NCBI GenBank assembly: GCA_913061475.1
Contig: CAJXUN010000015.1
Coordinates: forward strand, 1 to 64,000
Reading direction: 5' to 3'
Source of the DNA: an uncultured Colwellia sp.
GTDB taxonomy: Bacteria > Pseudomonadota > Gammaproteobacteria > Enterobacterales > Alteromonadaceae
DNA length: 64,000 bases
Part shown: in pieces, positions 1-64,000 of the stretch
How positions within the stretch are numbered: position 1 is the first letter of the stretch
Layout of the letters: each line of letters opens with the position of its first letter
Notes under the pieces: generated by a model
What the model was told of the DNA's origin: nothing
What the model saw: only the letters and a program-made list of their open reading frames with translations
The model's database searches: none
Translations under genes and position numbers: made by a program

Positions 1-395
1 TGTAGGAAATTTGCTATATAAGATAAGCAGGAGTGACCGTTCTTGTGCATCCATGCACCCATGGTATTAGTAAGCCCCATTACGTCAAACATGTTAGTGT
101 TGGTTGTAAAGAGCGTGTGGGTGTTCTTCTTTTTATGTGATACAGCTCCTGATGTAACGGTTTTTTGTTTTTTGGCGTTTAAGCAGCAAAGACTAAATTC
201 AAACTCTACAGGTTACACAATTCGGTAATATAAGTTGCGTTGATTACACTATTTATCTCAATAAACCTCAATCTATATGTAATGGTGTTCACTCTATATT
301 CTATTTTTGAATAAAAAAGCCGTTTCTATTCTTTTTCTTTCGGCATAAATAAGTCTATCCTTGTCTCATTAATTAGAAATGGGCGTATAGTCGAC
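1..395. other. cysJ upstream region with repeat-like sequence
   Basis: I see no convincing gene here. A 61-codon open frame at 43-228 lacks a ribosome site and has no recognisable protein features. Positions 45-58 form the palindrome GTGCATCCATGCAC, and AAAGAGCGTGT occurs at 108-118. The same 11-mer recurs beside a similar palindrome near 13714-13736, so positions 1-130 probably belong to the same dispersed intergenic repeat family. The AT-rich part from 229 to 395 should hold the promoter of the cys operon; a CysB site would be expected from family knowledge but I cannot point to one. Confidence 0.5.
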
Positions 396-2210
396 ATGTT
401 GCCGGAACAGAAAAATTTAAATCAAACCATGCTAGATACCAATCAATTGGCATCTTTTAAGCAAAGTACTCATGATCTTTCTCCACTACAATTAGCTTGG
501 GCTAGTGGCTATTTGGCTGCTAAAGCTGAAGGTGGAACTATTGTGCAGGCACCGGCTGCCACGTTAAGTGTAGCTTCAACAACATTGACCATTTTATATG
601 GCTCACAAACAGGCAACGCCAAAGGCGTTGCTAAAAGCCTTGCTGCACAGGCGAGTGCAGAGGGTTTAAATGTTGAATTAAAAAGCATGGGCGAGCTTAA
701 ACCTAAAGCGATTAAAAACATTACACATTTATTGATTGTTGCAAGTACAAATGGCGAAGGTGAAGCACCAGATGACGCTATTGCACTGCACGAGTTTCTA
801 GCATCAAAAAAAGCTCCCAAGCTTGAGCATTTGCATTACAGTGTTTTAGCACTAGGTGATACAAGTTATGAGTTTTTCTGTCAAACAGGTAAAGACTTTG
901 ACCTTTATTTAGAAAAGCTAGGTGCAAAAAGAATTGCGCCACGCGTTGATTGCGATGTTGACTATGAAGTTGACGCTAATACGTGGTCAGCTAATGTTAT
1001 TAAGCAGTCTAAAACATTGCTTGGCAGTGAAAATGCAAACACCAGCAACACGTTACCTTTGAATGATATAAGTACTTCAGAAGAGCTTTACTCTAAGCAG
1101 CAACCTTATACTGCTGAATTATTAGTTAGTCAGAAAATTACCGGTAGAGATTCAGCTAAGGATGTAAGGCATATTGAAATAGACTTAGGTGAGTCAGGAC
1201 TGACATATCAAGCAGGTGATGCATTAGGTGTTTGGTTTGAAAACTCTCATGCGCTTGTTACTGAACTTATTGCTGCGTTAGGTCTTAATGAAGAAGACAA
1301 GGTAGCGGTAGTCGAGGAAAGTTTAACACTGGCTGAGGCATTGAAAAGTAAATTTGAAATAACACAAACTTCAATTAACTTTATTGAATTTTGGGCTAAT
1401 AAGTCTCAAGCGAGCTGTTTACTTGCGATATTAGATGATAAAGCCGCATTACGAGAGTATGCCGCTAATCATCAAGTTGTCGATGTAGTTAAATCTTCGC
1501 CACTAGCGACTGATGTTAAATTAGAAGCTCAAGAGCTGGTCGACGCATTACGAAAAATAACACCTAGACTATATTCTATCGCCTCTTCTCAAAGCGAAGT
1601 TGAAGAAGAGGTTCACTTAACTGTAGGGCTTGTACAATATCAAGCTGAAGAGGCTACCCGTCAAGGTGGCGCATCGGGGTTTTTAGCCAACGGTGTTGAA
1701 GAAGGCGGCGAAGTTAAAGTGTTCATTGAGCATAACGATAACTTTCGTTTGCCTACGGATAGCAATACCCCTGTCATCATGATTGGCCCCGGTACTGGAG
1801 TAGCACCATTTCGTGCCTTTATGCAGGAACGCGAAGCGAGCGAAGCTGAAGGCGATAATTGGTTATTTTTTGGTGATCAAACTTTTACTCAAGATTTCTT
1901 ATATCAAGTTGAATGGCAAAGTTACCTAAAATCAGGCTTGCTAACTAAAATCGACCTCGCTTTTTCTCGTGATCAGGCAGAAAAAATATATGTACAAGAT
2001 AGATTAAAAGAAAATGCCAGCGAGGTTTTTTCGTGGTTAGAGCGTGGTGCACATATCTATGTTTGTGGTGACATGAGTCGCATGGCAAAAGATGTTGAGG
2101 CTGCTTTGTTAGATATTATAGCGACACAAGGTCAATTATCTCAAGAACAAGCAAACGCTTACTTAAAAGATTTACGTAACGCTAAGCGTTATCAGAAGGA
2201 TGTATACTAA
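396..2210 (+). CDS. cysJ: Sulfite reductase (NADPH) flavoprotein alpha-component
   Basis: This 604-residue diflavin reductase passes electrons from NADPH through FAD and FMN to the CysI hemoprotein for reduction of sulfite to sulfide in the cytoplasm. The N-terminus carries the family segment [17 protein letters not shown] flavodoxin domain follows, with the FMN phosphate loop YGSQTGNAK near residues 69-77. A ferredoxin-reductase-like FAD/NADPH part comes next, with PRLYSIASS (FAD), [12 protein letters not shown] (NADPH) and the C-terminal tail AKRYQKDVY that is typical of CysJ. Length is normal for the family. The start at 396 lacks a strong Shine-Dalgarno; an in-frame ATG at 429 is an alternative. 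The stop codon overlaps the start of cysI by one base (TAATG), which supports translational coupling. Confidence 0.96.
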
Positions 2211-3952
2211 TGACCGACTTGACTCAAAAAGATCAAGCAAAAGGCCCTTTAATTGTTGAAGGTAAACATGCTGATAATGAAAGATTAAAAGCCGAAAGTA
2301 ATTATTTGCGTGGCACCATTGTCGACGATTTAAAAGATAATGTTACTGGTGGTTTTACCGCCGATAATTTTCAGTTGATCAGAACCCATGGTATGTACCA
2401 ACAAGATGATCGTGATATTCGTAATGAACGTGCTAAGCAAAAGCTGGAGCCATTACATAACGTCATGTTACGAGCTCGTATGCCTGGAGGTATTATTACG
2501 CCAATCCAATGGTTAGCAATTGATAAATTTTCTCGTGAAAAAACTAGTTATGGCAGCATCCGTATAACAACTCGTCAAACCTTTCAATTTCATGGCGTGT
2601 TAAAGCCAAATATTAAATTAATGCACCAAACTTTGAATGAGTATGGTATTGATTCTATTGCGACGGCGGGTGATGTTAATCGTAATGTACTCTGTACAAC
2701 AAACCCGGTTGAGTCTGAGCTACATCAAGAAGCCTATGAGTGGGCTAAAAAGATTAGTGAACACTTATTACCAAAAACTCGTGCTTATGCAGAAATTTGG
2801 TTAGATGGTGAAAAAATTGAAGGCGGCACTGAAACTGGTGAAGTAGAACCTATTCTTGGGCCAAACTATTTACCACGTAAATTTAAAACTACGGTTGTTA
2901 TTCCACCGCAAAATGATGTTGACGTGCATGCCAATGACTTAAATTTTATTGCTATTGCTGATAATGGTAAGTTGATTGGCTTTAATGTTTTAGTGGGCGG
3001 TGGCTTAGCCATGACACATGGAGATAAATCAACTTATCCACGTAAAGCTGATGATTTTGGTTTTGTGCCGTTAGATAAAACGTTAGACATTGCCGCAGCG
3101 GTTGTGACTACGCAACGAGATTGGGGAAATCGTGTTAATCGTAAAAATGCGAAAACAAAATATACCTTAGACCGTGTTGGTGTTGATACTTTCAAGGCTG
3201 AAGTTGAGCAACGAGCAGGTATCGTTTTTGCACAAAGCCGTCCTTATGAGTTTACTGGCCGTGGTGATCGTATTGGTTGGACGGAAGGTTTTGATGGTAA
3301 ACATCATCTAGCTTTATTTATCGAAAATGGTCGCTTGCTAGACAAACCCAATTTTCCGTTGAAAACCGGTGTAGCTGAAATTGCGAAAATTCATAAAGGC
3401 GATTTTCGTATGACCGCGAACCAGAATTTAATTATTGCAGGGGTTGCAACTGAAGATAAAGTTGAGATTGAACGATTAGCACGCGCACATGGCTTAATGG
3501 CAGATAATGTTTCTGTTCAACGTAAAAATTCTATGGCATGTGTAGCTTTTCCTACTTGTCCGCTTGCGATGGCTGAAGCTGAGCGCTACTTACCTGGCTT
3601 AGTAACAGACGTTGAAGCAATACTGGCAAAACACAATGTCGCAGATGAAAGCATTATTTTGCGTGTAACCGGTTGTCCTAATGGCTGTGGTCGTGCCATG
3701 TTGGCTGAAATAGGTTTAGTTGGGAAAGGTCCTAGCAAGTACAACATGCATTTAGGTGGCAATATAGCCGGCACTCGTATACCTAAAATGTATAAAGAAA
3801 ACCTTAACGAAGCAGATATTTTGCAAGAAATTGACACTTTGGTTGCTCGCTGGGTCACTGAAAGAAATACTTCTGAAGCCTTCGGCGATTTTGTTATTCG
3901 TGCTGGAATTATCAAAGAAGTAAAAGTCAGCAAGCGAGATTTTCATGACTAA
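2210..3952 (+). CDS. cysI: Sulfite reductase hemoprotein beta-component
   Basis: The 580-residue catalytic subunit performs the six-electron reduction of sulfite to sulfide on a coupled siroheme/4Fe-4S centre. The four cluster ligands are visible as C444 and C450 (CVAFPTC) and C489 and C493 (CPNGC). This spacing equals that of the E. coli enzyme shifted by ten residues. The siroheme-binding region [12 protein letters not shown] lies near residues 119-130. The gene lies between cysJ (one-base overlap) and cysH (eight-base overlap), so the three are almost certainly one transcript. Confidence 0.97.
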
Positions 3953-4706
3953 TATTATTCAAGCGAGGATCCAACCGGTGATCAATAGTCGATTTCCTGC
4001 TTCGTTGCCTGAGCCATGGCTAAAGCAATGGAATGAATTGCTCGAGCAACAGTCGGCAACGCAACGTGTAGAATGGGCGATGGAGAACTTGCCATCGCAA
4101 TTTGTTTTGTCCTCTAGCTTTGGTATTCAGTCAGCTGTTATGTTGCATATGTTGACTCAGATTGAGCCTAATATACCAGTACTCATAACAGATACTGGTC
4201 ACTTGTTTCCTGAAACTTATCAGTTTATTGAGCAAATGACTGATCGCTTAAAGCTAAATTTACAAGTGTTTAGTGCTAAAGAAAGTGCTGCTTGGCAACA
4301 AGCCAAGTATGGACAAGAATGGGCCACCGATGAAGCCGCTTTAAAAGCTTATAACCGACGTAATAAAGTAGAACCGTTAGAGCGTGGATTAAGTGAACTG
4401 CAGGCTGGAACTTGGTTTTCCGGCGTTCGACGTCAACAGTCGAGCCATCGTGAAGGTTTATCTGTTGTTAGTGTTTTACGTGGACGCTTTAAAGTACACC
4501 CTATTATAGATTGGACAAATAAAGACGTTCATCAATATTTAACTGAGAATAATCTTCCTTATCACCCACTTTGGGAAGAAGGCTATGTTTCGGTTGGTGA
4601 TGTACATAGCACAAGGCCATTAACGGCAGGGATGGATGAAAGTGATACACGCTTCTCGGGTATGCAACGAGAGTGTGGCTTGCATACTGACGGTGACGGT
4701 ATTTAG
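3945..4706 (+). CDS. cysH: Phosphoadenosine phosphosulfate (PAPS) reductase
   Basis: This 253-residue cytosolic enzyme reduces PAPS to sulfite with thioredoxin or glutaredoxin, supplying the substrate of CysJI. The PP-loop-like segment [14 protein letters not shown], the [11 protein letters not shown] segment and the C-terminal catalytic-cysteine motif ECGLH are all present. The extra cysteine pairs that bind a 4Fe-4S cluster in APS reductases are absent, which favours the PAPS-specific type. It starts within the end of cysI. No cysD, cysN, cysC or cysG lies nearby, so sulfate activation must be encoded elsewhere. Confidence 0.95.
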
Positions 4707-4717
4707 TTGCGCTAATA

Positions 4718-4744
4718 AAAAGAATGTACTTGTTGCATTCTTTT
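4718..4744. terminator. Bidirectional terminator after cysH
   Basis: A nine-base stem, AAAAGAATG paired with CATTCTTTT around a nine-base loop, lies between the convergent cysH and the minus-strand gene at 4753. The T-run on one side and the A-run on the other allow it to act in both directions. Confidence 0.75.
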
Positions 4745-4752
4745 ACGCTTTT

Positions 4753-5667
4753 CTAGCCCTCCACGGCAAAGTTTTCCGCTAACTGGTTTTTAAGTGCAGT
4801 TAAATAATCATTATCGACATTATCAGCCACTAGGTGTGCTAGTTCGGTACCAATAGGTGTAAACTTGTAAAAAGTGAGTATGCAATCAACCTTGCTTGCT
4901 ACAAAGCTCAGCTGCTTGCCATTATAATTGAATTGAATTTTCTCACCTTTTGCCAGCGAGTGACTTTCTGTTTCTTGCTCAAACAATAAATGGTTGTCGG
5001 CTAAGGTTAAAATGTCAGCGTAACTTAATCCTGCTCGATTAAGGTCGATACGTTGCTGTCGCTGACGATTAAAGAAGTTAAATAATTTGGGGATTTGATA
5101 AGCGCCGCTGATCACCCTGATATTTTTCTTTCTTGCATCAGTAACGGCTAAACTGCAGGCTTTTGCTAGTAGTTTAGCTTCAGTAATACTCATGGACCGA
5201 AACGTTTGTAGTGTTTTTAGTGAAAAAGACCCCGGCTGAGATATTTCACCCGCTAAAATTTTTGCCCACAAATCCTGCATGACTTTATTACTAATACCTT
5301 CAGCAAGTGTGACAAAGTGACTAAACCAGTCTTGATCTGCTCGATCGGTAATCGTGCCATCAGAACAATACTGAGCTGCCCGTAACATAATGGCTTCCAT
5401 ATTTTGTTGTTGGCGTAATTGGTTTAGCTTTTTGCGTCGATAAGATCTATCTTCTAATGGTGCCTGTTTATTTTCGGGTAGAAATGCGGCATCAAGAGAG
5501 AATTTTTTTGCTAATCCTAATAATTGTTTTTGCGATGAGCCATTAGCAGCAGAATTAGTACTCGCTTTTGATGTTGATTTTTCTGAATCATGCTTGACGA
5601 TTTTTTGTGTGTTTGATTCCACAGGGTGTTCGATTATTTTCTCGTTTTCTATCGAATTTGACGTCAC
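4753..5667 (-). CDS. Conserved cytosolic protein, TIGR03899/DUF2806-like
   Basis: This 304-residue protein has no signal peptide or membrane segment. Residues 1-50 are a low-complexity, Ser/Asn/Lys-rich lead. The folded core contains DRADQDWFSHFVTLAEGISN and MQDLWAKILAGEISQPGSFS, followed by TLQTFRSMSITEA. This is the pattern I associate with the TIGR03899 family of Vibrio and Shewanella and with DUF2806 proteins, sometimes found near stress or phage-defence genes. No biochemical role is known to me. It is transcribed toward cysH and ends at the shared terminator; its promoter lies in the divergent region shared with the response regulator at 6018. Confidence 0.65.
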   Translation of the reverse strand: MTSNSIENEKIIEHPVESNTQKIVKHDSEKSTSKASTNSAANGSSQKQLLGLAKKFSLDAAFLPENKQAPLEDRSYRRKKLNQLRQQQNMEAIMLRAAQYCSDGTITDRADQDWFSHFVTLAEGISNKVMQDLWAKILAGEISQPGSFSLKTLQTFRSMSITEAKLLAKACSLAVTDARKKNIRVISGAYQIPKLFNFFNRQRQQRIDLNRAGLSYADILTLADNHLLFEQETESHSLAKGEKIQFNYNGKQLSFVASKVDCILTFYKFTPIGTELAHLVADNVDNDYLTALKNQLAENFAVEG

Positions 5668-6017
5668 TTGTTACCCCTTAAAACTGTAAAGTGCTGAAAA
5701 TATCAACATATCATCGCCGTGAAATTTATTATAGCGTAAATATAGAATTTACTCATTCTCTTATATATTTATGATTATTTTTTTGTACTTAATTATTGTT
5801 ATTATTTTATAATTACTTAGCTATATTTCTATTGATTTATTTTGTACAAATAAACAATTTATTGTCAAATGTAGTCAATGATGTAAATATTATTACAACG
5901 AAATGTTGAATAATACCAATCCGACTTTTATTATGTACTATATAATATGACAATTTTTAATGAAATTGGTGTTCATAAATTCTACTAGTTGTTGTCTACT
6001 AGTGCATTGAGGATGAT
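5668..6017. other. Divergent promoter region, no gene seen
   Basis: This stretch of about 350 bases is very AT-rich and separates two divergent genes. It contains many TATAAT-like words but no single promoter I can single out. The ATACCAAT at 5915 and AAATTGGT near 5964 resemble the ends of the MITE at 40118, but the match is only eight to nine bases and I do not call an element here. Confidence 0.4.
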
Positions 6018-8243
6018 ATGCAAGCTTCTGAAAATACGAACGATGATTTCTTGTTTATCGATGATAGCGATGAAGATGAAATATTTGACTCTGCTATAAG
6101 GGATACTTGGAAAGTTTTAATTGTCGACGATGATCCTGAAATTCATTCAGTAACTCAGCTTGCCTTGTCTGATTTGATTGTTTTAGGTCGACATTTAGAA
6201 TATCTACACGCCTATTCCGGCCAGGATGCTTGTAAACTCATTGAAGAGCATGACGATATTGTTTTAGTCTTGCTTGATGTGGTGATGGAAAGCGATGATG
6301 CTGGTCTTACCGTGGTAAAATACATTCGCGAAGAATTAAAACGTGATGATATCCGTATTGTTTTAAGAACAGGCCAACCAGGCTACGCACCTGAAGAAAG
6401 TGTCATTAAAGATTACGATATTAATGATTATAAAACCAAAACTGAATTAACTCGCCGAAAGTTGGTAACCACGGTTTATGCTGCAATTCGTTCTTATCAA
6501 CAAATAGACTCGGTGACACAAAACCGAAAGGGTTTAGAGAAAATAATCGGTGCCGCTGCCAACTTATTAGAACTACGAACCGTTCATGATTACGCACAAG
6601 GTGTGTTGGCAGAGTTTAAAAAGCTTGTGGTTAGTACTAACAGTACCTTTTGTGCAAGAGGTCAAGGTATTGTTGAAGGTGCTGACGATCTAAGTTTATA
6701 TATCCTTGGGCAAGAAGGCTTGCCTGATAAGAAAATTAATCAAAAACTCACCGCACTGGATAATCGAAATATTGCACGACAAATCACCAGTTGTTTCCAA
6801 CAAAAACAGCATTTTTTCGATGTAAACTCGAACTCATTTTATTTTGCTAGCGGAAGCTTTCGAGCGGTAATCCATTTAGAGCTGGAGCAAGCGTTAACCA
6901 GCATTGAAATGCAGCTTATTGAAGTATTTCTAACTAATATTGCCACAGGGTATGAAAATGTTCATTTATTCCAAAAACTGCGCAATGCCGCTTATAAAGA
7001 TTGGTTAACTGAATTACCAAATCGTTTAGATTTTGTTAATTTATTAGATGATTTTTGTCAAAGTAACGATGACGATTTAGTCACTGCACTGGTTGATATT
7101 AATCATTTTAGCGATATAAATGATGGCTTAGGTCAAGATGTTGGTAATCAATTATTAATGGCGGTTTCTGTGCGTATTCGAGCGTTAAGTGAAAAAAATC
7201 ATTTAGCTCGAATTGGTGCTGATGTTTTCGGTATTATTGGACCGAAAGAGTTTGTTAACCCTGAAACATTAATGGCATTATTTAGTCGTCCATTTGCCGC
7301 AGGTGAGCAGAACTTACCTGTCAGTGCTTGCTTTGGTTTTTGCGCTAAAAAATCTGCGGGTTCTCGTGGCGTGAAAGTATTAAATCAAATCAATATTGCT
7401 CTTAACCTTGCCAAAAAATCTCTTCAAGAGCCTTACGTGTATTATCACCAAGAAATGGAAGATAAAACCCTTTGGCGCTTAGGCATGATCAGACAATTAC
7501 GAACTGACTTTGCTGACAATCGTCTACAGCTTTGGTATCAGCCACAACTAAGTTTGGCAACAGGTAAAATAATAGGTGCTGAAGCTCTGCTGCGTTGGAA
7601 GACCGCAGAAGGCGAGTTTATTTCACCAGCGGTATTTATTCCTTTAGCTGAATATTCTGGTTTAATTATTGAAATTGGCAATTGGGTTGTCGATCAAGCT
7701 TGTCAGCAATTACATCGACTTGCTGAGAGTAAATTTGAGAATGTGAGTATTTCCGTGAATGTTTCGATTCCGCAATTTAAACGTGATAACTTTGTCGATA
7801 CTATTATTGAAATAATACAATCCAATAACGTAGATCCTAGCAAGTTGGAATTAGAAATCACTGAAAATGTCTTAATGGATGAACCGCAAGTTATTATTGA
7901 TGCTTTAGTAAAATTAAAAGCACAGGGCATTAGTATCGCCCTTGATGACTTTGGTACGGGCTTTTCCTCATTGAGCTATTTGCAGAAATTACCGCTCGAT
8001 CGATTAAAAGTCGATCGTTCGTTTGTTAATGATATTGCCGAGCCAGGTGGTTCGATTATTGCGGACACCATTATCAATCTAGGTAAGCAAATGAACTTAA
8101 AGGTTATTGCTGAGGGCATTGAAACTAACGAACAAGAAGTTCAATTAAAGGCTTTAGGGTGTGATGAAGTGCAAGGCTTTTATTATGCTAAGCCGATGCC
8201 GGCAGATGAGTTCTTTATGTGTTTAGAAGAAAGAAATCGATAG
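6018..8243 (+). CDS. Response regulator with DUF3369, degenerate GGDEF and EAL
   Basis: This 741-residue cytosolic signalling protein most likely degrades the second messenger c-di-GMP under control of phosphorylation. Residues 35-155 form a receiver domain (VLIVDDDPEIH, then LVLLDVVMES with the probable phospho-acceptor Asp). A DUF3369 region typical of such fusions follows to about residue 320. The GGDEF domain (LTELPNRLDF onward) has GADVF where GGDEF should be, so cyclase activity is unlikely. The EAL domain has intact GAEALLRW, the ITENVL segment and DDFGTGFSSL, so phosphodiesterase activity is expected. No cognate kinase is adjacent. Confidence 0.9.
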   Translation: MQASENTNDDFLFIDDSDEDEIFDSAIRDTWKVLIVDDDPEIHSVTQLALSDLIVLGRHLEYLHAYSGQDACKLIEEHDDIVLVLLDVVMESDDAGLTVVKYIREELKRDDIRIVLRTGQPGYAPEESVIKDYDINDYKTKTELTRRKLVTTVYAAIRSYQQIDSVTQNRKGLEKIIGAAANLLELRTVHDYAQGVLAEFKKLVVSTNSTFCARGQGIVEGADDLSLYILGQEGLPDKKINQKLTALDNRNIARQITSCFQQKQHFFDVNSNSFYFASGSFRAVIHLELEQALTSIEMQLIEVFLTNIATGYENVHLFQKLRNAAYKDWLTELPNRLDFVNLLDDFCQSNDDDLVTALVDINHFSDINDGLGQDVGNQLLMAVSVRIRALSEKNHLARIGADVFGIIGPKEFVNPETLMALFSRPFAAGEQNLPVSACFGFCAKKSAGSRGVKVLNQINIALNLAKKSLQEPYVYYHQEMEDKTLWRLGMIRQLRTDFADNRLQLWYQPQLSLATGKIIGAEALLRWKTAEGEFISPAVFIPLAEYSGLIIEIGNWVVDQACQQLHRLAESKFENVSISVNVSIPQFKRDNFVDTIIEIIQSNNVDPSKLELEITENVLMDEPQVIIDALVKLKAQGISIALDDFGTGFSSLSYLQKLPLDRLKVDRSFVNDIAEPGGSIIADTIINLGKQMNLKVIAEGIETNEQEVQLKALGCDEVQGFYYAKPMPADEFFMCLEERNR

Positions 8244-8266
8244 CTTAAACATAAAAGCCATCGATT
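8235..8266. terminator. Hairpin between convergent genes
   Basis: ATCGAT-GCTT can pair with AAAGC-ATCGAT with one mismatched position, just where the response regulator gene and the minus-strand MFS gene converge. The T-tract is weak, so this is a modest call. Confidence 0.45.
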
Positions 8267-8276
8267 TGAGCGTATA

Positions 8277-9473
8277 TTAAAGCACTTGTTCTACAAGTGC
8301 ATTTTCTTTTGTACGAAACTCTACGTTTAGGCTCGGCGCGTATGGCATAAACAGTGTTAGTAGTAATGAGCAACACGCAAAGCCAGCACCAATATAAAAT
8401 ACCCACGAATCATTAACTATCCAAACCATACCAAGTAAAGCTGGAATAAGCACGGCTGCAATATGATTAATCGAAAAACTTACACCTGCGCTTGCGGCAA
8501 TATCTTCCGGTAAAGCAATTTTTTGAAAATAGGTTTTTATCGCAATAGCCAGGGCAAAAAACAAGTGGTCAATCACATATAGTACGGCCGCAATATTAGC
8601 GTTCTCGACCAAACCATAAAGCACAAAAAGTATAGTTAAGCCAATGTATTCAAAACGTAAAACACTACGTTCACTGACTCGACCTATAAACTGGCCAATT
8701 TTGGCTGCGAATAACCAATTAAAGACGTAGTTAATGAGAAACAATGCACTTACATCGGTAACACTATAATGAAACTTTTCTACCATTAAAAAACCGGCAA
8801 AGACGACAAATATTTGTCTACGAGCGCCACTGAAAAATGTTAAGGCATAAAACAATATGTAGCGCTTGCGTAAAATAAGCTTTCTAGTTTGTTCTGCAGG
8901 TGGCACAAAGTGAGGAAACGATAGCGCTAAGGCAATAGTAAACACTAAAGCAATGCCACCAAATAATAAATAGGTTGCTTTATAACTCCAAGCAAAGTGC
9001 TCCATCAATAACCAAATACTGCTAAATGCTAACAAAGATGCGATTGATTTTACTGATAAAGCTCGACCTAAAAAGTGTGCGGTTTTATCTTTATCAATCC
9101 ATTGTAAGGTAAGTGATTGATTAACCGTTTCAAAATAATGAAAGCCAACTGACATAATAATTGTTGTTAGGTATAGGCCTATCACCGTAGGGAAAAAACC
9201 GGTCGCTGCCACCCCAAGACTCGTTAAGCCTAAAGCAACTAACGCTAATTTTTGCTCTTTAATAAATAACAACACGTAAATGACGGTAAAAGCGAGAAAA
9301 CCCGGCACTTCTCTTAAGCTTTGTAGCATGCCAATTTCGACGCCAGTAAAATTAGCTCGCTCAACAACAAAATTATTGAGTAAGGCCATCCAAACTGAAA
9401 ACACCAAAGGGAGAATAAATGCCATGGCGAGGAGTAAGTTTTCAGGTGAATGTAATTTTGTACGTAATGGCAT
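8277..9473 (-). CDS. Major facilitator superfamily transporter
   Basis: This 398-residue polytopic inner-membrane protein has about twelve hydrophobic segments and a short basic loop (EQTRKLILRKRY) near the middle, the normal MFS two-half arrangement. The substrate cannot be read from the sequence, and no catabolic or resistance genes adjoin it. It converges on the c-di-GMP protein gene at 6018 and diverges from the MazG-like gene at 9627. Confidence 0.8.
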   Translation of the reverse strand: MPLRTKLHSPENLLLAMAFILPLVFSVWMALLNNFVVERANFTGVEIGMLQSLREVPGFLAFTVIYVLLFIKEQKLALVALGLTSLGVAATGFFPTVIGLYLTTIIMSVGFHYFETVNQSLTLQWIDKDKTAHFLGRALSVKSIASLLAFSSIWLLMEHFAWSYKATYLLFGGIALVFTIALALSFPHFVPPAEQTRKLILRKRYILFYALTFFSGARRQIFVVFAGFLMVEKFHYSVTDVSALFLINYVFNWLFAAKIGQFIGRVSERSVLRFEYIGLTILFVLYGLVENANIAAVLYVIDHLFFALAIAIKTYFQKIALPEDIAASAGVSFSINHIAAVLIPALLGMVWIVNDSWVFYIGAGFACCSLLLTLFMPYAPSLNVEFRTKENALVEQVL

Positions 9474-9626
9474 GTTAAATCCAGCTATACAGTGTTGACA
9501 GTCGTGTCCTATTGTAAGTTAATTAGTAACCAAATACACGATGAATGCATTATGGCTTAATTTAAATATTTACTTTAATAATCGCTAATATTTTTCCTAA
9601 ATTAAACCACAACCATGAGACTTTTT

Positions 9627-9911
9627 ATGAATATCAATAAACTTGCTGAGCAAAATTATGACTGGGTTGAACGTATGGGTTGGCATAATAAAACCACGTT
9701 AGAAGCTCTAGCCTTAGTGGCTTCAGAGGTTGGAGAGGCAATTAATGAGTGTCGCGGTGAAAAACCCACAAATAACTTTGCCGAAGAGTTAGCTGATATT
9801 GTTCTACGAGTATTAGATATTGCGCATTGGCAGGGCATAGATATGGAGCAAGAATTGTTGAATAAAATGAAAAAGAATGAGCTACGGGGCACGCGTGGGC
9901 GTATCAAATAA
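9627..9911 (+). CDS. MazG-like nucleotide pyrophosphohydrolase
   Basis: This small protein of 94 residues belongs to the all-alpha NTP pyrophosphatase superfamily. It shows the metal-binding helices as ASEVGEAINE (EXXE-like) and FAEELADIVLRVLD (EEXXD-like). Such enzymes hydrolyse (d)NTPs, often damaged ones, to monophosphates. I prefer the start at 9627, which has a GAGA word seven bases upstream; an in-frame ATG at 9615 would add four residues but lacks a ribosome site. It is a single-gene unit followed by a terminator. Confidence 0.8.
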   Translation: MNINKLAEQNYDWVERMGWHNKTTLEALALVASEVGEAINECRGEKPTNNFAEELADIVLRVLDIAHWQGIDMEQELLNKMKKNELRGTRGRIK

Positions 9912-9936
9912 TAATATGAAAAAAATATTATTTTTG
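9910..9936 (+). terminator. Terminator after MazG-like gene
   Basis: AATAATAT and ATATTATT form an eight-base stem around an A-rich loop and run into a T-tract. The stem is all A-T, so its strength is uncertain. Confidence 0.5.
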
Positions 9937-10263
9937 AGGCGCTTTTCTTTTTAGGCAGGCTGAAAGTAGCTGTAACTTAATATTTTTATTTGACTTATAA
10001 GTGTTCGTAAACGCAATTAATGATGATTGCTTTACCAATAAATTACTCATCCTTTAATATTAATACAGGTAATTAAAACACCCGTTTAAAAAAATTTGCT
10101 TTCAAGCATTTTTCAAGGCAAACTCATTGGCACTTTATTTCTTTTACTCGTTAATGATAAATAATGAGTCACTGAGATGTTCACACGCTTGGTAGTAATC
10201 TATGATTATGTATTACCAGTCAATTGATCTATAAAAGATCCATTAAAAGTCAGGAGAGTAGGC
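9937..10263 (+). promoter_or_regulatory. fadBA upstream region
   Basis: This stretch of about 330 bases holds no gene that I can support. It should contain the fadBA promoter. I looked for a FadR-type (AACTGGTC-like) or PsrA-type palindrome and found no convincing match; ATTACCAGTCAATTGATC near 10214 is only a weak resemblance. CAGGAGAG at 10251-10258 is the ribosome-binding site of fadB. Confidence 0.4.
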
Positions 10264-12426
10264 ATGTTATTTCAAGGCAAAAGCCTTTCTGCCCAGTTGT
10301 TAGATGACGGCATTGTTGAATTTAAATTCGACGCGCAAGGTTCAGTTAACAAGTTTGATCAGGCAACGTTTAAAGAATACATCGCGGTAGTTGATGCGAT
10401 TAATAATTGCAGTGAAGCAAAAGGGGTACTGGTTACTTCTGGTAAATCTTCATTTATCGTTGGTGCAGATATCACCGAATTCTTAGAGATATTTAAAAAG
10501 CCTGAAGCTGAGTTAACACCTTGGATTAAAGAAGGTTCTGACGTCTTTAATTCTTTTGAAGATATTAACTTACCTACGGTTGTTGCCATTAATGGTTTTG
10601 CTCTAGGCGGTGGTTGTGAAATGGCTTTAGCCTGTGACTACCGTATTGCCGATACATCATGTTCAATCGGCTTGCCAGAAGTGCAATTAGGTTTAATGCC
10701 TGGTTTTGGTGGCACGGTGCGTTTACCTCGTGTAATTGGTGCTGACAATGCGATAGAGTGGATGTCGACAGGTAAAGCACATAAAGCTGAACCTGCCATG
10801 GCCGTTGGCCTACTTGATGCGGTTGTAGCGCCTGAGCACTTGCGTGAAGCAGCATTAAAAATGTTAAGCCAAGCGATTGCAGGAAAATTAGATTGGCGTG
10901 CGAAGCGTCAACCTAAGCTTGAAGCATTAAAGCTTTCGCCAGTAGAAACCATTATGACCTTCAATACCTGTAAGGGTATGATCGCAGCCAAAGCGGGTAA
11001 GCATTACCCAGCACCTATGGTAATGGTTAAAACGATTGAAGCGGCAGCCGGTTTAGACCGTACTGGCGCTATGGCATTAGAAAACGCAGGATTCGCTAAA
11101 TTAGCAAAAACTGATGCTGCTACTGCACAAATTGGCCTGTTTATGGCTGATCAAGTCGTGAAAGGCAAGGCGAAAAAAGCCGCTAAGCAAGCAACTAAAG
11201 CGGTTAATAAAGCGGCTGTATTGGGTGCAGGTATTATGGGCGGCGGTATTGCATACCAATCTGCTTATAAAGGCACACCGATCATCATGAAAGATATTAA
11301 TGACCAAGCACTTGATTTAGGCTTAGCTACAGCCACAGGTATTCTCACTAAGCAGGTCGAACGTGGCCGCATGAATGCGAAGCAAATGGCCGGTGTGTTA
11401 AATAACATTACACCATCATTAAGCTACGACAGTGTTAAAGATGTTGATATTGTTGTTGAAGCGGTAGTAGAAAATCCGAAAGTTAAAGCGATGGTTTTGG
11501 CAGAAGTTGAAAGCTATGTTAGCGATGACACGATTGTTACCTCGAACACGTCGACTATCTCAATTGATTTGCTGGCACAAAGTGTCAAACGCAAAGACAA
11601 GTTTTGTGGCATGCATTTTTTCAATCCAGTAAACAAAATGCCATTAGTTGAAATTATTCGTGGTAAAGAAACGTCGGATGAAACTATTGCTGCTGTAGTT
11701 GCCTATGCGGCGAAAATGGGTAAATCACCTATCGTAGTTAACGACTGCCCTGGTTTTTATATCAACCGTGTTTTATTTCCATATTTTGCCGGCTTTAGCC
11801 AGTTAGTACTTGAAGGTGCTGATTTTACTGCCGTTGATAAAATCATGGAAAAACAATTTGGTTGGCCTATGGGTCCAGCATACTTGCTAGATGTTGTTGG
11901 TATTGATACTGCAGATCATTGTACAGGTGTTATGTCTGCCGGTTTCCCAACGCGTATGAGCAAAATTGCTAATGATCCCGTTAGTGCTTTATATAACGAA
12001 AAACGCTTAGGTCAGAAAAACGGTAAAGGTTTTTACGATTACGGCAAAGATAAACGCGGTCGCCCGACTAAAGTCGCGGCACAAGCGGCTTATGATTTGT
12101 TTTCTGGCGCAGAGAAAAAAGACTTCAGCCAAGATGAAACCATTGCACGCTTGATGATCCCTATGGTCAATGAAGTAGTGCGTTGTTTAGAAGAAGGCGT
12201 AGTTGATACTGCCGCTGAAGCTGATATGGGCTTAATTTACGGAATTGGTTTCCCGCCATTTAGAGGTGGTCCAATTCGTTATTTAGAAACATTAGGCTTA
12301 GATAACTTTATTGCAATGGCAGATAAATATGCGCATTTAGGCGAAATTTATCAAGTTACTGATGGAATGCGCGCAATGGCGAAATCTGGTCAGTCATATT
12401 TTACAACCGATGTTAAAACAGCTTAG
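10264..12426 (+). CDS. fadB: Fatty acid oxidation complex alpha subunit
   Basis: The 720-residue multifunctional subunit carries enoyl-CoA hydratase/isomerase activity at the N-terminus and L-3-hydroxyacyl-CoA dehydrogenase at the C-terminus. The hydratase oxyanion-hole and catalytic segments are [27 protein letters not shown] and [20 protein letters not shown]. The NAD-binding glycine loop is [13 protein letters not shown] near residue 319, and the dehydrogenase signature is [18 protein letters not shown]. The opening [20 protein letters not shown] is characteristic of FadB rather than FadJ. fadA follows 15 bases downstream, forming the standard beta-oxidation operon. Confidence 0.97.
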
Positions 12427-13605
<1,179 letters not shown>

Positions 13606-13657
13606 GTTAAGCACTGATGATTTAGCCGTTTATCGCTAAGCTTCTGAGTTAACTTGT

Positions 13658-13685
13658 AAAAGCCCAACCTTTGTTGGGCTTTTTT
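13658..13685 (+). terminator. Terminator of fadBA
   Basis: AAGCCCAAC pairs with GTTGGGCTT across a four-base loop and continues into a run of T. This is a canonical intrinsic terminator. Confidence 0.9.
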
Positions 13686-13686
13686 A

Positions 13687-13867
13687 TGTACACGATGTAC
13701 GGTATAACGCGGTCACATGGATGTGAAAGAGCGTGTATGTACACGATGTACGGTATAGCGCGGGGAGTGGTCGTTTCTTACCATTCATAGCATCACGATA
13801 TTAATTTATCCGTATCTGTCGATGGTAATAGCGTATTTGCACAGGATGTCACGGTCACATAAATGTG
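13687..13867. repeat. Intergenic repeat cluster with CACAT-nn-ATGTG palindromes
   Basis: TGTACACGATGTACGGTATA occurs at 13687-13706 and again, unchanged, at 13738-13757, a 51-base period. The palindrome CACATGGATGTG lies at 13714-13725 and a variant, CACATAAATGTG, at 13856-13867. AAAGAGCGTGT at 13726-13736 recurs at 108-118 beside a related palindrome. The cluster sits between the fadA terminator and the convergent acetyltransferase gene, a usual place for short dispersed repeats. No function is evident. Confidence 0.7.
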
Positions 13868-13889
13868 AAGAGTAACGAATTTTTATTTT

Positions 13890-14435
13890 TTATTTTTTAT
13901 TTTTCATGCTGTATAGCACAACATCTAAATCACCGAGCTGTGAGTCACAGTGGATATAAGATTTTATATAGTCCATACCTATTTTCTTCATCACACCAAC
14001 TGAGCCATCATTACCATGCATAGCAACGGCACTAAATACTTTGTTTTCCGGTTGCTTTGCTAGTGCTTTTTGAACTTGTATCGCGGCTTCTGTGGCATAA
14101 CCTTTACCCCAAGTCGATTGGACAAAACGCCAGCCTAACTCTATATCATGCCAAATTGGTTGATCAGAGAAAAAGTCCATTGGCCGTACTAATATCCAAC
14201 CTATTTCTTGCTGTGATTCGATAATGGTTACTTTCCACAAACCCCAGCCTTTGTCTATATTTTTATAGGCGTTAAGGCGTGGAATAAATTTATCGCGGAT
14301 ATCTTCTCGGGTCGTCATCACGCCATTATTAATATAACGCATCACTTCTGGGTCTTGATCGAGTTGAAATAAAAACTCACTGTCACTTTCGTCAATGAGT
14401 TGATAACTAAGACGAGCTGAATTTTCAATATTCAC
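13890..14435 (-). CDS. GNAT family N-acetyltransferase, RimJ/RimL-like
   Basis: This 181-residue cytosolic protein has the RimJ/RimL (Acetyltransf_3) layout: an N-terminal LIDESDSEFLFQLDQDPEVMRY segment, the central IELGWRFVQSTWGKGYATEA, which carries the acetyl-CoA-binding turn (WGKGYA), and the late SVGVMKKIGM segment. The acceptor substrate, whether protein or small molecule, cannot be told. It is a single-gene unit converging on fadBA and diverging from the peptidase at 14599. Confidence 0.85.
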   Translation of the reverse strand: MNIENSARLSYQLIDESDSEFLFQLDQDPEVMRYINNGVMTTREDIRDKFIPRLNAYKNIDKGWGLWKVTIIESQQEIGWILVRPMDFFSDQPIWHDIELGWRFVQSTWGKGYATEAAIQVQKALAKQPENKVFSAVAMHGNDGSVGVMKKIGMDYIKSYIHCDSQLGDLDVVLYSMKNKK

Positions 14436-14598
14436 ATGGATACCTTTTTAACTGTTTTTGTAATCTTAATCATAATAATAAATAGGTAAGCTTTCATTAA
14501 TTTTTATTAACGCTTGTCGTTAGGTAGACATGAATTATCGTCTGCCATATTATGGCTTCATAATAAAAGACCCATTTCCTATAATAACTTGGTAAATT

Positions 14599-16773
14599 AT
14601 GAATAATAAAAAAATAACCTTAAGTTCTGCAATATTGATCGCGTTGTTCGGCCTATCAGGCTGCGGACAAAATGTGTCATCAACCTCTTCAACCGGCAAG
14701 GTGTTAAGCGTTACCAATGAAAGTAAGACATTAACTTATCCCCGCACGAAACAAGTTGCGGTTATTGATGACTACTTCGGTACTAAAATCACTGACAATT
14801 ATCGTTGGTTAGAAGATGACATGAGCGCTGAAACTGCAGATTGGGTAAAGGCGCAAAATAAAACCACATACCGTTATCTCGAACAAATTCCTTATCGCGA
14901 AAAAATCAAATCTCGTCTTTCTGCCTTGCTCGACTACGAAAAAGTAGGTATGCCTTTCATTGAAGGTGAGTACAGCTATTTTTATAAAAACGATGGCTTA
15001 CAGAATCAATATGTTTTGTACCGTCAAAAAGGCGATGCGCCAGCAGAAGTGTTTTTAGACCCTAATGCTTTTAGTGAAGATGGCACAGTATCTCTAGCGA
15101 GTATTGAATTTAGTGAAGACGGTTCATTAGCCGTATATTTAATTTCTGAGGGTGGTAGTGATTGGCGTAAAGCACGTGTTATTGACACCAAAACAAAAAA
15201 AGTACTTGAACCCGAATTAGACGACATTAAGTTTAGTGGTTTATCTTGGGTTGGTAATGAAGGCTTTTATTATTCAAGTTATGACAAGCCTACCGGCAGT
15301 GAGCTTTCTGCTAAAACCGATCAACATAAATTGTATTATCATCAATTAGCGACCGCTCAATCTGAAGATATTTTAGTCTTTGGTGGCTCTGAAGCTGAAA
15401 AACATCGTTATGTTAGTGGTGAAGTCACTAAAGATGGACGCTATTTATTAGTGTCAGCAGCAGTGTCTACCTCAGGGAATAAGCTGTTTATTAAAGATTT
15501 AACGAAGGCTAATTCGCCATTGATTACCGTTGTCGATAATACTGACTCAGATACTTACATGGTGAGTAGTCATGGTGATGATTTATTATTTGTCACTAAT
15601 ATGGCGGCACCGAATAAGCGCGTGATCAAAGTTAACGCACAAAAGCCAACACCAGATAATTGGGTAGATGTTATTCCGGAAACTGACAATGTCTTATCAG
15701 TTTCAACCGGCGGTAAGTACTTATTTGCTAAATACATGAAAGATGCCACGTCACTCATTCAGCAATACGACTTAAACGGTAAAAAAATTCGTGATATTGC
15801 TTTACCAGAAGTTGGCACCGCATCAGGTTTTAGTGGGAAAAAATCGCAAACTACACTCTATTATTCTTTCAGTAATCAGAAAACGCCTTCAACAATTTTT
15901 AGCTTAGATCTTGCTTCTGGTGAATCTGCAGTTCATATGAAGTCGAAAGTTAAATTTGATAGCGACAACTTCGAATCCAAACAAGTTTTCTATACGTCTA
16001 AAGACGGTACTAAAGTGCCGATGATCATTACTCATAAGAAAGGTTTAGTATTAGACGGCACTAACCCTACTATTCTCTATGGTTACGGCGGTTTTAATGT
16101 CAGCTTACAGCCACGATTTAGCTCAACGCGTGCGGCATGGTTAGAGTTAGGCGGTGTTTATGCCGTCGCTAATTTACGTGGCGGTGGTGAGTACGGTAAA
16201 AAATGGCACAACGCTGGTACGCAGTTGAAAAAGCAAAATGTTTTTGACGACTTTATCGCGGCAGCTGAGTATCTGATTAAAGAAAAAGTAACTTCACCTG
16301 ACAAGTTAGCTGTTATGGGTGGCTCTAATGGTGGTTTGTTAGTCGGTGCGGTAATGACGCAACGCCCAGAGCTATTTAAAGTGGCGCTACCGGCGGTTGG
16401 TGTACTAGATATGTTGCGCTACCATACGTTTACCTCTGGCGCGGGTTGGGCTTATGACTACGGTAAATCAGATGACAATGCTGAGATGTTCAATTATTTA
16501 TTAGGTTATTCACCGGTACATAATGTTAAAGCGGGTACTCATTACCCAGCTACATTGGTTACCACTGGTGATCATGATGATCGTGTTGTTCCCGCACATT
16601 CATTTAAATTTGCCGCTGAGTTACAAGCGAAACAAGCTGGCGCTAATCCAGCCTTAATTCGCATTGAAACCGATGCAGGTCATGGTGCTGGTACCCCGAT
16701 TAGTAAAACCATTGAGCAGTATGCCGATATTTACGGCTTTACCCTGTTTAATATGGGTGTAAAAGACATTTAA
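14599..16773 (+). CDS. Prolyl oligopeptidase, S9A family, probable lipoprotein
   Basis: This 724-residue serine peptidase probably cleaves short proline-containing peptides in the periplasm. The N-terminus is a lipoprotein signal with the lipobox LSGC near residue 22. The S9A N-terminal part has [17 protein letters not shown], then a seven-bladed propeller, then an alpha/beta-hydrolase domain. The nucleophile is S576 in GGSNGG, with GDHDDRVVP (Asp) and DAGHGAG (His) completing the triad. NLRGGGEYG is the usual substrate-site loop. It is the first of three S9 peptidases in this window. Confidence 0.93.
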
Positions 16774-16792
16774 CGTTCGATAAATAAAAGAA

Positions 16793-16820
16793 AAAAAGCC
16801 CAGTCATTACTGGGCTTTTT
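16793..16820 (+). terminator. Terminator after prolyl oligopeptidase
   Basis: AAAGCCCAGT pairs with ACTGGGCTTT around a four-base loop, followed by T residues. It may also serve the convergent gene ending at 16875. Confidence 0.88.
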
Positions 16821-16874
16821 GTTTGCTATTTAAGGAAAAATTAAATGGCTAACGATTGGAAGCTAACATTTTAA

Positions 16875-17738
16875 TTAGTTGGGTTGTTGGATAAGAAAAT
16901 CACTAAATAATTCTGTAAAAAGCTTTTGGTGTGGTTTTTTAATTAAGGCTAAATGTGCAGATAAGTATGTATCAGAATGGTATATCTTATCTAACGCGTT
17001 ATTAAATTTTTTGATGAATTGGCTTGAAGCATCAGACTGACTGCAAGCTAAGCGACCATAAATCAATGGTTCAGAACCTTTTGGTGATATGCTGCGTAGC
17101 GTAACATCAGGTAAAATTTGACGCGATTTAAAATCCATAACCTCAGGATATTCAAGCAACATATCAAATCGACCTTTGAGTAACATCGCTATCATTAAAT
17201 TCTCTCCATCACTCTCAAATCTCATAAATTTATTTACCGAGGGCAGTTCTTCAAGTTTTTTAGATATATGGTTGCCGTAAGCTCGATTCCCTTCTATACC
17301 AATATGTAATTCAGGATTTTCATCAATAATTTCACTGATAGAAAGTTGTTCGAAATTATTCATATAATCTGAGTTAATGGATGGGCTGAAGTATACTCGT
17401 AAGCCAAGAAATAGAGTTTGGGGTTGAGAAAATATAAAGTATTCATCTCGTGCTGGTGTTTTAATTAAGTTGCGTAGGCAAGCATTATCGCCAGTCGTTA
17501 TATTATTAAAAGCGGTGTCATAATCAACATCTCTAAAGTTTATATCGTACTCAGGTAGTTGTTGTAGAATCATTTTTAGCACTAATGCTTCTGTACTGTC
17601 ATCTATTGTTGACTTTGCTAGTGTAGCGTTTCCTATTTTATAAAGTGTGAATGAGTTTTTATTAACGTCAGCAAAAATTTTAGTTGCGGGTAATGTGATT
17701 AAAATAATACAAATGATAATACGTGCACGAGTCTTCAA
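16875..17738 (-). CDS. Periplasmic solute-binding-like protein (SBP_bac_3-like)
   Basis: This 287-residue protein has a signal peptide (hydrophobic IIICIILITLPATKIFA, cleavage after FADV region). The remainder resembles the amino-acid ABC-transporter periplasmic binding fold used as a stand-alone sensor in many Alteromonadales: YDINFRDVDYDTAFNNITTGDNACL and FSQPQTLFLGLRVYF match its lobe-1 pattern. No permease or ATPase genes adjoin it, so a transport role is unproven. Ligand unknown. Confidence 0.6.
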   Translation of the reverse strand: MKTRARIIICIILITLPATKIFADVNKNSFTLYKIGNATLAKSTIDDSTEALVLKMILQQLPEYDINFRDVDYDTAFNNITTGDNACLRNLIKTPARDEYFIFSQPQTLFLGLRVYFSPSINSDYMNNFEQLSISEIIDENPELHIGIEGNRAYGNHISKKLEELPSVNKFMRFESDGENLMIAMLLKGRFDMLLEYPEVMDFKSRQILPDVTLRSISPKGSEPLIYGRLACSQSDASSQFIKKFNNALDKIYHSDTYLSAHLALIKKPHQKLFTELFSDFLIQQPN

Positions 17739-18193
17739 TATGTTTTCCCCACTTAAAAATAGCGTTTAATACTGTTTAGATATTGTTAATTCTAATTTTA
17801 CTACATAAGTCATAATATCGGTTATATTTTAAGCACCCATAATGGCTTTTTAATTTATAAGAATTATTCATGGGTTATTATTCTGAAATTATTAATTAAT
17901 ACGTTTCACATTTTTTATTTTACTTTTTGCTTAAATATTATCTGTAATCCCTCCTATTACATTTACGTTGAAGTGACATAATCGCTCTCATTTCCTAATT
18001 TACATGTTGCTTGATAAGGCAGAGTTTTGCTGATAACCTATTATAATTATTAATAAAAATGTCAATGAAAAATATAACCTTTGGTTAATTAGACGAGACT
18101 AAAACAGCTTTATATTTGTGTCTTAAACATTTTAGCCAACGAAAGTATCGCCTGTAATAGGGTATTAGCTATACCAACAAGGATGTTACCTTA
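17739..18193. other. AT-rich divergent intergenic region, no gene seen
   Basis: These 455 bases separate a minus-strand gene from a plus-strand lipoprotein gene. They contain only very short open frames. I found no tRNA, strong hairpin or repeat. AAGGATG at 18179-18185 is the ribosome-binding site for the gene at 18194. Confidence 0.5.
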
Positions 18194-18637
18194 ATGAAGT
18201 ATTTAATATTATTATTAATTTTATTTTTATCTGCATGTACTTCCACGCATGAGTTAACGTCAAGTTCAGGCTCAACTGACGTGATGCGATTAATTGAAAA
18301 AACAGCCATGAATGCACCAAAGGGTATAAAAGGTACGTTTCAATTTTCAATAAAAGCCTCAGGTAGTGTGAGACAAGTAACCTATTTAAATACTGAATTA
18401 GATTATAGAGATCGAAGAAATATCACCGTAGCACTTCATCCTAAAACAATCGCCGCGTTGACAAAAAAATATGGCTTCGCACCTGAAACATACTTTATTG
18501 ATAAAAATATCGAAGTTACTGGTGAAGCTAAACAAATTAAAATTTGGTTTTTTTCTCAAGGTAAGCGAACTAATAAGTATTATTTTCAAACTCATATTAG
18601 AGTTAGCTCACTAAACCAAATCAAAGTGTTGAGCTAA
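18194..18637 (+). CDS. Small lipoprotein of unknown function
   Basis: This 147-residue protein begins with a lipoprotein signal, MKYLILLLILFLSACTS, with Cys15 as the lipidation site. The mature part (about 130 residues) is basic and beta-rich. It contains LDYRDRRNITVALHPKTIAALTKK and ends in an OB-like stretch (GEAKQIKIWFFSQGKRTNKYYFQTHI). I do not recognise the family. It starts after a good ribosome site and is separated by about 120 bases from the next gene, a secreted PDZ protein. Confidence 0.7.
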   Translation: MKYLILLLILFLSACTSTHELTSSSGSTDVMRLIEKTAMNAPKGIKGTFQFSIKASGSVRQVTYLNTELDYRDRRNITVALHPKTIAALTKKYGFAPETYFIDKNIEVTGEAKQIKIWFFSQGKRTNKYYFQTHIRVSSLNQIKVLS

Positions 18638-18758
18638 ACCATAACCCAAAAGCGCTGAAATTAAAAAGTTGCAGTTGGTTGTTTTTGTCGGCTTTTAATC
18701 ATTAATCAATTATATTATTGCCGCCATTGGCATCAGGTTTTAAAAGGATATAAAGCAC

Positions 18759-19100
18759 ATGAAATTATTTGTAATTATTGGCTTATCAGTTTTGTTTTCA
18801 TTTTCTGTTTTTGCTGAAGAAAAAGGCTATACGGGATTTACATTAGAGGTAGGTGTAAGTGGTTTCTTTAGCCCTGAGCTTGTAAATGCTGATGTTATAA
18901 AGATTGACCCTGACTCTCCAGCGGATAAATCAGGTATAAAGGTGGGCGATAAGTTAATTGCAATCGAGGATTGTAAAATTCCAGGTTGTGGTGCTCAGGA
19001 GGGTAAAAAATTGATCAGTAAACTTAAGGGGCAGTCATTACCGTTAACATTGCAACGCGCCGATGGTTCTGAATACTCGGTCAGTTTATTGGTAGAATAA
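18759..19100 (+). CDS. Small secreted PDZ-domain protein
   Basis: This 113-residue protein has a signal peptide (MKLFVIIGLSVLFSFSVFAEE, cleavage after VFA). The rest is essentially one PDZ fold, with VIKIDPDSPADKSGIKVGDKLIAIEDCKI as the carboxylate-binding region. Two cysteines (DCKIPGCG) may form a periplasmic disulfide. No protease domain is attached, so it may be an adaptor or a scaffold; the partner is unknown. Confidence 0.8.
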   Translation: MKLFVIIGLSVLFSFSVFAEEKGYTGFTLEVGVSGFFSPELVNADVIKIDPDSPADKSGIKVGDKLIAIEDCKIPGCGAQEGKKLISKLKGQSLPLTLQRADGSEYSVSLLVE

Positions 19101-19127
19101 AACGAACAGTTGGCTAGATTTGGTTTG

Positions 19128-19916
19128 TTAAACTTTGCCCATTGATTTTAAGTCGAGAGTGTTTTTAAACAGCTTTGGGTCGTTAAGTTTATCTAGTATT
19201 GAAATATCAGGTAAGCAATCGTCATCAACATAATCAATAAAGTCGGCTGAAGAATCAAAAACTAAAACATCTAACGCTAAGCGATCTAAACCGTAAAGGC
19301 CTCGGTGGATCATATCCGCTGAAAAAACTAATAAATCGCCGGCAGCTAAGTTAATTGCTTTGCCCGTAGAGAGGCTGTCGCTGCTTAGTTTGCCATTTCG
19401 TTCATCGCGAACATCAAACTCTTCAGCGCTATCCCAGCGTTTATGTGTTCCTGGGACTAACTCCATACCGAGTTCATCGAATAAAGGTACACGAAGGTGC
19501 AATACTTGTGTGTCGTGAATCACGGTTTTCTGTGCTTCTACGTCATGATCATACTGACAGTCGCGATGCCAAAAGTTTTTTTGCTGACGATTGTAAGGAT
19601 CAAAAAATAGCTGGGTATTCATAAAGGCCGGTTTAGTGGCGATAACAGACTCAATGATAGCCATCATTTTTTTTGAACTGATGAAATTGAAAAGTGCTAC
19701 TCGGTCGTCAAAGGCTAAGTACTTACTGCCGGTAATTAATGACGAATTAAATGCTTCTTGCTGATAAAATTGTGCGTTGTCTTGCTTCCATGCTTGATGA
19801 AATTTTAAGATGACGTTTTTCAGTGCTGAAATTTCCGCGTCACTAAAGTAGTTTCTAACGACAAAGTAACCCTGCTGGTCATAGCGGCTTTGTAATTGCG
19901 TAAAATCGTCTAGCAT
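19128..19916 (-). CDS. Phytanoyl-CoA dioxygenase family (PhyH) protein
   Basis: This 262-residue protein belongs to the Fe(II)/2-oxoglutarate-dependent oxygenases. FWHRDCQYDHD gives the first His and Asp iron ligands. The late segment DLLVFSADMIHRGLYGLDR gives the distal His and the Arg that binds 2-oxoglutarate. The N-terminal YDQQGYFVVRNYFSDAEI is the usual PhyH opening. The substrate is unknown; no biosynthetic cluster surrounds it. Confidence 0.85.
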   Translation of the reverse strand: MLDDFTQLQSRYDQQGYFVVRNYFSDAEISALKNVILKFHQAWKQDNAQFYQQEAFNSSLITGSKYLAFDDRVALFNFISSKKMMAIIESVIATKPAFMNTQLFFDPYNRQQKNFWHRDCQYDHDVEAQKTVIHDTQVLHLRVPLFDELGMELVPGTHKRWDSAEEFDVRDERNGKLSSDSLSTGKAINLAAGDLLVFSADMIHRGLYGLDRLALDVLVFDSSADFIDYVDDDCLPDISILDKLNDPKLFKNTLDLKSMGKV

Positions 19917-20123
19917 TGATGTTTGTGCCTTACTGCATAATTTAAAATAAGATTTACTGAAGCGAAATTTTGGCGATTATGCACGATAAGTGAAAGTGTT
20001 TTGGGGAGTTTAATCGTGGATTATTAACGATTTAATCTAATTATAAGTTTTATTTAATAATGTCAGCTGTTGATTTTCTTATACATAAAGTTCTCATTAC
20101 CTACTGTTCAGGTTAAATAAAAT

Positions 20124-20154
20124 TAATGGCCACTCACTTACGCAAGTAGCCATT
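20124..20154 (-). terminator. Hairpin downstream of the DHH phosphatase gene
   Basis: AATGGC pairs with GCCATT, extended by ACT/AGT with a mismatch. It lies just past the stop of the minus-strand gene at 20190. The T-tract on that strand is short, so it is a moderate call. Confidence 0.55.
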
Positions 20155-20189
20155 GGCTGATTTAGTAACGAGAGTCACTGCACTATCAG

Positions 20190-21113
20190 TTAAGCAAAAG
20201 TATCTTGCAACGGTGGTACCACTTGCTTTTTACGGCTCATTACGCCCGGTAACCATACTTTTCCGTCAACTAAACGCATGTTGTAAGCCTGTTCAACGAT
20301 GCTTGTATCATCACTCACCACTAATAACTCAGAGCCTTCTTGCATAATGTCAGTTAGCAGTAACATCACCGTATGGCGATTACCTTCTTCTTTAACCGCT
20401 TGAAGATCTGCGTGTAAATCTGCTTTCATTTCATTAAATAATGCTAAGTCGATAACTTCTAATTGGCCAATGCCAACAATGTTATCTTTCATATTGAAGT
20501 CTTTAAAGTCACGAAGCACTAAGTCACGTACAGGAGTCCCTTGTACTGAAGACTTTACGGTGAACATTTCCATGCCAAGGCCTTTGTAATCTTCAATGCC
20601 GGCAATTTCTGCTAATGCTTCAACACACTTGATATCAGCTGTGGTGCAGGTGGGTGACTTGAAAATAACCGTATCAGACAAAATGGCACACATCATGGCA
20701 CCAGCAATGTTTTTAGGGATCTCAACATTGTGAAAGTCGTACATCATTTTAATAATGGTGTTAGTACAACCAACCGGGCGTACCCAAATTTCTAGTGGTG
20801 TAGATGTGGTAATGTCACCTAATTTATGGTGATCAATAATGCCTAATATCGTTGTATCATCGATATCATCAGGGCCTTGAATACGATCTGAGTGGTCAAC
20901 AACATAAATGCCATCAGTATCAGCAAAGCTAGTTTTAAGTTCCGGTTGTTCAAAACCAAATTTATCGAGAATAAATAAAGTTTCAGGTGAAAGCTCACCT
21001 AAACGTGCCGGTTTTACGTCTTCACCAATGGTGGTTTTTAAATATGAAAGAGCAATTGCTGAACAAATTGAATCTGAATCAGGAACCTTGTGCCCTACTG
21101 CGTAAGCTGACAT
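20190..21113 (-). CDS. ppaC: DHH/DHHA2 manganese-dependent inorganic pyrophosphatase
   Basis: This 307-residue family II pyrophosphatase hydrolyses PPi using Mn ions. Metal-binding motifs are GHKVPDSDSICSA at the very N-terminus, YVVDHSD and GIIDHHKLGD (the DHH motif). A DHHA2 domain follows from about residue 185. The alternative start 24 codons upstream gives an atypical leader. I chose 21113 because the protein then begins MSAYAVGHKVPDSD like its family and GGAG precedes it by ten bases. It diverges from the peptidase gene at 21398. Confidence 0.88.
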   Translation of the reverse strand: MSAYAVGHKVPDSDSICSAIALSYLKTTIGEDVKPARLGELSPETLFILDKFGFEQPELKTSFADTDGIYVVDHSDRIQGPDDIDDTTILGIIDHHKLGDITTSTPLEIWVRPVGCTNTIIKMMYDFHNVEIPKNIAGAMMCAILSDTVIFKSPTCTTADIKCVEALAEIAGIEDYKGLGMEMFTVKSSVQGTPVRDLVLRDFKDFNMKDNIVGIGQLEVIDLALFNEMKADLHADLQAVKEEGNRHTVMLLLTDIMQEGSELLVVSDDTSIVEQAYNMRLVDGKVWLPGVMSRKKQVVPPLQDTFA

Positions 21114-21397
21114 AAATTGTGATCTCCAAGTGCCGTTAACCCGTAACGACATTACCGTTAGGAATGTTATCTGAATATGGCGCATATTCTAGCAAAAAAC
21201 CTAAGCATTCGCCTAGTCAGCTTTGCAGTCTTTTCAATTATAGCGTCGACAAAGTATTTTCATGTTTTTGAACCGGGCTTGTTGGCATGTATAACGCTTT
21301 AAGCTTTGATTTGATTACGTTAGTATTCTTATGTAACCGCTGTCTGCTCACGTACGTACAATAGCGAATGACAGCATTTTTATTTTTTGAGGAAGAT

Positions 21398-23485
21398 ATG
21401 TCTAAATTAAAATCATTAGTGGCGTTGGTATCGCTTGCGAGCGTCAGCGCGTTTGCTAACAATGTTATTACTATCGATGATATTGCTAATATCAAATCTA
21501 TACGTGACAGTGTCATTAGCCCTAGTGGCGATTATGTTGCTTATACCCGTTCGCTACCACGAGAGCTCTATGTTGACAAACATGGTGCCAACTATAGTGA
21601 ACTTTTTATTAGTGACGCTAAGGGTAATGAGCGAGCGTTTATTTCCGGTAAGGTAAACGTTGGCGCATTGGAGTGGTCAGCAGACGGTAAGTATGTTTAC
21701 TTTTTAGCAAAATTTAAAGACGAAAAGTTCACTCAGCTTTACCGCATCCCTGTCGATGGGGGTGAACGCCAGAAAGTATTGGCTTTAAAAGAAAGCTCAA
21801 TTAGTCGTTATGATATTAGCCCCAACGCTAAACAAGTGGCACTATTAGCGATGCCAGCAAAAGATAAGTCTGAGAAGAAACTTAAGGATTTGGGCTTCAA
21901 AGCTGAAGTATACGAAATGGGGCTGGAAAATAAACAATTGTTTGTCACAGACCTAGCTTTGCAAGATAAGGCTGTGGTCTTAGATGCGCTCAATATTGCG
22001 GGTTTTGTTAGTGATATGAATTGGTCAGCTGATAATAAGCAGCTATTAGTGAAAACTCAGCCAACAGCATTAATAGACGACTCATACACTAAAGCCCAAT
22101 GGCACGTTATGAATCTTGCACAGCAACAAGTGACTATGTCGATTGCTACCGAAGGTAAGTTGGGTAATGCCGAATTCTCTTATAATGGCCAACACATAGC
22201 GGTGATTGGTGCACAAGATAAACATGATCCCGCGACTGGCCGCTTATATTTAGCGGATGTTAAAACCGGTGCAATCAAAGATTGGCTGCCCAATTTTGCT
22301 GGTCATGTCAGCGATATCCAATGGTCGCATAAAAGTAATACCTTGAATTTTATCGCACAAGTGGGTACTGAAAGTATTATCGCTAACATTAAACCAAACA
22401 GTAATAGCTATAAAACTCAGGTCAAAGCGGGACAAATAATTGCCTCGACATTATCTATATCAAACTCTGATAAAACTTTGTCAGTTAAAGGTCATACCGC
22501 TAAACATCCGAATGAAAGCTTTCTTATTCGTGGTAAAAAATTAACCAAAATCACCAACTCTAACCCCTGGTTAGAAAATAAGCGTTTTGCTAAACAAGAA
22601 TCTATCACGATAAAAGCCCGTGACGGCGTCGACGTTGGCGGTATTCTGGTATATCCACTTGATTATCAAGCCGGTCAGCGTTATCCATTGATCATGCAAG
22701 TGCATGGTGGACCTGAAAGTCATGAAAAAAATGGTTGGGTAACCGCTTACTCAAAACCAGGTCAAATGGGCGCAGCACGTGGTTATGCTGTGTTTTATCC
22801 TAATTATCGAGGCTCTACGGGTAAAGGTGTGGAGTACTCTAAACTAGGCCAAAATGATTATGCTGGCGCTGAGTTTGATGATTTAGTCGATATGAAGCAA
22901 CACTTAGTTGAAATGGGTTTAGTAGATAGCAAGCGTGTCGGTATTACTGGAGGGTCCTACGGTGGCTATGCCTCTGCTTGGGCCGCAACTAAGTTGACTG
23001 AACATTTTGCCGCCAGTGTTATGTTTGTCGGCATTTCAAACCAATTATCTAAGTTTGGTACTACCGATATTTCTAACGAAATGCACTTAGTGCATGCGCG
23101 TTCTTATCCTTGGGATAAATGGCAATATTACCTAGAGCGCAGTCCTATTTATTGGGCGCATCAGTCTAAAACACCTTTGCTTATTATGCATGGTAAAGAT
23201 GATCCGCGTGTACATCCTGCTCAGTCGATGGAAATGTATCGCTATATGAAAGTACAAGGCAAAGATGTGCGATTAGTATATTACCCAGGTGAGGGCCATG
23301 GTAATCGTAAAGCAGCAGCGCAATATGATTATAGTTTGCGTTTAATGCGCTGGATGGATAACTACTTAATCGATGGCAATAAAGAAATGCCAGATTATAA
23401 ATTAGACCATAAAGCTAAGCTTAAGGCTAAAACAGCCGAAGCTAAAAAAGCTCAGGAAAGTGAAGAGAGTGAAAGCGACAAGTAG
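21398..23485 (+). CDS. Secreted S9 family peptidase (DPP/acylaminoacyl type)
   Basis: This 695-residue serine peptidase has a signal peptide (MSKLKSLVALVSLASVSAFA) and a WD-like propeller region. The C-terminal Peptidase_S9 hydrolase has nucleophile S520 in GGSYGGYA, then MHGKDDPRVHPAQS (Asp) and PGEGHGN (His). The chosen start has GAGGAAG five to eight bases upstream; the upstream ATG at 21368 would add ten hydrophobic residues without a ribosome site. The C-terminus is a charged lysine/glutamate tail. It probably degrades peptides in the periplasm. Confidence 0.92.
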   Translation: MSKLKSLVALVSLASVSAFANNVITIDDIANIKSIRDSVISPSGDYVAYTRSLPRELYVDKHGANYSELFISDAKGNERAFISGKVNVGALEWSADGKYVYFLAKFKDEKFTQLYRIPVDGGERQKVLALKESSISRYDISPNAKQVALLAMPAKDKSEKKLKDLGFKAEVYEMGLENKQLFVTDLALQDKAVVLDALNIAGFVSDMNWSADNKQLLVKTQPTALIDDSYTKAQWHVMNLAQQQVTMSIATEGKLGNAEFSYNGQHIAVIGAQDKHDPATGRLYLADVKTGAIKDWLPNFAGHVSDIQWSHKSNTLNFIAQVGTESIIANIKPNSNSYKTQVKAGQIIASTLSISNSDKTLSVKGHTAKHPNESFLIRGKKLTKITNSNPWLENKRFAKQESITIKARDGVDVGGILVYPLDYQAGQRYPLIMQVHGGPESHEKNGWVTAYSKPGQMGAARGYAVFYPNYRGSTGKGVEYSKLGQNDYAGAEFDDLVDMKQHLVEMGLVDSKRVGITGGSYGGYASAWAATKLTEHFAASVMFVGISNQLSKFGTTDISNEMHLVHARSYPWDKWQYYLERSPIYWAHQSKTPLLIMHGKDDPRVHPAQSMEMYRYMKVQGKDVRLVYYPGEGHGNRKAAAQYDYSLRLMRWMDNYLIDGNKEMPDYKLDHKAKLKAKTAEAKKAQESEESESDK

Positions 23486-23514
23486 CGCTAATGAGTTAAT
23501 GTGCTAGCTGAGTC

Positions 23515-23551
23515 AAAAGCCCGATATTAATTAATAATATCGGGCTTTTTT
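23515..23551. terminator. Strong bidirectional terminator
   Basis: AAAGCCCGATATTA pairs with TAATATCGGGCTTT around a short loop, with A and T runs on the two sides. It lies between the peptidase gene and the convergent cydB. Confidence 0.9.
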
Positions 23552-23579
23552 ATAGATGACTTACGCTAACATCTTGTTA

Positions 23580-24581
23580 TTAGTAATTGAGCTTGGTGGT
23601 TTTCCCCCAGAACACCTTATAAGAAAATATAGTGTAAGCTGCGATCATGGGTAGCACCACTGCAGCCCCGACAAAGATAATCCATAATGATTCCCTTGCA
23701 CTAGCGGCTTCAAATATGGTTACTTTAAATGGTACAACATAAGGGTAAAAGCTGTAGGCTAAACCACAGAAACAAAGCATAAATAACATTATTGCCGCTA
23801 GAAACGGGTACCAACAACCTATGTCATTCTCCATTGGCACTTTAGTTAAATAGATGTGCACGGTGATAAAGGTAAAGCCAAATAAAAGCGTAATGGGCAC
23901 AAGCATTAATACTTGAATACCACCTAACCACTTATCCATGATTTGTTGATCGATTAACAGGTTGGTAATACAGACGGTAATAATACCAATAGCCATTAAA
24001 ATATTGGTTATTTTTGCCCATTTAGCTGCTTTACGTTGCAGCTCTCCTTCGGTTTTCATTACCAACCAGGCGGCACCAATAAAACAATAGCCAGCAGTAA
24101 CACAAACCGCTGACAAAATTGAAAAGCCAATGGTTAACCATGAATCATCAAATGCCGTGATATAACGCCCCAACATATAACCTTGGGATAATGTTGCTAA
24201 TAATGACCCGAACTTGAAGGCATAATCCCACTTATGTTTATCAGTGCTCGGTGCTTTGGTACGAAAGTCGAATGATACACCGCGTAAAATTAATCCAGCC
24301 AACATAACCGCGGTTGGTAAGTACAAGGCTTGAAAAATAATGGAATGGGCTTTAGGAAAAGCAATCAATAATAAGCCTATCGCCATCACGAGCCATGTTT
24401 CATTGGCATCCCAAAATGGCCCGATAGAATAGATCATAGTATCGCGCTGCTGTGGATTGTCTAATGGCAATAGCACACCAACACCGAGATCATAACCATC
24501 GAGTATCGCGTAAATTAAAAATGACAGTCCCATTAAGCCAATAAAAACCATGGGTAGCCAGTCTATAGTTGCAGTTGTCAT
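23580..24581 (-). CDS. cydB: Cytochrome bd ubiquinol oxidase subunit II (CioB-like)
   Basis: This 333-residue integral membrane protein is the second subunit of the cytochrome bd-type quinol oxidase. The opening MVFIGLMGLSFLIYAILDGYDLGVGVLLP and the segment GPFWDANETWLVMA are diagnostic of CydB/CioB. Eight or more transmembrane segments are apparent. It overlaps the upstream cydA stop by one base (TAATG), so the two subunits are translationally coupled. Confidence 0.94.
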   Translation of the reverse strand: MTTATIDWLPMVFIGLMGLSFLIYAILDGYDLGVGVLLPLDNPQQRDTMIYSIGPFWDANETWLVMAIGLLLIAFPKAHSIIFQALYLPTAVMLAGLILRGVSFDFRTKAPSTDKHKWDYAFKFGSLLATLSQGYMLGRYITAFDDSWLTIGFSILSAVCVTAGYCFIGAAWLVMKTEGELQRKAAKWAKITNILMAIGIITVCITNLLIDQQIMDKWLGGIQVLMLVPITLLFGFTFITVHIYLTKVPMENDIGCWYPFLAAIMLFMLCFCGLAYSFYPYVVPFKVTIFEAASARESLWIIFVGAAVVLPMIAAYTIFSYKVFWGKTTKLNY

Positions 24582-25990
24582 TATTTATCTCCTTCAGCGG
24601 TTACACGTGAGGTAATGTCATTTTCCGGCGCAGATAGGTTGTCGACCATCGTTGCATTTGATTGCTCTAATATGACCGCACGATTGGCCATAACAAATAA
24701 AGTACGTATATAAGCAATCAACAAAAAGCCATAAATAACCAAATATAAGGTTAACGACAGCGCAATGTCTTCAGGTGGTGTGGTGGTTACGGCATCTTTA
24801 GTGCGTAATATGCCGGTAACAAGATAAGGTTGTCGGCCAATTTCAGTAACGTACCAACCGGCTAATGTTGCTAGCCAACCAGAAAACGTCATAGCAATAC
24901 CGGTTTTTAGTAACCAAGTTGGATATTGTTTTTTGATGACAAATTTATAAGTGGCTAGCCAAGAAAATAGCAGCATTAACATACCAATACCGATCATAAT
25001 ACGAAAGCTGAAAAACACCGGAGCAACAGGGGGATGTTGGCCGATAAAGTCGTTTAGGCCTTTGATTTCGCCTTGCGGATCATGGGTTAAAATAATACTG
25101 GCTAAATTTGGTACTTTAATTTCGAAATGATTTTCACGTTTTTCTTGGTCAGGCAAGGCGAATAACAATAACGGCACACCGCTATCAGTTTGCCAAACAC
25201 CTTCCATTGCCGCAACTTTTGCTGGTTGATGCTTAAAGGTATTTAGACCGTGTAAATCACCAACAAAAATTTGTATTGGGATCAAAACCGCAGCCAAGGT
25301 GACTGAAAAATTAAGCGCTTGTTTTACTGATTTTTTATTGTCACCTTTAACTAATCGGTAAGCGGATATGCCGGCAATTAGAAAAGCGGAAGTCAACCCC
25401 GAGGCCAACAACATATGGGCTAAACGGTAGGGCATTGAAGGGTTAAATATAACCTCAAACCAACTTGTGACATGTGCTACACCATCGATCATTTCGAAAC
25501 CAGCCGGTGTTTGCATCCATGAGTCGAGTGATAAAATCCAAAATGCTGACAGCGTGGTACCAAAAGAAACTAAAACCGTTGCCATGGTATGCACTCGGTT
25601 AGATACTCGGTCCATGCCAAACAGCATAATGGAAAGAAATGACGCTTCTAAAAAGAACGCGGTCATGACTTCATAGCCGAGTAATGGTCCGGCAATATTC
25701 CCGACGGTTTCCATATAGCCGGGCCAATTAGTGCCAAATTGGAACGACATGGTAATGCCGCTTACCACACCAATAGCAAAGGTTAGGGCGAATATTCGCA
25801 CCCAAAAACGATAGACGCGTAACCAGCTTTCATCTTGGGTTTGGTTAAAGCGCACTTTAAAAAATAGCAATATCCAACATAAGGCGATATTGATGGTAGG
25901 AAATAAAATATGAAAACTAATATTGGCAGCAAATTGGATGCGTGAAAGCATGAAACTTGTGTCATTAGCAATAGCTGCTGCATCTAACAC
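24581..25990 (-). CDS. cydA: Cytochrome bd ubiquinol oxidase subunit I (CioA-like)
   Basis: This 469-residue subunit carries the haems and the quinol site and reduces O2 to water without proton pumping. It shows SRIQFAANISFHILFPTINIALCW with the haem-ligand His, FQFGTNWPGYMETVGNIAGPLLGYEV and the GRQPY segment (TEIGRQPYLV). It is shorter than the E. coli CydA of about 520 residues because the Q-loop insert is missing, which is the feature of the cyanide-insensitive (Cio) branch. A putative regulator gene lies immediately upstream on the same strand. Confidence 0.93.
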   Translation of the reverse strand: MLDAAAIANDTSFMLSRIQFAANISFHILFPTINIALCWILLFFKVRFNQTQDESWLRVYRFWVRIFALTFAIGVVSGITMSFQFGTNWPGYMETVGNIAGPLLGYEVMTAFFLEASFLSIMLFGMDRVSNRVHTMATVLVSFGTTLSAFWILSLDSWMQTPAGFEMIDGVAHVTSWFEVIFNPSMPYRLAHMLLASGLTSAFLIAGISAYRLVKGDNKKSVKQALNFSVTLAAVLIPIQIFVGDLHGLNTFKHQPAKVAAMEGVWQTDSGVPLLLFALPDQEKRENHFEIKVPNLASIILTHDPQGEIKGLNDFIGQHPPVAPVFFSFRIMIGIGMLMLLFSWLATYKFVIKKQYPTWLLKTGIAMTFSGWLATLAGWYVTEIGRQPYLVTGILRTKDAVTTTPPEDIALSLTLYLVIYGFLLIAYIRTLFVMANRAVILEQSNATMVDNLSAPENDITSRVTAEGDK

Positions 25991-26057
25991 GTGATGTACT
26001 CCACTTTTAAGGTTATGTTGAATTTTGACAGGTTTTAACGCATTGAGCGCAAAGTTG

Positions 26058-26600
26058 TTATCGTAGTAATAATTTATCTTTTACATCTAAAATTTTGCTA
26101 ATGCCTTCACCCAATTTGAGTAAAGCGGATAGCTTTTCTGATGACATGCCCTGCATTTCATTGGTCCACAATGTCACCATTTCCATTAAGTCATGCATCT
26201 GCTTAACACGCATTTGCGTATACTCGTCTGACTCATTACTTGGCTGTTCCATTAGGGCGTCGCGCAATGTTGATAATGTAGGGTCTAGTTCGCGCTTTCT
26301 ACGCTCTACAACTAACGTGCGAGCAATTTCCCAGATGTCACTTGGCGCTGAAAAGTATTCTTTTCTATCGCCGGGTATATGATGTAGCTTGATTAGGTTC
26401 CATGACTTAAGTTCTTTCAAACCCATGCTGACATTGGAACGTGATATTTGTAATGCTTCGCTGATCTGGTCGGCATTGAGAGGCGCCTCGGTCAGTACAA
26501 TAACTGCGTACATTTGTCCCAGTGTGCGGTTTAACCCCCAACGTGAACCCATTTCACCAAAGTGAAGTACTAGCGATTGCGTCATAGCTGTTATTTTCAT
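26058..26600 (-). CDS. GbsR/MarR-family transcriptional regulator
   Basis: This 180-residue DNA-binding protein has a winged helix-turn-helix: LNADQISEALQISRSNVSMGLKELKSWNLI (helices and recognition helix) and the wing IKLHHIPGDRKEYFSA. The opening FGEMGSRWGLNRTLGQMYA is typical of the GbsR-like branch. It lies 67 bases upstream of cydA on the same strand, so it may be co-transcribed with and control the bd oxidase; this is an inference from position. The signal it senses is unknown. AAAGG precedes the start by nine bases. Confidence 0.85.
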   Translation of the reverse strand: MKITAMTQSLVLHFGEMGSRWGLNRTLGQMYAVIVLTEAPLNADQISEALQISRSNVSMGLKELKSWNLIKLHHIPGDRKEYFSAPSDIWEIARTLVVERRKRELDPTLSTLRDALMEQPSNESDEYTQMRVKQMHDLMEMVTLWTNEMQGMSSEKLSALLKLGEGISKILDVKDKLLLR

Positions 26601-26790
26601 AATTACAGGCCTTTCTGAATTTTCAGTAATTTGTGAAAATTGTAATCCTTTTTTGATCTAAGTCAAGCTTTTGCGTGGGTAAAAAACGAGCTTTTAGTGA
26701 TTTTTGTCACAGAAGGTTATAGAAAATTGATGATGCTATATAGGGGGGAGCTAGGAGAGGTAGTTTAAGATGATATGAAATTAGGCACAA

Positions 26791-26816
26791 AAAATGGCTA
26801 CTTAGGTAGCCATTTT
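26791..26816 (-). terminator. Terminator of the chemotaxis receptor gene
   Basis: AAAATGGCTAC pairs perfectly with GTAGCCATTTT around a four-base loop, downstream of the minus-strand gene that ends at 26852. Confidence 0.8.
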
Positions 26817-26851
26817 AGTAAGTAATAACTTGCAAAAATAAGGTGTAATGA

Positions 26852-28390
26852 TTAACTAAAGTTGGTGCTAAGCCTTTCAATAGCTTCTGCATTTTTATTA
26901 ACTTCTGTGCTTTTTCTCGACACATCTGCCGCTAATTGAGTGTTACGTTGAGATATATTGTCAATATTGTGAATGCCTTCTGTGATTTGTTCGGCAACCA
27001 CGCTTTGCTCCTCTGATGCGGTAGCAATTTGCGCGGTCATATCATTAACATTTTGAATATTATCAATAATGGTTTGCATGGCTTGCTTAATGGTTTTGGA
27101 TTCTGCAGAACATTCGTCAGCATTGGTTTTGTTGCTTAACATGACTTGGTTCCAAGCCTTTAAGGTATTTTGTAATTCAGTCACTGAGACTTGAATTTGC
27201 TCTGTAGCACTTTGTGTTCTACTGGCTAAGGTTCTAACTTCATCTGCAACAACAGCAAAACCTCGACCCTGTTCACCTGCTCTTGCTGCCTCGATGGCAG
27301 CATTTAAGGCTAGGAGGTTGGTTTGATCCGCAATACCTTGGATTTCACTCATTACCGTTGATATTTTATCAACATCACCGACTAATTCATTGGCATTATT
27401 GGCGGCATTTTCAACATCCATGGCCAATTGATTAATTTTCTTTTCACTTTTTTCAATCGTCGCTATATTTTGCAGACAATCGTTTTGTACTTCTTCAACT
27501 TTATCATGTGCTAGCGTGGTACTTTTGCTGACATCAATAATTGTCGCGCTCATTTGCGTGATCGCCGTAGCAAACTGGCCAATATGATCATTTTCTTCTT
27601 GAATACTTGTCAGCATCTCGTCTGATGTTTGAGCAAGCTCATCAGCAAGTTTTGCTAGCCTTCTACCTGAATCGTTACTTCGCCCTAACACGGTTTTTAT
27701 TCTTGCTTTATAGAGCTCTGCCGGGTAATTAATAATATTAAGAATACCTTTGCCTAAGTAAACGTGTCGTGACGGACTATCAAACAGTCGTTTTGTTTGC
27801 GTTAAGTAGTTTGGAATTCGTATCAATTCTTCCGAAAAAATTGTTATGATTAAAGCTAGGCATGCTAATAAAATTAAGGTTGAGGTAGTAGTACCTACGA
27901 GCATCCAATCGATTGCAATTGCCGAGATAACACAAGCAAGTGCGGTTAAGCGTTTAAGCATGATATTGGCATGCAAATCTACTAGGGGCTTGTTGTTATT
28001 TAGCTTGTCGTACATTGCTTGTGCGCGTATTTTTTGTTGCTCGGTCGGGAAAGCTCTAACTGACTGATACCCGGATATTTTACCGTCTTCAACTATCGGG
28101 GTTACATAGGCGTCTACCCAATAGTAATCACCATTTTTACAACGGTTCTTCACCATACCCCGCCAGGAGTCGCCACGCTTTAACTTATCCCACATATCTT
28201 TAAATGCGGCTTTGGGCATATCAGGGTGGCGGACAATGTTGTGATGCTGGCCAATTAATTCTTCTAAGCTGTACCCGGCTATTTCACAAAACTCAGGGTT
28301 AGCGTAGGTAATGGTGCCGTTTAAGTCGGTGGTAGAAACAAGTTGTTCTTGTTCGGTAAAGGTACGTTCGATCGTGGTGATATGAGTCAT
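26852..28390 (-). CDS. Methyl-accepting chemotaxis protein with PAS domain (Aer-like)
   Basis: This 512-residue receptor starts with a PAS domain (residues 10-115, [20 protein letters not shown] ... [21 protein letters not shown]) that in Aer proteins binds FAD and senses redox state. One or two membrane segments follow at about 150-190. The C-terminal signalling domain contains the conserved hairpin tip [20 protein letters not shown], which contacts CheA/CheW. There is no periplasmic ligand domain, so sensing is cytoplasmic. It is a single-gene unit. Confidence 0.93.
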
Positions 28391-28582
28391 AATTTCATCG
28401 TCCCTGATAAAAATGTATTAATAGAAATTTATTCATTCAATATAGGTGATGTAAATCAAATTTTACAGCAGATTTATCGAAAAATTGTAATCAAATTGTA
28501 ACTGCTTATATGCCGATTGTTGGCATTTAAATTACGGGCGGCAATAGACAGTACTGTGTAGGTCTTATATTTTTAACTGACT

Positions 28583-28619
28583 AAAAAGGCTCCTGAAAAG
28601 TTATCATGAGCCTTTTTTT
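28583..28619 (-). terminator. Terminator of fbp
   Basis: AAAAAGGCTC pairs with GAGCCTTTTT around a 15-base loop, immediately downstream of the minus-strand fbp. Confidence 0.8.
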
Positions 28620-28636
28620 GGGGGATTAGTATTAGG

Positions 28637-29605
28637 TTATTTGTAATAACTTAAACAAGCTTCAACTTCATTTTTTGAGCCCATGATCACTTCAACACGT
28701 TGATGTATATCTGTTGGTTCAATATCCATAATACGTCCTTCGCTGGTCATGGCTAAGCCACCCGCTTGTTCAAGTAAGAAGCTCATTGGGTTGGCTTCAT
28801 ACATTAAACGCAATTTATAAGGCTTATCTGGGTTTCTATTATCGCTTGGGTAAGTGAACAGTCCGCCACGACATAAAACACGGTGAATATCACCTACCAT
28901 AGCGGCAATCCAACGCATATTGAAATTTTTACCACGTGGACCTGTGTCACCGGCAAGTAAATCGTTGATATAGTTTTGCATAGGTTTTTGCCAAAAACGC
29001 TGATTTGACATGTTAACAGCAAATTCCTGCGTATCTTGTGGCACTTGAACATTACGCTCAACGAGTAAGTAACCACCATGCGTACGATCTAGCACATAAA
29101 AGTGAGTACCGCGGCCTGTTGTCATCACTAACATGGTTGATGGGCCATAAAGTACATATCCGGCACACACTTGCTTGTTGCCTGATTGCTTAAACATATC
29201 AGGATCGCTCGCATCCATATCTGTTGGCGCTTGATGAATCGAAAAAATAGTACCAATTAGCGAGTTAATATCGATATTTGAACTACCGTCTAAGGGATCA
29301 AATGAAACGATGAATTTACCGTTTGGGTCTCCGGCAACTGAAGTATCTTCTTCTTCAGACGATACCGCCTTAACAAAGCCAGATTCTAATAAAATGTCTT
29401 TAAATAATTCGTTGGCGACAACATCAAGATGCTTTTGCACTTCACCTTGAATATTTTCATCTAAGGTTGAGCCCATAGTGTCACCTAAGTGACCCTGGCT
29501 GACACGAAATGATATTTCTTTAGTGGCAGCTAAAATGGTTTTTATTAATGAAATTAAATCTAATGGTACATTATCTTCACGTAAAGCGGGAGCTAGTCGT
29601 TGCAT
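28637..29605 (-). CDS. fbp: Fructose-1,6-bisphosphatase class I
   Basis: This 322-residue cytosolic enzyme dephosphorylates fructose 1,6-bisphosphate in gluconeogenesis. The metal and substrate motifs are [20 protein letters not shown] and the late [20 protein letters not shown]. Length is usual for the class I enzyme. It is a monocistronic unit, as in relatives. Confidence 0.96.
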
Positions 29606-29833
29606 CGGGTTACCTAATTACTTTAAAGTCATACTCTTAATTACAAGAGTGAATTGTATATTGTATTTAATTTTCGATGTAATGATGTACTATCAAGGCA
29701 TCAAAAGTTGCTTTAATTAAACGATAAAGTAACCTTAAAAACGCTTAAGCTTACTTTTAAGTTGATTATAACAAGAATATGAGTATTTTCAGCACTTCTA
29801 ATTATTTAATTTTACAGACTGCAAGGATATAGA

Positions 29834-32269
29834 ATGAATTTTTTCATTAGGGTAATGGTTTTATTTTTCTGCTGCATGTTGTCAGCACAAGCACTGGCGC
29901 AAGCTGAAACAACTTACGCTGAATTTATTAAAGATAAGCAACATCATCAAGGTTACTTTTCTTTTTACCTTGATGATAAAACAGGCAAAGTATTTTTAGA
30001 AATAGAGCACTTTGAAAAAGAATTCCTATTTCAAAGTGGTTTGCCGCATGGCGTTGGCTCTAATGATATTGGTTTAGACCGAGGACAACTTGGTGATACT
30101 CGTTTAGTGCGTTTTGAAAAAGTGGGTGACAAAGTTTTTTTACGTCAACTCAATACCTACTATCGTGCTAATACTGATAATGCGCTGGAAAAACAAGCCG
30201 TTGATGAGGCGTTTGCTAGCTCAATTATTTGGGGTTTTAAAGTCAGTAATAGCTCAAAAGATAACAGTAAAACGCTGATTGACTACACGCCATTCTTATT
30301 GTCAGACATTCATAACTTATCAGTACAGTTACAACGTACTACGCAAGGCAATTATAAGGTTGATGCCTCACGCAGTGGTGTTTATCAAAAACGCAGTAAA
30401 GCCTTTCCAAACAACACTGAATTAGAAGCAACAGTGACTTATAAAGGTAGCAAAGCCGGTGCGCATTTACGTTCTGTTACGCCAGATGCATCTGCTGTAA
30501 CAGTGAATTTACATCATTCATTAATTAAGCTACCTGATGATGGTTATCAAACTCGTAAATTTCATCCTTATAGTGGTTTTTGGGAAAATTCTTACGCCGA
30601 TTATGCCAGCGCTATTGATGAGCCGCTAATAAAGCGCAATATTCCTCGTCATCGATTAATGAAAAAAAATCCGCAAGCAAAAGTAAGTGAAGCTATTGAA
30701 CCTATTATTTATTATCTTGATGCTGGCGTACCTGAGCCGGTAAAAAGTGCCTTACTTGATGGCGCTCGTTGGTGGGATCAAGCATTTGCGGCTATTGGTT
30801 ATAAAAATGCTTTTCAAGTTAAGATGTTACCAAGTGATGCCGATCCGATGGATGTGCGTTATAACGTCATTCAGTGGGTACATCGTGCCACTCGTGGTTG
30901 GTCGTATGGTGCCTCGGTGATTGACCCGCGCACGGGAGAAATTATTAAAGGCCATGTCACATTGGGTTCTTTACGAGTGCGTCAAGATTACTTAATTGCC
31001 CTTGGCTTAACTTCACCGTTTAAAACTACAGATACCGATACCCGTGCGATGAAAGCCATGGCTTTAGCACGTATTCGTCAACTATCAGCACATGAGGTAG
31101 GGCATACCTTAGGTATTGCACATAACTTTGCGGCCAGTGTTAACGACCGCGCATCGGTGATGGATTACCCACACCCGTTAATCACCATTAAAAATGATGA
31201 AATCAGCTTAGAAAATGCCTACGCAACAGATATTGGCGACTGGGATAAATATGTGGTTGCTTATGGTTATGGCGACGTGAGTAAAGAGCAAGAAACACAA
31301 TATTTATCTGAGCTAGTTAATTCAGCCCAGCAACAAGGTTTAGCCTATGTCTCTGATCCTGATGCACGACCTCAATCAGGCGCTCATGCGACAGGACACT
31401 TATGGGACAACGGTAAAGACGCTGCCGCGGAATTAACCCGGGTATTAAAAGTGAGAAAACTCGCTTTAGCTAACTTTGGCTTAAACAGTATTCCTGTTGG
31501 CACGCCAATGTCAGAACTCGAACAAGTACTGGTGCCGATTTATAATTTTCATCGTTTTCAAGTTGAGGCGACAGCTAAACTTATTGCCGGTGTCGACTAT
31601 GGCTATCAATTGCGTAGTGAGCAATTTACAAATCAACAAAAAATGGTTTCAGGCAAGTCACAATATGCCGCCTTGCAAGCTTTATTATTAACTTTGTCGC
31701 CTGACACTTTATCGGTACCTGCTGAAATTACTAGGCTAATTCCGCCTAAAGCTTATGGTTACAGCCGTGATAGAGAAAGCTTTACCAGTAACACAGGACT
31801 AACGTTTGACCCTATTAGTGCTGCCGAGGCTAGTGCCAAACATACCTTGGCATTACTGCTTAATGCTGAACGCCTAGCAAGATTGCAACAGCAAAGTATG
31901 CTTGATAATAATATACCATCAGTAGGGCAGCTATTTACCGAGCTTGTTGATGCAACTTTGCAGTCGGCCCCTAAAAAATCTACTGCTTTGTTAGTACAAC
32001 AACGGGTGAATCAGCAATTGGTTGAGCATTTGTTAGCCTTGTGGCACAGCGAAAACCTAGTAACGGAAGTTAAGGCCGAGGTATATTTAACCTTAACTGA
32101 TTTATCACAATGGTTAACGGATAAGCGCAGTACAAAAAAATACCAAGGCTCACGCGCACAGTTTGCCTTGTTGGCGAATCAAATTAATTACAGTTTGAGT
32201 CATGACAAGATAGCGACGCCAGTATCTAAGATACAGTTACCGCCAGGCTCGCCTATTGGTAGTTATTAA
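29834..32269 (+). CDS. Secreted zinc-dependent metalloprotease (DUF5117/DUF4953-type)
   Basis: This 811-residue protein has a signal peptide (hydrophobic VMVLFFCCMLSAQALA). A DUF5117-like domain covers about residues 80-270. The peptidase part has the metzincin-like zinc motif HEVGHTLGIAH with H420, H424 and H430 as ligands and E421 as catalytic base, followed by VMDYPHP as a Met-turn candidate. The C-terminal 350 residues are helical. Such proteins are common in marine Bacteroidetes and Gammaproteobacteria and are probably periplasmic or outer-membrane-associated. Substrate unknown. Confidence 0.88.
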   Translation: MNFFIRVMVLFFCCMLSAQALAQAETTYAEFIKDKQHHQGYFSFYLDDKTGKVFLEIEHFEKEFLFQSGLPHGVGSNDIGLDRGQLGDTRLVRFEKVGDKVFLRQLNTYYRANTDNALEKQAVDEAFASSIIWGFKVSNSSKDNSKTLIDYTPFLLSDIHNLSVQLQRTTQGNYKVDASRSGVYQKRSKAFPNNTELEATVTYKGSKAGAHLRSVTPDASAVTVNLHHSLIKLPDDGYQTRKFHPYSGFWENSYADYASAIDEPLIKRNIPRHRLMKKNPQAKVSEAIEPIIYYLDAGVPEPVKSALLDGARWWDQAFAAIGYKNAFQVKMLPSDADPMDVRYNVIQWVHRATRGWSYGASVIDPRTGEIIKGHVTLGSLRVRQDYLIALGLTSPFKTTDTDTRAMKAMALARIRQLSAHEVGHTLGIAHNFAASVNDRASVMDYPHPLITIKNDEISLENAYATDIGDWDKYVVAYGYGDVSKEQETQYLSELVNSAQQQGLAYVSDPDARPQSGAHATGHLWDNGKDAAAELTRVLKVRKLALANFGLNSIPVGTPMSELEQVLVPIYNFHRFQVEATAKLIAGVDYGYQLRSEQFTNQQKMVSGKSQYAALQALLLTLSPDTLSVPAEITRLIPPKAYGYSRDRESFTSNTGLTFDPISAAEASAKHTLALLLNAERLARLQQQSMLDNNIPSVGQLFTELVDATLQSAPKKSTALLVQQRVNQQLVEHLLALWHSENLVTEVKAEVYLTLTDLSQWLTDKRSTKKYQGSRAQFALLANQINYSLSHDKIATPVSKIQLPPGSPIGSY

Positions 32270-32362
32270 TTTTTAGCGTTTAGACGACAACGATTCGGCT
32301 AGTAACAACACTTACTTTAAAAGTTAATTTAGGGGGGAGTTGTTATAGCCGCAGGACAATAA

Positions 32363-33181
32363 ATGACAAAACATCATCCATTCAACGTTGCCTTGTTAGG
32401 TATACCGTTTGACGATAATTCTTCCTTCGAACGCGGACCCGCACTAGCACCCAAGGTTATTCGTCAGGTGCTAAAAAGCGGTTCGCTAAATGGTTCAACA
32501 GAGTTAGGGGTAAATTTACGTAAGTCTCAACGATGGCTTGATGCCGGTGATGTCAATATAGCAATATCGGACAATTTTATTGATGAAATTGAACAACGTT
32601 GCGATCAGTTGCTGTCGGAAAATACCCGCTTACTCACCTTAGGTGGCGATCACAGTATTAGTTATCCAGTGTTAAAAAGTTATGGTAAGTATTTTGAGCA
32701 GTTAACTATATTGCACATTGACGCGCATTCTGATTTGTATGACTGCTTTAAAGGTAATCGCTATTCCAATGCTTGTCCTTTTGCCCGAGTCATGGAAGAC
32801 GGCCTTTGCGAGCGCTTAGTGCAAGTAGGAATAAGAACACTAAACCTGCATCAGGAGCAGCAAATTGCTAAGTTTAATGTTGAATCATTAGCGATGAGAC
32901 ATTGGCCATTAGCGCAACCGTTAGTGTTTGAGCATCCAGTGTACTTGTCATTAGATATTGACGGCATTGATCCCGCTTTTGCGCCGGGCGTTTCACATAG
33001 AGAACCGGGTGGATTAACAACTCGTGAAGTCATTAACTTGATCCATCAAATTAATATGCCGCTAATCGGCGCAGATATTGTTGAGTTTAACCCTAATAAA
33101 GATATCGATAATATGACCTCGCAACTGGCGGCAAAGTTAGTGAAAGAAATCGCAGGAAAAATGTTACTGAGTATTACTTAA
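32363..33181 (+). CDS. Arginase/agmatinase-family ureohydrolase
   Basis: This 272-residue dinuclear manganese hydrolase shows all metal-binding motifs: LGGDHSISYP, HIDAHSDLYD and SLDIDGIDPAFAPGV. Family members release urea or formamide from arginine, agmatine, guanidinobutyrate or formiminoglutamate; the sequence alone does not settle which. No hut or spe genes adjoin it. The gene follows the metalloprotease by 93 bases and has GGGGGGAG somewhat upstream and GCAGGACAA nine bases before the ATG. Confidence 0.87.
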   Translation: MTKHHPFNVALLGIPFDDNSSFERGPALAPKVIRQVLKSGSLNGSTELGVNLRKSQRWLDAGDVNIAISDNFIDEIEQRCDQLLSENTRLLTLGGDHSISYPVLKSYGKYFEQLTILHIDAHSDLYDCFKGNRYSNACPFARVMEDGLCERLVQVGIRTLNLHQEQQIAKFNVESLAMRHWPLAQPLVFEHPVYLSLDIDGIDPAFAPGVSHREPGGLTTREVINLIHQINMPLIGADIVEFNPNKDIDNMTSQLAAKLVKEIAGKMLLSIT

Positions 33182-33261
33182 GCCTAGTTTAATAAGTGTG
33201 ATTGCTCATCTGGCTTAGGCTAGCTGGGGAGTATATATTGAAGTTTTTTCTCAAGTTAATG

Positions 33262-33284
33262 GAGCGACACGTACTTTGTCGCTC
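33262..33284. terminator. Hairpin between convergent genes
   Basis: GAGCGACA pairs with TGTCGCTC around a seven-base loop between the ureohydrolase gene and the minus-strand peptidase gene. The following T-tracts are interrupted. Confidence 0.55.
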
Positions 33285-33297
33285 TGTTGATTTGATA

Positions 33298-35214
33298 TTA
33301 TTTTACTTGTGCTAAATGTTTCGCTAGAAAATTCTCGATTGAACTTAGTGTCTTCAACCTATTTTCTTCAATGCTTAAATGATGATTACCATTTTCAAGT
33401 TCAATGTATTCAGCTTCCTTGTCGTGATCTTTTAAAGCCGCATACATTTTTTGACTGTGCTCTATAGGTACTACAGTATCAAGATCACCATGAATTAGCA
33501 TGACAGGAATATTGATATTTTTAGCAAAGTTAACGGGTGAATTCTGTTCGAGTACGTCAGCATCATCACCAATTTGTTTTTTTACTATTTTATGATTGGT
33601 AAAATATCGTGATTTTCTTACCAAATATTCTAAATCTGATACACCAGCAAAACTTACAGCGCATTTAAAAATATCTTGCTGTTTGGCTGCAGCCATTAGT
33701 GCGGCATATCCGCCGTAACTCGCACCAACAATACAAATATTGTTTTTGTCGACTTGGTAATTACTGCTCAACCATGTTGCAGCGTCTGCCAAATCAGTTT
33801 GCATCGCGCCACCCCAGCTTTTTACTGAAGACATTTCAAACTTGAAGCCATAGCCAGAAGAACCTCTAAAATTTGGTTCTAATACCAAATAACCACGATT
33901 AGCAAAAAACTCAGAAAACCAATCAAAACCACCGTAAATTCTGCTCATTGGGCCACCATGAGGCATTATAATGGCGGGTCTGTTTTTAGCCGGAGCATGT
34001 TCAGATAATGTCAGATATGCCTCTATTGTTAAGCCATCACGGGCCTGATAAGTGTGCTTGGTTTTTCCTATCAGATTGGTTTGGTTAAGTTGAGGGTACT
34101 CATCTATCAGTGGCTTCAATTCTCCAGTATCTCGATCGCCAAAATAATATCGACCAGCTGATTCAGCGCTGGAAGTGTGTAATATATATTGGCGTTCATT
34201 ATCGCTAAAGCTAGTAATATTAGTCGATGTATTAGGAATGGCTTGATTTAATGCTTGTTGAAACTTTTCATAATCAGGGTTGAAATAAACTTTACTATTT
34301 TCGGATTCACCGTGATAAACACCAATAACATCATTATTTAGGCGTGAGTAGATTAGACTACCCTCTATGTCATAATCTTTATCTGCATATACTAAGGTAC
34401 GAGGTAAGTCACTTTTAGTTAGATCAACAGTAAATATAGCGTAACGGCCTTGATGATCGGCTCTTATATATAGCTTGTTTGGATTTAGGCCGAAGCCCAG
34501 TGGTGTAATATCTGGCGCGTCAAAAATCTCATAATCCCAAATTCTGCGCCATTTTTTGCTTTCAAGATCAAAAAGAGAATAGTAAATACGCGTCTTCTCA
34601 ATACCAAAGCCGAGGCGCACTCTGTGTTGTTGGTCGGTCATCCAGTGACTGATGTATTCTCTTCCCCGAACTAACCGATTACGTGAATTTTTGCTCTCTA
34701 AATCTATTTTATATACGTCAGGGTAATTACCATTTTTGTAATCAATTTCCATTAAAATATGGTTAGGCTCATTAGGTAACATATCTATTATAGTATTTTG
34801 ATATTGCGCCAAGCGTTCGCCGTTTTTGGGTTGACTAACTTGACGCATTTTTTCTGAGCCGTCGATTCTTAATTTATATAAGCGTGCTTCGGTATATTTT
34901 CTAAGCATACGATGAACTGGATAATGAGCGCTAATGAGTAACATTTCATTATTAGCCCAACGGAACCAATCTATTTTAAATTTTTTATTATCGGTATAAG
35001 TAACAAAGTCGGTGGTTTTCTTTAGCCTATCGATAACGCCAATATATGATGTGCCTTCATGGTTGCGAATAAATGCAATAAGGTTACCGTCAGGTGATAA
35101 CTTCATTTGATTTGCAACAGGAAGTTTTCCGTAAGCTTCTACCGGCAAAACTTTCGCTGAAACTGGAGAATTAATGTACAACGATAGTAATATTATTATT
35201 ATTATTCGAGCCAT
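33298..35214 (-). CDS. Secreted S9 family peptidase
   Basis: This 638-residue serine peptidase is the third S9 member in the window. It has an N-terminal signal (RIIIIILLSLYINSPVSA), a propeller with LPVANQMKLSPDGNLIAFIRN, and a C-terminal hydrolase domain with GASYGGYAALMAAA (Ser), LIHGDLDTVVPIEHS (Asp) and ENGNHHLS (His). NFRGSSGYG is the usual oxyanion-region loop. It is monocistronic; it likely trims peptides in the periplasm. Confidence 0.92.
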   Translation of the reverse strand: MARIIIIILLSLYINSPVSAKVLPVEAYGKLPVANQMKLSPDGNLIAFIRNHEGTSYIGVIDRLKKTTDFVTYTDNKKFKIDWFRWANNEMLLISAHYPVHRMLRKYTEARLYKLRIDGSEKMRQVSQPKNGERLAQYQNTIIDMLPNEPNHILMEIDYKNGNYPDVYKIDLESKNSRNRLVRGREYISHWMTDQQHRVRLGFGIEKTRIYYSLFDLESKKWRRIWDYEIFDAPDITPLGFGLNPNKLYIRADHQGRYAIFTVDLTKSDLPRTLVYADKDYDIEGSLIYSRLNNDVIGVYHGESENSKVYFNPDYEKFQQALNQAIPNTSTNITSFSDNERQYILHTSSAESAGRYYFGDRDTGELKPLIDEYPQLNQTNLIGKTKHTYQARDGLTIEAYLTLSEHAPAKNRPAIIMPHGGPMSRIYGGFDWFSEFFANRGYLVLEPNFRGSSGYGFKFEMSSVKSWGGAMQTDLADAATWLSSNYQVDKNNICIVGASYGGYAALMAAAKQQDIFKCAVSFAGVSDLEYLVRKSRYFTNHKIVKKQIGDDADVLEQNSPVNFAKNINIPVMLIHGDLDTVVPIEHSQKMYAALKDHDKEAEYIELENGNHHLSIEENRLKTLSSIENFLAKHLAQVK

Positions 35215-35300
35215 AGCTATTTAAATCCTAAATCCTTTGCTTGTAGGTTATCAGAAAAGTTAACAATGATTAAATTAAAAGTGAGGAGATAATGTTAAGA

Positions 35301-35335
35301 AAAAACGGCGCTGAAAAGGAAGGTATTCAGCGCCG
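35301..35335 (-). terminator. Terminator of the EamA transporter gene
   Basis: CGGCGCTGAA pairs with TTCAGCGCCG around a ten-base loop; on the minus strand it runs into GTTTTTT. It lies just after the gene ending at 35407. Confidence 0.88.
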
Positions 35336-35406
35336 CTGTGCAATTGGCACTTAGAATAAAGTGAACTGCGCACAAAAGTTGACCATTTGGAAAGAATTAA
35401 ACCTGA

Positions 35407-36372
35407 TTATAGGCTATCTGTCTCTAAGTTTGATTGATTTACCTTAGGTAGAATGGCTTTAGTTGTAGTTTTTTCTGGACAACTTGCATTGTCTAACGGC
35501 TTTTTAGCTCGAGCGAGTACCACGAGATTGCCGACCAAAATAAAGCATAAGCCTACAACGGTATAGATGCTCCAAGCAAAACCTTCGACAAAAGTTGAAA
35601 TAATTACCGCTACTGCTGGAAACATTATTGATGCATATGAGGCTCGATGAGCGCCAATACGGTTGAGTAAGGTTAAGTAACTACCAAAGGCAATAACAGA
35701 ACCAAAAATAGCGAGATAGAGTAATGAGCTTATGTAAGCGAAGCTGTAGTCAAAACTAAAACTTTTGCCTTGTATTACAGCGATTACTGCCATAAAAATA
35801 GCGCCGTAAGCCATACCCCAAGCGTTAGCTGACATAAGTGGCAACTTGAGTTTTTGATTTTTCATTGAAAGCATATTACCTACTGAAGCTATCAGCGTAC
35901 CACCGAGACAAAGCCCTAAACCTAATAAGGTCTCAGCACCGAGTGCGGTGTCACTGATTTGAGGCCAAAATAGCGTAATAATACCTAATAGCCCCAGAAT
36001 ACCGCCGACATAAACTTGTTGAGTGATTTTAGTGTCGTACCAAATTCGGGCATTGAAAACATTAAAAAACATGATCATTGAAAAGGCGATGCAGGTTAGC
36101 GCTGAGTTAATATGCTGCTGAGCAGAATAAAGTAAATAGTAGTTCACACTAAATAATGTGGCGCCAAAAAGGAAAAACTGTAGGTGGTGGCGCAATGAAA
36201 AGCGTAACGTTAAGCCTTTAAACCAGCAATAAGCAAATAACAGTATTGCAGCTAAACCAAAACGATAAACTATTGATGCTTCTGGTGCGACATCGCCGAG
36301 TTGGTATTTAATGGCGATCCAAGTGGAACCCCAGATCAAGACCGTAATTATGTATAGAAATGTATTGTTCAT
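35407..36372 (-). CDS. EamA/DMT family exporter
   Basis: This 321-residue inner-membrane protein has ten hydrophobic helices in two EamA repeats. It opens with FLYIITVLIWGSTWIAIKYQLG, the standard family start, and the second repeat has SSLLYLAIFGSVIAFGSYLTLL. Members export amino acids or metabolites. It diverges from a MocR-type regulator gene 147 bases away, a frequent arrangement in which the regulator controls the exporter; that link is inference. Confidence 0.88.
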   Translation of the reverse strand: MNNTFLYIITVLIWGSTWIAIKYQLGDVAPEASIVYRFGLAAILLFAYCWFKGLTLRFSLRHHLQFFLFGATLFSVNYYLLYSAQQHINSALTCIAFSMIMFFNVFNARIWYDTKITQQVYVGGILGLLGIITLFWPQISDTALGAETLLGLGLCLGGTLIASVGNMLSMKNQKLKLPLMSANAWGMAYGAIFMAVIAVIQGKSFSFDYSFAYISSLLYLAIFGSVIAFGSYLTLLNRIGAHRASYASIMFPAVAVIISTFVEGFAWSIYTVVGLCFILVGNLVVLARAKKPLDNASCPEKTTTKAILPKVNQSNLETDSL

Positions 36373-36519
36373 AATTGTCTCTCGTTAAGTCCATTAACTA
36401 GGTAAGCTCTAGGTCAAGGTAGCTGTTCAAATATATGTTTAGCAGCGATGCATAGACATTTTACTGACTTTTTGTTTTAATAACATACACAAAAAAATGA
36501 AAATGAAACCTATACAGTT

Positions 36520-38007
36520 ATGCGGCTAGTTGACAAATCATCATCGGAATTTTTGTATCAACAAGTGATCGACTTTGTTGAACATCAGCAGCAAAGCGGT
36601 GCAATACGTCCCGGCGATAAATTACCGAGCTTACGGAAACTGAGTCGTCAGTTTGAAATTAGTGTGCCCACCGTGAAGCAAGCGTATGTTGAGTTGGAAC
36701 GCCAAGGCAAAATTTCAGCGCGTCCGCAGTCGGGTTACTATTTAAAAGCCACACAAGCTCGCACTTTATTACCGATGCGAGCTACATGGTCCAGCGGCGA
36801 ACCAATGGAAATTTCTTGCCGTAGTTTAATCGAACAGGTTTATGAGGCCGTGCATATGCCGGACTCTGTCGCACTGGGTATTTCTAATCCGGTGCATGCG
36901 CATCCACCGGATAAAACGCTAGCCCGATTAATGCGTTCAGTATTAAGTCGTGTTTCAGAAAAAGCGGTCAGTTATGGCCCGGTGAACGGTGATCCGAAAT
37001 TGCGTTTGAATTTGGCTTTTCGTTACCAAGAACATGGTGTTTTGCTAAATCATGAAGATCTCATTATTACTAATGGCGCACAAGAAGCACTTTCCATTGC
37101 TTTGCAATGCGTTGCTGAACGGGGTGACATTATTGCGGTTGAGTCACCTTGTTATTTTGGCTTGATTGAATTGATTGAAAGTCTGGGTATGAAAGCTTTA
37201 GAGGTTTATACCTGCACTGAAGAGGGGGTTTGCGTTACTGAATTAGCTAAGGTTATCAAGCAACACCCGCTAAAAGCGTGTTTATTTTCAAGCGCCATTA
37301 GTAATCCTTTAGGCTCAATGATGACCGATAAGCAGCGACAGGCGATGGTACAATTACTTGAGAAAAATGACATTGCATTAATCGAAGATGAGGTCTACAG
37401 CGATCTCTATTTTTCTGATTGTCGCCCGGTACCTGCGCAATTATATTCCAAAAAGGGTTTGGTGCTAACCTGCTCTTCTTTTTCAAAAACCGCCGCGCCA
37501 GGTTATCGGGTTGGTTGGTTGTTACCCGGTAAATTTGAAGAAAAAGCCAAACGTATAAAACGAGCACAATCTTGTTCTACCTCGATGTTACAACAATGGA
37601 CATTAAGTGATTACTTAATGAGTGGTGAGTACGACAGGCACTTACAAGTGTTAAGAAAAACATTGCGTAATAATTGTGAACGTATGCGGGCATTAATTGC
37701 TGAACATTTCCCTGAACAGGTGTGTATTTCGAAACCGCAAGGTGGCAGTGTGTTGTGGATACGTTGTCGATCTCACGTTGACACCAGTCAATTTTTTAAG
37801 CAAGCCATTGCACAAGGGGTAAACTTTGCACCCGGTGAAATATTCTCTCCTTCGGGTAAATATAAAAACTACATGCGTATTAGTTTTGGGGTGCAATGGT
37901 GCGATCGCATAGATCAAGCAATTCAGACATTGGGGAAACTGGTACATCAATATCCAGATGAACCAAGTCAAATGAGTCATTCCAAATGCATAACTTTCAA
38001 GACATAA
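36520..38007 (+). CDS. MocR-type regulator: GntR HTH fused to PLP aminotransferase
   Basis: This 495-residue protein has a GntR winged helix at residues 1-75 (YQQVIDFVEHQQQSGAIRPGDKLPSLRKLSRQF) joined to a type I aminotransferase domain. In the latter, TNGAQEALSIALQC is the cofactor phosphate region and SSFSKTAAPGYRVGW holds the PLP-binding lysine. MocR proteins act as PLP- or amino-acid-responsive regulators, usually of divergent genes, here the EamA exporter. The Bcr/CflA-type transporter downstream on the same strand may also belong to the regulon. Confidence 0.92.
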   Translation: MRLVDKSSSEFLYQQVIDFVEHQQQSGAIRPGDKLPSLRKLSRQFEISVPTVKQAYVELERQGKISARPQSGYYLKATQARTLLPMRATWSSGEPMEISCRSLIEQVYEAVHMPDSVALGISNPVHAHPPDKTLARLMRSVLSRVSEKAVSYGPVNGDPKLRLNLAFRYQEHGVLLNHEDLIITNGAQEALSIALQCVAERGDIIAVESPCYFGLIELIESLGMKALEVYTCTEEGVCVTELAKVIKQHPLKACLFSSAISNPLGSMMTDKQRQAMVQLLEKNDIALIEDEVYSDLYFSDCRPVPAQLYSKKGLVLTCSSFSKTAAPGYRVGWLLPGKFEEKAKRIKRAQSCSTSMLQQWTLSDYLMSGEYDRHLQVLRKTLRNNCERMRALIAEHFPEQVCISKPQGGSVLWIRCRSHVDTSQFFKQAIAQGVNFAPGEIFSPSGKYKNYMRISFGVQWCDRIDQAIQTLGKLVHQYPDEPSQMSHSKCITFKT

Positions 38008-38052
38008 CTTTACGCATTACATTTACATACTAAAAAGCCAGGACACATTAGC

Positions 38053-39246
38053 GTGCCGAATAACTCCGTTACTATCTCTTTAAAATACTTACTACCATTG
38101 CTGGCGGCCATTATCGCGGTATCTCCGCTAGCAATTGATATGTATCTGCCCGCCATGCCGACCCTTGCTGAACATTTTTCAACAAAAATGCCTTTGGTAC
38201 AAAACAGCTTAAGTATTTATTTATTTGGTTACGCAGTCGGCATGCTAGTTTTTGGACCTATGGCTGACAAATATTCTCGGCGTGGCTTAGTCATGCTAGG
38301 TTTAGTTGGTTTTATTCTGACAACATTAGCACTAACATATGCCCAAAATATTGAACAGTTCATCGCGTTGCGCTTTTTACAGGCGTTTATCAGTAGCGCT
38401 GCCACGGTAGTTGTTCCCGGTATTATTAGTCAACTTTATGGTAAAGACACGGCGAAAGGGTTGTCCTATGTCAGTATGATCATGATGCTAGCGCCTATGA
38501 TAGCTCCAAGTATTGGCAGTGTGTTATTACTGAATAGTTGGCAAATGATATTCTACGTGCTTGCCATTTATGCTTTGATCATTTTTGTTTTTAGTTTTTA
38601 CTTTCTCCCCGAAGTAAAGTCAGCGAAAAAACCTCAAGAACTTAGTGTGATTCAGCGTTACAAAATTGTATTTAGTAATAAAAAAGCTCGTTTAGATCTT
38701 ATTTCTTCGATGATGGTATCGTTAGCTTTTTTTGCCTATATTACGGCTATTCCGTTTGTTTATTTAACGGTGTTTAAGGTCTCAGAGTTTACCTTTAGTA
38801 TTTTATTTGGCGCTAATGTTTTAGCACTAATGAGTGCACATTTTATTAATACCCGTTTAGTGACGCGTATTGGCTCACGGAAAATGCTGAGCTATGGTGT
38901 TTTATTAGCGATTATTGCCGCGACCAGTTTGTTATTGGCTAGCGTTTTATCTTTAGCTTTACCGTTTCACGTTGCCGCAATATTGCCACTTATGGGCAGT
39001 TTGTCTATGATCTCAGTAAATGCGAATGCGCTTATACTGCAAGAGTTTTCTGAACATACAGGCACGGCAACAGCGGTAAATGGTACTTTACGCTTTGGCA
39101 TTGGCGCATTAGCGGGGCCGATATTAGCGGTATTTTACGATGGTAGCGCACTACCGTTTGCGTGCTTAATGGCCGGCGCTGTTTATCTGGTGTTAGGTTG
39201 TCAATTACTGCACAGAGTTTTAGCAATAAAACAGGAGGAAATATGA
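38053..39246 (+). CDS. Bcr/CflA-family MFS drug-resistance transporter
   Basis: This 397-residue protein has twelve transmembrane helices. AVSPLAIDMYLPAMPTLAEHF is the diagnostic Bcr/CflA opening, with GPMADKYSRRG as the MFS motif A loop between helices 2 and 3. The start is GTG at 38053, preceded by AGGA nine or so bases upstream; no suitable ATG exists near. Its stop overlaps the elbB start (ATGA), and it follows the MocR gene by 45 bases, so mocR, this gene and elbB may form one operon. Confidence 0.88.
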   Translation: MPNNSVTISLKYLLPLLAAIIAVSPLAIDMYLPAMPTLAEHFSTKMPLVQNSLSIYLFGYAVGMLVFGPMADKYSRRGLVMLGLVGFILTTLALTYAQNIEQFIALRFLQAFISSAATVVVPGIISQLYGKDTAKGLSYVSMIMMLAPMIAPSIGSVLLLNSWQMIFYVLAIYALIIFVFSFYFLPEVKSAKKPQELSVIQRYKIVFSNKKARLDLISSMMVSLAFFAYITAIPFVYLTVFKVSEFTFSILFGANVLALMSAHFINTRLVTRIGSRKMLSYGVLLAIIAATSLLLASVLSLALPFHVAAILPLMGSLSMISVNANALILQEFSEHTGTATAVNGTLRFGIGALAGPILAVFYDGSALPFACLMAGAVYLVLGCQLLHRVLAIKQEEI

Positions 39247-39899
39247 AAAATATAGCGGTGATTTTATCGGGGTGTGGTGTCTACGATGGAACTGAAATAC
39301 ATGAAGCGGTGTTAACCTTACTTGCGATAGAGCAAGCGGGTGCAAAATATCGTTGTTTTGCGCCCAATATTAATCAGCATCATGTTATTAACCATTTAAC
39401 CGGTGAGGCTATGGCGCAAGAGCAGCGTAATGTTTTGGTCGAGTCTGCTCGTATCTCACGTGGCGATACCGAAGATTTATCTGAATTTTATATCGAAGAA
39501 TTTGACGCTTTGATAGTGCCAGGTGGCTTTGGCGCTGCAAAAAATCTGTCTGACTTTGCTATCCATAATGAGGATATGAACGTTAATGAACAAGTATTGG
39601 CGGTGTGCCAAGCATTTGCTAAAGCAAATAAACCTGCAGGCTATATGTGTATTGCGCCGGTCATGATCCCGTTGATTTACGGTGACGGTGCTCAAGCTAC
39701 GATTGGCTATGATACTGCCATTGCACAAACCTTAATGAATATAGGTCTAGCGCATCGAGATTGTGCCGTTGATGATATCGTTGTCGATGGCAGTCGGAAG
39801 TTGGTTTCTACGCCGGCGTATATGTTGGCCACGTCACTCACTGAGGCAGCTAGTGGTATTAATAAGCTCGTTGCTAAAGTGATTAAATTAGCGGATTAA
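39243..39899 (+). CDS. elbB: Isoprenoid biosynthesis glyoxalase ElbB (ES1 family)
   Basis: This 218-residue DJ-1/PfpI-superfamily protein shows ILSGCGVYDGTEIHEAVLTL at the start, DALIVPGGFGAAKNLSDFA and GYMCIAPVMIPLI with the nucleophile-elbow Cys, all typical of ElbB. E. coli ElbB has weak glyoxalase activity and a suggested isoprenoid link; its true role is unclear. A longer frame starts at 39162, but the ATG at 39243 has AGGAGG five bases upstream and matches family length. Confidence 0.92.
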   Translation: MKNIAVILSGCGVYDGTEIHEAVLTLLAIEQAGAKYRCFAPNINQHHVINHLTGEAMAQEQRNVLVESARISRGDTEDLSEFYIEEFDALIVPGGFGAAKNLSDFAIHNEDMNVNEQVLAVCQAFAKANKPAGYMCIAPVMIPLIYGDGAQATIGYDTAIAQTLMNIGLAHRDCAVDDIVVDGSRKLVSTPAYMLATSLTEAASGINKLVAKVIKLAD

Positions 39900-39920
39900 T
39901 CACGGCTATGCTTTATTTGG

Positions 39921-40079
39921 TCAGTTGTTTTGTTCTTCAAGTGCTTTTAATTCAACTTGTTGTAAGCGCCACTTTTTTCGTTCTGCGTAGTAATGGTCCC
40001 AAACGCACGGGTTACATGCACCACCACCACAACAGTCATCATCAGCGGGCGGTAAAGGCTTTTCAAGTAATTCAGTCAT
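39921..40079 (-). CDS. Small Cys-rich oxidoreductase-like domain protein
   Basis: This 52-residue protein is encoded on the minus strand from the ATG at 40079 to the TGA at 39921. It has PLPPADDDCCGGGACNPCVWD followed by a basic helical tail, matching the short bacterial proteins with the N-terminal oxidoreductase-like domain (P-rich lead, CC..G.C..CVWD). The four cysteines suggest metal or cluster binding, but no function is established. It converges on elbB. Confidence 0.8.
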   Translation of the reverse strand: MTELLEKPLPPADDDCCGGGACNPCVWDHYYAERKKWRLQQVELKALEEQNN

Positions 40080-40117
40080 AATATCTACAGCGTTATTCGA
40101 TTAATAAAATCATTATA

Positions 40118-40383
40118 ATACCAATTTGATTAAATTTCTTCCCAATTCAGAGCGCTTCTCGATGTTCAAAAACAAGGCGAATTTGTTTCGGTTTAGTCAT
40201 TCTAAATCAAATAAATTTAACGATGTTAGTGGATATCGAGAAAGCTCCCAGAGGGCGAGTTTAAAAGTCTTATATGCTGCGTTATTGATTTTGATAAGGG
40301 AATAACCATTATCTTCAATCAATGCCTTGCCTCTATGCCTTTTAATTCTCGCTGAGTGGGAAAGAACTTAATCAATTTGGTAT
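40118..40383. mobile_element. MITE-like element with 27-bp terminal inverted repeats
   Basis: The 266-bp segment begins ATACCAATTTGATTAA (left end 40118-40144) and ends TTAATCAATTTGGTAT (right end 40357-40383). The two 27-base ends are inverted copies with a few mismatches. The interior has no open frame of useful length. It lies between the small Cys-rich gene and the accC terminator. This is the architecture of a miniature inverted-repeat element mobilised in trans; TA flanks are present on both sides, but a target duplication cannot be proven from one copy. Confidence 0.75.
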
Positions 40384-40386
40384 AAA

Positions 40387-40415
40387 TAAAAAAGCTCTGC
40401 ACGCAGAGCTTTTTT
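40387..40415 (-). terminator. Terminator of accBC
   Basis: AAAAAGCTCTGC pairs with GCAGAGCTTTTT around a two-base centre, downstream of the minus-strand accC. Confidence 0.88.
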
Positions 40416-40438
40416 GTCAAAAACAAAAACCTTAGTTT

Positions 40439-41785
40439 CTATTCGTAATCAGAGAGTTTTTTCTCAAGATAGTGAATGTTAGCGCCGCCGTTAACAAAGC
40501 CTTGGTCATTTAAAATGTCCAAATGCAGGGCAATGTTCGTTTTAATACCGTCAATCACTAATTCACTCAATGCGTTACGCATACGCGCAATGGCAACGTC
40601 ACGACTATCACCCCAAGTGATCAATTTACCGATCATTGAGTCATAGTGTGGTGGCACAGAATAATCAGCATAAATGTGAGAATCCCAACGTACACCTAAA
40701 CCACCGGGTGAATGAAAACGTGTGATTTTACCTGGCGAAGGAATAAATGAACGCGGATCTTCTGCGTTTATTCGACATTCAATGGAGTGACCAGATATTT
40801 TAATATCGTCTTGGGTATAAGATAATGGCTGACCCGCTGCAATACGAAGTTGCTCTTTGATCAAGTCAACACCAGTAACCATTTCTGTCACTGGATGTTC
40901 TACTTGAATACGCGTATTCATTTCAATGAAATAGAATTCGCCGTTCTCGTATAAAAACTCAAAAGTACCGGCACCACGATAGTTTATTTTGATACAGGCA
41001 TTACAACAGCGCTCACCAATTTTTGCTCGCATTTCGGGAGTAATTCCCGGTGCAGGTGCTTCTTCAACAACTTTTTGATGACGACGTTGCATTGAACAAT
41101 CACGTTCACCTAAATGAATCGCGCCACCTTGGCCATCAGCCATGATTTGCACTTCAACATGACGAGGGTTTTCAAGGAATTTCTCCATGTAAACCATGTC
41201 ATTATTGAAGGTTGAGCGCGCTTCCGATTTGGTCAGTTGAATTGACTCAATTAAATCTTCTTCACGACGAACAACACGCATACCACGTCCGCCGCCGCCG
41301 CCAGAAGCTTTGATGATGACCGGATAACCAATACGTTTACCGTGCGCTAAATTAGCTTCAGCATCGTTAGTTAGTGGTCCGTCTGAGCCTGGTACGCAAG
41401 GTACGCCAGCTGCTTTCATCGCTTTGATAGCTGAAACTTTATCACCCATTAAACGAATACTTTCCGCTTTTGGCCCAATAAAGGCGAAACCTGATTTTTC
41501 TACTTGCTCAGCAAAATCAGCATTTTCCGCAAGAAAACCATAACCAGGATGGATAGCTACGGAATCTGTCACTTCAGCAGCAGTAATAATGGCTGGAATG
41601 TTTAAGTAACTATCCATAGCCGATGGTTTACCAATACAGATGGTCTCGTCGGCCAATAATACGTGCTTAAGGTTCTTATCGGCCGTTGAATGAACAGCCA
41701 CCGTTTTAATGCCAAGCTCTTTACAAGCTCGCAATATTCTTAAGGCAATTTCGCCGCGATTGGCGATAACAACTTTATCTAACAT
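40439..41785 (-). CDS. accC: Acetyl-CoA carboxylase, biotin carboxylase subunit
   Basis: The 448-residue ATP-grasp enzyme carboxylates biotin on AccB in the first step of fatty acid synthesis. It shows [21 protein letters not shown] at the start, the glycine-rich ATP loop [35 protein letters not shown] and the catalytic region [16 protein letters not shown]. Length is normal. It follows accB by 23 bases. Confidence 0.97.
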
Positions 41786-41808
41786 GAAAATACCCTTAAT
41801 GGTTGGGC

Positions 41809-42264
41809 TTATTCAATGATGAATAGCGGTTGATCAAATTCAATAGCATCTTCATTTACCGCTAAAATTTGCTTGATTACACCAGATTTGTCGGCTTCTA
41901 TTTGGTTCATCATTTTCATCGCTTCAAGGATACATAATGTATCCCCAGCGTTAACATGTTGACCCACTTCAACAAATGCCGGTGCATCGGGAGAACCCGC
42001 TGAATAGAATGTGCCTACCATAGGAGAGCGCACAATATGACCGCTGATAACAGGAGCCGCTGCTTCAATTGCAACTGCAGGCGCGGCTGCGGCTGGTGTC
42101 GCTGCTGCTTGCATCATTGGGGCTGAATGCATCATAGGTGCTGCTTGCATGATGGTACCGCCACGGCTGATACGTACTGATTCTTCGCCTTCAGAAATTT
42201 CTAATTCGTTGATACCTGACTCTTCAACTAATTCAATTAACTTTTTAATTTTACGAATATCCAT
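41809..42264 (-). CDS. accB: Biotin carboxyl carrier protein of acetyl-CoA carboxylase
   Basis: This 151-residue carrier has an N-terminal helical domain, an Ala/Pro/Met-rich linker (about residues 36-72, with repeated [12 protein letters not shown]-like units) and a C-terminal biotinyl domain. The biotinylated lysine is in [13 protein letters not shown]. It is the first gene of the accBC pair and lies 70 bases after aroQ, the conserved order in Gammaproteobacteria. Confidence 0.97.
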
Positions 42265-42334
42265 TTGAATACCTTTTTGATCATTATTAAATTTATGTGT
42301 GTGAAAACTAGAGTGAAAATTATCACTAGAGTAT

Positions 42335-42787
42335 TTATTTGTTTTTATCTAACCAATCTTTTGCAAAATCTAAGGCATATTCATAGCCGTTGGCTCCTAA
42401 GCCACTAATTACGCCGACCGCAATGTCTGATAAATATGAATGTTGTCTAAATGATTCACGTGTATGTACATTTGATAGATGAACTTCAATAAAGGGAATG
42501 CTAACCGATAATAAAGCATCCCGCAGCGCAACACTGGTATGAGTAAATGCAGCAGGGTTTATGATGATGAAATCGATCTTTTCAAAGCTTGCATGAATTT
42601 CATCAATCAGTATATGTTCCGCGTTTGACTGTTGTTGACTCAGTTGCACATTCATACCCTTGGCAACTTCGGTCAAGTTTGTCATAATTTCCGCGAGCGA
42701 TAATGAGCCGTAAATAGCCGGTTCACGCTTGCCTAGCATATTTAAATTGGGACCATTTAATACTAAAATGTTAAACTTTGTAGTCAT
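42335..42787 (-). CDS. aroQ: 3-dehydroquinate dehydratase type II
   Basis: The 150-residue type II enzyme converts 3-dehydroquinate to 3-dehydroshikimate in the shikimate pathway. [21 protein letters not shown] contains the catalytic Tyr and Arg region; [18 protein letters not shown] and [18 protein letters not shown] hold the substrate-binding residues. A GTG five codons upstream is possible, but the ATG at 42787 fits the family start better. Confidence 0.94.
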
Positions 42788-43076
42788 CTTCGGTAAAAAC
42801 ACCTTAATTGTTAAGTGATGCTAACATCATGTCATATTTTACAATGTGATTGAATTTAATTAAGGCTAAATGCCATGATTAATCTCATTTGACGATTATT
42901 ATAGTGTTTTCGCAGAATATAGCAGCAAAATACTGGTCTAATCACTTGATGGGGAAAATAAAGCGATTAATATTAGGCAAGTTATCAAAATTTCACTAAA
43001 CTAAATGCTGTAGGAATTTTAATTAATTCATTGATTTAACTGATTGCAAGAGATCAATCGTAAGTTAAATGTTGTC

Positions 43077-43529
43077 ATGTCATTTTATGTTAATTACAAG
43101 GATGAAATTATTAAAGCCATCTTTTTTAAAATTGCTGTCGTTATCTTGCTTTTTAGTCCTCAAGTTTACGCAATTAATATTATCTCGAATATAACCGCTG
43201 ATACCCCATCGCTGTCGGTTACCCAATTGCGTCGAATTTATTCTATGCGCCAACTTCATTGGCAAAATGGAACACCCATTGTGGTGTATGTTTTAGCGAG
43301 CAATAATCCACTTCATCAACAATTTTGCAAACAACAATTACGCTTATTTCCTTATCAACTTGACCGAATATGGAACAAATTAACCTTTTCGGGTTATGGG
43401 GTCGCCCCCATTGAAGTCGCCACTCAGCAAGAGCTTATTAAGGCGATCAAATTGACTAAAGGTGCTATTGGTTATGTGGATAATTTATCGGAGGTCAAAG
43501 ATGTTAACGTCATTAAAATTGATGATTAG
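43077..43529 (+). CDS. PstS-like periplasmic substrate-binding domain protein
   Basis: This short secreted protein (about 150 residues) has a signal peptide ending in VYA and then one PBP-like domain: SVTQLRRIYSMRQLHWQNGTPIVVYV and KAIKLTKGAIGYVD match the phosphate-binding-protein-like domain of orphan proteins. No Pst permease genes adjoin it. The longer frame begins with TTG at 43044; I prefer ATG 43077. Its end overlaps the start of the porin-like gene, so the two are coupled; the third gene is a c-di-GMP protein, suggesting a signalling rather than a transport role. Confidence 0.75.
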   Translation: MSFYVNYKDEIIKAIFFKIAVVILLFSPQVYAINIISNITADTPSLSVTQLRRIYSMRQLHWQNGTPIVVYVLASNNPLHQQFCKQQLRLFPYQLDRIWNKLTFSGYGVAPIEVATQQELIKAIKLTKGAIGYVDNLSEVKDVNVIKIDD

Positions 43530-44730
43530 ACCGTCTCACGTGTCGTATTGTTTTGTCATCGTACTGTGTCATTTATGCTTAGCCTTTACCTTAAGTGCTA
43601 GCGAAGTAAGCAATAAGTCATTACAAGTGCATGGTTTTGTCGCACAGGGAGTTATAGATGCCAGCGGTAGTAACTATATTAATGATGATGAAAATCTGTC
43701 GTTTGAGTTAACTGAAGTAGGGATCAATGCCTCATATCAACTTAATGATACGTTTCGCATTGCAGGACAAGCGGTTTACCTAAATGGTGGCAATCGCTAT
43801 CATGAAGGTCCTCGCGTTGACTATTTACTTCTAGAGTGGGATGCGTTTCATAACGACGTATGGCAAGCGAGTTTCTATTTTGGCCGCGTTAAAAACAATC
43901 ATTGGTTGCATTCCAGTACCCGAGACATACCTTTTGCTCGTCCGTCCATTATTATTCCACAAGTGGTTTATTTTGATGGTTTTCGAGATATTGCGGTCGG
44001 TGGCGATGGCGCAGCGGTCAAGTTAAGGTATAGCGATGATGCTATTGGTGAAATAGACTTTAATTTCAGTCGTGGTGAAAGCTCAATTTCTGACGACCAG
44101 GCCGATGTGGTTATCGGTAAATTAGCCTTAGGCACAATAGATCATGACCTTGATGCTCAAGCGAGTATTTATTGGCGCCCGCCATATTCACAGTGGCGCT
44201 TTGGTATCTCAGCGTTAGATTCAAGCTTTACCTATGATCGGGTAGAAATAGATAATTTTTTTGATGGCGATTTCATTTTTCAGTTTTATACTGCAAATGC
44301 TATTTACGAAGGCGAGTTTTGGCAGTTTAGCGCGGAAATATTTCAAGAGCGTTTTGTTACCTCAGGATTTTACTTTCCTGGCTTTCACCGAGATGAAATA
44401 GGTCAAGGTTATTACGTGCAAGCGAGTTATCAATTACAGAAAGATTTTTCACTGATGACTCGATATGAACGTTTTTATGCTAATAAAGATGATAGAAACG
44501 GAGCGAAATTATCGCAAAGTACGGGCGGATTAGTGCCGTCATATTTTGGTTTTCATCATGATACTATGATTGGGCTTTCATATGATTTCTCTAGTGATTC
44601 TCGAGTAAGTGCTGAGTATCACTGGATGGAAGGCGGTGCCAGGTTATCGCCTATTGTTCAACCAAATCCGATCGCCAATGATAGTAAAAATTGGCAGGTC
44701 TGGGCTATTCAATTTATGTATTGGTTTTAA
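43501..44730 (+). CDS. Porin-like outer-membrane beta-barrel protein
   Basis: This 409-residue protein has an N-terminal signal (CFVIVLCHLCLAFTLSASE) and a mature part of alternating amphipathic strands rich in Tyr, Trp and Phe: LQVHGFVAQGVIDASGSNYI is the first strand and the protein ends in an aromatic residue, QVWAIQFMYWF, the usual signal for BAM assembly. GGAGGT lies five bases before the ATG at 43501, while an upstream start at 43462 lacks one. It overlaps the PstS-like gene by 29 bases and touches the GGDEF-EAL gene. Confidence 0.82.
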   Translation: MLTSLKLMIRPSHVSYCFVIVLCHLCLAFTLSASEVSNKSLQVHGFVAQGVIDASGSNYINDDENLSFELTEVGINASYQLNDTFRIAGQAVYLNGGNRYHEGPRVDYLLLEWDAFHNDVWQASFYFGRVKNNHWLHSSTRDIPFARPSIIIPQVVYFDGFRDIAVGGDGAAVKLRYSDDAIGEIDFNFSRGESSISDDQADVVIGKLALGTIDHDLDAQASIYWRPPYSQWRFGISALDSSFTYDRVEIDNFFDGDFIFQFYTANAIYEGEFWQFSAEIFQERFVTSGFYFPGFHRDEIGQGYYVQASYQLQKDFSLMTRYERFYANKDDRNGAKLSQSTGGLVPSYFGFHHDTMIGLSYDFSSDSRVSAEYHWMEGGARLSPIVQPNPIANDSKNWQVWAIQFMYWF

Positions 44731-47177
44731 TGATGAAAGCTAGTTTTGTTAGTGTTTCAGTAAAACTATTCGTTTTGGTAGTCAGTGCTTTATTACTATT
44801 GAGTCTGTCGATTTCTATGCTGTCCATTTCGCGATTGGATCAGGAATTTAGCCAGTATCAGAGTAATAAATTGCGACAAGGAGCTGCGCAATTTGACCTA
44901 CAGAGTCGAATTGGGCGAGAGCATGTACGTATTTGGTTAGAATCATTTACTGATCTTATTCAGCTTAAGAATGAGTCTGATTTTAAACATGCCGCGGATG
45001 CGTTAGCAAAGCAATTTGACGCACTGCAAATAAACCACAATATTGAAGCGTTATGGTTAGTTTCAAGTGAACTGAAACCTATTTACCAGTCTGCGCCATT
45101 ATCCAAGCAAGTGCTGGCTAGTATGAAGCGAGTCAGTGATAGTTTTTCTCCTGATGATTACCTGAGCTGTGTACAACGGTGCCAACAAATCGTATCGATA
45201 CCGATATTAAATGCTCAAGGAGAAATGGCGATTGTTGCTATGTCGATTTCATTTGTTGATGTTATCTATGCGATAAATCAAGCGCTTGAAAATCAAGTGG
45301 CTATTGTAGCCTTTAATAAATCGCAGGGTGCTACATTAGCCCAAGCAAAAATTATTACCTCGTCGGCAACGTCACTTATGAAGGCTCTTTTTTCGCAAAA
45401 AAATCATGACGAACTTTTGTCAAAAATTAAAGTCGGTGGTTTGCAGATTGAGTATGACAATAGTAGTTATTTAATTAATTTACTGCCGCTAGCATCGTCA
45501 ACGTCTCAAGATTTTTATATGGCACAGGTTGATGATGTCAGCTCTTTTACCAATAAATATCAGACCTATCGTATGCAGTTTATGCTCTCGGCGTTAGCTA
45601 TAGTTATCGTTTTAGCCTTTTTAGTACATTTTGTTGCCGGCCCCTTTACCAAAAGATTATTAGTGCTTTCTGATATTTTACCTTTGCTTGCACGGAAAGA
45701 ATTCGACCAGTTTCGTCAAGTACGCATAATTCAATCGAAAATATTCCCTGATGAAATTGATGTCTTGATTAGTGCTACAACAGACTTGAGTTATCAATTA
45801 GAAAAGCTAAACACAGAAGTCACTCAAAAAACGAAAGAATTAGAAAATATCGCCATGTATGACCTGTTAACAGGTCTGCCTAATCGCAACATGTTGAATT
45901 ATCAGTTACGTAAGCTGTTACAAAATGCCACGCGTAATAATAGTAATATAGGTATTTTGTTTTTAGATTTAGATGATTTTAAGAAAGTAAACGACAGCCA
46001 TGGTCATGGCGAAGGTGATAAGTTGCTTATTGAAGCGGCAAATCGAATAAACCTGAGTGTCAGTAGTGGCGACATGGTCTGTCGTTTTGGTGGTGATGAG
46101 TTTGTTATTTTACTTGAGAGTGATACATCAGCCACAACAGCCGAGGCACTGGCGAAAGCGATATTAAAAAGTTTTCAGCAGCCAATAAAAATTAACACAG
46201 GTATGTTTTATGTAACAAGCAGCATTGGTATCGCAATGACTGATAGCAACTTGATACAAGCTAGCGAACTTATCAGCCATGCCGATATCGCTATGTATGA
46301 GGCGAAAGACAACGGTGGTGATCAATACTTTGTTTATCATGGCGACATGTTCCAGCGTGTAGCTCAAAGAGTGATGATGGAAGGTGAAGTTAAACAAGCA
46401 CTTGCCAAAGGGCAATTTAGTTTAAGTTTACAGCCTCAACTGGTGGCAAAAACTAATAAAGTGCATGGTTTTGAGGCATTATTACGCTGGCAGCACCCGG
46501 AACGTGGCATGGTGTCTCCGGATGATTTTATTCCTATTCTAGAAAACTCTGAACACATGATTGCACTTGGTTATTGGGTTATTCATCGTTGTTTTGAGTT
46601 GTATGGCGATATGCGTAATATTGGCTTAAGTGATGTGAAAATAGCCATTAATTTATCGGCTGCCCAGTTTGCTGATGTTAACTTGCCAAGCTATTTACAG
46701 CAATTACTCGAAGATTTTCAGGTAAGTGCGCAAAGTTTTGAGCTTGAGTTAACGGAGCAAACCCTGGTTAAAGATATTGATAAAGCGATAGAAACCATGG
46801 ATGCGCTGCGTGAGTTAGGTTTTAGCTTTGCCATTGATGATTTTGGCACGGGTTACTCTTCTCTCGCCTACCTTAAGCGTATGCCAGTTGATGTGATTAA
46901 AATTGATAAAAGTTTTGTTTTCGGCATGCTGGAAAATCATGCTGATTTTCAAATTATTATGTCGACTATCGCTATGGTGAAAAATTTAGGTTTAACTGTT
47001 ATTGCTGAAGGGGTTGAAACACAGGCACAGCTGCGCAGTTTAACTGAAAATGATTGTGACCTTATTCAAGGCTATTATTTTTCGAAGCCTATCCCTGAAG
47101 TCGATTTATTTGACTTTATTAGTAGAGAAATGGCAGATGGCTACTGGAAAACAATAGTGAGCTCAGATGTGACTTAA
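44730..47177 (+). CDS. Membrane GGDEF-EAL c-di-GMP protein
   Basis: This 815-residue inner-membrane protein has a signal anchor (about 10-30), a periplasmic sensor region with two cysteines (SCVQRCQQI), a second membrane helix near 280-300, then GGDEF and EAL domains. The cyclase site is intact (RFGGDEFVIL), as is the phosphodiesterase site (GFEALLRW, DDFGTGYSSL), so it may be bifunctional. The start ATG shares a base with the porin-like stop codon; the TTG start at 44691 is less likely. Its periplasmic part could sense what the PstS-like protein binds. Confidence 0.9.
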   Translation: MMKASFVSVSVKLFVLVVSALLLLSLSISMLSISRLDQEFSQYQSNKLRQGAAQFDLQSRIGREHVRIWLESFTDLIQLKNESDFKHAADALAKQFDALQINHNIEALWLVSSELKPIYQSAPLSKQVLASMKRVSDSFSPDDYLSCVQRCQQIVSIPILNAQGEMAIVAMSISFVDVIYAINQALENQVAIVAFNKSQGATLAQAKIITSSATSLMKALFSQKNHDELLSKIKVGGLQIEYDNSSYLINLLPLASSTSQDFYMAQVDDVSSFTNKYQTYRMQFMLSALAIVIVLAFLVHFVAGPFTKRLLVLSDILPLLARKEFDQFRQVRIIQSKIFPDEIDVLISATTDLSYQLEKLNTEVTQKTKELENIAMYDLLTGLPNRNMLNYQLRKLLQNATRNNSNIGILFLDLDDFKKVNDSHGHGEGDKLLIEAANRINLSVSSGDMVCRFGGDEFVILLESDTSATTAEALAKAILKSFQQPIKINTGMFYVTSSIGIAMTDSNLIQASELISHADIAMYEAKDNGGDQYFVYHGDMFQRVAQRVMMEGEVKQALAKGQFSLSLQPQLVAKTNKVHGFEALLRWQHPERGMVSPDDFIPILENSEHMIALGYWVIHRCFELYGDMRNIGLSDVKIAINLSAAQFADVNLPSYLQQLLEDFQVSAQSFELELTEQTLVKDIDKAIETMDALRELGFSFAIDDFGTGYSSLAYLKRMPVDVIKIDKSFVFGMLENHADFQIIMSTIAMVKNLGLTVIAEGVETQAQLRSLTENDCDLIQGYYFSKPIPEVDLFDFISREMADGYWKTIVSSDVT

Positions 47178-47214
47178 ACAGTGTAGTTAGCTAGAGTAAA
47201 CTTTCCTGAATAAC

Positions 47215-47234
47215 AAAGCGCCAAAAGGCGCTTT
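47215..47234. terminator. Terminator between the GGDEF-EAL gene and dsbD
   Basis: AAAGCGCC pairs with GGCGCTTT around AAAA, followed by an AT-rich stretch; it can serve both convergent genes. Confidence 0.7.
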
Positions 47235-47289
47235 ATTTATTTGGAATCAATGGTATATCACCAGTTGATGGTATTGTTATTTACTAAGC

Positions 47290-49128
47290 TTAAGGTAAGA
47301 ATGTTTCATCTACATGAGCTGAAAACTCATCAGCGCCCATAAAGCCTGTAACTCTACGTTGCGATAATTCATTACCCTTTAAGTCGAAAAATAGAATCGA
47401 TGGTAAGCCAAAAATGTCAAATGTAGACATGAGTTCAACACTATCTTTCGAACCCGTATCAGTTAAGTCTATTTGCAGTAGCACAGTGCCAGCTAGTGAT
47501 TTTTGCACGTTAGCTTCGAAGAAAGTGTACTCTTCAAATTCTTTACAGGCGATACACCAATCAGCATACAAGTCAACCATCACCGTTTTACCTTCCGCAT
47601 TAGCTTTTGCTATGGCTTGATTCATTTCTGTGAGGTTTTTTACATGGATAAAACCATGATTATCAGTTTGTTGCGATATCGAAATATTGCTAGCAGGATA
47701 AACCAATTGATAGGCTTTATTCGCACCAATAAAGAATACTAAGAAGATAATGATACTGCGCAAGCCAAACCCAAAGGTTTTAGACGAGTCTTGGTTGACG
47801 GTATAAAAGTAACCTGCAGTAGCCAAAATAAGCACAGCCCAAAGCACGTCGATAACAAGTACAGGTAAAAAACGCTCTAGTAAGAATATAGGCACCGCGA
47901 GTAGTAATAAACCGAATATATTCTTAATCACATTCATCCAATTTCCGGCTTTAGGTAGTAACTTACCACCTGAACTACCCAACACTAGTAAGGGTAACCC
48001 CATGCCTAAACTGAGTGCATATAGAGCTGACGCACCTAAAAAAATGTCGCCAGACTGCGAGATATATAAAAGTGCGCCAGTTAATGGTGCGGTAGTACAA
48101 GGTGATGCGACTAAACCTGAAATAGCGCCCATGACTAATACGCCAATATAAGAGCCACCTTTTTGGTTACTACTGAGCTGATTTAATTTGTTCTGCCAGC
48201 TACTGGGTAAGGCTAAATTAAATATGCCGAACATGGAAAGTGCCAAGAAAATAAATAAGGCACTTAATGCGATAAGTACGATTGGATGTTGAAACATAGC
48301 CTGAAATTGCGCGCCAGCAATGGCGACAACAATACCCAACAAGGTATAAGTAACCGCCATACCTTGTACGTAGAAAAATGATAACGTGAAGGCTTTTTTA
48401 GTGGATAATTTATCACCTTGACCAACGATAATGCCGGTTAAAATAGGATACATTGGAAATACACAAGGAGTAAAAGACAATAACAAACCACCAACGAAAA
48501 ATGCGACTAGCGTTAACCAGATGTTATCACCTTTAAGCATGTCAGCTAATTGATGCTGTTCGCTACTGTTTGCTTTAGTTGCCGTTACATTTTTTTGCTG
48601 CTCACTACTTATATCTAAGGCAGCTAAAACATTGCTTGTATCACTGGCGGTATTTGCTGTTAAAGCAACTTCACTTAAATCAATGGTCTTTTTAGTCGGA
48701 GGGTAACACAAGCCTTTTTTTGCGCAACCTTGGTAGCGCACGGTAAGACTAGCATCGCTACTAGCCTGCTCTATATCTATGGTAAATGCTAACTGACCAG
48801 TAAATATTTGTTGAATACCGAAAAATTCATCCTCATGGCTTTCGCCAGTGGGGAGGTCGACCGGCACTATAGTGGCGTTACTCGTGGTAAATTTAAATTG
48901 ATGGCGATACAGATAATAACCGTCGGCAATATTGAAACTTACTTGTAGTTTATTTTTCTGTTGATGAAAATCAAAAATAAACGCTTTGTCCACTTTCAAA
49001 AACTCATCATCATTACTAAATAATGAGGCAGGAGTGCTAAAAATTGACTCTTGTGCGTTTGCTAAAGGCGGTGTAGCAATTGATAAGCTGGTAAGCATTA
49101 ACCAAAATACAGCAACAATTTTTTTCAT
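47290..49128 (-). CDS. dsbD: Thiol:disulfide interchange protein DsbD
   Basis: This 612-residue inner-membrane protein carries reducing power from cytosolic thioredoxin to periplasmic DsbC/DsbG and cytochrome maturation. It has a signal peptide, an N-terminal periplasmic domain with YQGCAKKGLCYPP, an eight-helix membrane domain with Cys pairs in FTPCVFPMYP and ASPCTTAPLTG, and a C-terminal thioredoxin domain with the CxxC motif YADWCIACKEFE. Length is normal. It follows cutA by five bases on the same strand, the usual pairing in Gammaproteobacteria. Confidence 0.96.
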   Translation of the reverse strand: MKKIVAVFWLMLTSLSIATPPLANAQESIFSTPASLFSNDDEFLKVDKAFIFDFHQQKNKLQVSFNIADGYYLYRHQFKFTTSNATIVPVDLPTGESHEDEFFGIQQIFTGQLAFTIDIEQASSDASLTVRYQGCAKKGLCYPPTKKTIDLSEVALTANTASDTSNVLAALDISSEQQKNVTATKANSSEQHQLADMLKGDNIWLTLVAFFVGGLLLSFTPCVFPMYPILTGIIVGQGDKLSTKKAFTLSFFYVQGMAVTYTLLGIVVAIAGAQFQAMFQHPIVLIALSALFIFLALSMFGIFNLALPSSWQNKLNQLSSNQKGGSYIGVLVMGAISGLVASPCTTAPLTGALLYISQSGDIFLGASALYALSLGMGLPLLVLGSSGGKLLPKAGNWMNVIKNIFGLLLLAVPIFLLERFLPVLVIDVLWAVLILATAGYFYTVNQDSSKTFGFGLRSIIIFLVFFIGANKAYQLVYPASNISISQQTDNHGFIHVKNLTEMNQAIAKANAEGKTVMVDLYADWCIACKEFEEYTFFEANVQKSLAGTVLLQIDLTDTGSKDSVELMSTFDIFGLPSILFFDLKGNELSQRRVTGFMGADEFSAHVDETFLP

Positions 49129-49133
49129 AACCG

Positions 49134-49445
49134 TTATTTTAAAGACTCATTGATCCAGTTTAAGTATTGATTATCGCCTTGCTGGATGTTCAGGGTGATA
49201 ACCTCAGGAGTATCGTATGGATGCAACTGCTTAATGCGATTGTTGATTGAATCAAATAGGGCTAATGTACTTTTAATCATTAACTGTACTTCTGTTTCAT
49301 TAACAACTTTGCCTTGCCAACGATAAACCGAAATCATGTTGGGTAAAATATTAACACAAGCGGCTAGTTTTTCAGATACCAAGTGCTCAGCAATGTTTTG
49401 TGCTACCGACGCGGTAGGGCAGGTACATAAAGTTACTTGATACAT
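49134..49445 (-). CDS. cutA: Divalent-cation tolerance protein CutA
   Basis: This 103-residue trimeric PII-like protein has the family pattern CTCPTASVAQNIAEHLVSEKLAACVNILP, YRWQGKVVNETEVQLMIKS and HPYDTPEVITLNIQQGDNQYLNWI. E. coli CutA is linked to copper tolerance, though the mechanism is unclear. A GTG four codons upstream also opens the frame; I prefer the ATG at 49445. It is the first gene of the cutA-dsbD pair. Confidence 0.93.
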   Translation of the reverse strand: MYQVTLCTCPTASVAQNIAEHLVSEKLAACVNILPNMISVYRWQGKVVNETEVQLMIKSTLALFDSINNRIKQLHPYDTPEVITLNIQQGDNQYLNWINESLK

Positions 49446-49668
49446 TATCACAAACACCTTAATAAACGCTTAAATGAACACCATAAACTGTATGGTTTAT
49501 ATGATGAATAACACGAGCAGTTTACGCTAATCTTTTTCAATCAGTAAGTAGTAAAGCCATTATAAATTAAGGTGCTGTAACGAAATTAAACATACCTAAA
49601 AGCTCGCTTGCTTGAAAAAGACCCGTTAACCCCCATATTAGTTTCATTAAAGATTATTAGGATCTGCT

Positions 49669-50169
49669 ATGTTTCGCCTTTTATTTGTATTGTTCATTAT
49701 TATTCCTATTATTGAAATTTCCGTTTTAATACAGGTAGGGGCAGTTTTTGGTCTTTGGCCAACCATTGCTATCGTTATTTTTACCGCATGGTTAGGAGCA
49801 AAATATGTCCGTCAACAAGGGCTAGCTACCTTAAGTTCTGTACAAACAAAAATGGCACAAGGACAAATGCCGTCTGACGAAATTGTGACTGGACTCATGT
49901 TATTAGTTGCTGGCGTGCTGTTAGTAACGCCTGGTTTTGTCACTGATTTTTTTGGTTTGAGTTTATTAGTTCCTGCGGTTCGTCATGCAATTGCTGGTAG
50001 CGTTATGTCACATATGAAAAACAACCCGGGTCAACAAGGTTTTCAGTTTCACAGCCATAGCCAGAATTCAGCTGATTTCTCTCAACCACCTGAAAGCCCG
50101 TTTCAAGAACATATTCAACCACCACATAAAGGCCAAACCTTAGATGGTGAATTTGAGCGCAAAGATTAA
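49669..50169 (+). CDS. fxsA: FxsA family membrane protein
   Basis: This 166-residue inner-membrane protein has the FxsA pattern: LLFVLFIIIPIIEISVLIQVG, then AWLGAKYVRQQGLATL and LLVAGVLLVTPGFVTDFFGLSLLVP. The C-terminus is hydrophilic and His/Gln-rich. In E. coli FxsA (suppressor of F exclusion of phage T7) relieves T7 exclusion in F-plasmid hosts when overproduced; its normal role is unknown. It sits upstream of groES, a conserved neighbourhood. Confidence 0.92.
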   Translation: MFRLLFVLFIIIPIIEISVLIQVGAVFGLWPTIAIVIFTAWLGAKYVRQQGLATLSSVQTKMAQGQMPSDEIVTGLMLLVAGVLLVTPGFVTDFFGLSLLVPAVRHAIAGSVMSHMKNNPGQQGFQFHSHSQNSADFSQPPESPFQEHIQPPHKGQTLDGEFERKD

Positions 50170-50186
50170 AAAAATACCGAGATGGA

Positions 50187-50214
50187 CTTGTGAAGTTTCA
50201 TTTAATCCCCATCT
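50187..50214 (+). promoter_or_regulatory. Heat-shock (sigma-32) promoter of groESL
   Basis: CTTGTGA at 50187-50193, a 13-base spacer and CCCCATCT at 50207-50214 match the RpoH consensus (CTTGAAA, 13-17 bases, CCCCATNT). It lies about 60 bases before groES. An inverted repeat, GAGATGG at 50179-50185 and CCATCTC at 50209-50215, overlaps it and could be a weak fxsA terminator or an operator. No CIRCE element is seen. Confidence 0.85.
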
Positions 50215-50275
50215 CTGAATCAACAAAATTAAAATCCTTAATTTTTTATTAAATTGAACATCTCAGGAGAACAAA

Positions 50276-50566
50276 ATGAGTATTCGTCCATTACACGATC
50301 GTGTGATCATTAAGCGTAAAGAAGTTGAGTCAAAATCTGCTGGCGGTATCGTATTAACAGGTAGTGCTGCTGAGAAATCAACACGTGGTGAAGTCGTAGC
50401 AGTAGGCAAGGGCCGAATGTTAGAAAACGGTGACATACGCGCGTTGGATGTAAAAATTGGTGACCAAGTGATCTTCAGTGAAGGTTACGGCGTGAAAACT
50501 GAAAAAATTGACGGCGAAGAAGTACTAATCTTGTCAGAATCTGACATTTTAGCAATCGTAGAATAA
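50276..50566 (+). CDS. groES: Co-chaperonin GroES
   Basis: The 96-residue co-chaperonin caps the GroEL ring during ATP-driven folding. [29 protein letters not shown], including the mobile loop, and the C-terminal [14 protein letters not shown] are typical. CAGGAG lies eight bases before the ATG. It is followed by groEL after 148 bases. Confidence 0.98.
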
Positions 50567-50702
50567 TTAATACTTGGCTTGTCGTTATTTAACTTAATAG
50601 CGGCATCAAAAGTGCTCACTTACAACTGTAAGCTCCGCGCTTTTTCTTTGCTCTAAAGTCAACTTACTTAAAGCAAAGCATTAATGAAATATTTTGATAT
50701 AG

Positions 50703-52373
<1,671 letters not shown>

Positions 52374-52397
52374 AAATAGAGCTTAAACTCTATTTTT
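52374..52397 (+). terminator. First hairpin after groEL
   Basis: AAATAGAG pairs with CTCTATTT around a six-base loop immediately after the stop codon, ending in T residues. Confidence 0.65.
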
Positions 52398-52420
52398 GTA
52401 AGCCAAGCACTTAATAAATG

Positions 52421-52453
52421 AAAGCCCGAATAGTAATGTTCGGGCTTTTTTTT
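52421..52453. terminator. Main terminator after groEL
   Basis: AAAGCCCGAA pairs with TTCGGGCTTT around a short A/T/G loop and ends in a long T-run. The whole element, including the loop, recurs with one base change at 60894-60925. It also lies downstream of the minus-strand kinase gene only in antisense, so its main user is groESL. Confidence 0.92.
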
Positions 52454-52474
52454 GTTTGTTTTTATGGCGTTTAA

Positions 52475-53812
52475 TTAATGAAGAATTGGCAGTTTTATTT
52501 TGAACCTTGCACCACCAGAGGCTGAACTAGAAATACTTATTTCTCCGTCAAGTTGGTTCACAGCACTTTTAACAATTGCTAAGCCCATTCCCAAACCACC
52601 CGTCTTTCTCGTACGACTATTATCTAATCGAGCATATGGGATGAAAATTGTCTCATAGTCTTGTTTTGGTATGCCTTTACCATCGTCTTCAATGGATATT
52701 TCTACAAATGCAGCGACTTTATTAACGTTTACAATCACATTGCTTTTTGCATGACTCACCGCATTTTTTAGTAGATTGTCAATAATTAGTCGCAAATTTG
52801 CCGCATTACAATTAACGGTGATATTTTCAGTAAAATGGGCATCAACACATATCGTTGAATTCAATGTTAATTGGGATATTCGGTGTTCGATAAAGTGGTT
52901 TAAATTGAACTCTTCGTTACTATTTTCGTCCGTTTGAATATTCAACTTGGAAAATTGAATGATCTGAGAACACAGCTCATCAATATCAGTTATGTATTGA
53001 TCAATATTATTAACTAAATCAACTTGTTCTGAACTCGTACTCTTTTTCCTTAGAATACCTGTCGCTAATTGTATTCGACTTAATGGTGTTCTTAGTTCAT
53101 GTGGAACGGCTTGTGCAAATATTTGGCTTTCATTGACTTTATTAGACAAAGCTAAGGCCATTCTATTGAAGCTTTCGGCAAGTATTGTTAAAGGCTCTGA
53201 AAGGTGATTAGCTCTCGACTTTAATTCCCCTTTACCAAACTGGGAACTTATCAGGTTTAGGTGATTTATGTCTTTTTGAAGTTTTCTTATCGGAAGGTAC
53301 AGCGCTAACCCAATAACCACCACAATAACAAAAAGAAGAATAAAAATAGAATATTCTTCAATATCAAAAGACTCTTCCGGTAAGTCGTAGCCATTTAGCT
53401 CAAGCTCTTGCGATTTGTCTTTAATAATAAATTTATCGGAAGTATTTTCTATTGCGTGAATAGCTAATAACTCTCCGTCTTCTAACTCATAAACATCGAT
53501 ATTTTTATGACTATTGAGAAAAACACATTCAGTGCACAACTGACGTATGTCTTTAGCACCTAACCAGCCAATATCGAACGGATAATCCTGCTTATCAATG
53601 TTGCTATAAAAATCATTTGCTTGAATTTTTTTAATTTTTCTTTGGCTTTCGAGCAAGTTATTAACAAATATGGTGTCGTTAACAAAGTCTTCTACTGCAT
53701 CATGCTCATTCCACTTATCCAAAATAAAAAAGGTCAGGAAAACACTGGTAAATATAGCTAAAAATAGGGATCCATATAAGCGAGTAAAAAAAGGTGTAAT
53801 ATAATTATTCAT
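52475..53812 (-). CDS. Two-component sensor histidine kinase, RstB-like
   Basis: This 445-residue inner-membrane kinase has two transmembrane helices (about 12-31 and 153-173) enclosing a periplasmic domain of about 120 residues that contains LCTEC (C93, C96), a possible redox or metal site. A HAMP region follows, then the dimerisation domain with phospho-acceptor H238 in AVPHELRTPLSRIQ, and an ATPase domain with NLLKNAVSHA, EDDGKGIP and GGLGMGLAIV. It overlaps the regulator gene by eight bases and is translated after it. It is RstB-like in layout, but orthology is not shown. Confidence 0.9.
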   Translation of the reverse strand: MNNYITPFFTRLYGSLFLAIFTSVFLTFFILDKWNEHDAVEDFVNDTIFVNNLLESQRKIKKIQANDFYSNIDKQDYPFDIGWLGAKDIRQLCTECVFLNSHKNIDVYELEDGELLAIHAIENTSDKFIIKDKSQELELNGYDLPEESFDIEEYSIFILLFVIVVVIGLALYLPIRKLQKDINHLNLISSQFGKGELKSRANHLSEPLTILAESFNRMALALSNKVNESQIFAQAVPHELRTPLSRIQLATGILRKKSTSSEQVDLVNNIDQYITDIDELCSQIIQFSKLNIQTDENSNEEFNLNHFIEHRISQLTLNSTICVDAHFTENITVNCNAANLRLIIDNLLKNAVSHAKSNVIVNVNKVAAFVEISIEDDGKGIPKQDYETIFIPYARLDNSRTRKTGGLGMGLAIVKSAVNQLDGEISISSSASGGARFKIKLPILH

Positions 53813-54482
53813 TAACGAGTATATAGCCTTTATTTCGAATTGTTTTAATCAGTTTATAAGGTTGCTTGTCATCATTAAGCTTTCTTCTAAGTCCTGAGAT
53901 GCGCATGTCGATCGAGCGATCGGTTATATCGTAATTGATACCTCTTAACGCTTGGATGCATTCTTCTCGTGAAACGGTTTGGCCTACTTTACTTGTTAAT
54001 AGCGCTAACAAATCAAATTCAGAGGTCGTTAAATCAACTATTTGGTCATGTAAAGTCACCGATAAAGTGTCATGATTAATGACAAGGTTATTAGCTGATT
54101 TTTGTGCTGGTTTTATGAGGTCAACTTTTGCTCTGCGCAATAATGCTTCTATTCGAGCTGACATTATATGAGGCTTTGCTGGTTTTCTTAAATAATCATC
54201 TGCGCCAAATTTTAGTAAACTAACTTCACTAATATCATCTTCTCTGGCGGTCAATACTATTATAGGTCCACTATAAAACTCCCGTGCCTGTTTACATATA
54301 TCAAATCCATCAACTCCGGGTAACATCAGGTCAAGTAGGATAAGATCTGGCGTTAACTCACGAATTGTAGAAATAGCAACGCTCCCATCACAAACAACCG
54401 TGGTTTGATAGCCATCACTTTGCAAGTACATCTCAGTCAAGCGAGCAATTTCATTGTCATCTTCAATTATTAATATATGCAT
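53805..54482 (-). CDS. OmpR-family response regulator, RstA-like
   Basis: This 225-residue regulator has a receiver domain (ILIIEDDNEI, phospho-acceptor D51 in LILLDLMLPGVDGFD, and the conserved KPAKPH lysine region) and a winged-helix output domain. In the latter, REECIQALRGINYDITDRSIDMRISGLRRKLNDD is strongly RstA-like. It is the first gene of the pair with the kinase. It is divergent from the lipoprotein gene at 54652, 169 bases away, which is a plausible target. Confidence 0.93.
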   Translation of the reverse strand: MHILIIEDDNEIARLTEMYLQSDGYQTTVVCDGSVAISTIRELTPDLILLDLMLPGVDGFDICKQAREFYSGPIIVLTAREDDISEVSLLKFGADDYLRKPAKPHIMSARIEALLRRAKVDLIKPAQKSANNLVINHDTLSVTLHDQIVDLTTSEFDLLALLTSKVGQTVSREECIQALRGINYDITDRSIDMRISGLRRKLNDDKQPYKLIKTIRNKGYILVNE

Positions 54483-54651
54483 TGTTTTATAGAGCTAGGA
54501 TAATTAGTTAATAGCATTGTACTGATTTTAGCAAAAGTTTCGATGTTTCTTACAAGCGCTTACAAAGCAACTTATTGCTTACATAGGCTTACCCTTTCAC
54601 TAAACATAATCTTGTATGATCCCTTTTAAGCATTAACCAAGAGGATCACAA

Positions 54652-55908
54652 ATGAAGCTTATCTATCTAAATTATTTTTTACTATTGTTCGCCACTTCAC
54701 TTTTAGTTGGGTGTAATTCAGGTTCGTCATCAGAAACGACTACGCCTACAACCGAAACTACGACACCAACAACACCAACTACTCCGACGACGCCAACAAC
54801 ACCTACAGCGAATGAATTGGGAATTTCAGCAGTACCTGAGTCATTAAAAGGGACATATACCGCAGCGTTGAAATTTGATCGTTATACAAAAATAGATACC
54901 CCCAATGGTGGTGCCATTAATATTCTTGCTCAAAATGAAGTAACTAATAACCAAATTGTTCGCGCTCGTAATATTTTACAACATTTTTTAACGGACTACC
55001 CTGGCTCTGAATATGGTGCAGATAAAAGCGCTGTCGCCAATAAAATGGCTGATAACGGCGCAGTACTATTGTTATTAAATGGTGTTGATGATGGCACTAA
55101 TGCTGCGGCTGAACTTGATGGTCAACCATTATATTTTGGTGAAATGCAAGTAGAAGGGGGTAACTGGTATATAAATCAAAATTATGAGCATCGAGATGCT
55201 TCTTTTGAAGAGATTTTACATTTTGTTCATGATTTTGGCATCGGTGTAGATCAATATGCTACTTTTAACGGCGTACTACCAGAGTATCAAGTAGAGATCC
55301 GTGCCGCACAAGTCACAGCACTTTCAGGTAAGCTTTGGGCGTGGCCAGAAGATCAGGCTGGTTGGATAGCGGAGTTGACAGCTGAAAATAGCTTGTCACA
55401 GGAGTATTTAGCTTCAGTGATTGATACTTACTATGGTCTTTGGGGCGCGTTTGATAACCAGTATGGTATGTGGGGCATGTACATTGCAAAAGTTCGTGAT
55501 GATCTAGTAACAAAGGATCCCCAAGGCGCTGCGATAATGGATAATAAATTTTTTCATCCCTATCTTACTTATAACGCGCGAATTGATGAAAGTTTTGTCG
55601 GTGACTTTAGCTTGAAGTTTAACGATAGTTTGTCTTATACCCACCATTCTCAATACTTAAAAGACATTACACTTACTGGGAAAAATGAAAGTAATGTAGT
55701 TGTAAATCAACTTAACAATAATATTACTGGAAATTCAGCAGCCAATACGGTGATTTTTTCAGGCTCTTCTTCTGAGTATCAAGTTACCAATGAAAATGGT
55801 CAAGTTACAGTACAAGATATGCAAGATAACCGAGACGGACTTAATACTTTAACGGATATTGAAAAATTAAAGTTTACTGATACCACAATGGAGTCCCCTA
55901 CTAGCTAA
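54652..55908 (+). CDS. Lipoprotein with TTP-repeat linker and C-terminal calcium-type repeat domain
   Basis: This 418-residue protein begins with a lipoprotein signal (lipobox LVGC, Cys21), then a Thr/Pro linker of repeated TTP units (about residues 29-51). The central domain (about 55-300) is unfamiliar: it contains RARNILQHFLTDYPGSEYG and DASFEEILHFVHDFGIG, where the Glu/His arrangement vaguely recalls metal sites but no standard protease motif is complete. The last 60 residues (GNSAANTVIFSGSSSEYQVT ... DGLNTLTDIEKLKFTD) match the terminal module seen after RTX-type repeats in marine secreted proteins. It is probably surface-exposed. It is divergent from the two-component genes. Confidence 0.7.
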   Translation: MKLIYLNYFLLLFATSLLVGCNSGSSSETTTPTTETTTPTTPTTPTTPTTPTANELGISAVPESLKGTYTAALKFDRYTKIDTPNGGAINILAQNEVTNNQIVRARNILQHFLTDYPGSEYGADKSAVANKMADNGAVLLLLNGVDDGTNAAAELDGQPLYFGEMQVEGGNWYINQNYEHRDASFEEILHFVHDFGIGVDQYATFNGVLPEYQVEIRAAQVTALSGKLWAWPEDQAGWIAELTAENSLSQEYLASVIDTYYGLWGAFDNQYGMWGMYIAKVRDDLVTKDPQGAAIMDNKFFHPYLTYNARIDESFVGDFSLKFNDSLSYTHHSQYLKDITLTGKNESNVVVNQLNNNITGNSAANTVIFSGSSSEYQVTNENGQVTVQDMQDNRDGLNTLTDIEKLKFTDTTMESPTS

Positions 55909-55989
55909 TAATCTTACTTAACGCTAACCGTTTGCCTTGATAATTAAATCAAGGCAAACATGTGACGACCTTAACTAAAGGAATAGCAA

Positions 55990-56730
55990 ATGAAAATTGG
56001 CAATGAAGCGGGGACGCAAAGTCTTGCAACAATAAATCAACAAAATGACGTGCAAGAAATAAAGTCACAACCAGAAGATCATAACAACACAACGGCATCA
56101 GCGAATATTAGCGCATTTGATCATTTATCATTGTCGACAGAGGGTAGGTTATCCCAAGAAATAGACGCGACTTCCGATGAAATAGACCAAATATTGGAAC
56201 GCCATCTAACACCAGATCAAAAAAAAGATATTGAGAGTATTTATAAAAAGCTAGATGAGCTCTTTGAAAAAGATAAGCTAACTATAAAAGAAGAATCTCT
56301 CGCAGAAAGCCTATTCGAGAAAGTGCATAACACTCTTGAAACTAGCATTGAAAAATTATCAGACGAAGAGCATGTTAATGTCGATGAGTTAGCTAAAAAG
56401 ATGGTAACGTTGACTCTGAAATTAGAAAACGTTGAAAATAGTACTTTTTCGATTACCTTCGATAATAAAAAGAACCATTTGTTTGCTGATATGGAACACG
56501 AAGCACAAATAAGCAAAAAAACGTTAACCGTTGCAGAACTGAATGATCTACCAACGAACGAGTTGAATAAATTACCTGCAAACCAGTTAAGAAAACTAAA
56601 TGAAAAACAGTTGAATAGACTTAATTCAGCTCAACTTAATGGTTTAGCTGTCGCACAATTGAAGAAACTGAGTCCCAGTAATATAGATAAACTGAATCAA
56701 TCCCAATTAAATAAACTTCCCTCCACATAA
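55990..56730 (+). CDS. Unrecognised protein with eight-residue leucine repeats
   Basis: This 246-residue hydrophilic protein has no signal peptide. Residues 40-160 are helical and acidic. Residues 181-246 form about eight tandem octads with the pattern N-K-L-x-x-x-Q-L (NKLPANQL, RKLNEKQL, NRLNSAQL, NGLAVAQL, KKLSPSNI, DKLNQSQL). Leu or Ile is at 184, 192, 200, 208, 216, 224, 232 and 240. I do not recognise the family; similar octads occur in some large adhesins. AAGGA precedes the ATG by about seven bases. It lies 81 bases after the lipoprotein gene and could be co-transcribed with it. Confidence 0.6.
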   Translation: MKIGNEAGTQSLATINQQNDVQEIKSQPEDHNNTTASANISAFDHLSLSTEGRLSQEIDATSDEIDQILERHLTPDQKKDIESIYKKLDELFEKDKLTIKEESLAESLFEKVHNTLETSIEKLSDEEHVNVDELAKKMVTLTLKLENVENSTFSITFDNKKNHLFADMEHEAQISKKTLTVAELNDLPTNELNKLPANQLRKLNEKQLNRLNSAQLNGLAVAQLKKLSPSNIDKLNQSQLNKLPST

Positions 56731-56746
56731 GTTAGTGCATTCGTAG

Positions 56747-56914
56747 CATCAATCTACCGTTTTTTATGTCCTTGGAAGATATCTACAATGGGTAAAAGAA
56801 TTAAATGGTGAGGAATGTAACAATAGCTTCATTTATCCTGAAGGCCTAAAAATCCAACTTATTAATCCGAGAAGTTTTAGATTTTCGTTTTATACTAAGT
56901 TAGCTTTCAATTGA
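56747..56914 (+). pseudogene. Possible remnant reading frame
   Basis: An open frame of 55 codons without a start runs to TGA at 56912 and reads with protein-like composition (VLGRYLQWVKELNG, FIYPEGLKIQLINP, FRFSFYTKLAFN). An in-frame stop at 56744 cuts it off. It could be the 3' end of a lost gene, perhaps carried by a mobile element. I cannot name the family and it may be chance. Confidence 0.3.
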
Positions 56915-57175
56915 AAATCGCTTAAGATTCCAAGCAGCCGCTAGTAACTCAATAACTAATGGCAGCTTTGAGGTGTGAATTGAAAATTAAATAAGCGAGC
57001 TTACCAAGACTATAGGGGGCGGTGGCTAGAATGTGGGTAGCTATATTTAATGGAATACGTATTTATAAGCTGATTGCAGATTAGGTCTGAGCTACTACAA
57101 ATAAAAGTTACTAATTTTTAACTTGACGAGTATATTTGTTAAAATTCAGTTGGTTAACTTAGGTCGTGAATTCGC

Positions 57176-57265
57176 AGGGGTATAAAGTGGGGTATCACTA
57201 CTAATGCCCATTTAATTAATTCATTTAAAACAAACAGATAATCTCTACATGGGCGGCATGATGTA
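57176..57265 (+). repeat. groEL-tail repeat, copy 1
   Basis: This 90-bp unit opens with AGGGGTAT-AAAGT-GGGGTAT (two direct GGGGTAT boxes 12 bases apart). The second box can pair as GGGTAT with ATGCCC (one G-T pair). It ends with a 17-base exact copy of the groEL 3' end. A strong terminator follows at 57292. See copies 2 and 3. Confidence 0.85.
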
Positions 57266-57291
57266 TAGATTTTAGCCTAAATCGCTTTTCT

Positions 57292-57326
57292 AAAAAGCCA
57301 TAACATATTGATGTTATGGCTTTTTT
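57292..57326. terminator. Terminator after repeat copy 1
   Basis: AAAAAGCCATAAC pairs with GTTATGGCTTTTT around an eight-base loop. No gene ends nearby, so it may be a left-over groEL-type terminator from an earlier junction, parallel to the one after copy 3. Confidence 0.8.
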
Positions 57327-57357
57327 GTTTCTGTTTTTCATAAAGCCTTATAACTTT

Positions 57358-57447
57358 AGGGGTATAAAGTGGGGTATCGATAATACCTCCCATATACTTA
57401 GTTCTATAAAAACAAGGCGATAATTCATCTATGGGCAGCATGTTGTG
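57358..57447 (+). repeat. groEL-tail repeat, copy 2
   Basis: It shares the opening block of copy 1 with no change through the second GGGGTAT, then varies: the hairpin partner has changed so that GGTAT pairs with ATACC. AAAACAAG is shared with copy 3. The groEL-like end is degenerate (ATGGGCAGCATGTTGTG, three differences), which fits the oldest or decayed junction. Confidence 0.85.
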
Positions 57448-57547
57448 ATTTAAGTTACGAGAATGTATCAATTAAATGAAGCCAGAAAAGCAATCTACTG
57501 ACTTTTACTTTCATTACTCTCTTTTAGTTAAACTTGAATTGGGTGCG

Positions 57548-57588
57548 TATTATGCGCATAATATGATTATTGGATTATTGGATTATTG
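57548..57588 (+). promoter_or_regulatory. Probable ParD operator: perfect palindrome plus octamer repeats
   Basis: TATTATGCGCATAATA at 57548-57563 is a perfect 16-base palindrome. It is followed at once by three tandem copies of GATTATTG (57565-57588), ending just before the parD start. ParD-family antitoxins repress their own promoters through palindromes of this kind; the assignment here is by position. Confidence 0.7.
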
Positions 57589-57599
57589 GAAAATTAATT

Positions 57600-57887
57600 A
57601 TGAATATTACTTTAGGTAAAGAGTTCGAACGAAGAATTACTGAAAAAGTGTCTGATGGTTTATATACCTCAGCAAGTGAAGTGATCCGTGATGGATTGAG
57701 ATTATTGTTTGAAAAAGATACGGCTAAAAATCAACAGCTTGAAATATTACGCGAAGAAGTGGCGAAAGGTTTTGAACAGCTAGCTGCGGGCGAATCGTCA
57801 AATCACAGTGTTATGGATATATTTGAACAAGCCTCTCTTTCCGTAAATAAACAGTCTGAAAGTAAGGGCTACAATGCCAACCTATAG
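57600..57887 (+). CDS. parD: ParD-family antitoxin
   Basis: This 95-residue protein has the ribbon-helix-helix fold of type II antitoxins: MNITLGKEFERRITEKVSDGLYTSASEVIRDGLRLLFE. The C-terminal half is the toxin-binding tail. A longer frame starts at 57570 within the repeats of the operator; the ATG at 57600 matches the family. It overlaps parE by 14 bases, so synthesis is coupled and the antitoxin is made first. The pair lies between repeat copies 2 and 3 and may stabilise the segment. Confidence 0.92.
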   Translation: MNITLGKEFERRITEKVSDGLYTSASEVIRDGLRLLFEKDTAKNQQLEILREEVAKGFEQLAAGESSNHSVMDIFEQASLSVNKQSESKGYNANL

Positions 57888-58164
57888 GCTTTCTCCTTTA
57901 GCAGAAGAAGATTTATATAAAATAATCTCTACGACAATGAGTTCATGGGGTAATGAGCAAGCAAAAGAGTACGCACAGAATATAGATGCCGCCTTAATAA
58001 AACTTGCTCAATATCCTGACTTCGGTAGAGAAAGAAATGAAGTTTACAATGGTGCTAAAAGCTTTCCTGTAGAAAAACATATAGTGTTCTATCAAGTCAG
58101 TGGTAGCGGTATTGATGTTGCTCGTATTCTTCATCAACGCATGGATCCCTCAAAACATTTTTAA
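57874..58164 (+). CDS. parE: ParE/RelE-superfamily toxin
   Basis: This 96-residue toxin has YRLSPLAEEDLYKIISTTMS at the start, DFGRERNEVYNGAKSFPVEKHIVFYQV in the middle and the typical VARILHQRMDPSKHF end. ParE proteins poison DNA gyrase; RelE relatives cut mRNA, and the C-terminal R.LH..MD pattern favours ParE. It is followed after 39 bases by the primase-helicase gene on the same strand. Confidence 0.92.
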   Translation: MPTYRLSPLAEEDLYKIISTTMSSWGNEQAKEYAQNIDAALIKLAQYPDFGRERNEVYNGAKSFPVEKHIVFYQVSGSGIDVARILHQRMDPSKHF

Positions 58165-58203
58165 TGATTAAAAAATAGAGCGGACTTTGGTGGAAATATA
58201 ATT

Positions 58204-60576
58204 ATGCCTGAAAGCCATGTTAATAAACTTGCCAAATTAGATGCTAGTCTTCAATTATTAAATGAAGAGCGACTTGCATTGCTCAATGAACGCCAAGCGT
58301 TAATCACACAACACGAAGCTGAATTAGCTCAAAATTTTAACCTACACGCCTCTCCTGAAGCTAAAATTGACCTTTTTCTTTCCTATTTTAAAGGTCGTAA
58401 TGATGTTTACCCATTTAGATGGGAATCTAAAAATGGTCGCAGTGGTTATTCTCCCGCTTGTTGGAATGAATGGCAGCCAAAAATTTGTAATAAACCGAAA
58501 ATAAGTTGCACAGAATGTAAAAATCAGAATTTTAAAGCTCCGGATCATCAAGCTATTTATGGACACTTAAAAGGTATTCAAACCGTAGGGATTTACCCAT
58601 TATTAAATGACAATTCAACCTATATTCTTGCTGCAGATTTCGACAAAGACGATTGGTTTAAAGCGGTAACTGCATTTGCGCTTACTTGTGAATCATTAGA
58701 TGTTCCTTATTTATTAGAACGTTCAAGAAGTGGCAACGGTGGTCATGTGTGGATCTTCTTCTCACAAACTGTAACTGCTAGCGATGCTCGTCGATTAGGT
58801 AATGGTTTACTGCGTAAAACAATGGAACGCTATCCGTTACTATCATTTGATTGCTTCGATAGATTATTTCCTAATCAAGATATTATGCCGGTGGGGGGCT
58901 TTGGTAACCTGATTGCTTTACCATTACAGTTAGAGCCAAGAAAATATAACAATAGTGTTTTCATAAATAATGAAGGCGTTCCATATAAAGATCAGTGGTC
59001 AATATTAGCAGCTACTGAAAAAGTGACTAAACTGCAGCTTCAATCAACCCTGAACCAGCTAAATGCTTATATTGAAATAGCGCCAGAAGACATTGAAAAT
59101 AATGAGCCATGGAAGAAACTTAACGTTAATGAGAACATTAAGATCAACGATTGCCCTTCGATGCTCACATTAACGCTAGCTGATCAGTTATATGTTCCAA
59201 TCTCTAATTTACCCGGAAAACTGACCTCTAAGTTAAAACATTGTGCAGTATTTTCTAATCCAGAGTTCTACAAACGACAAGCCTTACGCTTATCAACGAT
59301 TGGTACAAGTCGATATATTTGTTCTGCACATATAGAAAATGGTTATTTAATCTTACCTAGAGGTTGTTTAGCCGAAGTTACTCGCATCATATCAAGCCAA
59401 AAAATAGAGATTGAATACACCGATAAACGATTTGAAGGTAGCCAACTAGAAAAAATCAAGTTCACTGGTAAACTTAAAAGCCAGCAGAAAAAAGCTATTG
59501 ACGCTTTATTCGCACAAACCAATGGTGTTTTTGTTGCATCGACGGGGTTTGGTAAAACCGTTACAGGATTAGCTCTTATCGCAAAAAGGAAGGTGAATAC
59601 CTTAATTTTGGTTCATAATCGCCAATTAGCGGAACAATGGCTTGAACGGATAAAAGTATTCCTAGCGAACGTGGAAGTAGGTTCATTATTAGGTGGTAAA
59701 GATAAGCTGACCTATGAAGTTGATGTAGCTACTTATCAAAGCCTAGTTAGCCGTAATGGAATAGACATTAAACCTGCCATTGAAAGATATGGGCAAATAT
59801 TAATAGATGAATGCCACCACTTGCCTGCATCAAACTATGAGTGTTTGATAAAATCAGTAAATGCTAAATATATCCACGGATTTACAGCTACACCTAAACG
59901 CCAAGATGGTTTAGAAAAATTAATGCACTTCCAAATAGGCTCTGTTGTTTATAAGGCAGCAAGCTCCACCAGTAGCTTTGAACAGAATGTGAAGGTGGTG
60001 AAGACTAATACTAATTTCCCTTCAGAATGGTTAATTCCTGAGACTAAACCACATATATCTCAAGTTTATAAACACTTAGTTTGTGATCAAGCTAGAAATG
60101 AAATGATTGTTAACAGTATCAAGCAGTCCGTAAACCATGACAGATCTGTCATGGTACTTACCGAAAGAAAAGAGCATATTGAATTACTTGCTAAATTGAT
60201 GGCTGATAAGGGAATAAAGGTTGTTGAACTGCATGGCGGTATTTCAACAAAGCAAAGACAAGAACGAATAACTTTCTTATCCAGTAAACCAAGCAATGAT
60301 GAAGCTGTTGTTATCTTAGCTACAGGAAAATACGTCGGTGAAGGTTTTGATTTACCACGTTTAGATACTTTATTTATAACACTACCGATAGCTTGGAAAG
60401 GCATTTTAGCGCAATACGCTGGACGAATTCAGCGAGAATGGAGTAGTAAAACTGTTATTCAAGTTTACGACTTTATTGATGACTTCCCAACATTACAGCG
60501 TATGTGGAAGAAACGAGAAAAAGGTTATAAAGCGCTAGGATATAAATTTAATGAACAGAAAAATTTAGATTTTTGA
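58204..60576 (+). CDS. TOTE-type archaeo-eukaryotic primase / SF2 helicase
   Basis: This 790-residue protein joins two enzyme domains. After a short coiled coil (residues 5-45), residues 51-290 form an archaeo-eukaryotic primase-like domain with the metal pair D145 and D147 (ADFDKDD), the SGNGGHVW motif (H181) and GFGNLIALPLQ. A possible zinc site is C95, C102, C105. Residues 420-770 form a superfamily-2 helicase with Walker A TGFGKT (447-452), DECHH (535-539), TATPKRQDG and the late QYAGRIQREW. This is the architecture of the TOTE conflict-system proteins proposed to act against invading DNA. It has no nuclease domain of its own. It may be co-transcribed with parDE. Confidence 0.88.
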   Translation: MPESHVNKLAKLDASLQLLNEERLALLNERQALITQHEAELAQNFNLHASPEAKIDLFLSYFKGRNDVYPFRWESKNGRSGYSPACWNEWQPKICNKPKISCTECKNQNFKAPDHQAIYGHLKGIQTVGIYPLLNDNSTYILAADFDKDDWFKAVTAFALTCESLDVPYLLERSRSGNGGHVWIFFSQTVTASDARRLGNGLLRKTMERYPLLSFDCFDRLFPNQDIMPVGGFGNLIALPLQLEPRKYNNSVFINNEGVPYKDQWSILAATEKVTKLQLQSTLNQLNAYIEIAPEDIENNEPWKKLNVNENIKINDCPSMLTLTLADQLYVPISNLPGKLTSKLKHCAVFSNPEFYKRQALRLSTIGTSRYICSAHIENGYLILPRGCLAEVTRIISSQKIEIEYTDKRFEGSQLEKIKFTGKLKSQQKKAIDALFAQTNGVFVASTGFGKTVTGLALIAKRKVNTLILVHNRQLAEQWLERIKVFLANVEVGSLLGGKDKLTYEVDVATYQSLVSRNGIDIKPAIERYGQILIDECHHLPASNYECLIKSVNAKYIHGFTATPKRQDGLEKLMHFQIGSVVYKAASSTSSFEQNVKVVKTNTNFPSEWLIPETKPHISQVYKHLVCDQARNEMIVNSIKQSVNHDRSVMVLTERKEHIELLAKLMADKGIKVVELHGGISTKQRQERITFLSSKPSNDEAVVILATGKYVGEGFDLPRLDTLFITLPIAWKGILAQYAGRIQREWSSKTVIQVYDFIDDFPTLQRMWKKREKGYKALGYKFNEQKNLDF

Positions 60577-60661
60577 TTTTATATTGAACATTATTCTTCA
60601 ATGCATGCAAAAAAACATAATTTCATTTTAATTCAATAGGTTAGGTTGCACGCTGATTTCT

Positions 60662-60752
60662 AGGGGTATAAAGTGGGGTATCACTACTAATACCCATATA
60701 ACTAAGCCAATAAAAACAAGTAGATATCTATCGGAATCGGCGGCATGATGTA
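60662..60752 (+). repeat. groEL-tail repeat, copy 3
   Basis: Opening block and hairpin are as in copy 1 (GGGTAT paired with ATACCC, fully complementary here), followed by AAAACAAG and a groEL-like end, ATCGGCGGCATGATGTA (one difference in 17). It lies 85 bases after the primase-helicase gene and before a duplicate of the groEL terminator. It is the probable right end of the accessory segment. Confidence 0.85.
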
Positions 60753-60778
60753 ATTTTACTGGTCTAAACGTCTATTGC

Positions 60779-60832
60779 GGCGTTGTTATTTCGCTCACGT
60801 ACCAACAAAACGTACGCTACGCTTATAACGCC
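60779..60832. repeat. Imperfect hairpin repeat
   Basis: GGCGTT ... ATAACGCC and GCTCACGTAC ... GTACGCTACGC form an imperfect inverted repeat of 54 bases, flanked by direct CTAAACGT words (60764 and 60840 areas). It resembles short palindromic intergenic repeats of Colwelliaceae. No coding potential. Confidence 0.5.
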
Positions 60833-60893
60833 TAGAACTAAACGTTTTATTCTGCGTAAAGCATAACGCTTATTTACCCACGTAAAAATTGAA

Positions 60894-60925
60894 AAGCCCG
60901 AATAGTAATATTCGGGCTTTTTTTG
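60894..60925 (+). terminator. Duplicate of the groEL terminator
   Basis: The stem, the loop and the T-run match 52421-52452 with a single G-to-A change in the loop side. The stem AAAGCCCGAA / TTCGGGCTTT is intact. Identity of the loop, which function does not demand, points to common origin with the groEL terminator. Confidence 0.88.
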
Positions 60926-61167
60926 TTGCTTTCAATTTAAAGTTCTAGCATGGCCATTCACTCAAACGACCATACTTATTGTCAAAAATAACGACTAGAT
61001 AAACACCTTTAAAGTGTCGAAATTTCAATGTTTTTTCTGAATTTACCTTGGTAATCAGCGCCAATTGAATCAAAGGCTTATCGATAATCAATAGCATTTA
61101 AAAAGCAAAAATAGAAATCAGCTGATTTTATTGTACTATCCTTAGTGTTATCACAAAAGGGGGTGTA
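60926..61167 (+). other. Upstream region of the propeller kinase gene
   Basis: No gene or clear promoter is seen. AAAGGGGGTG at 61156-61165 is a good ribosome-binding site for the ATG at 61168. Confidence 0.45.
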
Positions 61168-64000
61168 ATGAATAGCCGTATCTCTATTATTTCTTCATTT
61201 TTTATTTTCTTTTATTTTTTTGTTGTTGAGCTTACTTCTGCACAACTTTTTGAGTATGGAGCGCCATTTTTTGTAACTGTTGGAAACGAAGATGTTTTGC
61301 CGGAAGGGATCATTACTGCACTGGCAACTGATCACGAAGGATTTTTATGGGTAGGTACTCAATCAGGATTAGTTAAATATGATGGCTATTCATTTAAAAA
61401 ATTTAATCACCAACCGAAAAACACAAACTCATTAATAGGGAACTATGTAAAAACCCTTTACGTATCTAAAAGTGGAAAACTATGGATAGGTACAATGAAT
61501 AATGGTTTATCTGTGTATGATCCTCAAAAAAATATATTCACTAACTACCAACATGATCCAAAAAATAGAGATAGTATCGCAAATAATCGCATTGAAGCTA
61601 TTGTCGAGGATGAGCTAGGTGGCATTTGGATTGGCACCAATAACGGACTAGATCTTTTGCCCCTAAATAAAGACAAGTTTGTGCATTTTAAATATCAAGA
61701 GAATAACAAATCCGGAATAAATGATAACCATATTCGTTCGTTAGCAATTGCTCAAAGCGGCGATTTGTGGATTGGAAGTTGGAACGGACTAAATAGGTTA
61801 ACACCTCATAATCATGCTATTGAAAGCATTCACACCCAACCTGATGGTAAAAGTTCTTTTTATAAGCAAAATATTACCTCGTTAACTATTGATCAAAAAG
61901 GCGTCCTTTGGGTAGGGACAAGAAAAAATGGCTATGCCAAAATTGTCGGGGAAAATCAGCTCGAAAGATTTAGTTTTAATCGTGTTCAATATAAAGATAA
62001 TGATGAACCATGGGTATTTTCTATCGTTCAAATTAGCGATGAAGAAGTTTGGATTGGTACTTATGGCCAAGGTGTATATGTTGTTGACATAGAAGCTGGC
62101 GAGATCTCCGAGCAACACAAAAATAAAGAAAACTCCAGTGATAGTCTAAGTATGGACAATATTGGCGCAATGTTTGTTGATAAATCTAATTTGATTTGGG
62201 TTGGTACTTGGGGAGCGGGTTTAAATTATTACCACCCACATAATTCAACGTTTCGCACTTTACGAAAAAAAATGCCATCAACTAATAAAGGAACCTCACC
62301 AAGTGTATTATCTGCAATAGAAAGCAATAATGGTCAAATATGGCAGGGGACTGACGCAAATGGTATTAATATCATTGAATTAAGCGACAATCCTCTGTCA
62401 AAGGTAAATGCTAACAATAGCGAAATAGCGTTACTGAAAAACGATTCTATTAAGGCTATGCATCAACCGGACAATAACACGGTATTGATAGGTACAATGG
62501 CAAATGGCCTTTATCAATACCGTATAAAAGAAAATAGTCTGACTGCGATCAGCATTGATGATGGGGTTGATGGACTACAAATATTGGCTATATCATCTGA
62601 TATTAAAGGAAGAATTTGGGTAGGTACAAGTAGAGGCTTATATTATCGTAGTGTTAATAAAAAAAGTTTTACTAAATTATCAACCTTAGATGAACCTTTG
62701 GTTACTTTTAGTGATGCTATAAAACTAATCGTTCATCAAGCGAATGGAACAACATGGATCGCGTCGCTATCTAAGCTATATTATATTCCACCTGATGGAA
62801 CTGCATTGGTTAATGTATCGCAGGAAAATAGTGGCATTATTAGCACTGAGGTGCTCGGCTTTCTTGTTACTAAAAATGATTCGTTATGGATTGGAACTAA
62901 TCGTGGGCTAAATCGTCTCATTAGCTCAAACTTAAATGAATTCCCTACCTTTGAACTTATAGATAAAAAACTAAAGCAGCCGCAAGATACTCCATTACAA
63001 TTTGGCAATATGCTGGAGGATTCACTTGGTCGAATATGGAATTCCGCTGCAATGCTTGATCCCAATGATTGGTCGATATACTTTTTTGATCATTTTGATA
63101 GCCCAAATGTCGGCGGTATCTGGCTAGATTCAAGTCTTTTGATGAAAGACGGTACAATGATGTTTGGAGGGACTATGGGGGGATTATTGATAAAACCGGA
63201 AAATTTTCGAGTTCAGCTTTATCAGCCGCCACTTGTGGCAACTGAAATCAAAATTGATGAAAATAAAACTTACCTTGCAAATGCAAAAGACATCTATCTA
63301 CTCCCGACATCCAAGAGTATTGCTATTGAATTTTCAGCATTGGACTTTTCATCTTCATCCAAACTTCGCTATGCCTATAAGCTGGATGGGTTTGATGAAA
63401 ACTGGATAGAAACCGATAATACACATCGGGTTGCTAAATACACAAATTTAAACCCTGGTAAGTATTACCTACAAATAAAAAGTGCAGATAAAATGGGAGC
63501 TTGGCAGAGTAACTTTTTATCTTTAAATATTCATGTCGCCCCATCTTGGTACGAAACCTGGTGGGCAAGATTGATATTATTTTTGCTAATTATCCTTGTG
63601 TTGGTCATTTTGTATAAAATACGTGTAAGGCGCTTTGAGAAACGGCAAGATCAACTTAAATTGCAAGTTGAAGAAAGAACGTTGGACTTAAAAACAAAAA
63701 GTGAAGAAGTTACTCGATCATACAATTTGTTAATGGAAACTAAAAATAAGCTAGTGGAAACTGAGAAACAAGCCGTTTTAGGTCGATTGGTGGCAGGGGT
63801 TGCTCACGAATTAAATACTCCAATAGGCTCTGGTATCACTGCTGCTAGCCTTATTACTTTAGATATTGAAGTGATAAAATCGTTAAGTGAAAAAGGGAAG
63901 TTGACCCAACGAGTATTTAAAGAGCGAATTGAACGTTTATGCCAATGCAATACGATTGTTTCAAATAGTTATGAGAGAGCAGCGACACTGATCGATAGTT
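61168..64000 (+). CDS. Two-component-regulator-propeller sensor histidine kinase, partial
   Basis: The first 944 residues are present; the gene runs off the window. A signal peptide (IISSFFIFFYFFVVELTSAQ) is followed by two seven-bladed propellers built of Reg_prop units such as DHEGFLWVGTQSGLVKYDG and EDELGGIWIGTNNGLDLL (about residues 45-700). A Y_Y_Y domain (about 720-790, YAYKLDGFDENWIETDN) comes next, then one transmembrane helix (about 798-820), a coiled coil (QDQLKLQVEERTLDLKTKSEE) and the start of a histidine kinase domain with phospho-acceptor H880 in GVAHELNTPIGS. Similar kinases sense polysaccharides in marine bacteria; the ligand is unknown here. Whether a receiver or output domain follows lies outside the window. 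Confidence 0.9.
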   Translation, partial: MNSRISIISSFFIFFYFFVVELTSAQLFEYGAPFFVTVGNEDVLPEGIITALATDHEGFLWVGTQSGLVKYDGYSFKKFNHQPKNTNSLIGNYVKTLYVSKSGKLWIGTMNNGLSVYDPQKNIFTNYQHDPKNRDSIANNRIEAIVEDELGGIWIGTNNGLDLLPLNKDKFVHFKYQENNKSGINDNHIRSLAIAQSGDLWIGSWNGLNRLTPHNHAIESIHTQPDGKSSFYKQNITSLTIDQKGVLWVGTRKNGYAKIVGENQLERFSFNRVQYKDNDEPWVFSIVQISDEEVWIGTYGQGVYVVDIEAGEISEQHKNKENSSDSLSMDNIGAMFVDKSNLIWVGTWGAGLNYYHPHNSTFRTLRKKMPSTNKGTSPSVLSAIESNNGQIWQGTDANGINIIELSDNPLSKVNANNSEIALLKNDSIKAMHQPDNNTVLIGTMANGLYQYRIKENSLTAISIDDGVDGLQILAISSDIKGRIWVGTSRGLYYRSVNKKSFTKLSTLDEPLVTFSDAIKLIVHQANGTTWIASLSKLYYIPPDGTALVNVSQENSGIISTEVLGFLVTKNDSLWIGTNRGLNRLISSNLNEFPTFELIDKKLKQPQDTPLQFGNMLEDSLGRIWNSAAMLDPNDWSIYFFDHFDSPNVGGIWLDSSLLMKDGTMMFGGTMGGLLIKPENFRVQLYQPPLVATEIKIDENKTYLANAKDIYLLPTSKSIAIEFSALDFSSSSKLRYAYKLDGFDENWIETDNTHRVAKYTNLNPGKYYLQIKSADKMGAWQSNFLSLNIHVAPSWYETWWARLILFLLIILVLVILYKIRVRRFEKRQDQLKLQVEERTLDLKTKSEEVTRSYNLLMETKNKLVETEKQAVLGRLVAGVAHELNTPIGSGITAASLITLDIEVIKSLSEKGKLTQRVFKERIERLCQCNTIVSNSYERAATLIDS

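What the first reader, a model, noticed from the sequence alone, without database searches (positions are those of the whole stretch)
57176..60752. Three copies of an undescribed ~90-bp repeat, each ending in the 3' end of groEL
Copies at 57176, 57358 and 60662 share a block with two direct GGGGTAT boxes 12 bases apart. They also share a hairpin whose two arms change together (ATGCCC, ATACC, ATACCC as partners of GGGTAT) and a final 17 bases equal or nearly equal to the last 17 bases of groEL before the final stop base. The hairpin keeps pairing despite substitutions, which suggests selection. Paired boxes beside a gene-end core are what a site-specific recombinase attachment site looks like. 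The tandem array suggests that several elements have used the groEL end in turn.
Basis: partly seen in the sequence, partly recalled or inferred. Interest (0 to 1): 0.85.

Follow-up and report, generated by a model that had tools for sequence, protein, structure and literature searches.

The report
Mobile gene cassettes stacked behind groEL
The repeats are landing marks of a family of mobile gene cassettes that insert, one after another, at the end of the essential chaperone gene groEL in gammaproteobacteria, mostly without carrying their own integration enzyme, and some of them have moved between genera.

Summary
The three copies are real; the genome holds five, all downstream of groEL on its strand. 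A 92-nt model of the site gave 104 hits in 68 of 395 family genomes: all 87 on groEL's contig lie downstream on its strand, 17 lie on other contigs. The covarying hairpin is not supported. The site reads as a lambda-like attachment arm: paired boxes, IHF-like site, groEL 3' end as core. Eleven of these genomes carry a dedicated arm-binding tyrosine integrase right behind groEL; it was not found in the window's genome. Of 89 cassettes delimited in fetched regions, 80 show no trace of that integrase. The window's 183-bp non-coding unit and ParDE/TOTE cassette are 97.5-98% identical in another genus whose groEL end is 79% identical, with breaks at the cores. Best explanation: groEL-specific integrative elements plus many small integrase-less cassettes moved in trans (trans action inferred). 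Integrase-less tandem islands are known at ssrA and tRNA genes, and staphylococcal islands use groEL; eight literature searches showed me no such family in gammaproteobacteria.

The parts
50715..52373 (+). groEL; its 3' end is the chromosomal core/target
   Evidence: relatives
52356..52372 (+). core copy at the groEL end (left end of the array)
52374..57265 (.). cassette A: sensor kinase and response regulator (minus strand), lipoprotein-like ORF, repeat protein with a sub-threshold ALTTAQ match, then site 1
   Evidence: domain names of the kinase and regulator read by eye; cassette status inferred from its boundaries
52421..52453 (+). terminator-like hairpin after the groEL core (start of cassette A)
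   Evidence: such hairpins after 70 of 89 cores
57176..57265 (+). attachment site 1: paired boxes, IHF-like site, core 57249-57265
57266..57448 (+). cassette B: 183-bp non-coding miniature unit (terminator arms 57292-57325 plus site 2); 98.9% identical in G348
57358..57448 (+). attachment site 2, core 57431-57447
57449..60753 (+). cassette C: ParD, ParE, TOTE primase-helicase, site 3; 97.95% identical in another genus
57600..57887 (+). ParD antitoxin (PF03693)
57874..58164 (+). ParE toxin (PF05016)
58204..60576 (+). TOTE-type primase-helicase (PF22548 plus helicase domains)
60662..60753 (+). attachment site 3, core 60736-60752
60754..64000 (+). cassette D (runs past the window to site 4 at contig 64607-64697): 1110-aa hybrid two-component regulator; site 5 (68200-68290) and cassette E lie beyond the window

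Best explanation
The repeats are the distal attachment sites of integrative elements specific for the groEL 3' end. An arm-binding tyrosine integrase recombines a circle (paired-box arm, IHF-like bend, core copied from groEL) with the groEL end. This restores groEL, usually supplies a new terminator, and leaves box arm plus core at the far end. Each new insertion lands at groEL and pushes older units outwards, giving a same-strand array. Two classes share the site: large autonomous elements carrying the integrase next to groEL, and many small cassettes without it, down to about 180 bp, which I infer are integrated (and perhaps excised) by an integrase supplied in trans and kept for their cargo (toxin-antitoxin, defence, regulators and others). 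Shown by sequence: site anatomy, groEL linkage, integrase clade and position, loci with and without insertions, core-bounded sharing between genera. Inferred: integrase binding to the boxes, trans action, the IHF role, the order of insertion, the route of transfer between cells.
For: Linkage: 87 of 87 same-contig hits downstream of groEL on its strand in the family (17 further hits on other contigs), and 16 of 16 outside it (1 more on another contig). Of 92 HMM sites in 66 regions, 0 are inverted. Integrase: 11 of 395 genomes hold it at 49% identity or more, and in all 11 it lies directly behind groEL (G176 only as a partial hit 0.7 kb away); alignments begin about 225-260 bp after groEL in the nine near-complete or two-piece cases; arm-binding, core-binding and catalytic domains; nine groEL-linked sequences form one clade, 100/100. 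Boxes in both orientations precede it clearly in G027, G043 and the Psychrosphaera record, and more diverged by eye in others. A complete element in G027: groEL, integrase, relaxase and MobC, box arm plus core. Core-bounded sharing: B 97.5% and C 97.95% identical between G000 and G348 against 78.8% for the groEL end; G062/G096 cassette 98.1% against 83.3%. The B+ParDE block starts inside groEL's own core in G239 and G050 but after cassette A in G000. Loci with and without insertions. Terminator-like hairpin after 70 of 89 cores against 14.4% of random windows. IHF-like site with at most one mismatch in 24 of 71 against 6.1 in shuffles.
Against: The integrase was not found in the window's genome at E<=1e-40, and at E<=1e-75 only 11 of the 68 site-bearing family genomes have it, so movement of most cassettes needs a helper not seen in the same cell; broken copies could be missed at these cut-offs, and other integrase families were not searched for in the cassettes. 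No excised circle or carrier was found: one viral match to a loose box pattern looks unrelated, no viral integrase relative, and no plasmid with the cassette or a close integrase; the phage collection was not searched. Only 1 of 7 full-length distal arms of integrase-bearing units carries the YCCAT motif, against 34 of 64 others, so the cassettes may use a somewhat different integrase. 19 of 89 units lack a terminator-like hairpin, cassette C among them. Five of 17 congeners have no site at E<=0.01, and four weak matches (E 0.001-0.009) lie away from groEL. Some sites are degenerate and may be dead.
Confidence: 0.8

Rival explanations
1. Decayed accretion: each cassette was once a full element with its own integrase that landed at groEL and later lost the gene; the array is a graveyard that no longer moves by site-specific recombination.
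For: Decayed integrases exist: G028 in pieces, G007 as a 22-aa start, and a remnant behind two integrase-less units in G203. Some sites are degenerate.
Against: 80 of 89 units show no remnant of this integrase at tblastn E<=1e-4. Integrase-less units are 98% identical between genera with core-bounded ends, so they moved after losing, or without ever having, the integrase.
Confidence: 0.15
2. Homologous recombination (for example after natural transformation), using groEL or shared cassettes as anchors, swaps parts of the arrays; the repeats are only relics.
For: Arrays share cassettes and flanks that could anchor crossovers; exchange of islands in this way is known in marine bacteria (recalled; PMC4033161 seen in the listing only).
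Against: Shared blocks begin and end in the 17-18 nt core while the groEL ends are only 79-83% identical. The same block sits at different array positions in different genera.
Confidence: 0.1
3. The repeat is a regulatory element or groEL-derived RNA structure (hairpin under selection) rather than a recombination site.
For: CCCAT and ATGGG form an inverted repeat in many copies.
Against: No covariation for either helix; no Rfam match above its gathering score in 56700-61000; the site marks borders of shared blocks, and related boxes precede the integrase gene.
Confidence: 0.03

Closest known systems
ssrA-specific genomic islands of Dehalococcoides (PMC3146451; abstract and passages read)
   Same: Tandem islands behind one conserved gene, bounded by its 3'-end direct repeat; integration module next to the attachment site; 15 of 31 islands without an integration module, which the authors suggest may be cis-mobilizable elements.
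   Different: Serine recombinase (CcrB-like DsiB), tmRNA gene target, one bacterial group; no paired-box arm of this kind in the passages I read.
Cis-mobilizable elements and tandem accretion (as described in the passages of PMC3146451; reviews PMC5704250 and PMC7563491 seen in a listing only)
   Same: Units with both attachment sites but no integrase, stacked in tandem.
   Different: The defining step (movement together with an adjacent element) is not shown here; units go down to about 180 non-coding bp and far outnumber integrase-bearing ones.
Additive flexible genomic islands at tRNA genes (Alteromonas PMC4119200, PMC5217437; Methylophilaceae PMC10872708; passages read)
   Same: Insertion of variable cassettes at a conserved gene end; the Methylophilaceae islands (330 bp-42 kb) are marked by repeats of the last 20 nt of tRNA-Lys.
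   Different: tRNA targets; groEL and chaperonin have 0 occurrences in the main texts of the two Alteromonas papers.
Staphylococcal PICIs and resistance islands at groEL (PMC8125051, PMC4651549; passages read)
   Same: Integrate at the groEL 3' end; the last 18 bp of groEL overlap the att site (PMC8125051), 21-bp att (PMC4651549); groEL stays intact.
   Different: Staphylococci; phage-packaged islands with their own integrase; relation to the integrase found here not tested.
Integron gene cassettes (general knowledge; Alteromonas integrons in passages of PMC4119200)
   Same: Tandem cassettes without their own integrase, often with toxin-antitoxin genes.
   Different: Arm-binding integrase instead of IntI, gene-end core instead of attC/attI (attC not searched for here).

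Membership tests
Integrative elements of arm-binding (P4-type) tyrosine integrases | Integrase with arm-binding, core-binding and catalytic domains | tested here: met
   PF13356, PF22022, PF00589 in the two integrases scanned, from G027 and G043; not found in the window's own genome
Integrative elements of arm-binding (P4-type) tyrosine integrases | Direct-repeat core shared by target gene end and distal end, target gene kept intact | tested here: met
Integrative elements of arm-binding (P4-type) tyrosine integrases | Arm-type boxes near the integrase and at the distal end | tested here: met
   diverged in some elements; binding not tested
Integrative elements of arm-binding (P4-type) tyrosine integrases | Excision to a circle and reintegration | not testable with these tools
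   no reads or bench data
Cis-mobilizable elements (CIMEs) | Both attachment sites present, no integrase | tested here: met
   80 of 89 delimited units without a trace of this integrase; other integrase families not searched for
Cis-mobilizable elements (CIMEs) | Mobilised in cis after accretion of an autonomous element | not testable with these tools
   stacking seen (G203), mobilisation not
Integrons | IntI-type integrase beside the array | tested here: not met
   the integrase linked to these arrays has an arm-binding domain, which IntI lacks (recalled); no IntI search was made in the genome
Integrons | attC sites (R-box/L-box folded strand) | not tested
   no attC search was run; the two helices tested show no covariation
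Phage satellites at groEL (PICI) | Satellite genes beside a groEL-specific integrase | not tested
   no satellite-gene search was made; G027 carries relaxase and MobC genes

The most novel reading that the evidence does not exclude
An integron-like capture system built on a different recombinase: the groEL 3' end serves as a shared docking site across an order of gammaproteobacteria, and a mobile pool of integrase-less cassettes, including non-coding units of about 180 bp that are little more than terminator plus attachment site, is inserted there in trans by a few autonomous elements, each cassette rebuilding groEL's end and usually its terminator.
Probability: 0.4. Interest if true: 0.75.

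Novelty: new variant of a known kind. Interest (0 to 1): 0.62.

Why it matters
It identifies a widespread cassette hotspot behind an essential gene, marked by a site that can be searched for directly, so the defence and toxin-antitoxin genes in it can be delimited closely. It makes an open question testable: how integrase-less islands move. Here a candidate helper integrase, its site and near-identical recently shared cassettes are all named.

Tried and rejected
Hairpin covariation: tested and rejected. Viral origin: the exact box pattern gave 0 viral contigs; a looser one gave one contig that shows no groEL tail and looks unrelated; of 53 viral stretches matching integrase peptides none encodes a relative. 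Plasmids: 11 records with integrases, all under 60% identity, the best of the 8 listed 39.5%; for cassette C, 12 Acinetobacter records at 60-80% identity, covering at most 19% in those listed. The phage collection was not searched. Rfam: six matches at E<=1, all below their gathering scores, all within 60828-60970. Relatives of the integrase in genome contigs: 14 loci, the best (69%) behind groEL in Psychrosphaera haliotis, the others at 43% or less; in the four of these whose upstream DNA I printed, it looks like tmRNA/tRNA 3' ends by eye, not pursued. A Tn7-like reading was considered and dropped once the integrase was found. Literature: eight searches; I opened seven papers and judged the rest from listings; the only groEL-targeting elements I recognised are staphylococcal. 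Most subscription papers are not held.

Limits. The 20-nt box pattern alone is noisy: in 60 relatives it matched at up to 3 mismatches in 24 genomes, often away from groEL, and the reversed control matched too (9 places), so counts rest on the 92-nt model. That model was trained on 17 sites from genomes later searched, which match by construction. At E<=0.01 in the genus, four matches with E 0.001-0.009 lie away from groEL. A few partial model hits within 0.2 kb of groEL (G498 second copy, G623) may be the integrase-side boxes rather than distal sites. Of 61 regions planned 53 were fetched; the 8 of G176, G230 and G362 were left out, as were the site-bearing contigs without groEL, so the 89 cassettes are a sample. 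Three partial hits at 131 nt after groEL were dropped before cassettes were counted (92 sites to 89). Of the 20 loci, 14 from other genera and families (L070-L083) were scanned for boxes only, with one weak hit. Cassette borders rest on detected sites, so some large cassettes may be several. Related rows make the IHF and shuffle counts non-independent. The cargo scan covered 134 of 211 cluster representatives of at least 95 aa and showed the top 25 of 186 Pfam and 153 PADLOC families. The 8 genomes with 38-40% integrase relatives were not checked for groEL.
Full report
Observation. The three copies lie where stated. Each begins AGGGGTATAAAGTGGGGTATC and ends, about 75 bp later, in a near-copy of the last 17 nt of groEL before its final base: 17/17, 14/17 and 16/17 by eye. 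The genome holds five copies, all on the window's contig and strand; the two extra ones are at contig positions 64607 and 68200. Spacing is tight: among 60 full-length sites 59 are within 4 nt of the model length.

Hairpin. On 17 aligned sites the proposed helix pairs in 62.7% of cells, and 392 of 500 shuffles reach that. The CCCAT/ATGGG inverted repeat is frequent but does not covary. I therefore drop the RNA or hairpin argument.

Linkage to groEL. A sequence-only model of the site was run over 17 genomes of the genus, 395 of the family and 345 of the order, which overlap with the family set. In the genus 12 of 17 genomes match at E<=0.01; four weak matches there lie away from groEL. In the family there are 104 hits at E<=1e-4 in 68 genomes and 21 genera. 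With groEL mapped in those 68 genomes, 87 hits share its contig and all 87 are downstream on its strand, 98 bp to 69.8 kb away; the other 17 lie on different contigs. In the order search 16 same-contig hits outside the family are all downstream on groEL's strand (distances by hand; the farthest 107 kb), and one is on another contig. G498 has two groEL genes with a hit behind each; one of those hits, and that of G623, is partial and within 0.2 kb, so may be integrase-side boxes.

The integrase. Directly behind groEL in some relatives lies an integrase gene with arm-binding, core-binding and catalytic domains in the two scanned. In 395 family genomes, 11 hold it at 49% identity or more, all 11 beside groEL. 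In the regions I held, alignments begin about 225-260 bp after groEL. Just before it lie related boxes, in both orientations in G027, G043 and a Psychrosphaera haliotis record, more diverged elsewhere. Nine groEL-linked integrases form one clade among 35 rows, support 100/100; the P. haliotis one and the broken or partial ones were not in the tree. G223 and the P. haliotis record have contigs of equal length, 1,258,878 bases, so they are probably the same species. G027 carries a complete element: groEL, integrase, relaxase and MobC genes, then box arm and core 16.2 kb on. The window's genome has no match at E<=1e-40.

Anatomy of a unit. Between boxes and core there is an IHF-like site: 24 of 71 sites with at most one mismatch against 6.1 in shuffles (maximum 15 in 200 rounds), 67 of 71 with at most two against 38.2, and 47 of those 67 within a 3-nt span of positions (consensus recalled; rows are related). 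After the core, 70 of 89 units carry a terminator-like hairpin within 220 nt against 14.4% of random windows; 19 of 89 do not, the window's cassette C among them. Of 71 full-length sites 35 carry a YCCAT motif: 1 of 7 in integrase-bearing units, 34 of 64 in others. About 20-45 nt before the boxes many sites share an AATTCAA..GGTTA stretch (by eye, untested).

Cassettes. In 89 units delimited by HMM sites in 66 fetched regions the median length is 4.0 kb (134 bp to 33 kb). Nine contain the integrase or a trace of it and 80 do not; other integrase families were not searched for. G203 has a remnant behind two integrase-less units, which fits stacking at groEL. Non-coding units of about 180 bp occur in G000, G050, G239 and G348 (87-99% identical to the window's), and one of 177 bp in G122 is only 71% identical.

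Movement. The window's B+C block (core 1 to core 3) is 97.5% and 97.95% identical to two pieces in G348, of another genus, which are separated there by about 8.1 kb; the pieces overlap by 8 nt in the window, as a transposon with an 8-bp duplication would leave (transposon inferred). The groEL ends of the two are 78.8% identical. G062 and G096, different genera, share a whole 1638-bp cassette at 98.1% against 83.3% for groEL. The B+ParDE block begins inside groEL's own core in G239 (90.1%) and G050 (78.6%), but lies behind cassette A in the window. An 838-aa gene follows groEL within about 0.5 kb in G002 and G004, while in G015 it lies 5 kb away with one partial site in between; sequence like the native flank reappears after the last site in G003.

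Cargo. In the window: a two-component pair, ParDE with a TOTE primase-helicase, and a hybrid regulator; beyond it, a hydrolase-like and a beta-lactamase-family protein, whose function I do not claim. In 134 of 211 cluster representatives scanned, the families shown include AraC regulators, transporters, ParE and Fic proteins, and defence genes such as Gabija GajA and GajB, a reverse transcriptase, AriA and SoFic.

Meaning. Shown: site, linkage, integrase clade, stacking and core-bounded sharing between genera. Inferred: that this integrase acts on the integrase-less units in trans. Integrase-less tandem islands (PMC3146451, abstract and passages) and tRNA-based additive islands (PMC10872708, PMC4119200, passages) are known, and groEL 3' ends are targets in staphylococci (PMC8125051, PMC4651549, passages), so this is a new variant rather than a new kind.

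Noticed in passing
window 60754-60870 and L006 11793-11900; also after groEL in G002, G004, G005, G011, G016: A palindrome-rich stretch of about 100 nt follows some cores and the groEL end in several relatives.
   Followed up: partly
L006 about 11793-15220: After site 5 a further unit (TPR protein, 168-aa membrane protein, AraC regulator) has no recognised right site in this genome; related gene content ends in a site in G003 and G006 and in a partial one in G010.
   Followed up: partly
G348:C85 (L185), about 6121-14258 after groEL: About 8 kb of other DNA splits the B+C block; the two pieces overlap by 8 nt, suggesting a transposon insertion.
   Followed up: partly
44 sites, 20-45 nt before the boxes: Recurrent AATTCAA..GGTTA stretch in many of them, perhaps an excisionase or further arm site; not tested.
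   Followed up: no
window 55990-56730: Protein ending in short repeats (ELNDLPTNELNKLPANQL...) with a sub-threshold ALTTAQ match.
   Followed up: no
G498 contig 1: Two groEL genes in one genome each have an attachment-site match downstream.
   Followed up: no
G149 and G265 integrases (L162, L161): Nearly identical integrases in two different genera, suggesting recent transfer of an autonomous element.
   Followed up: no
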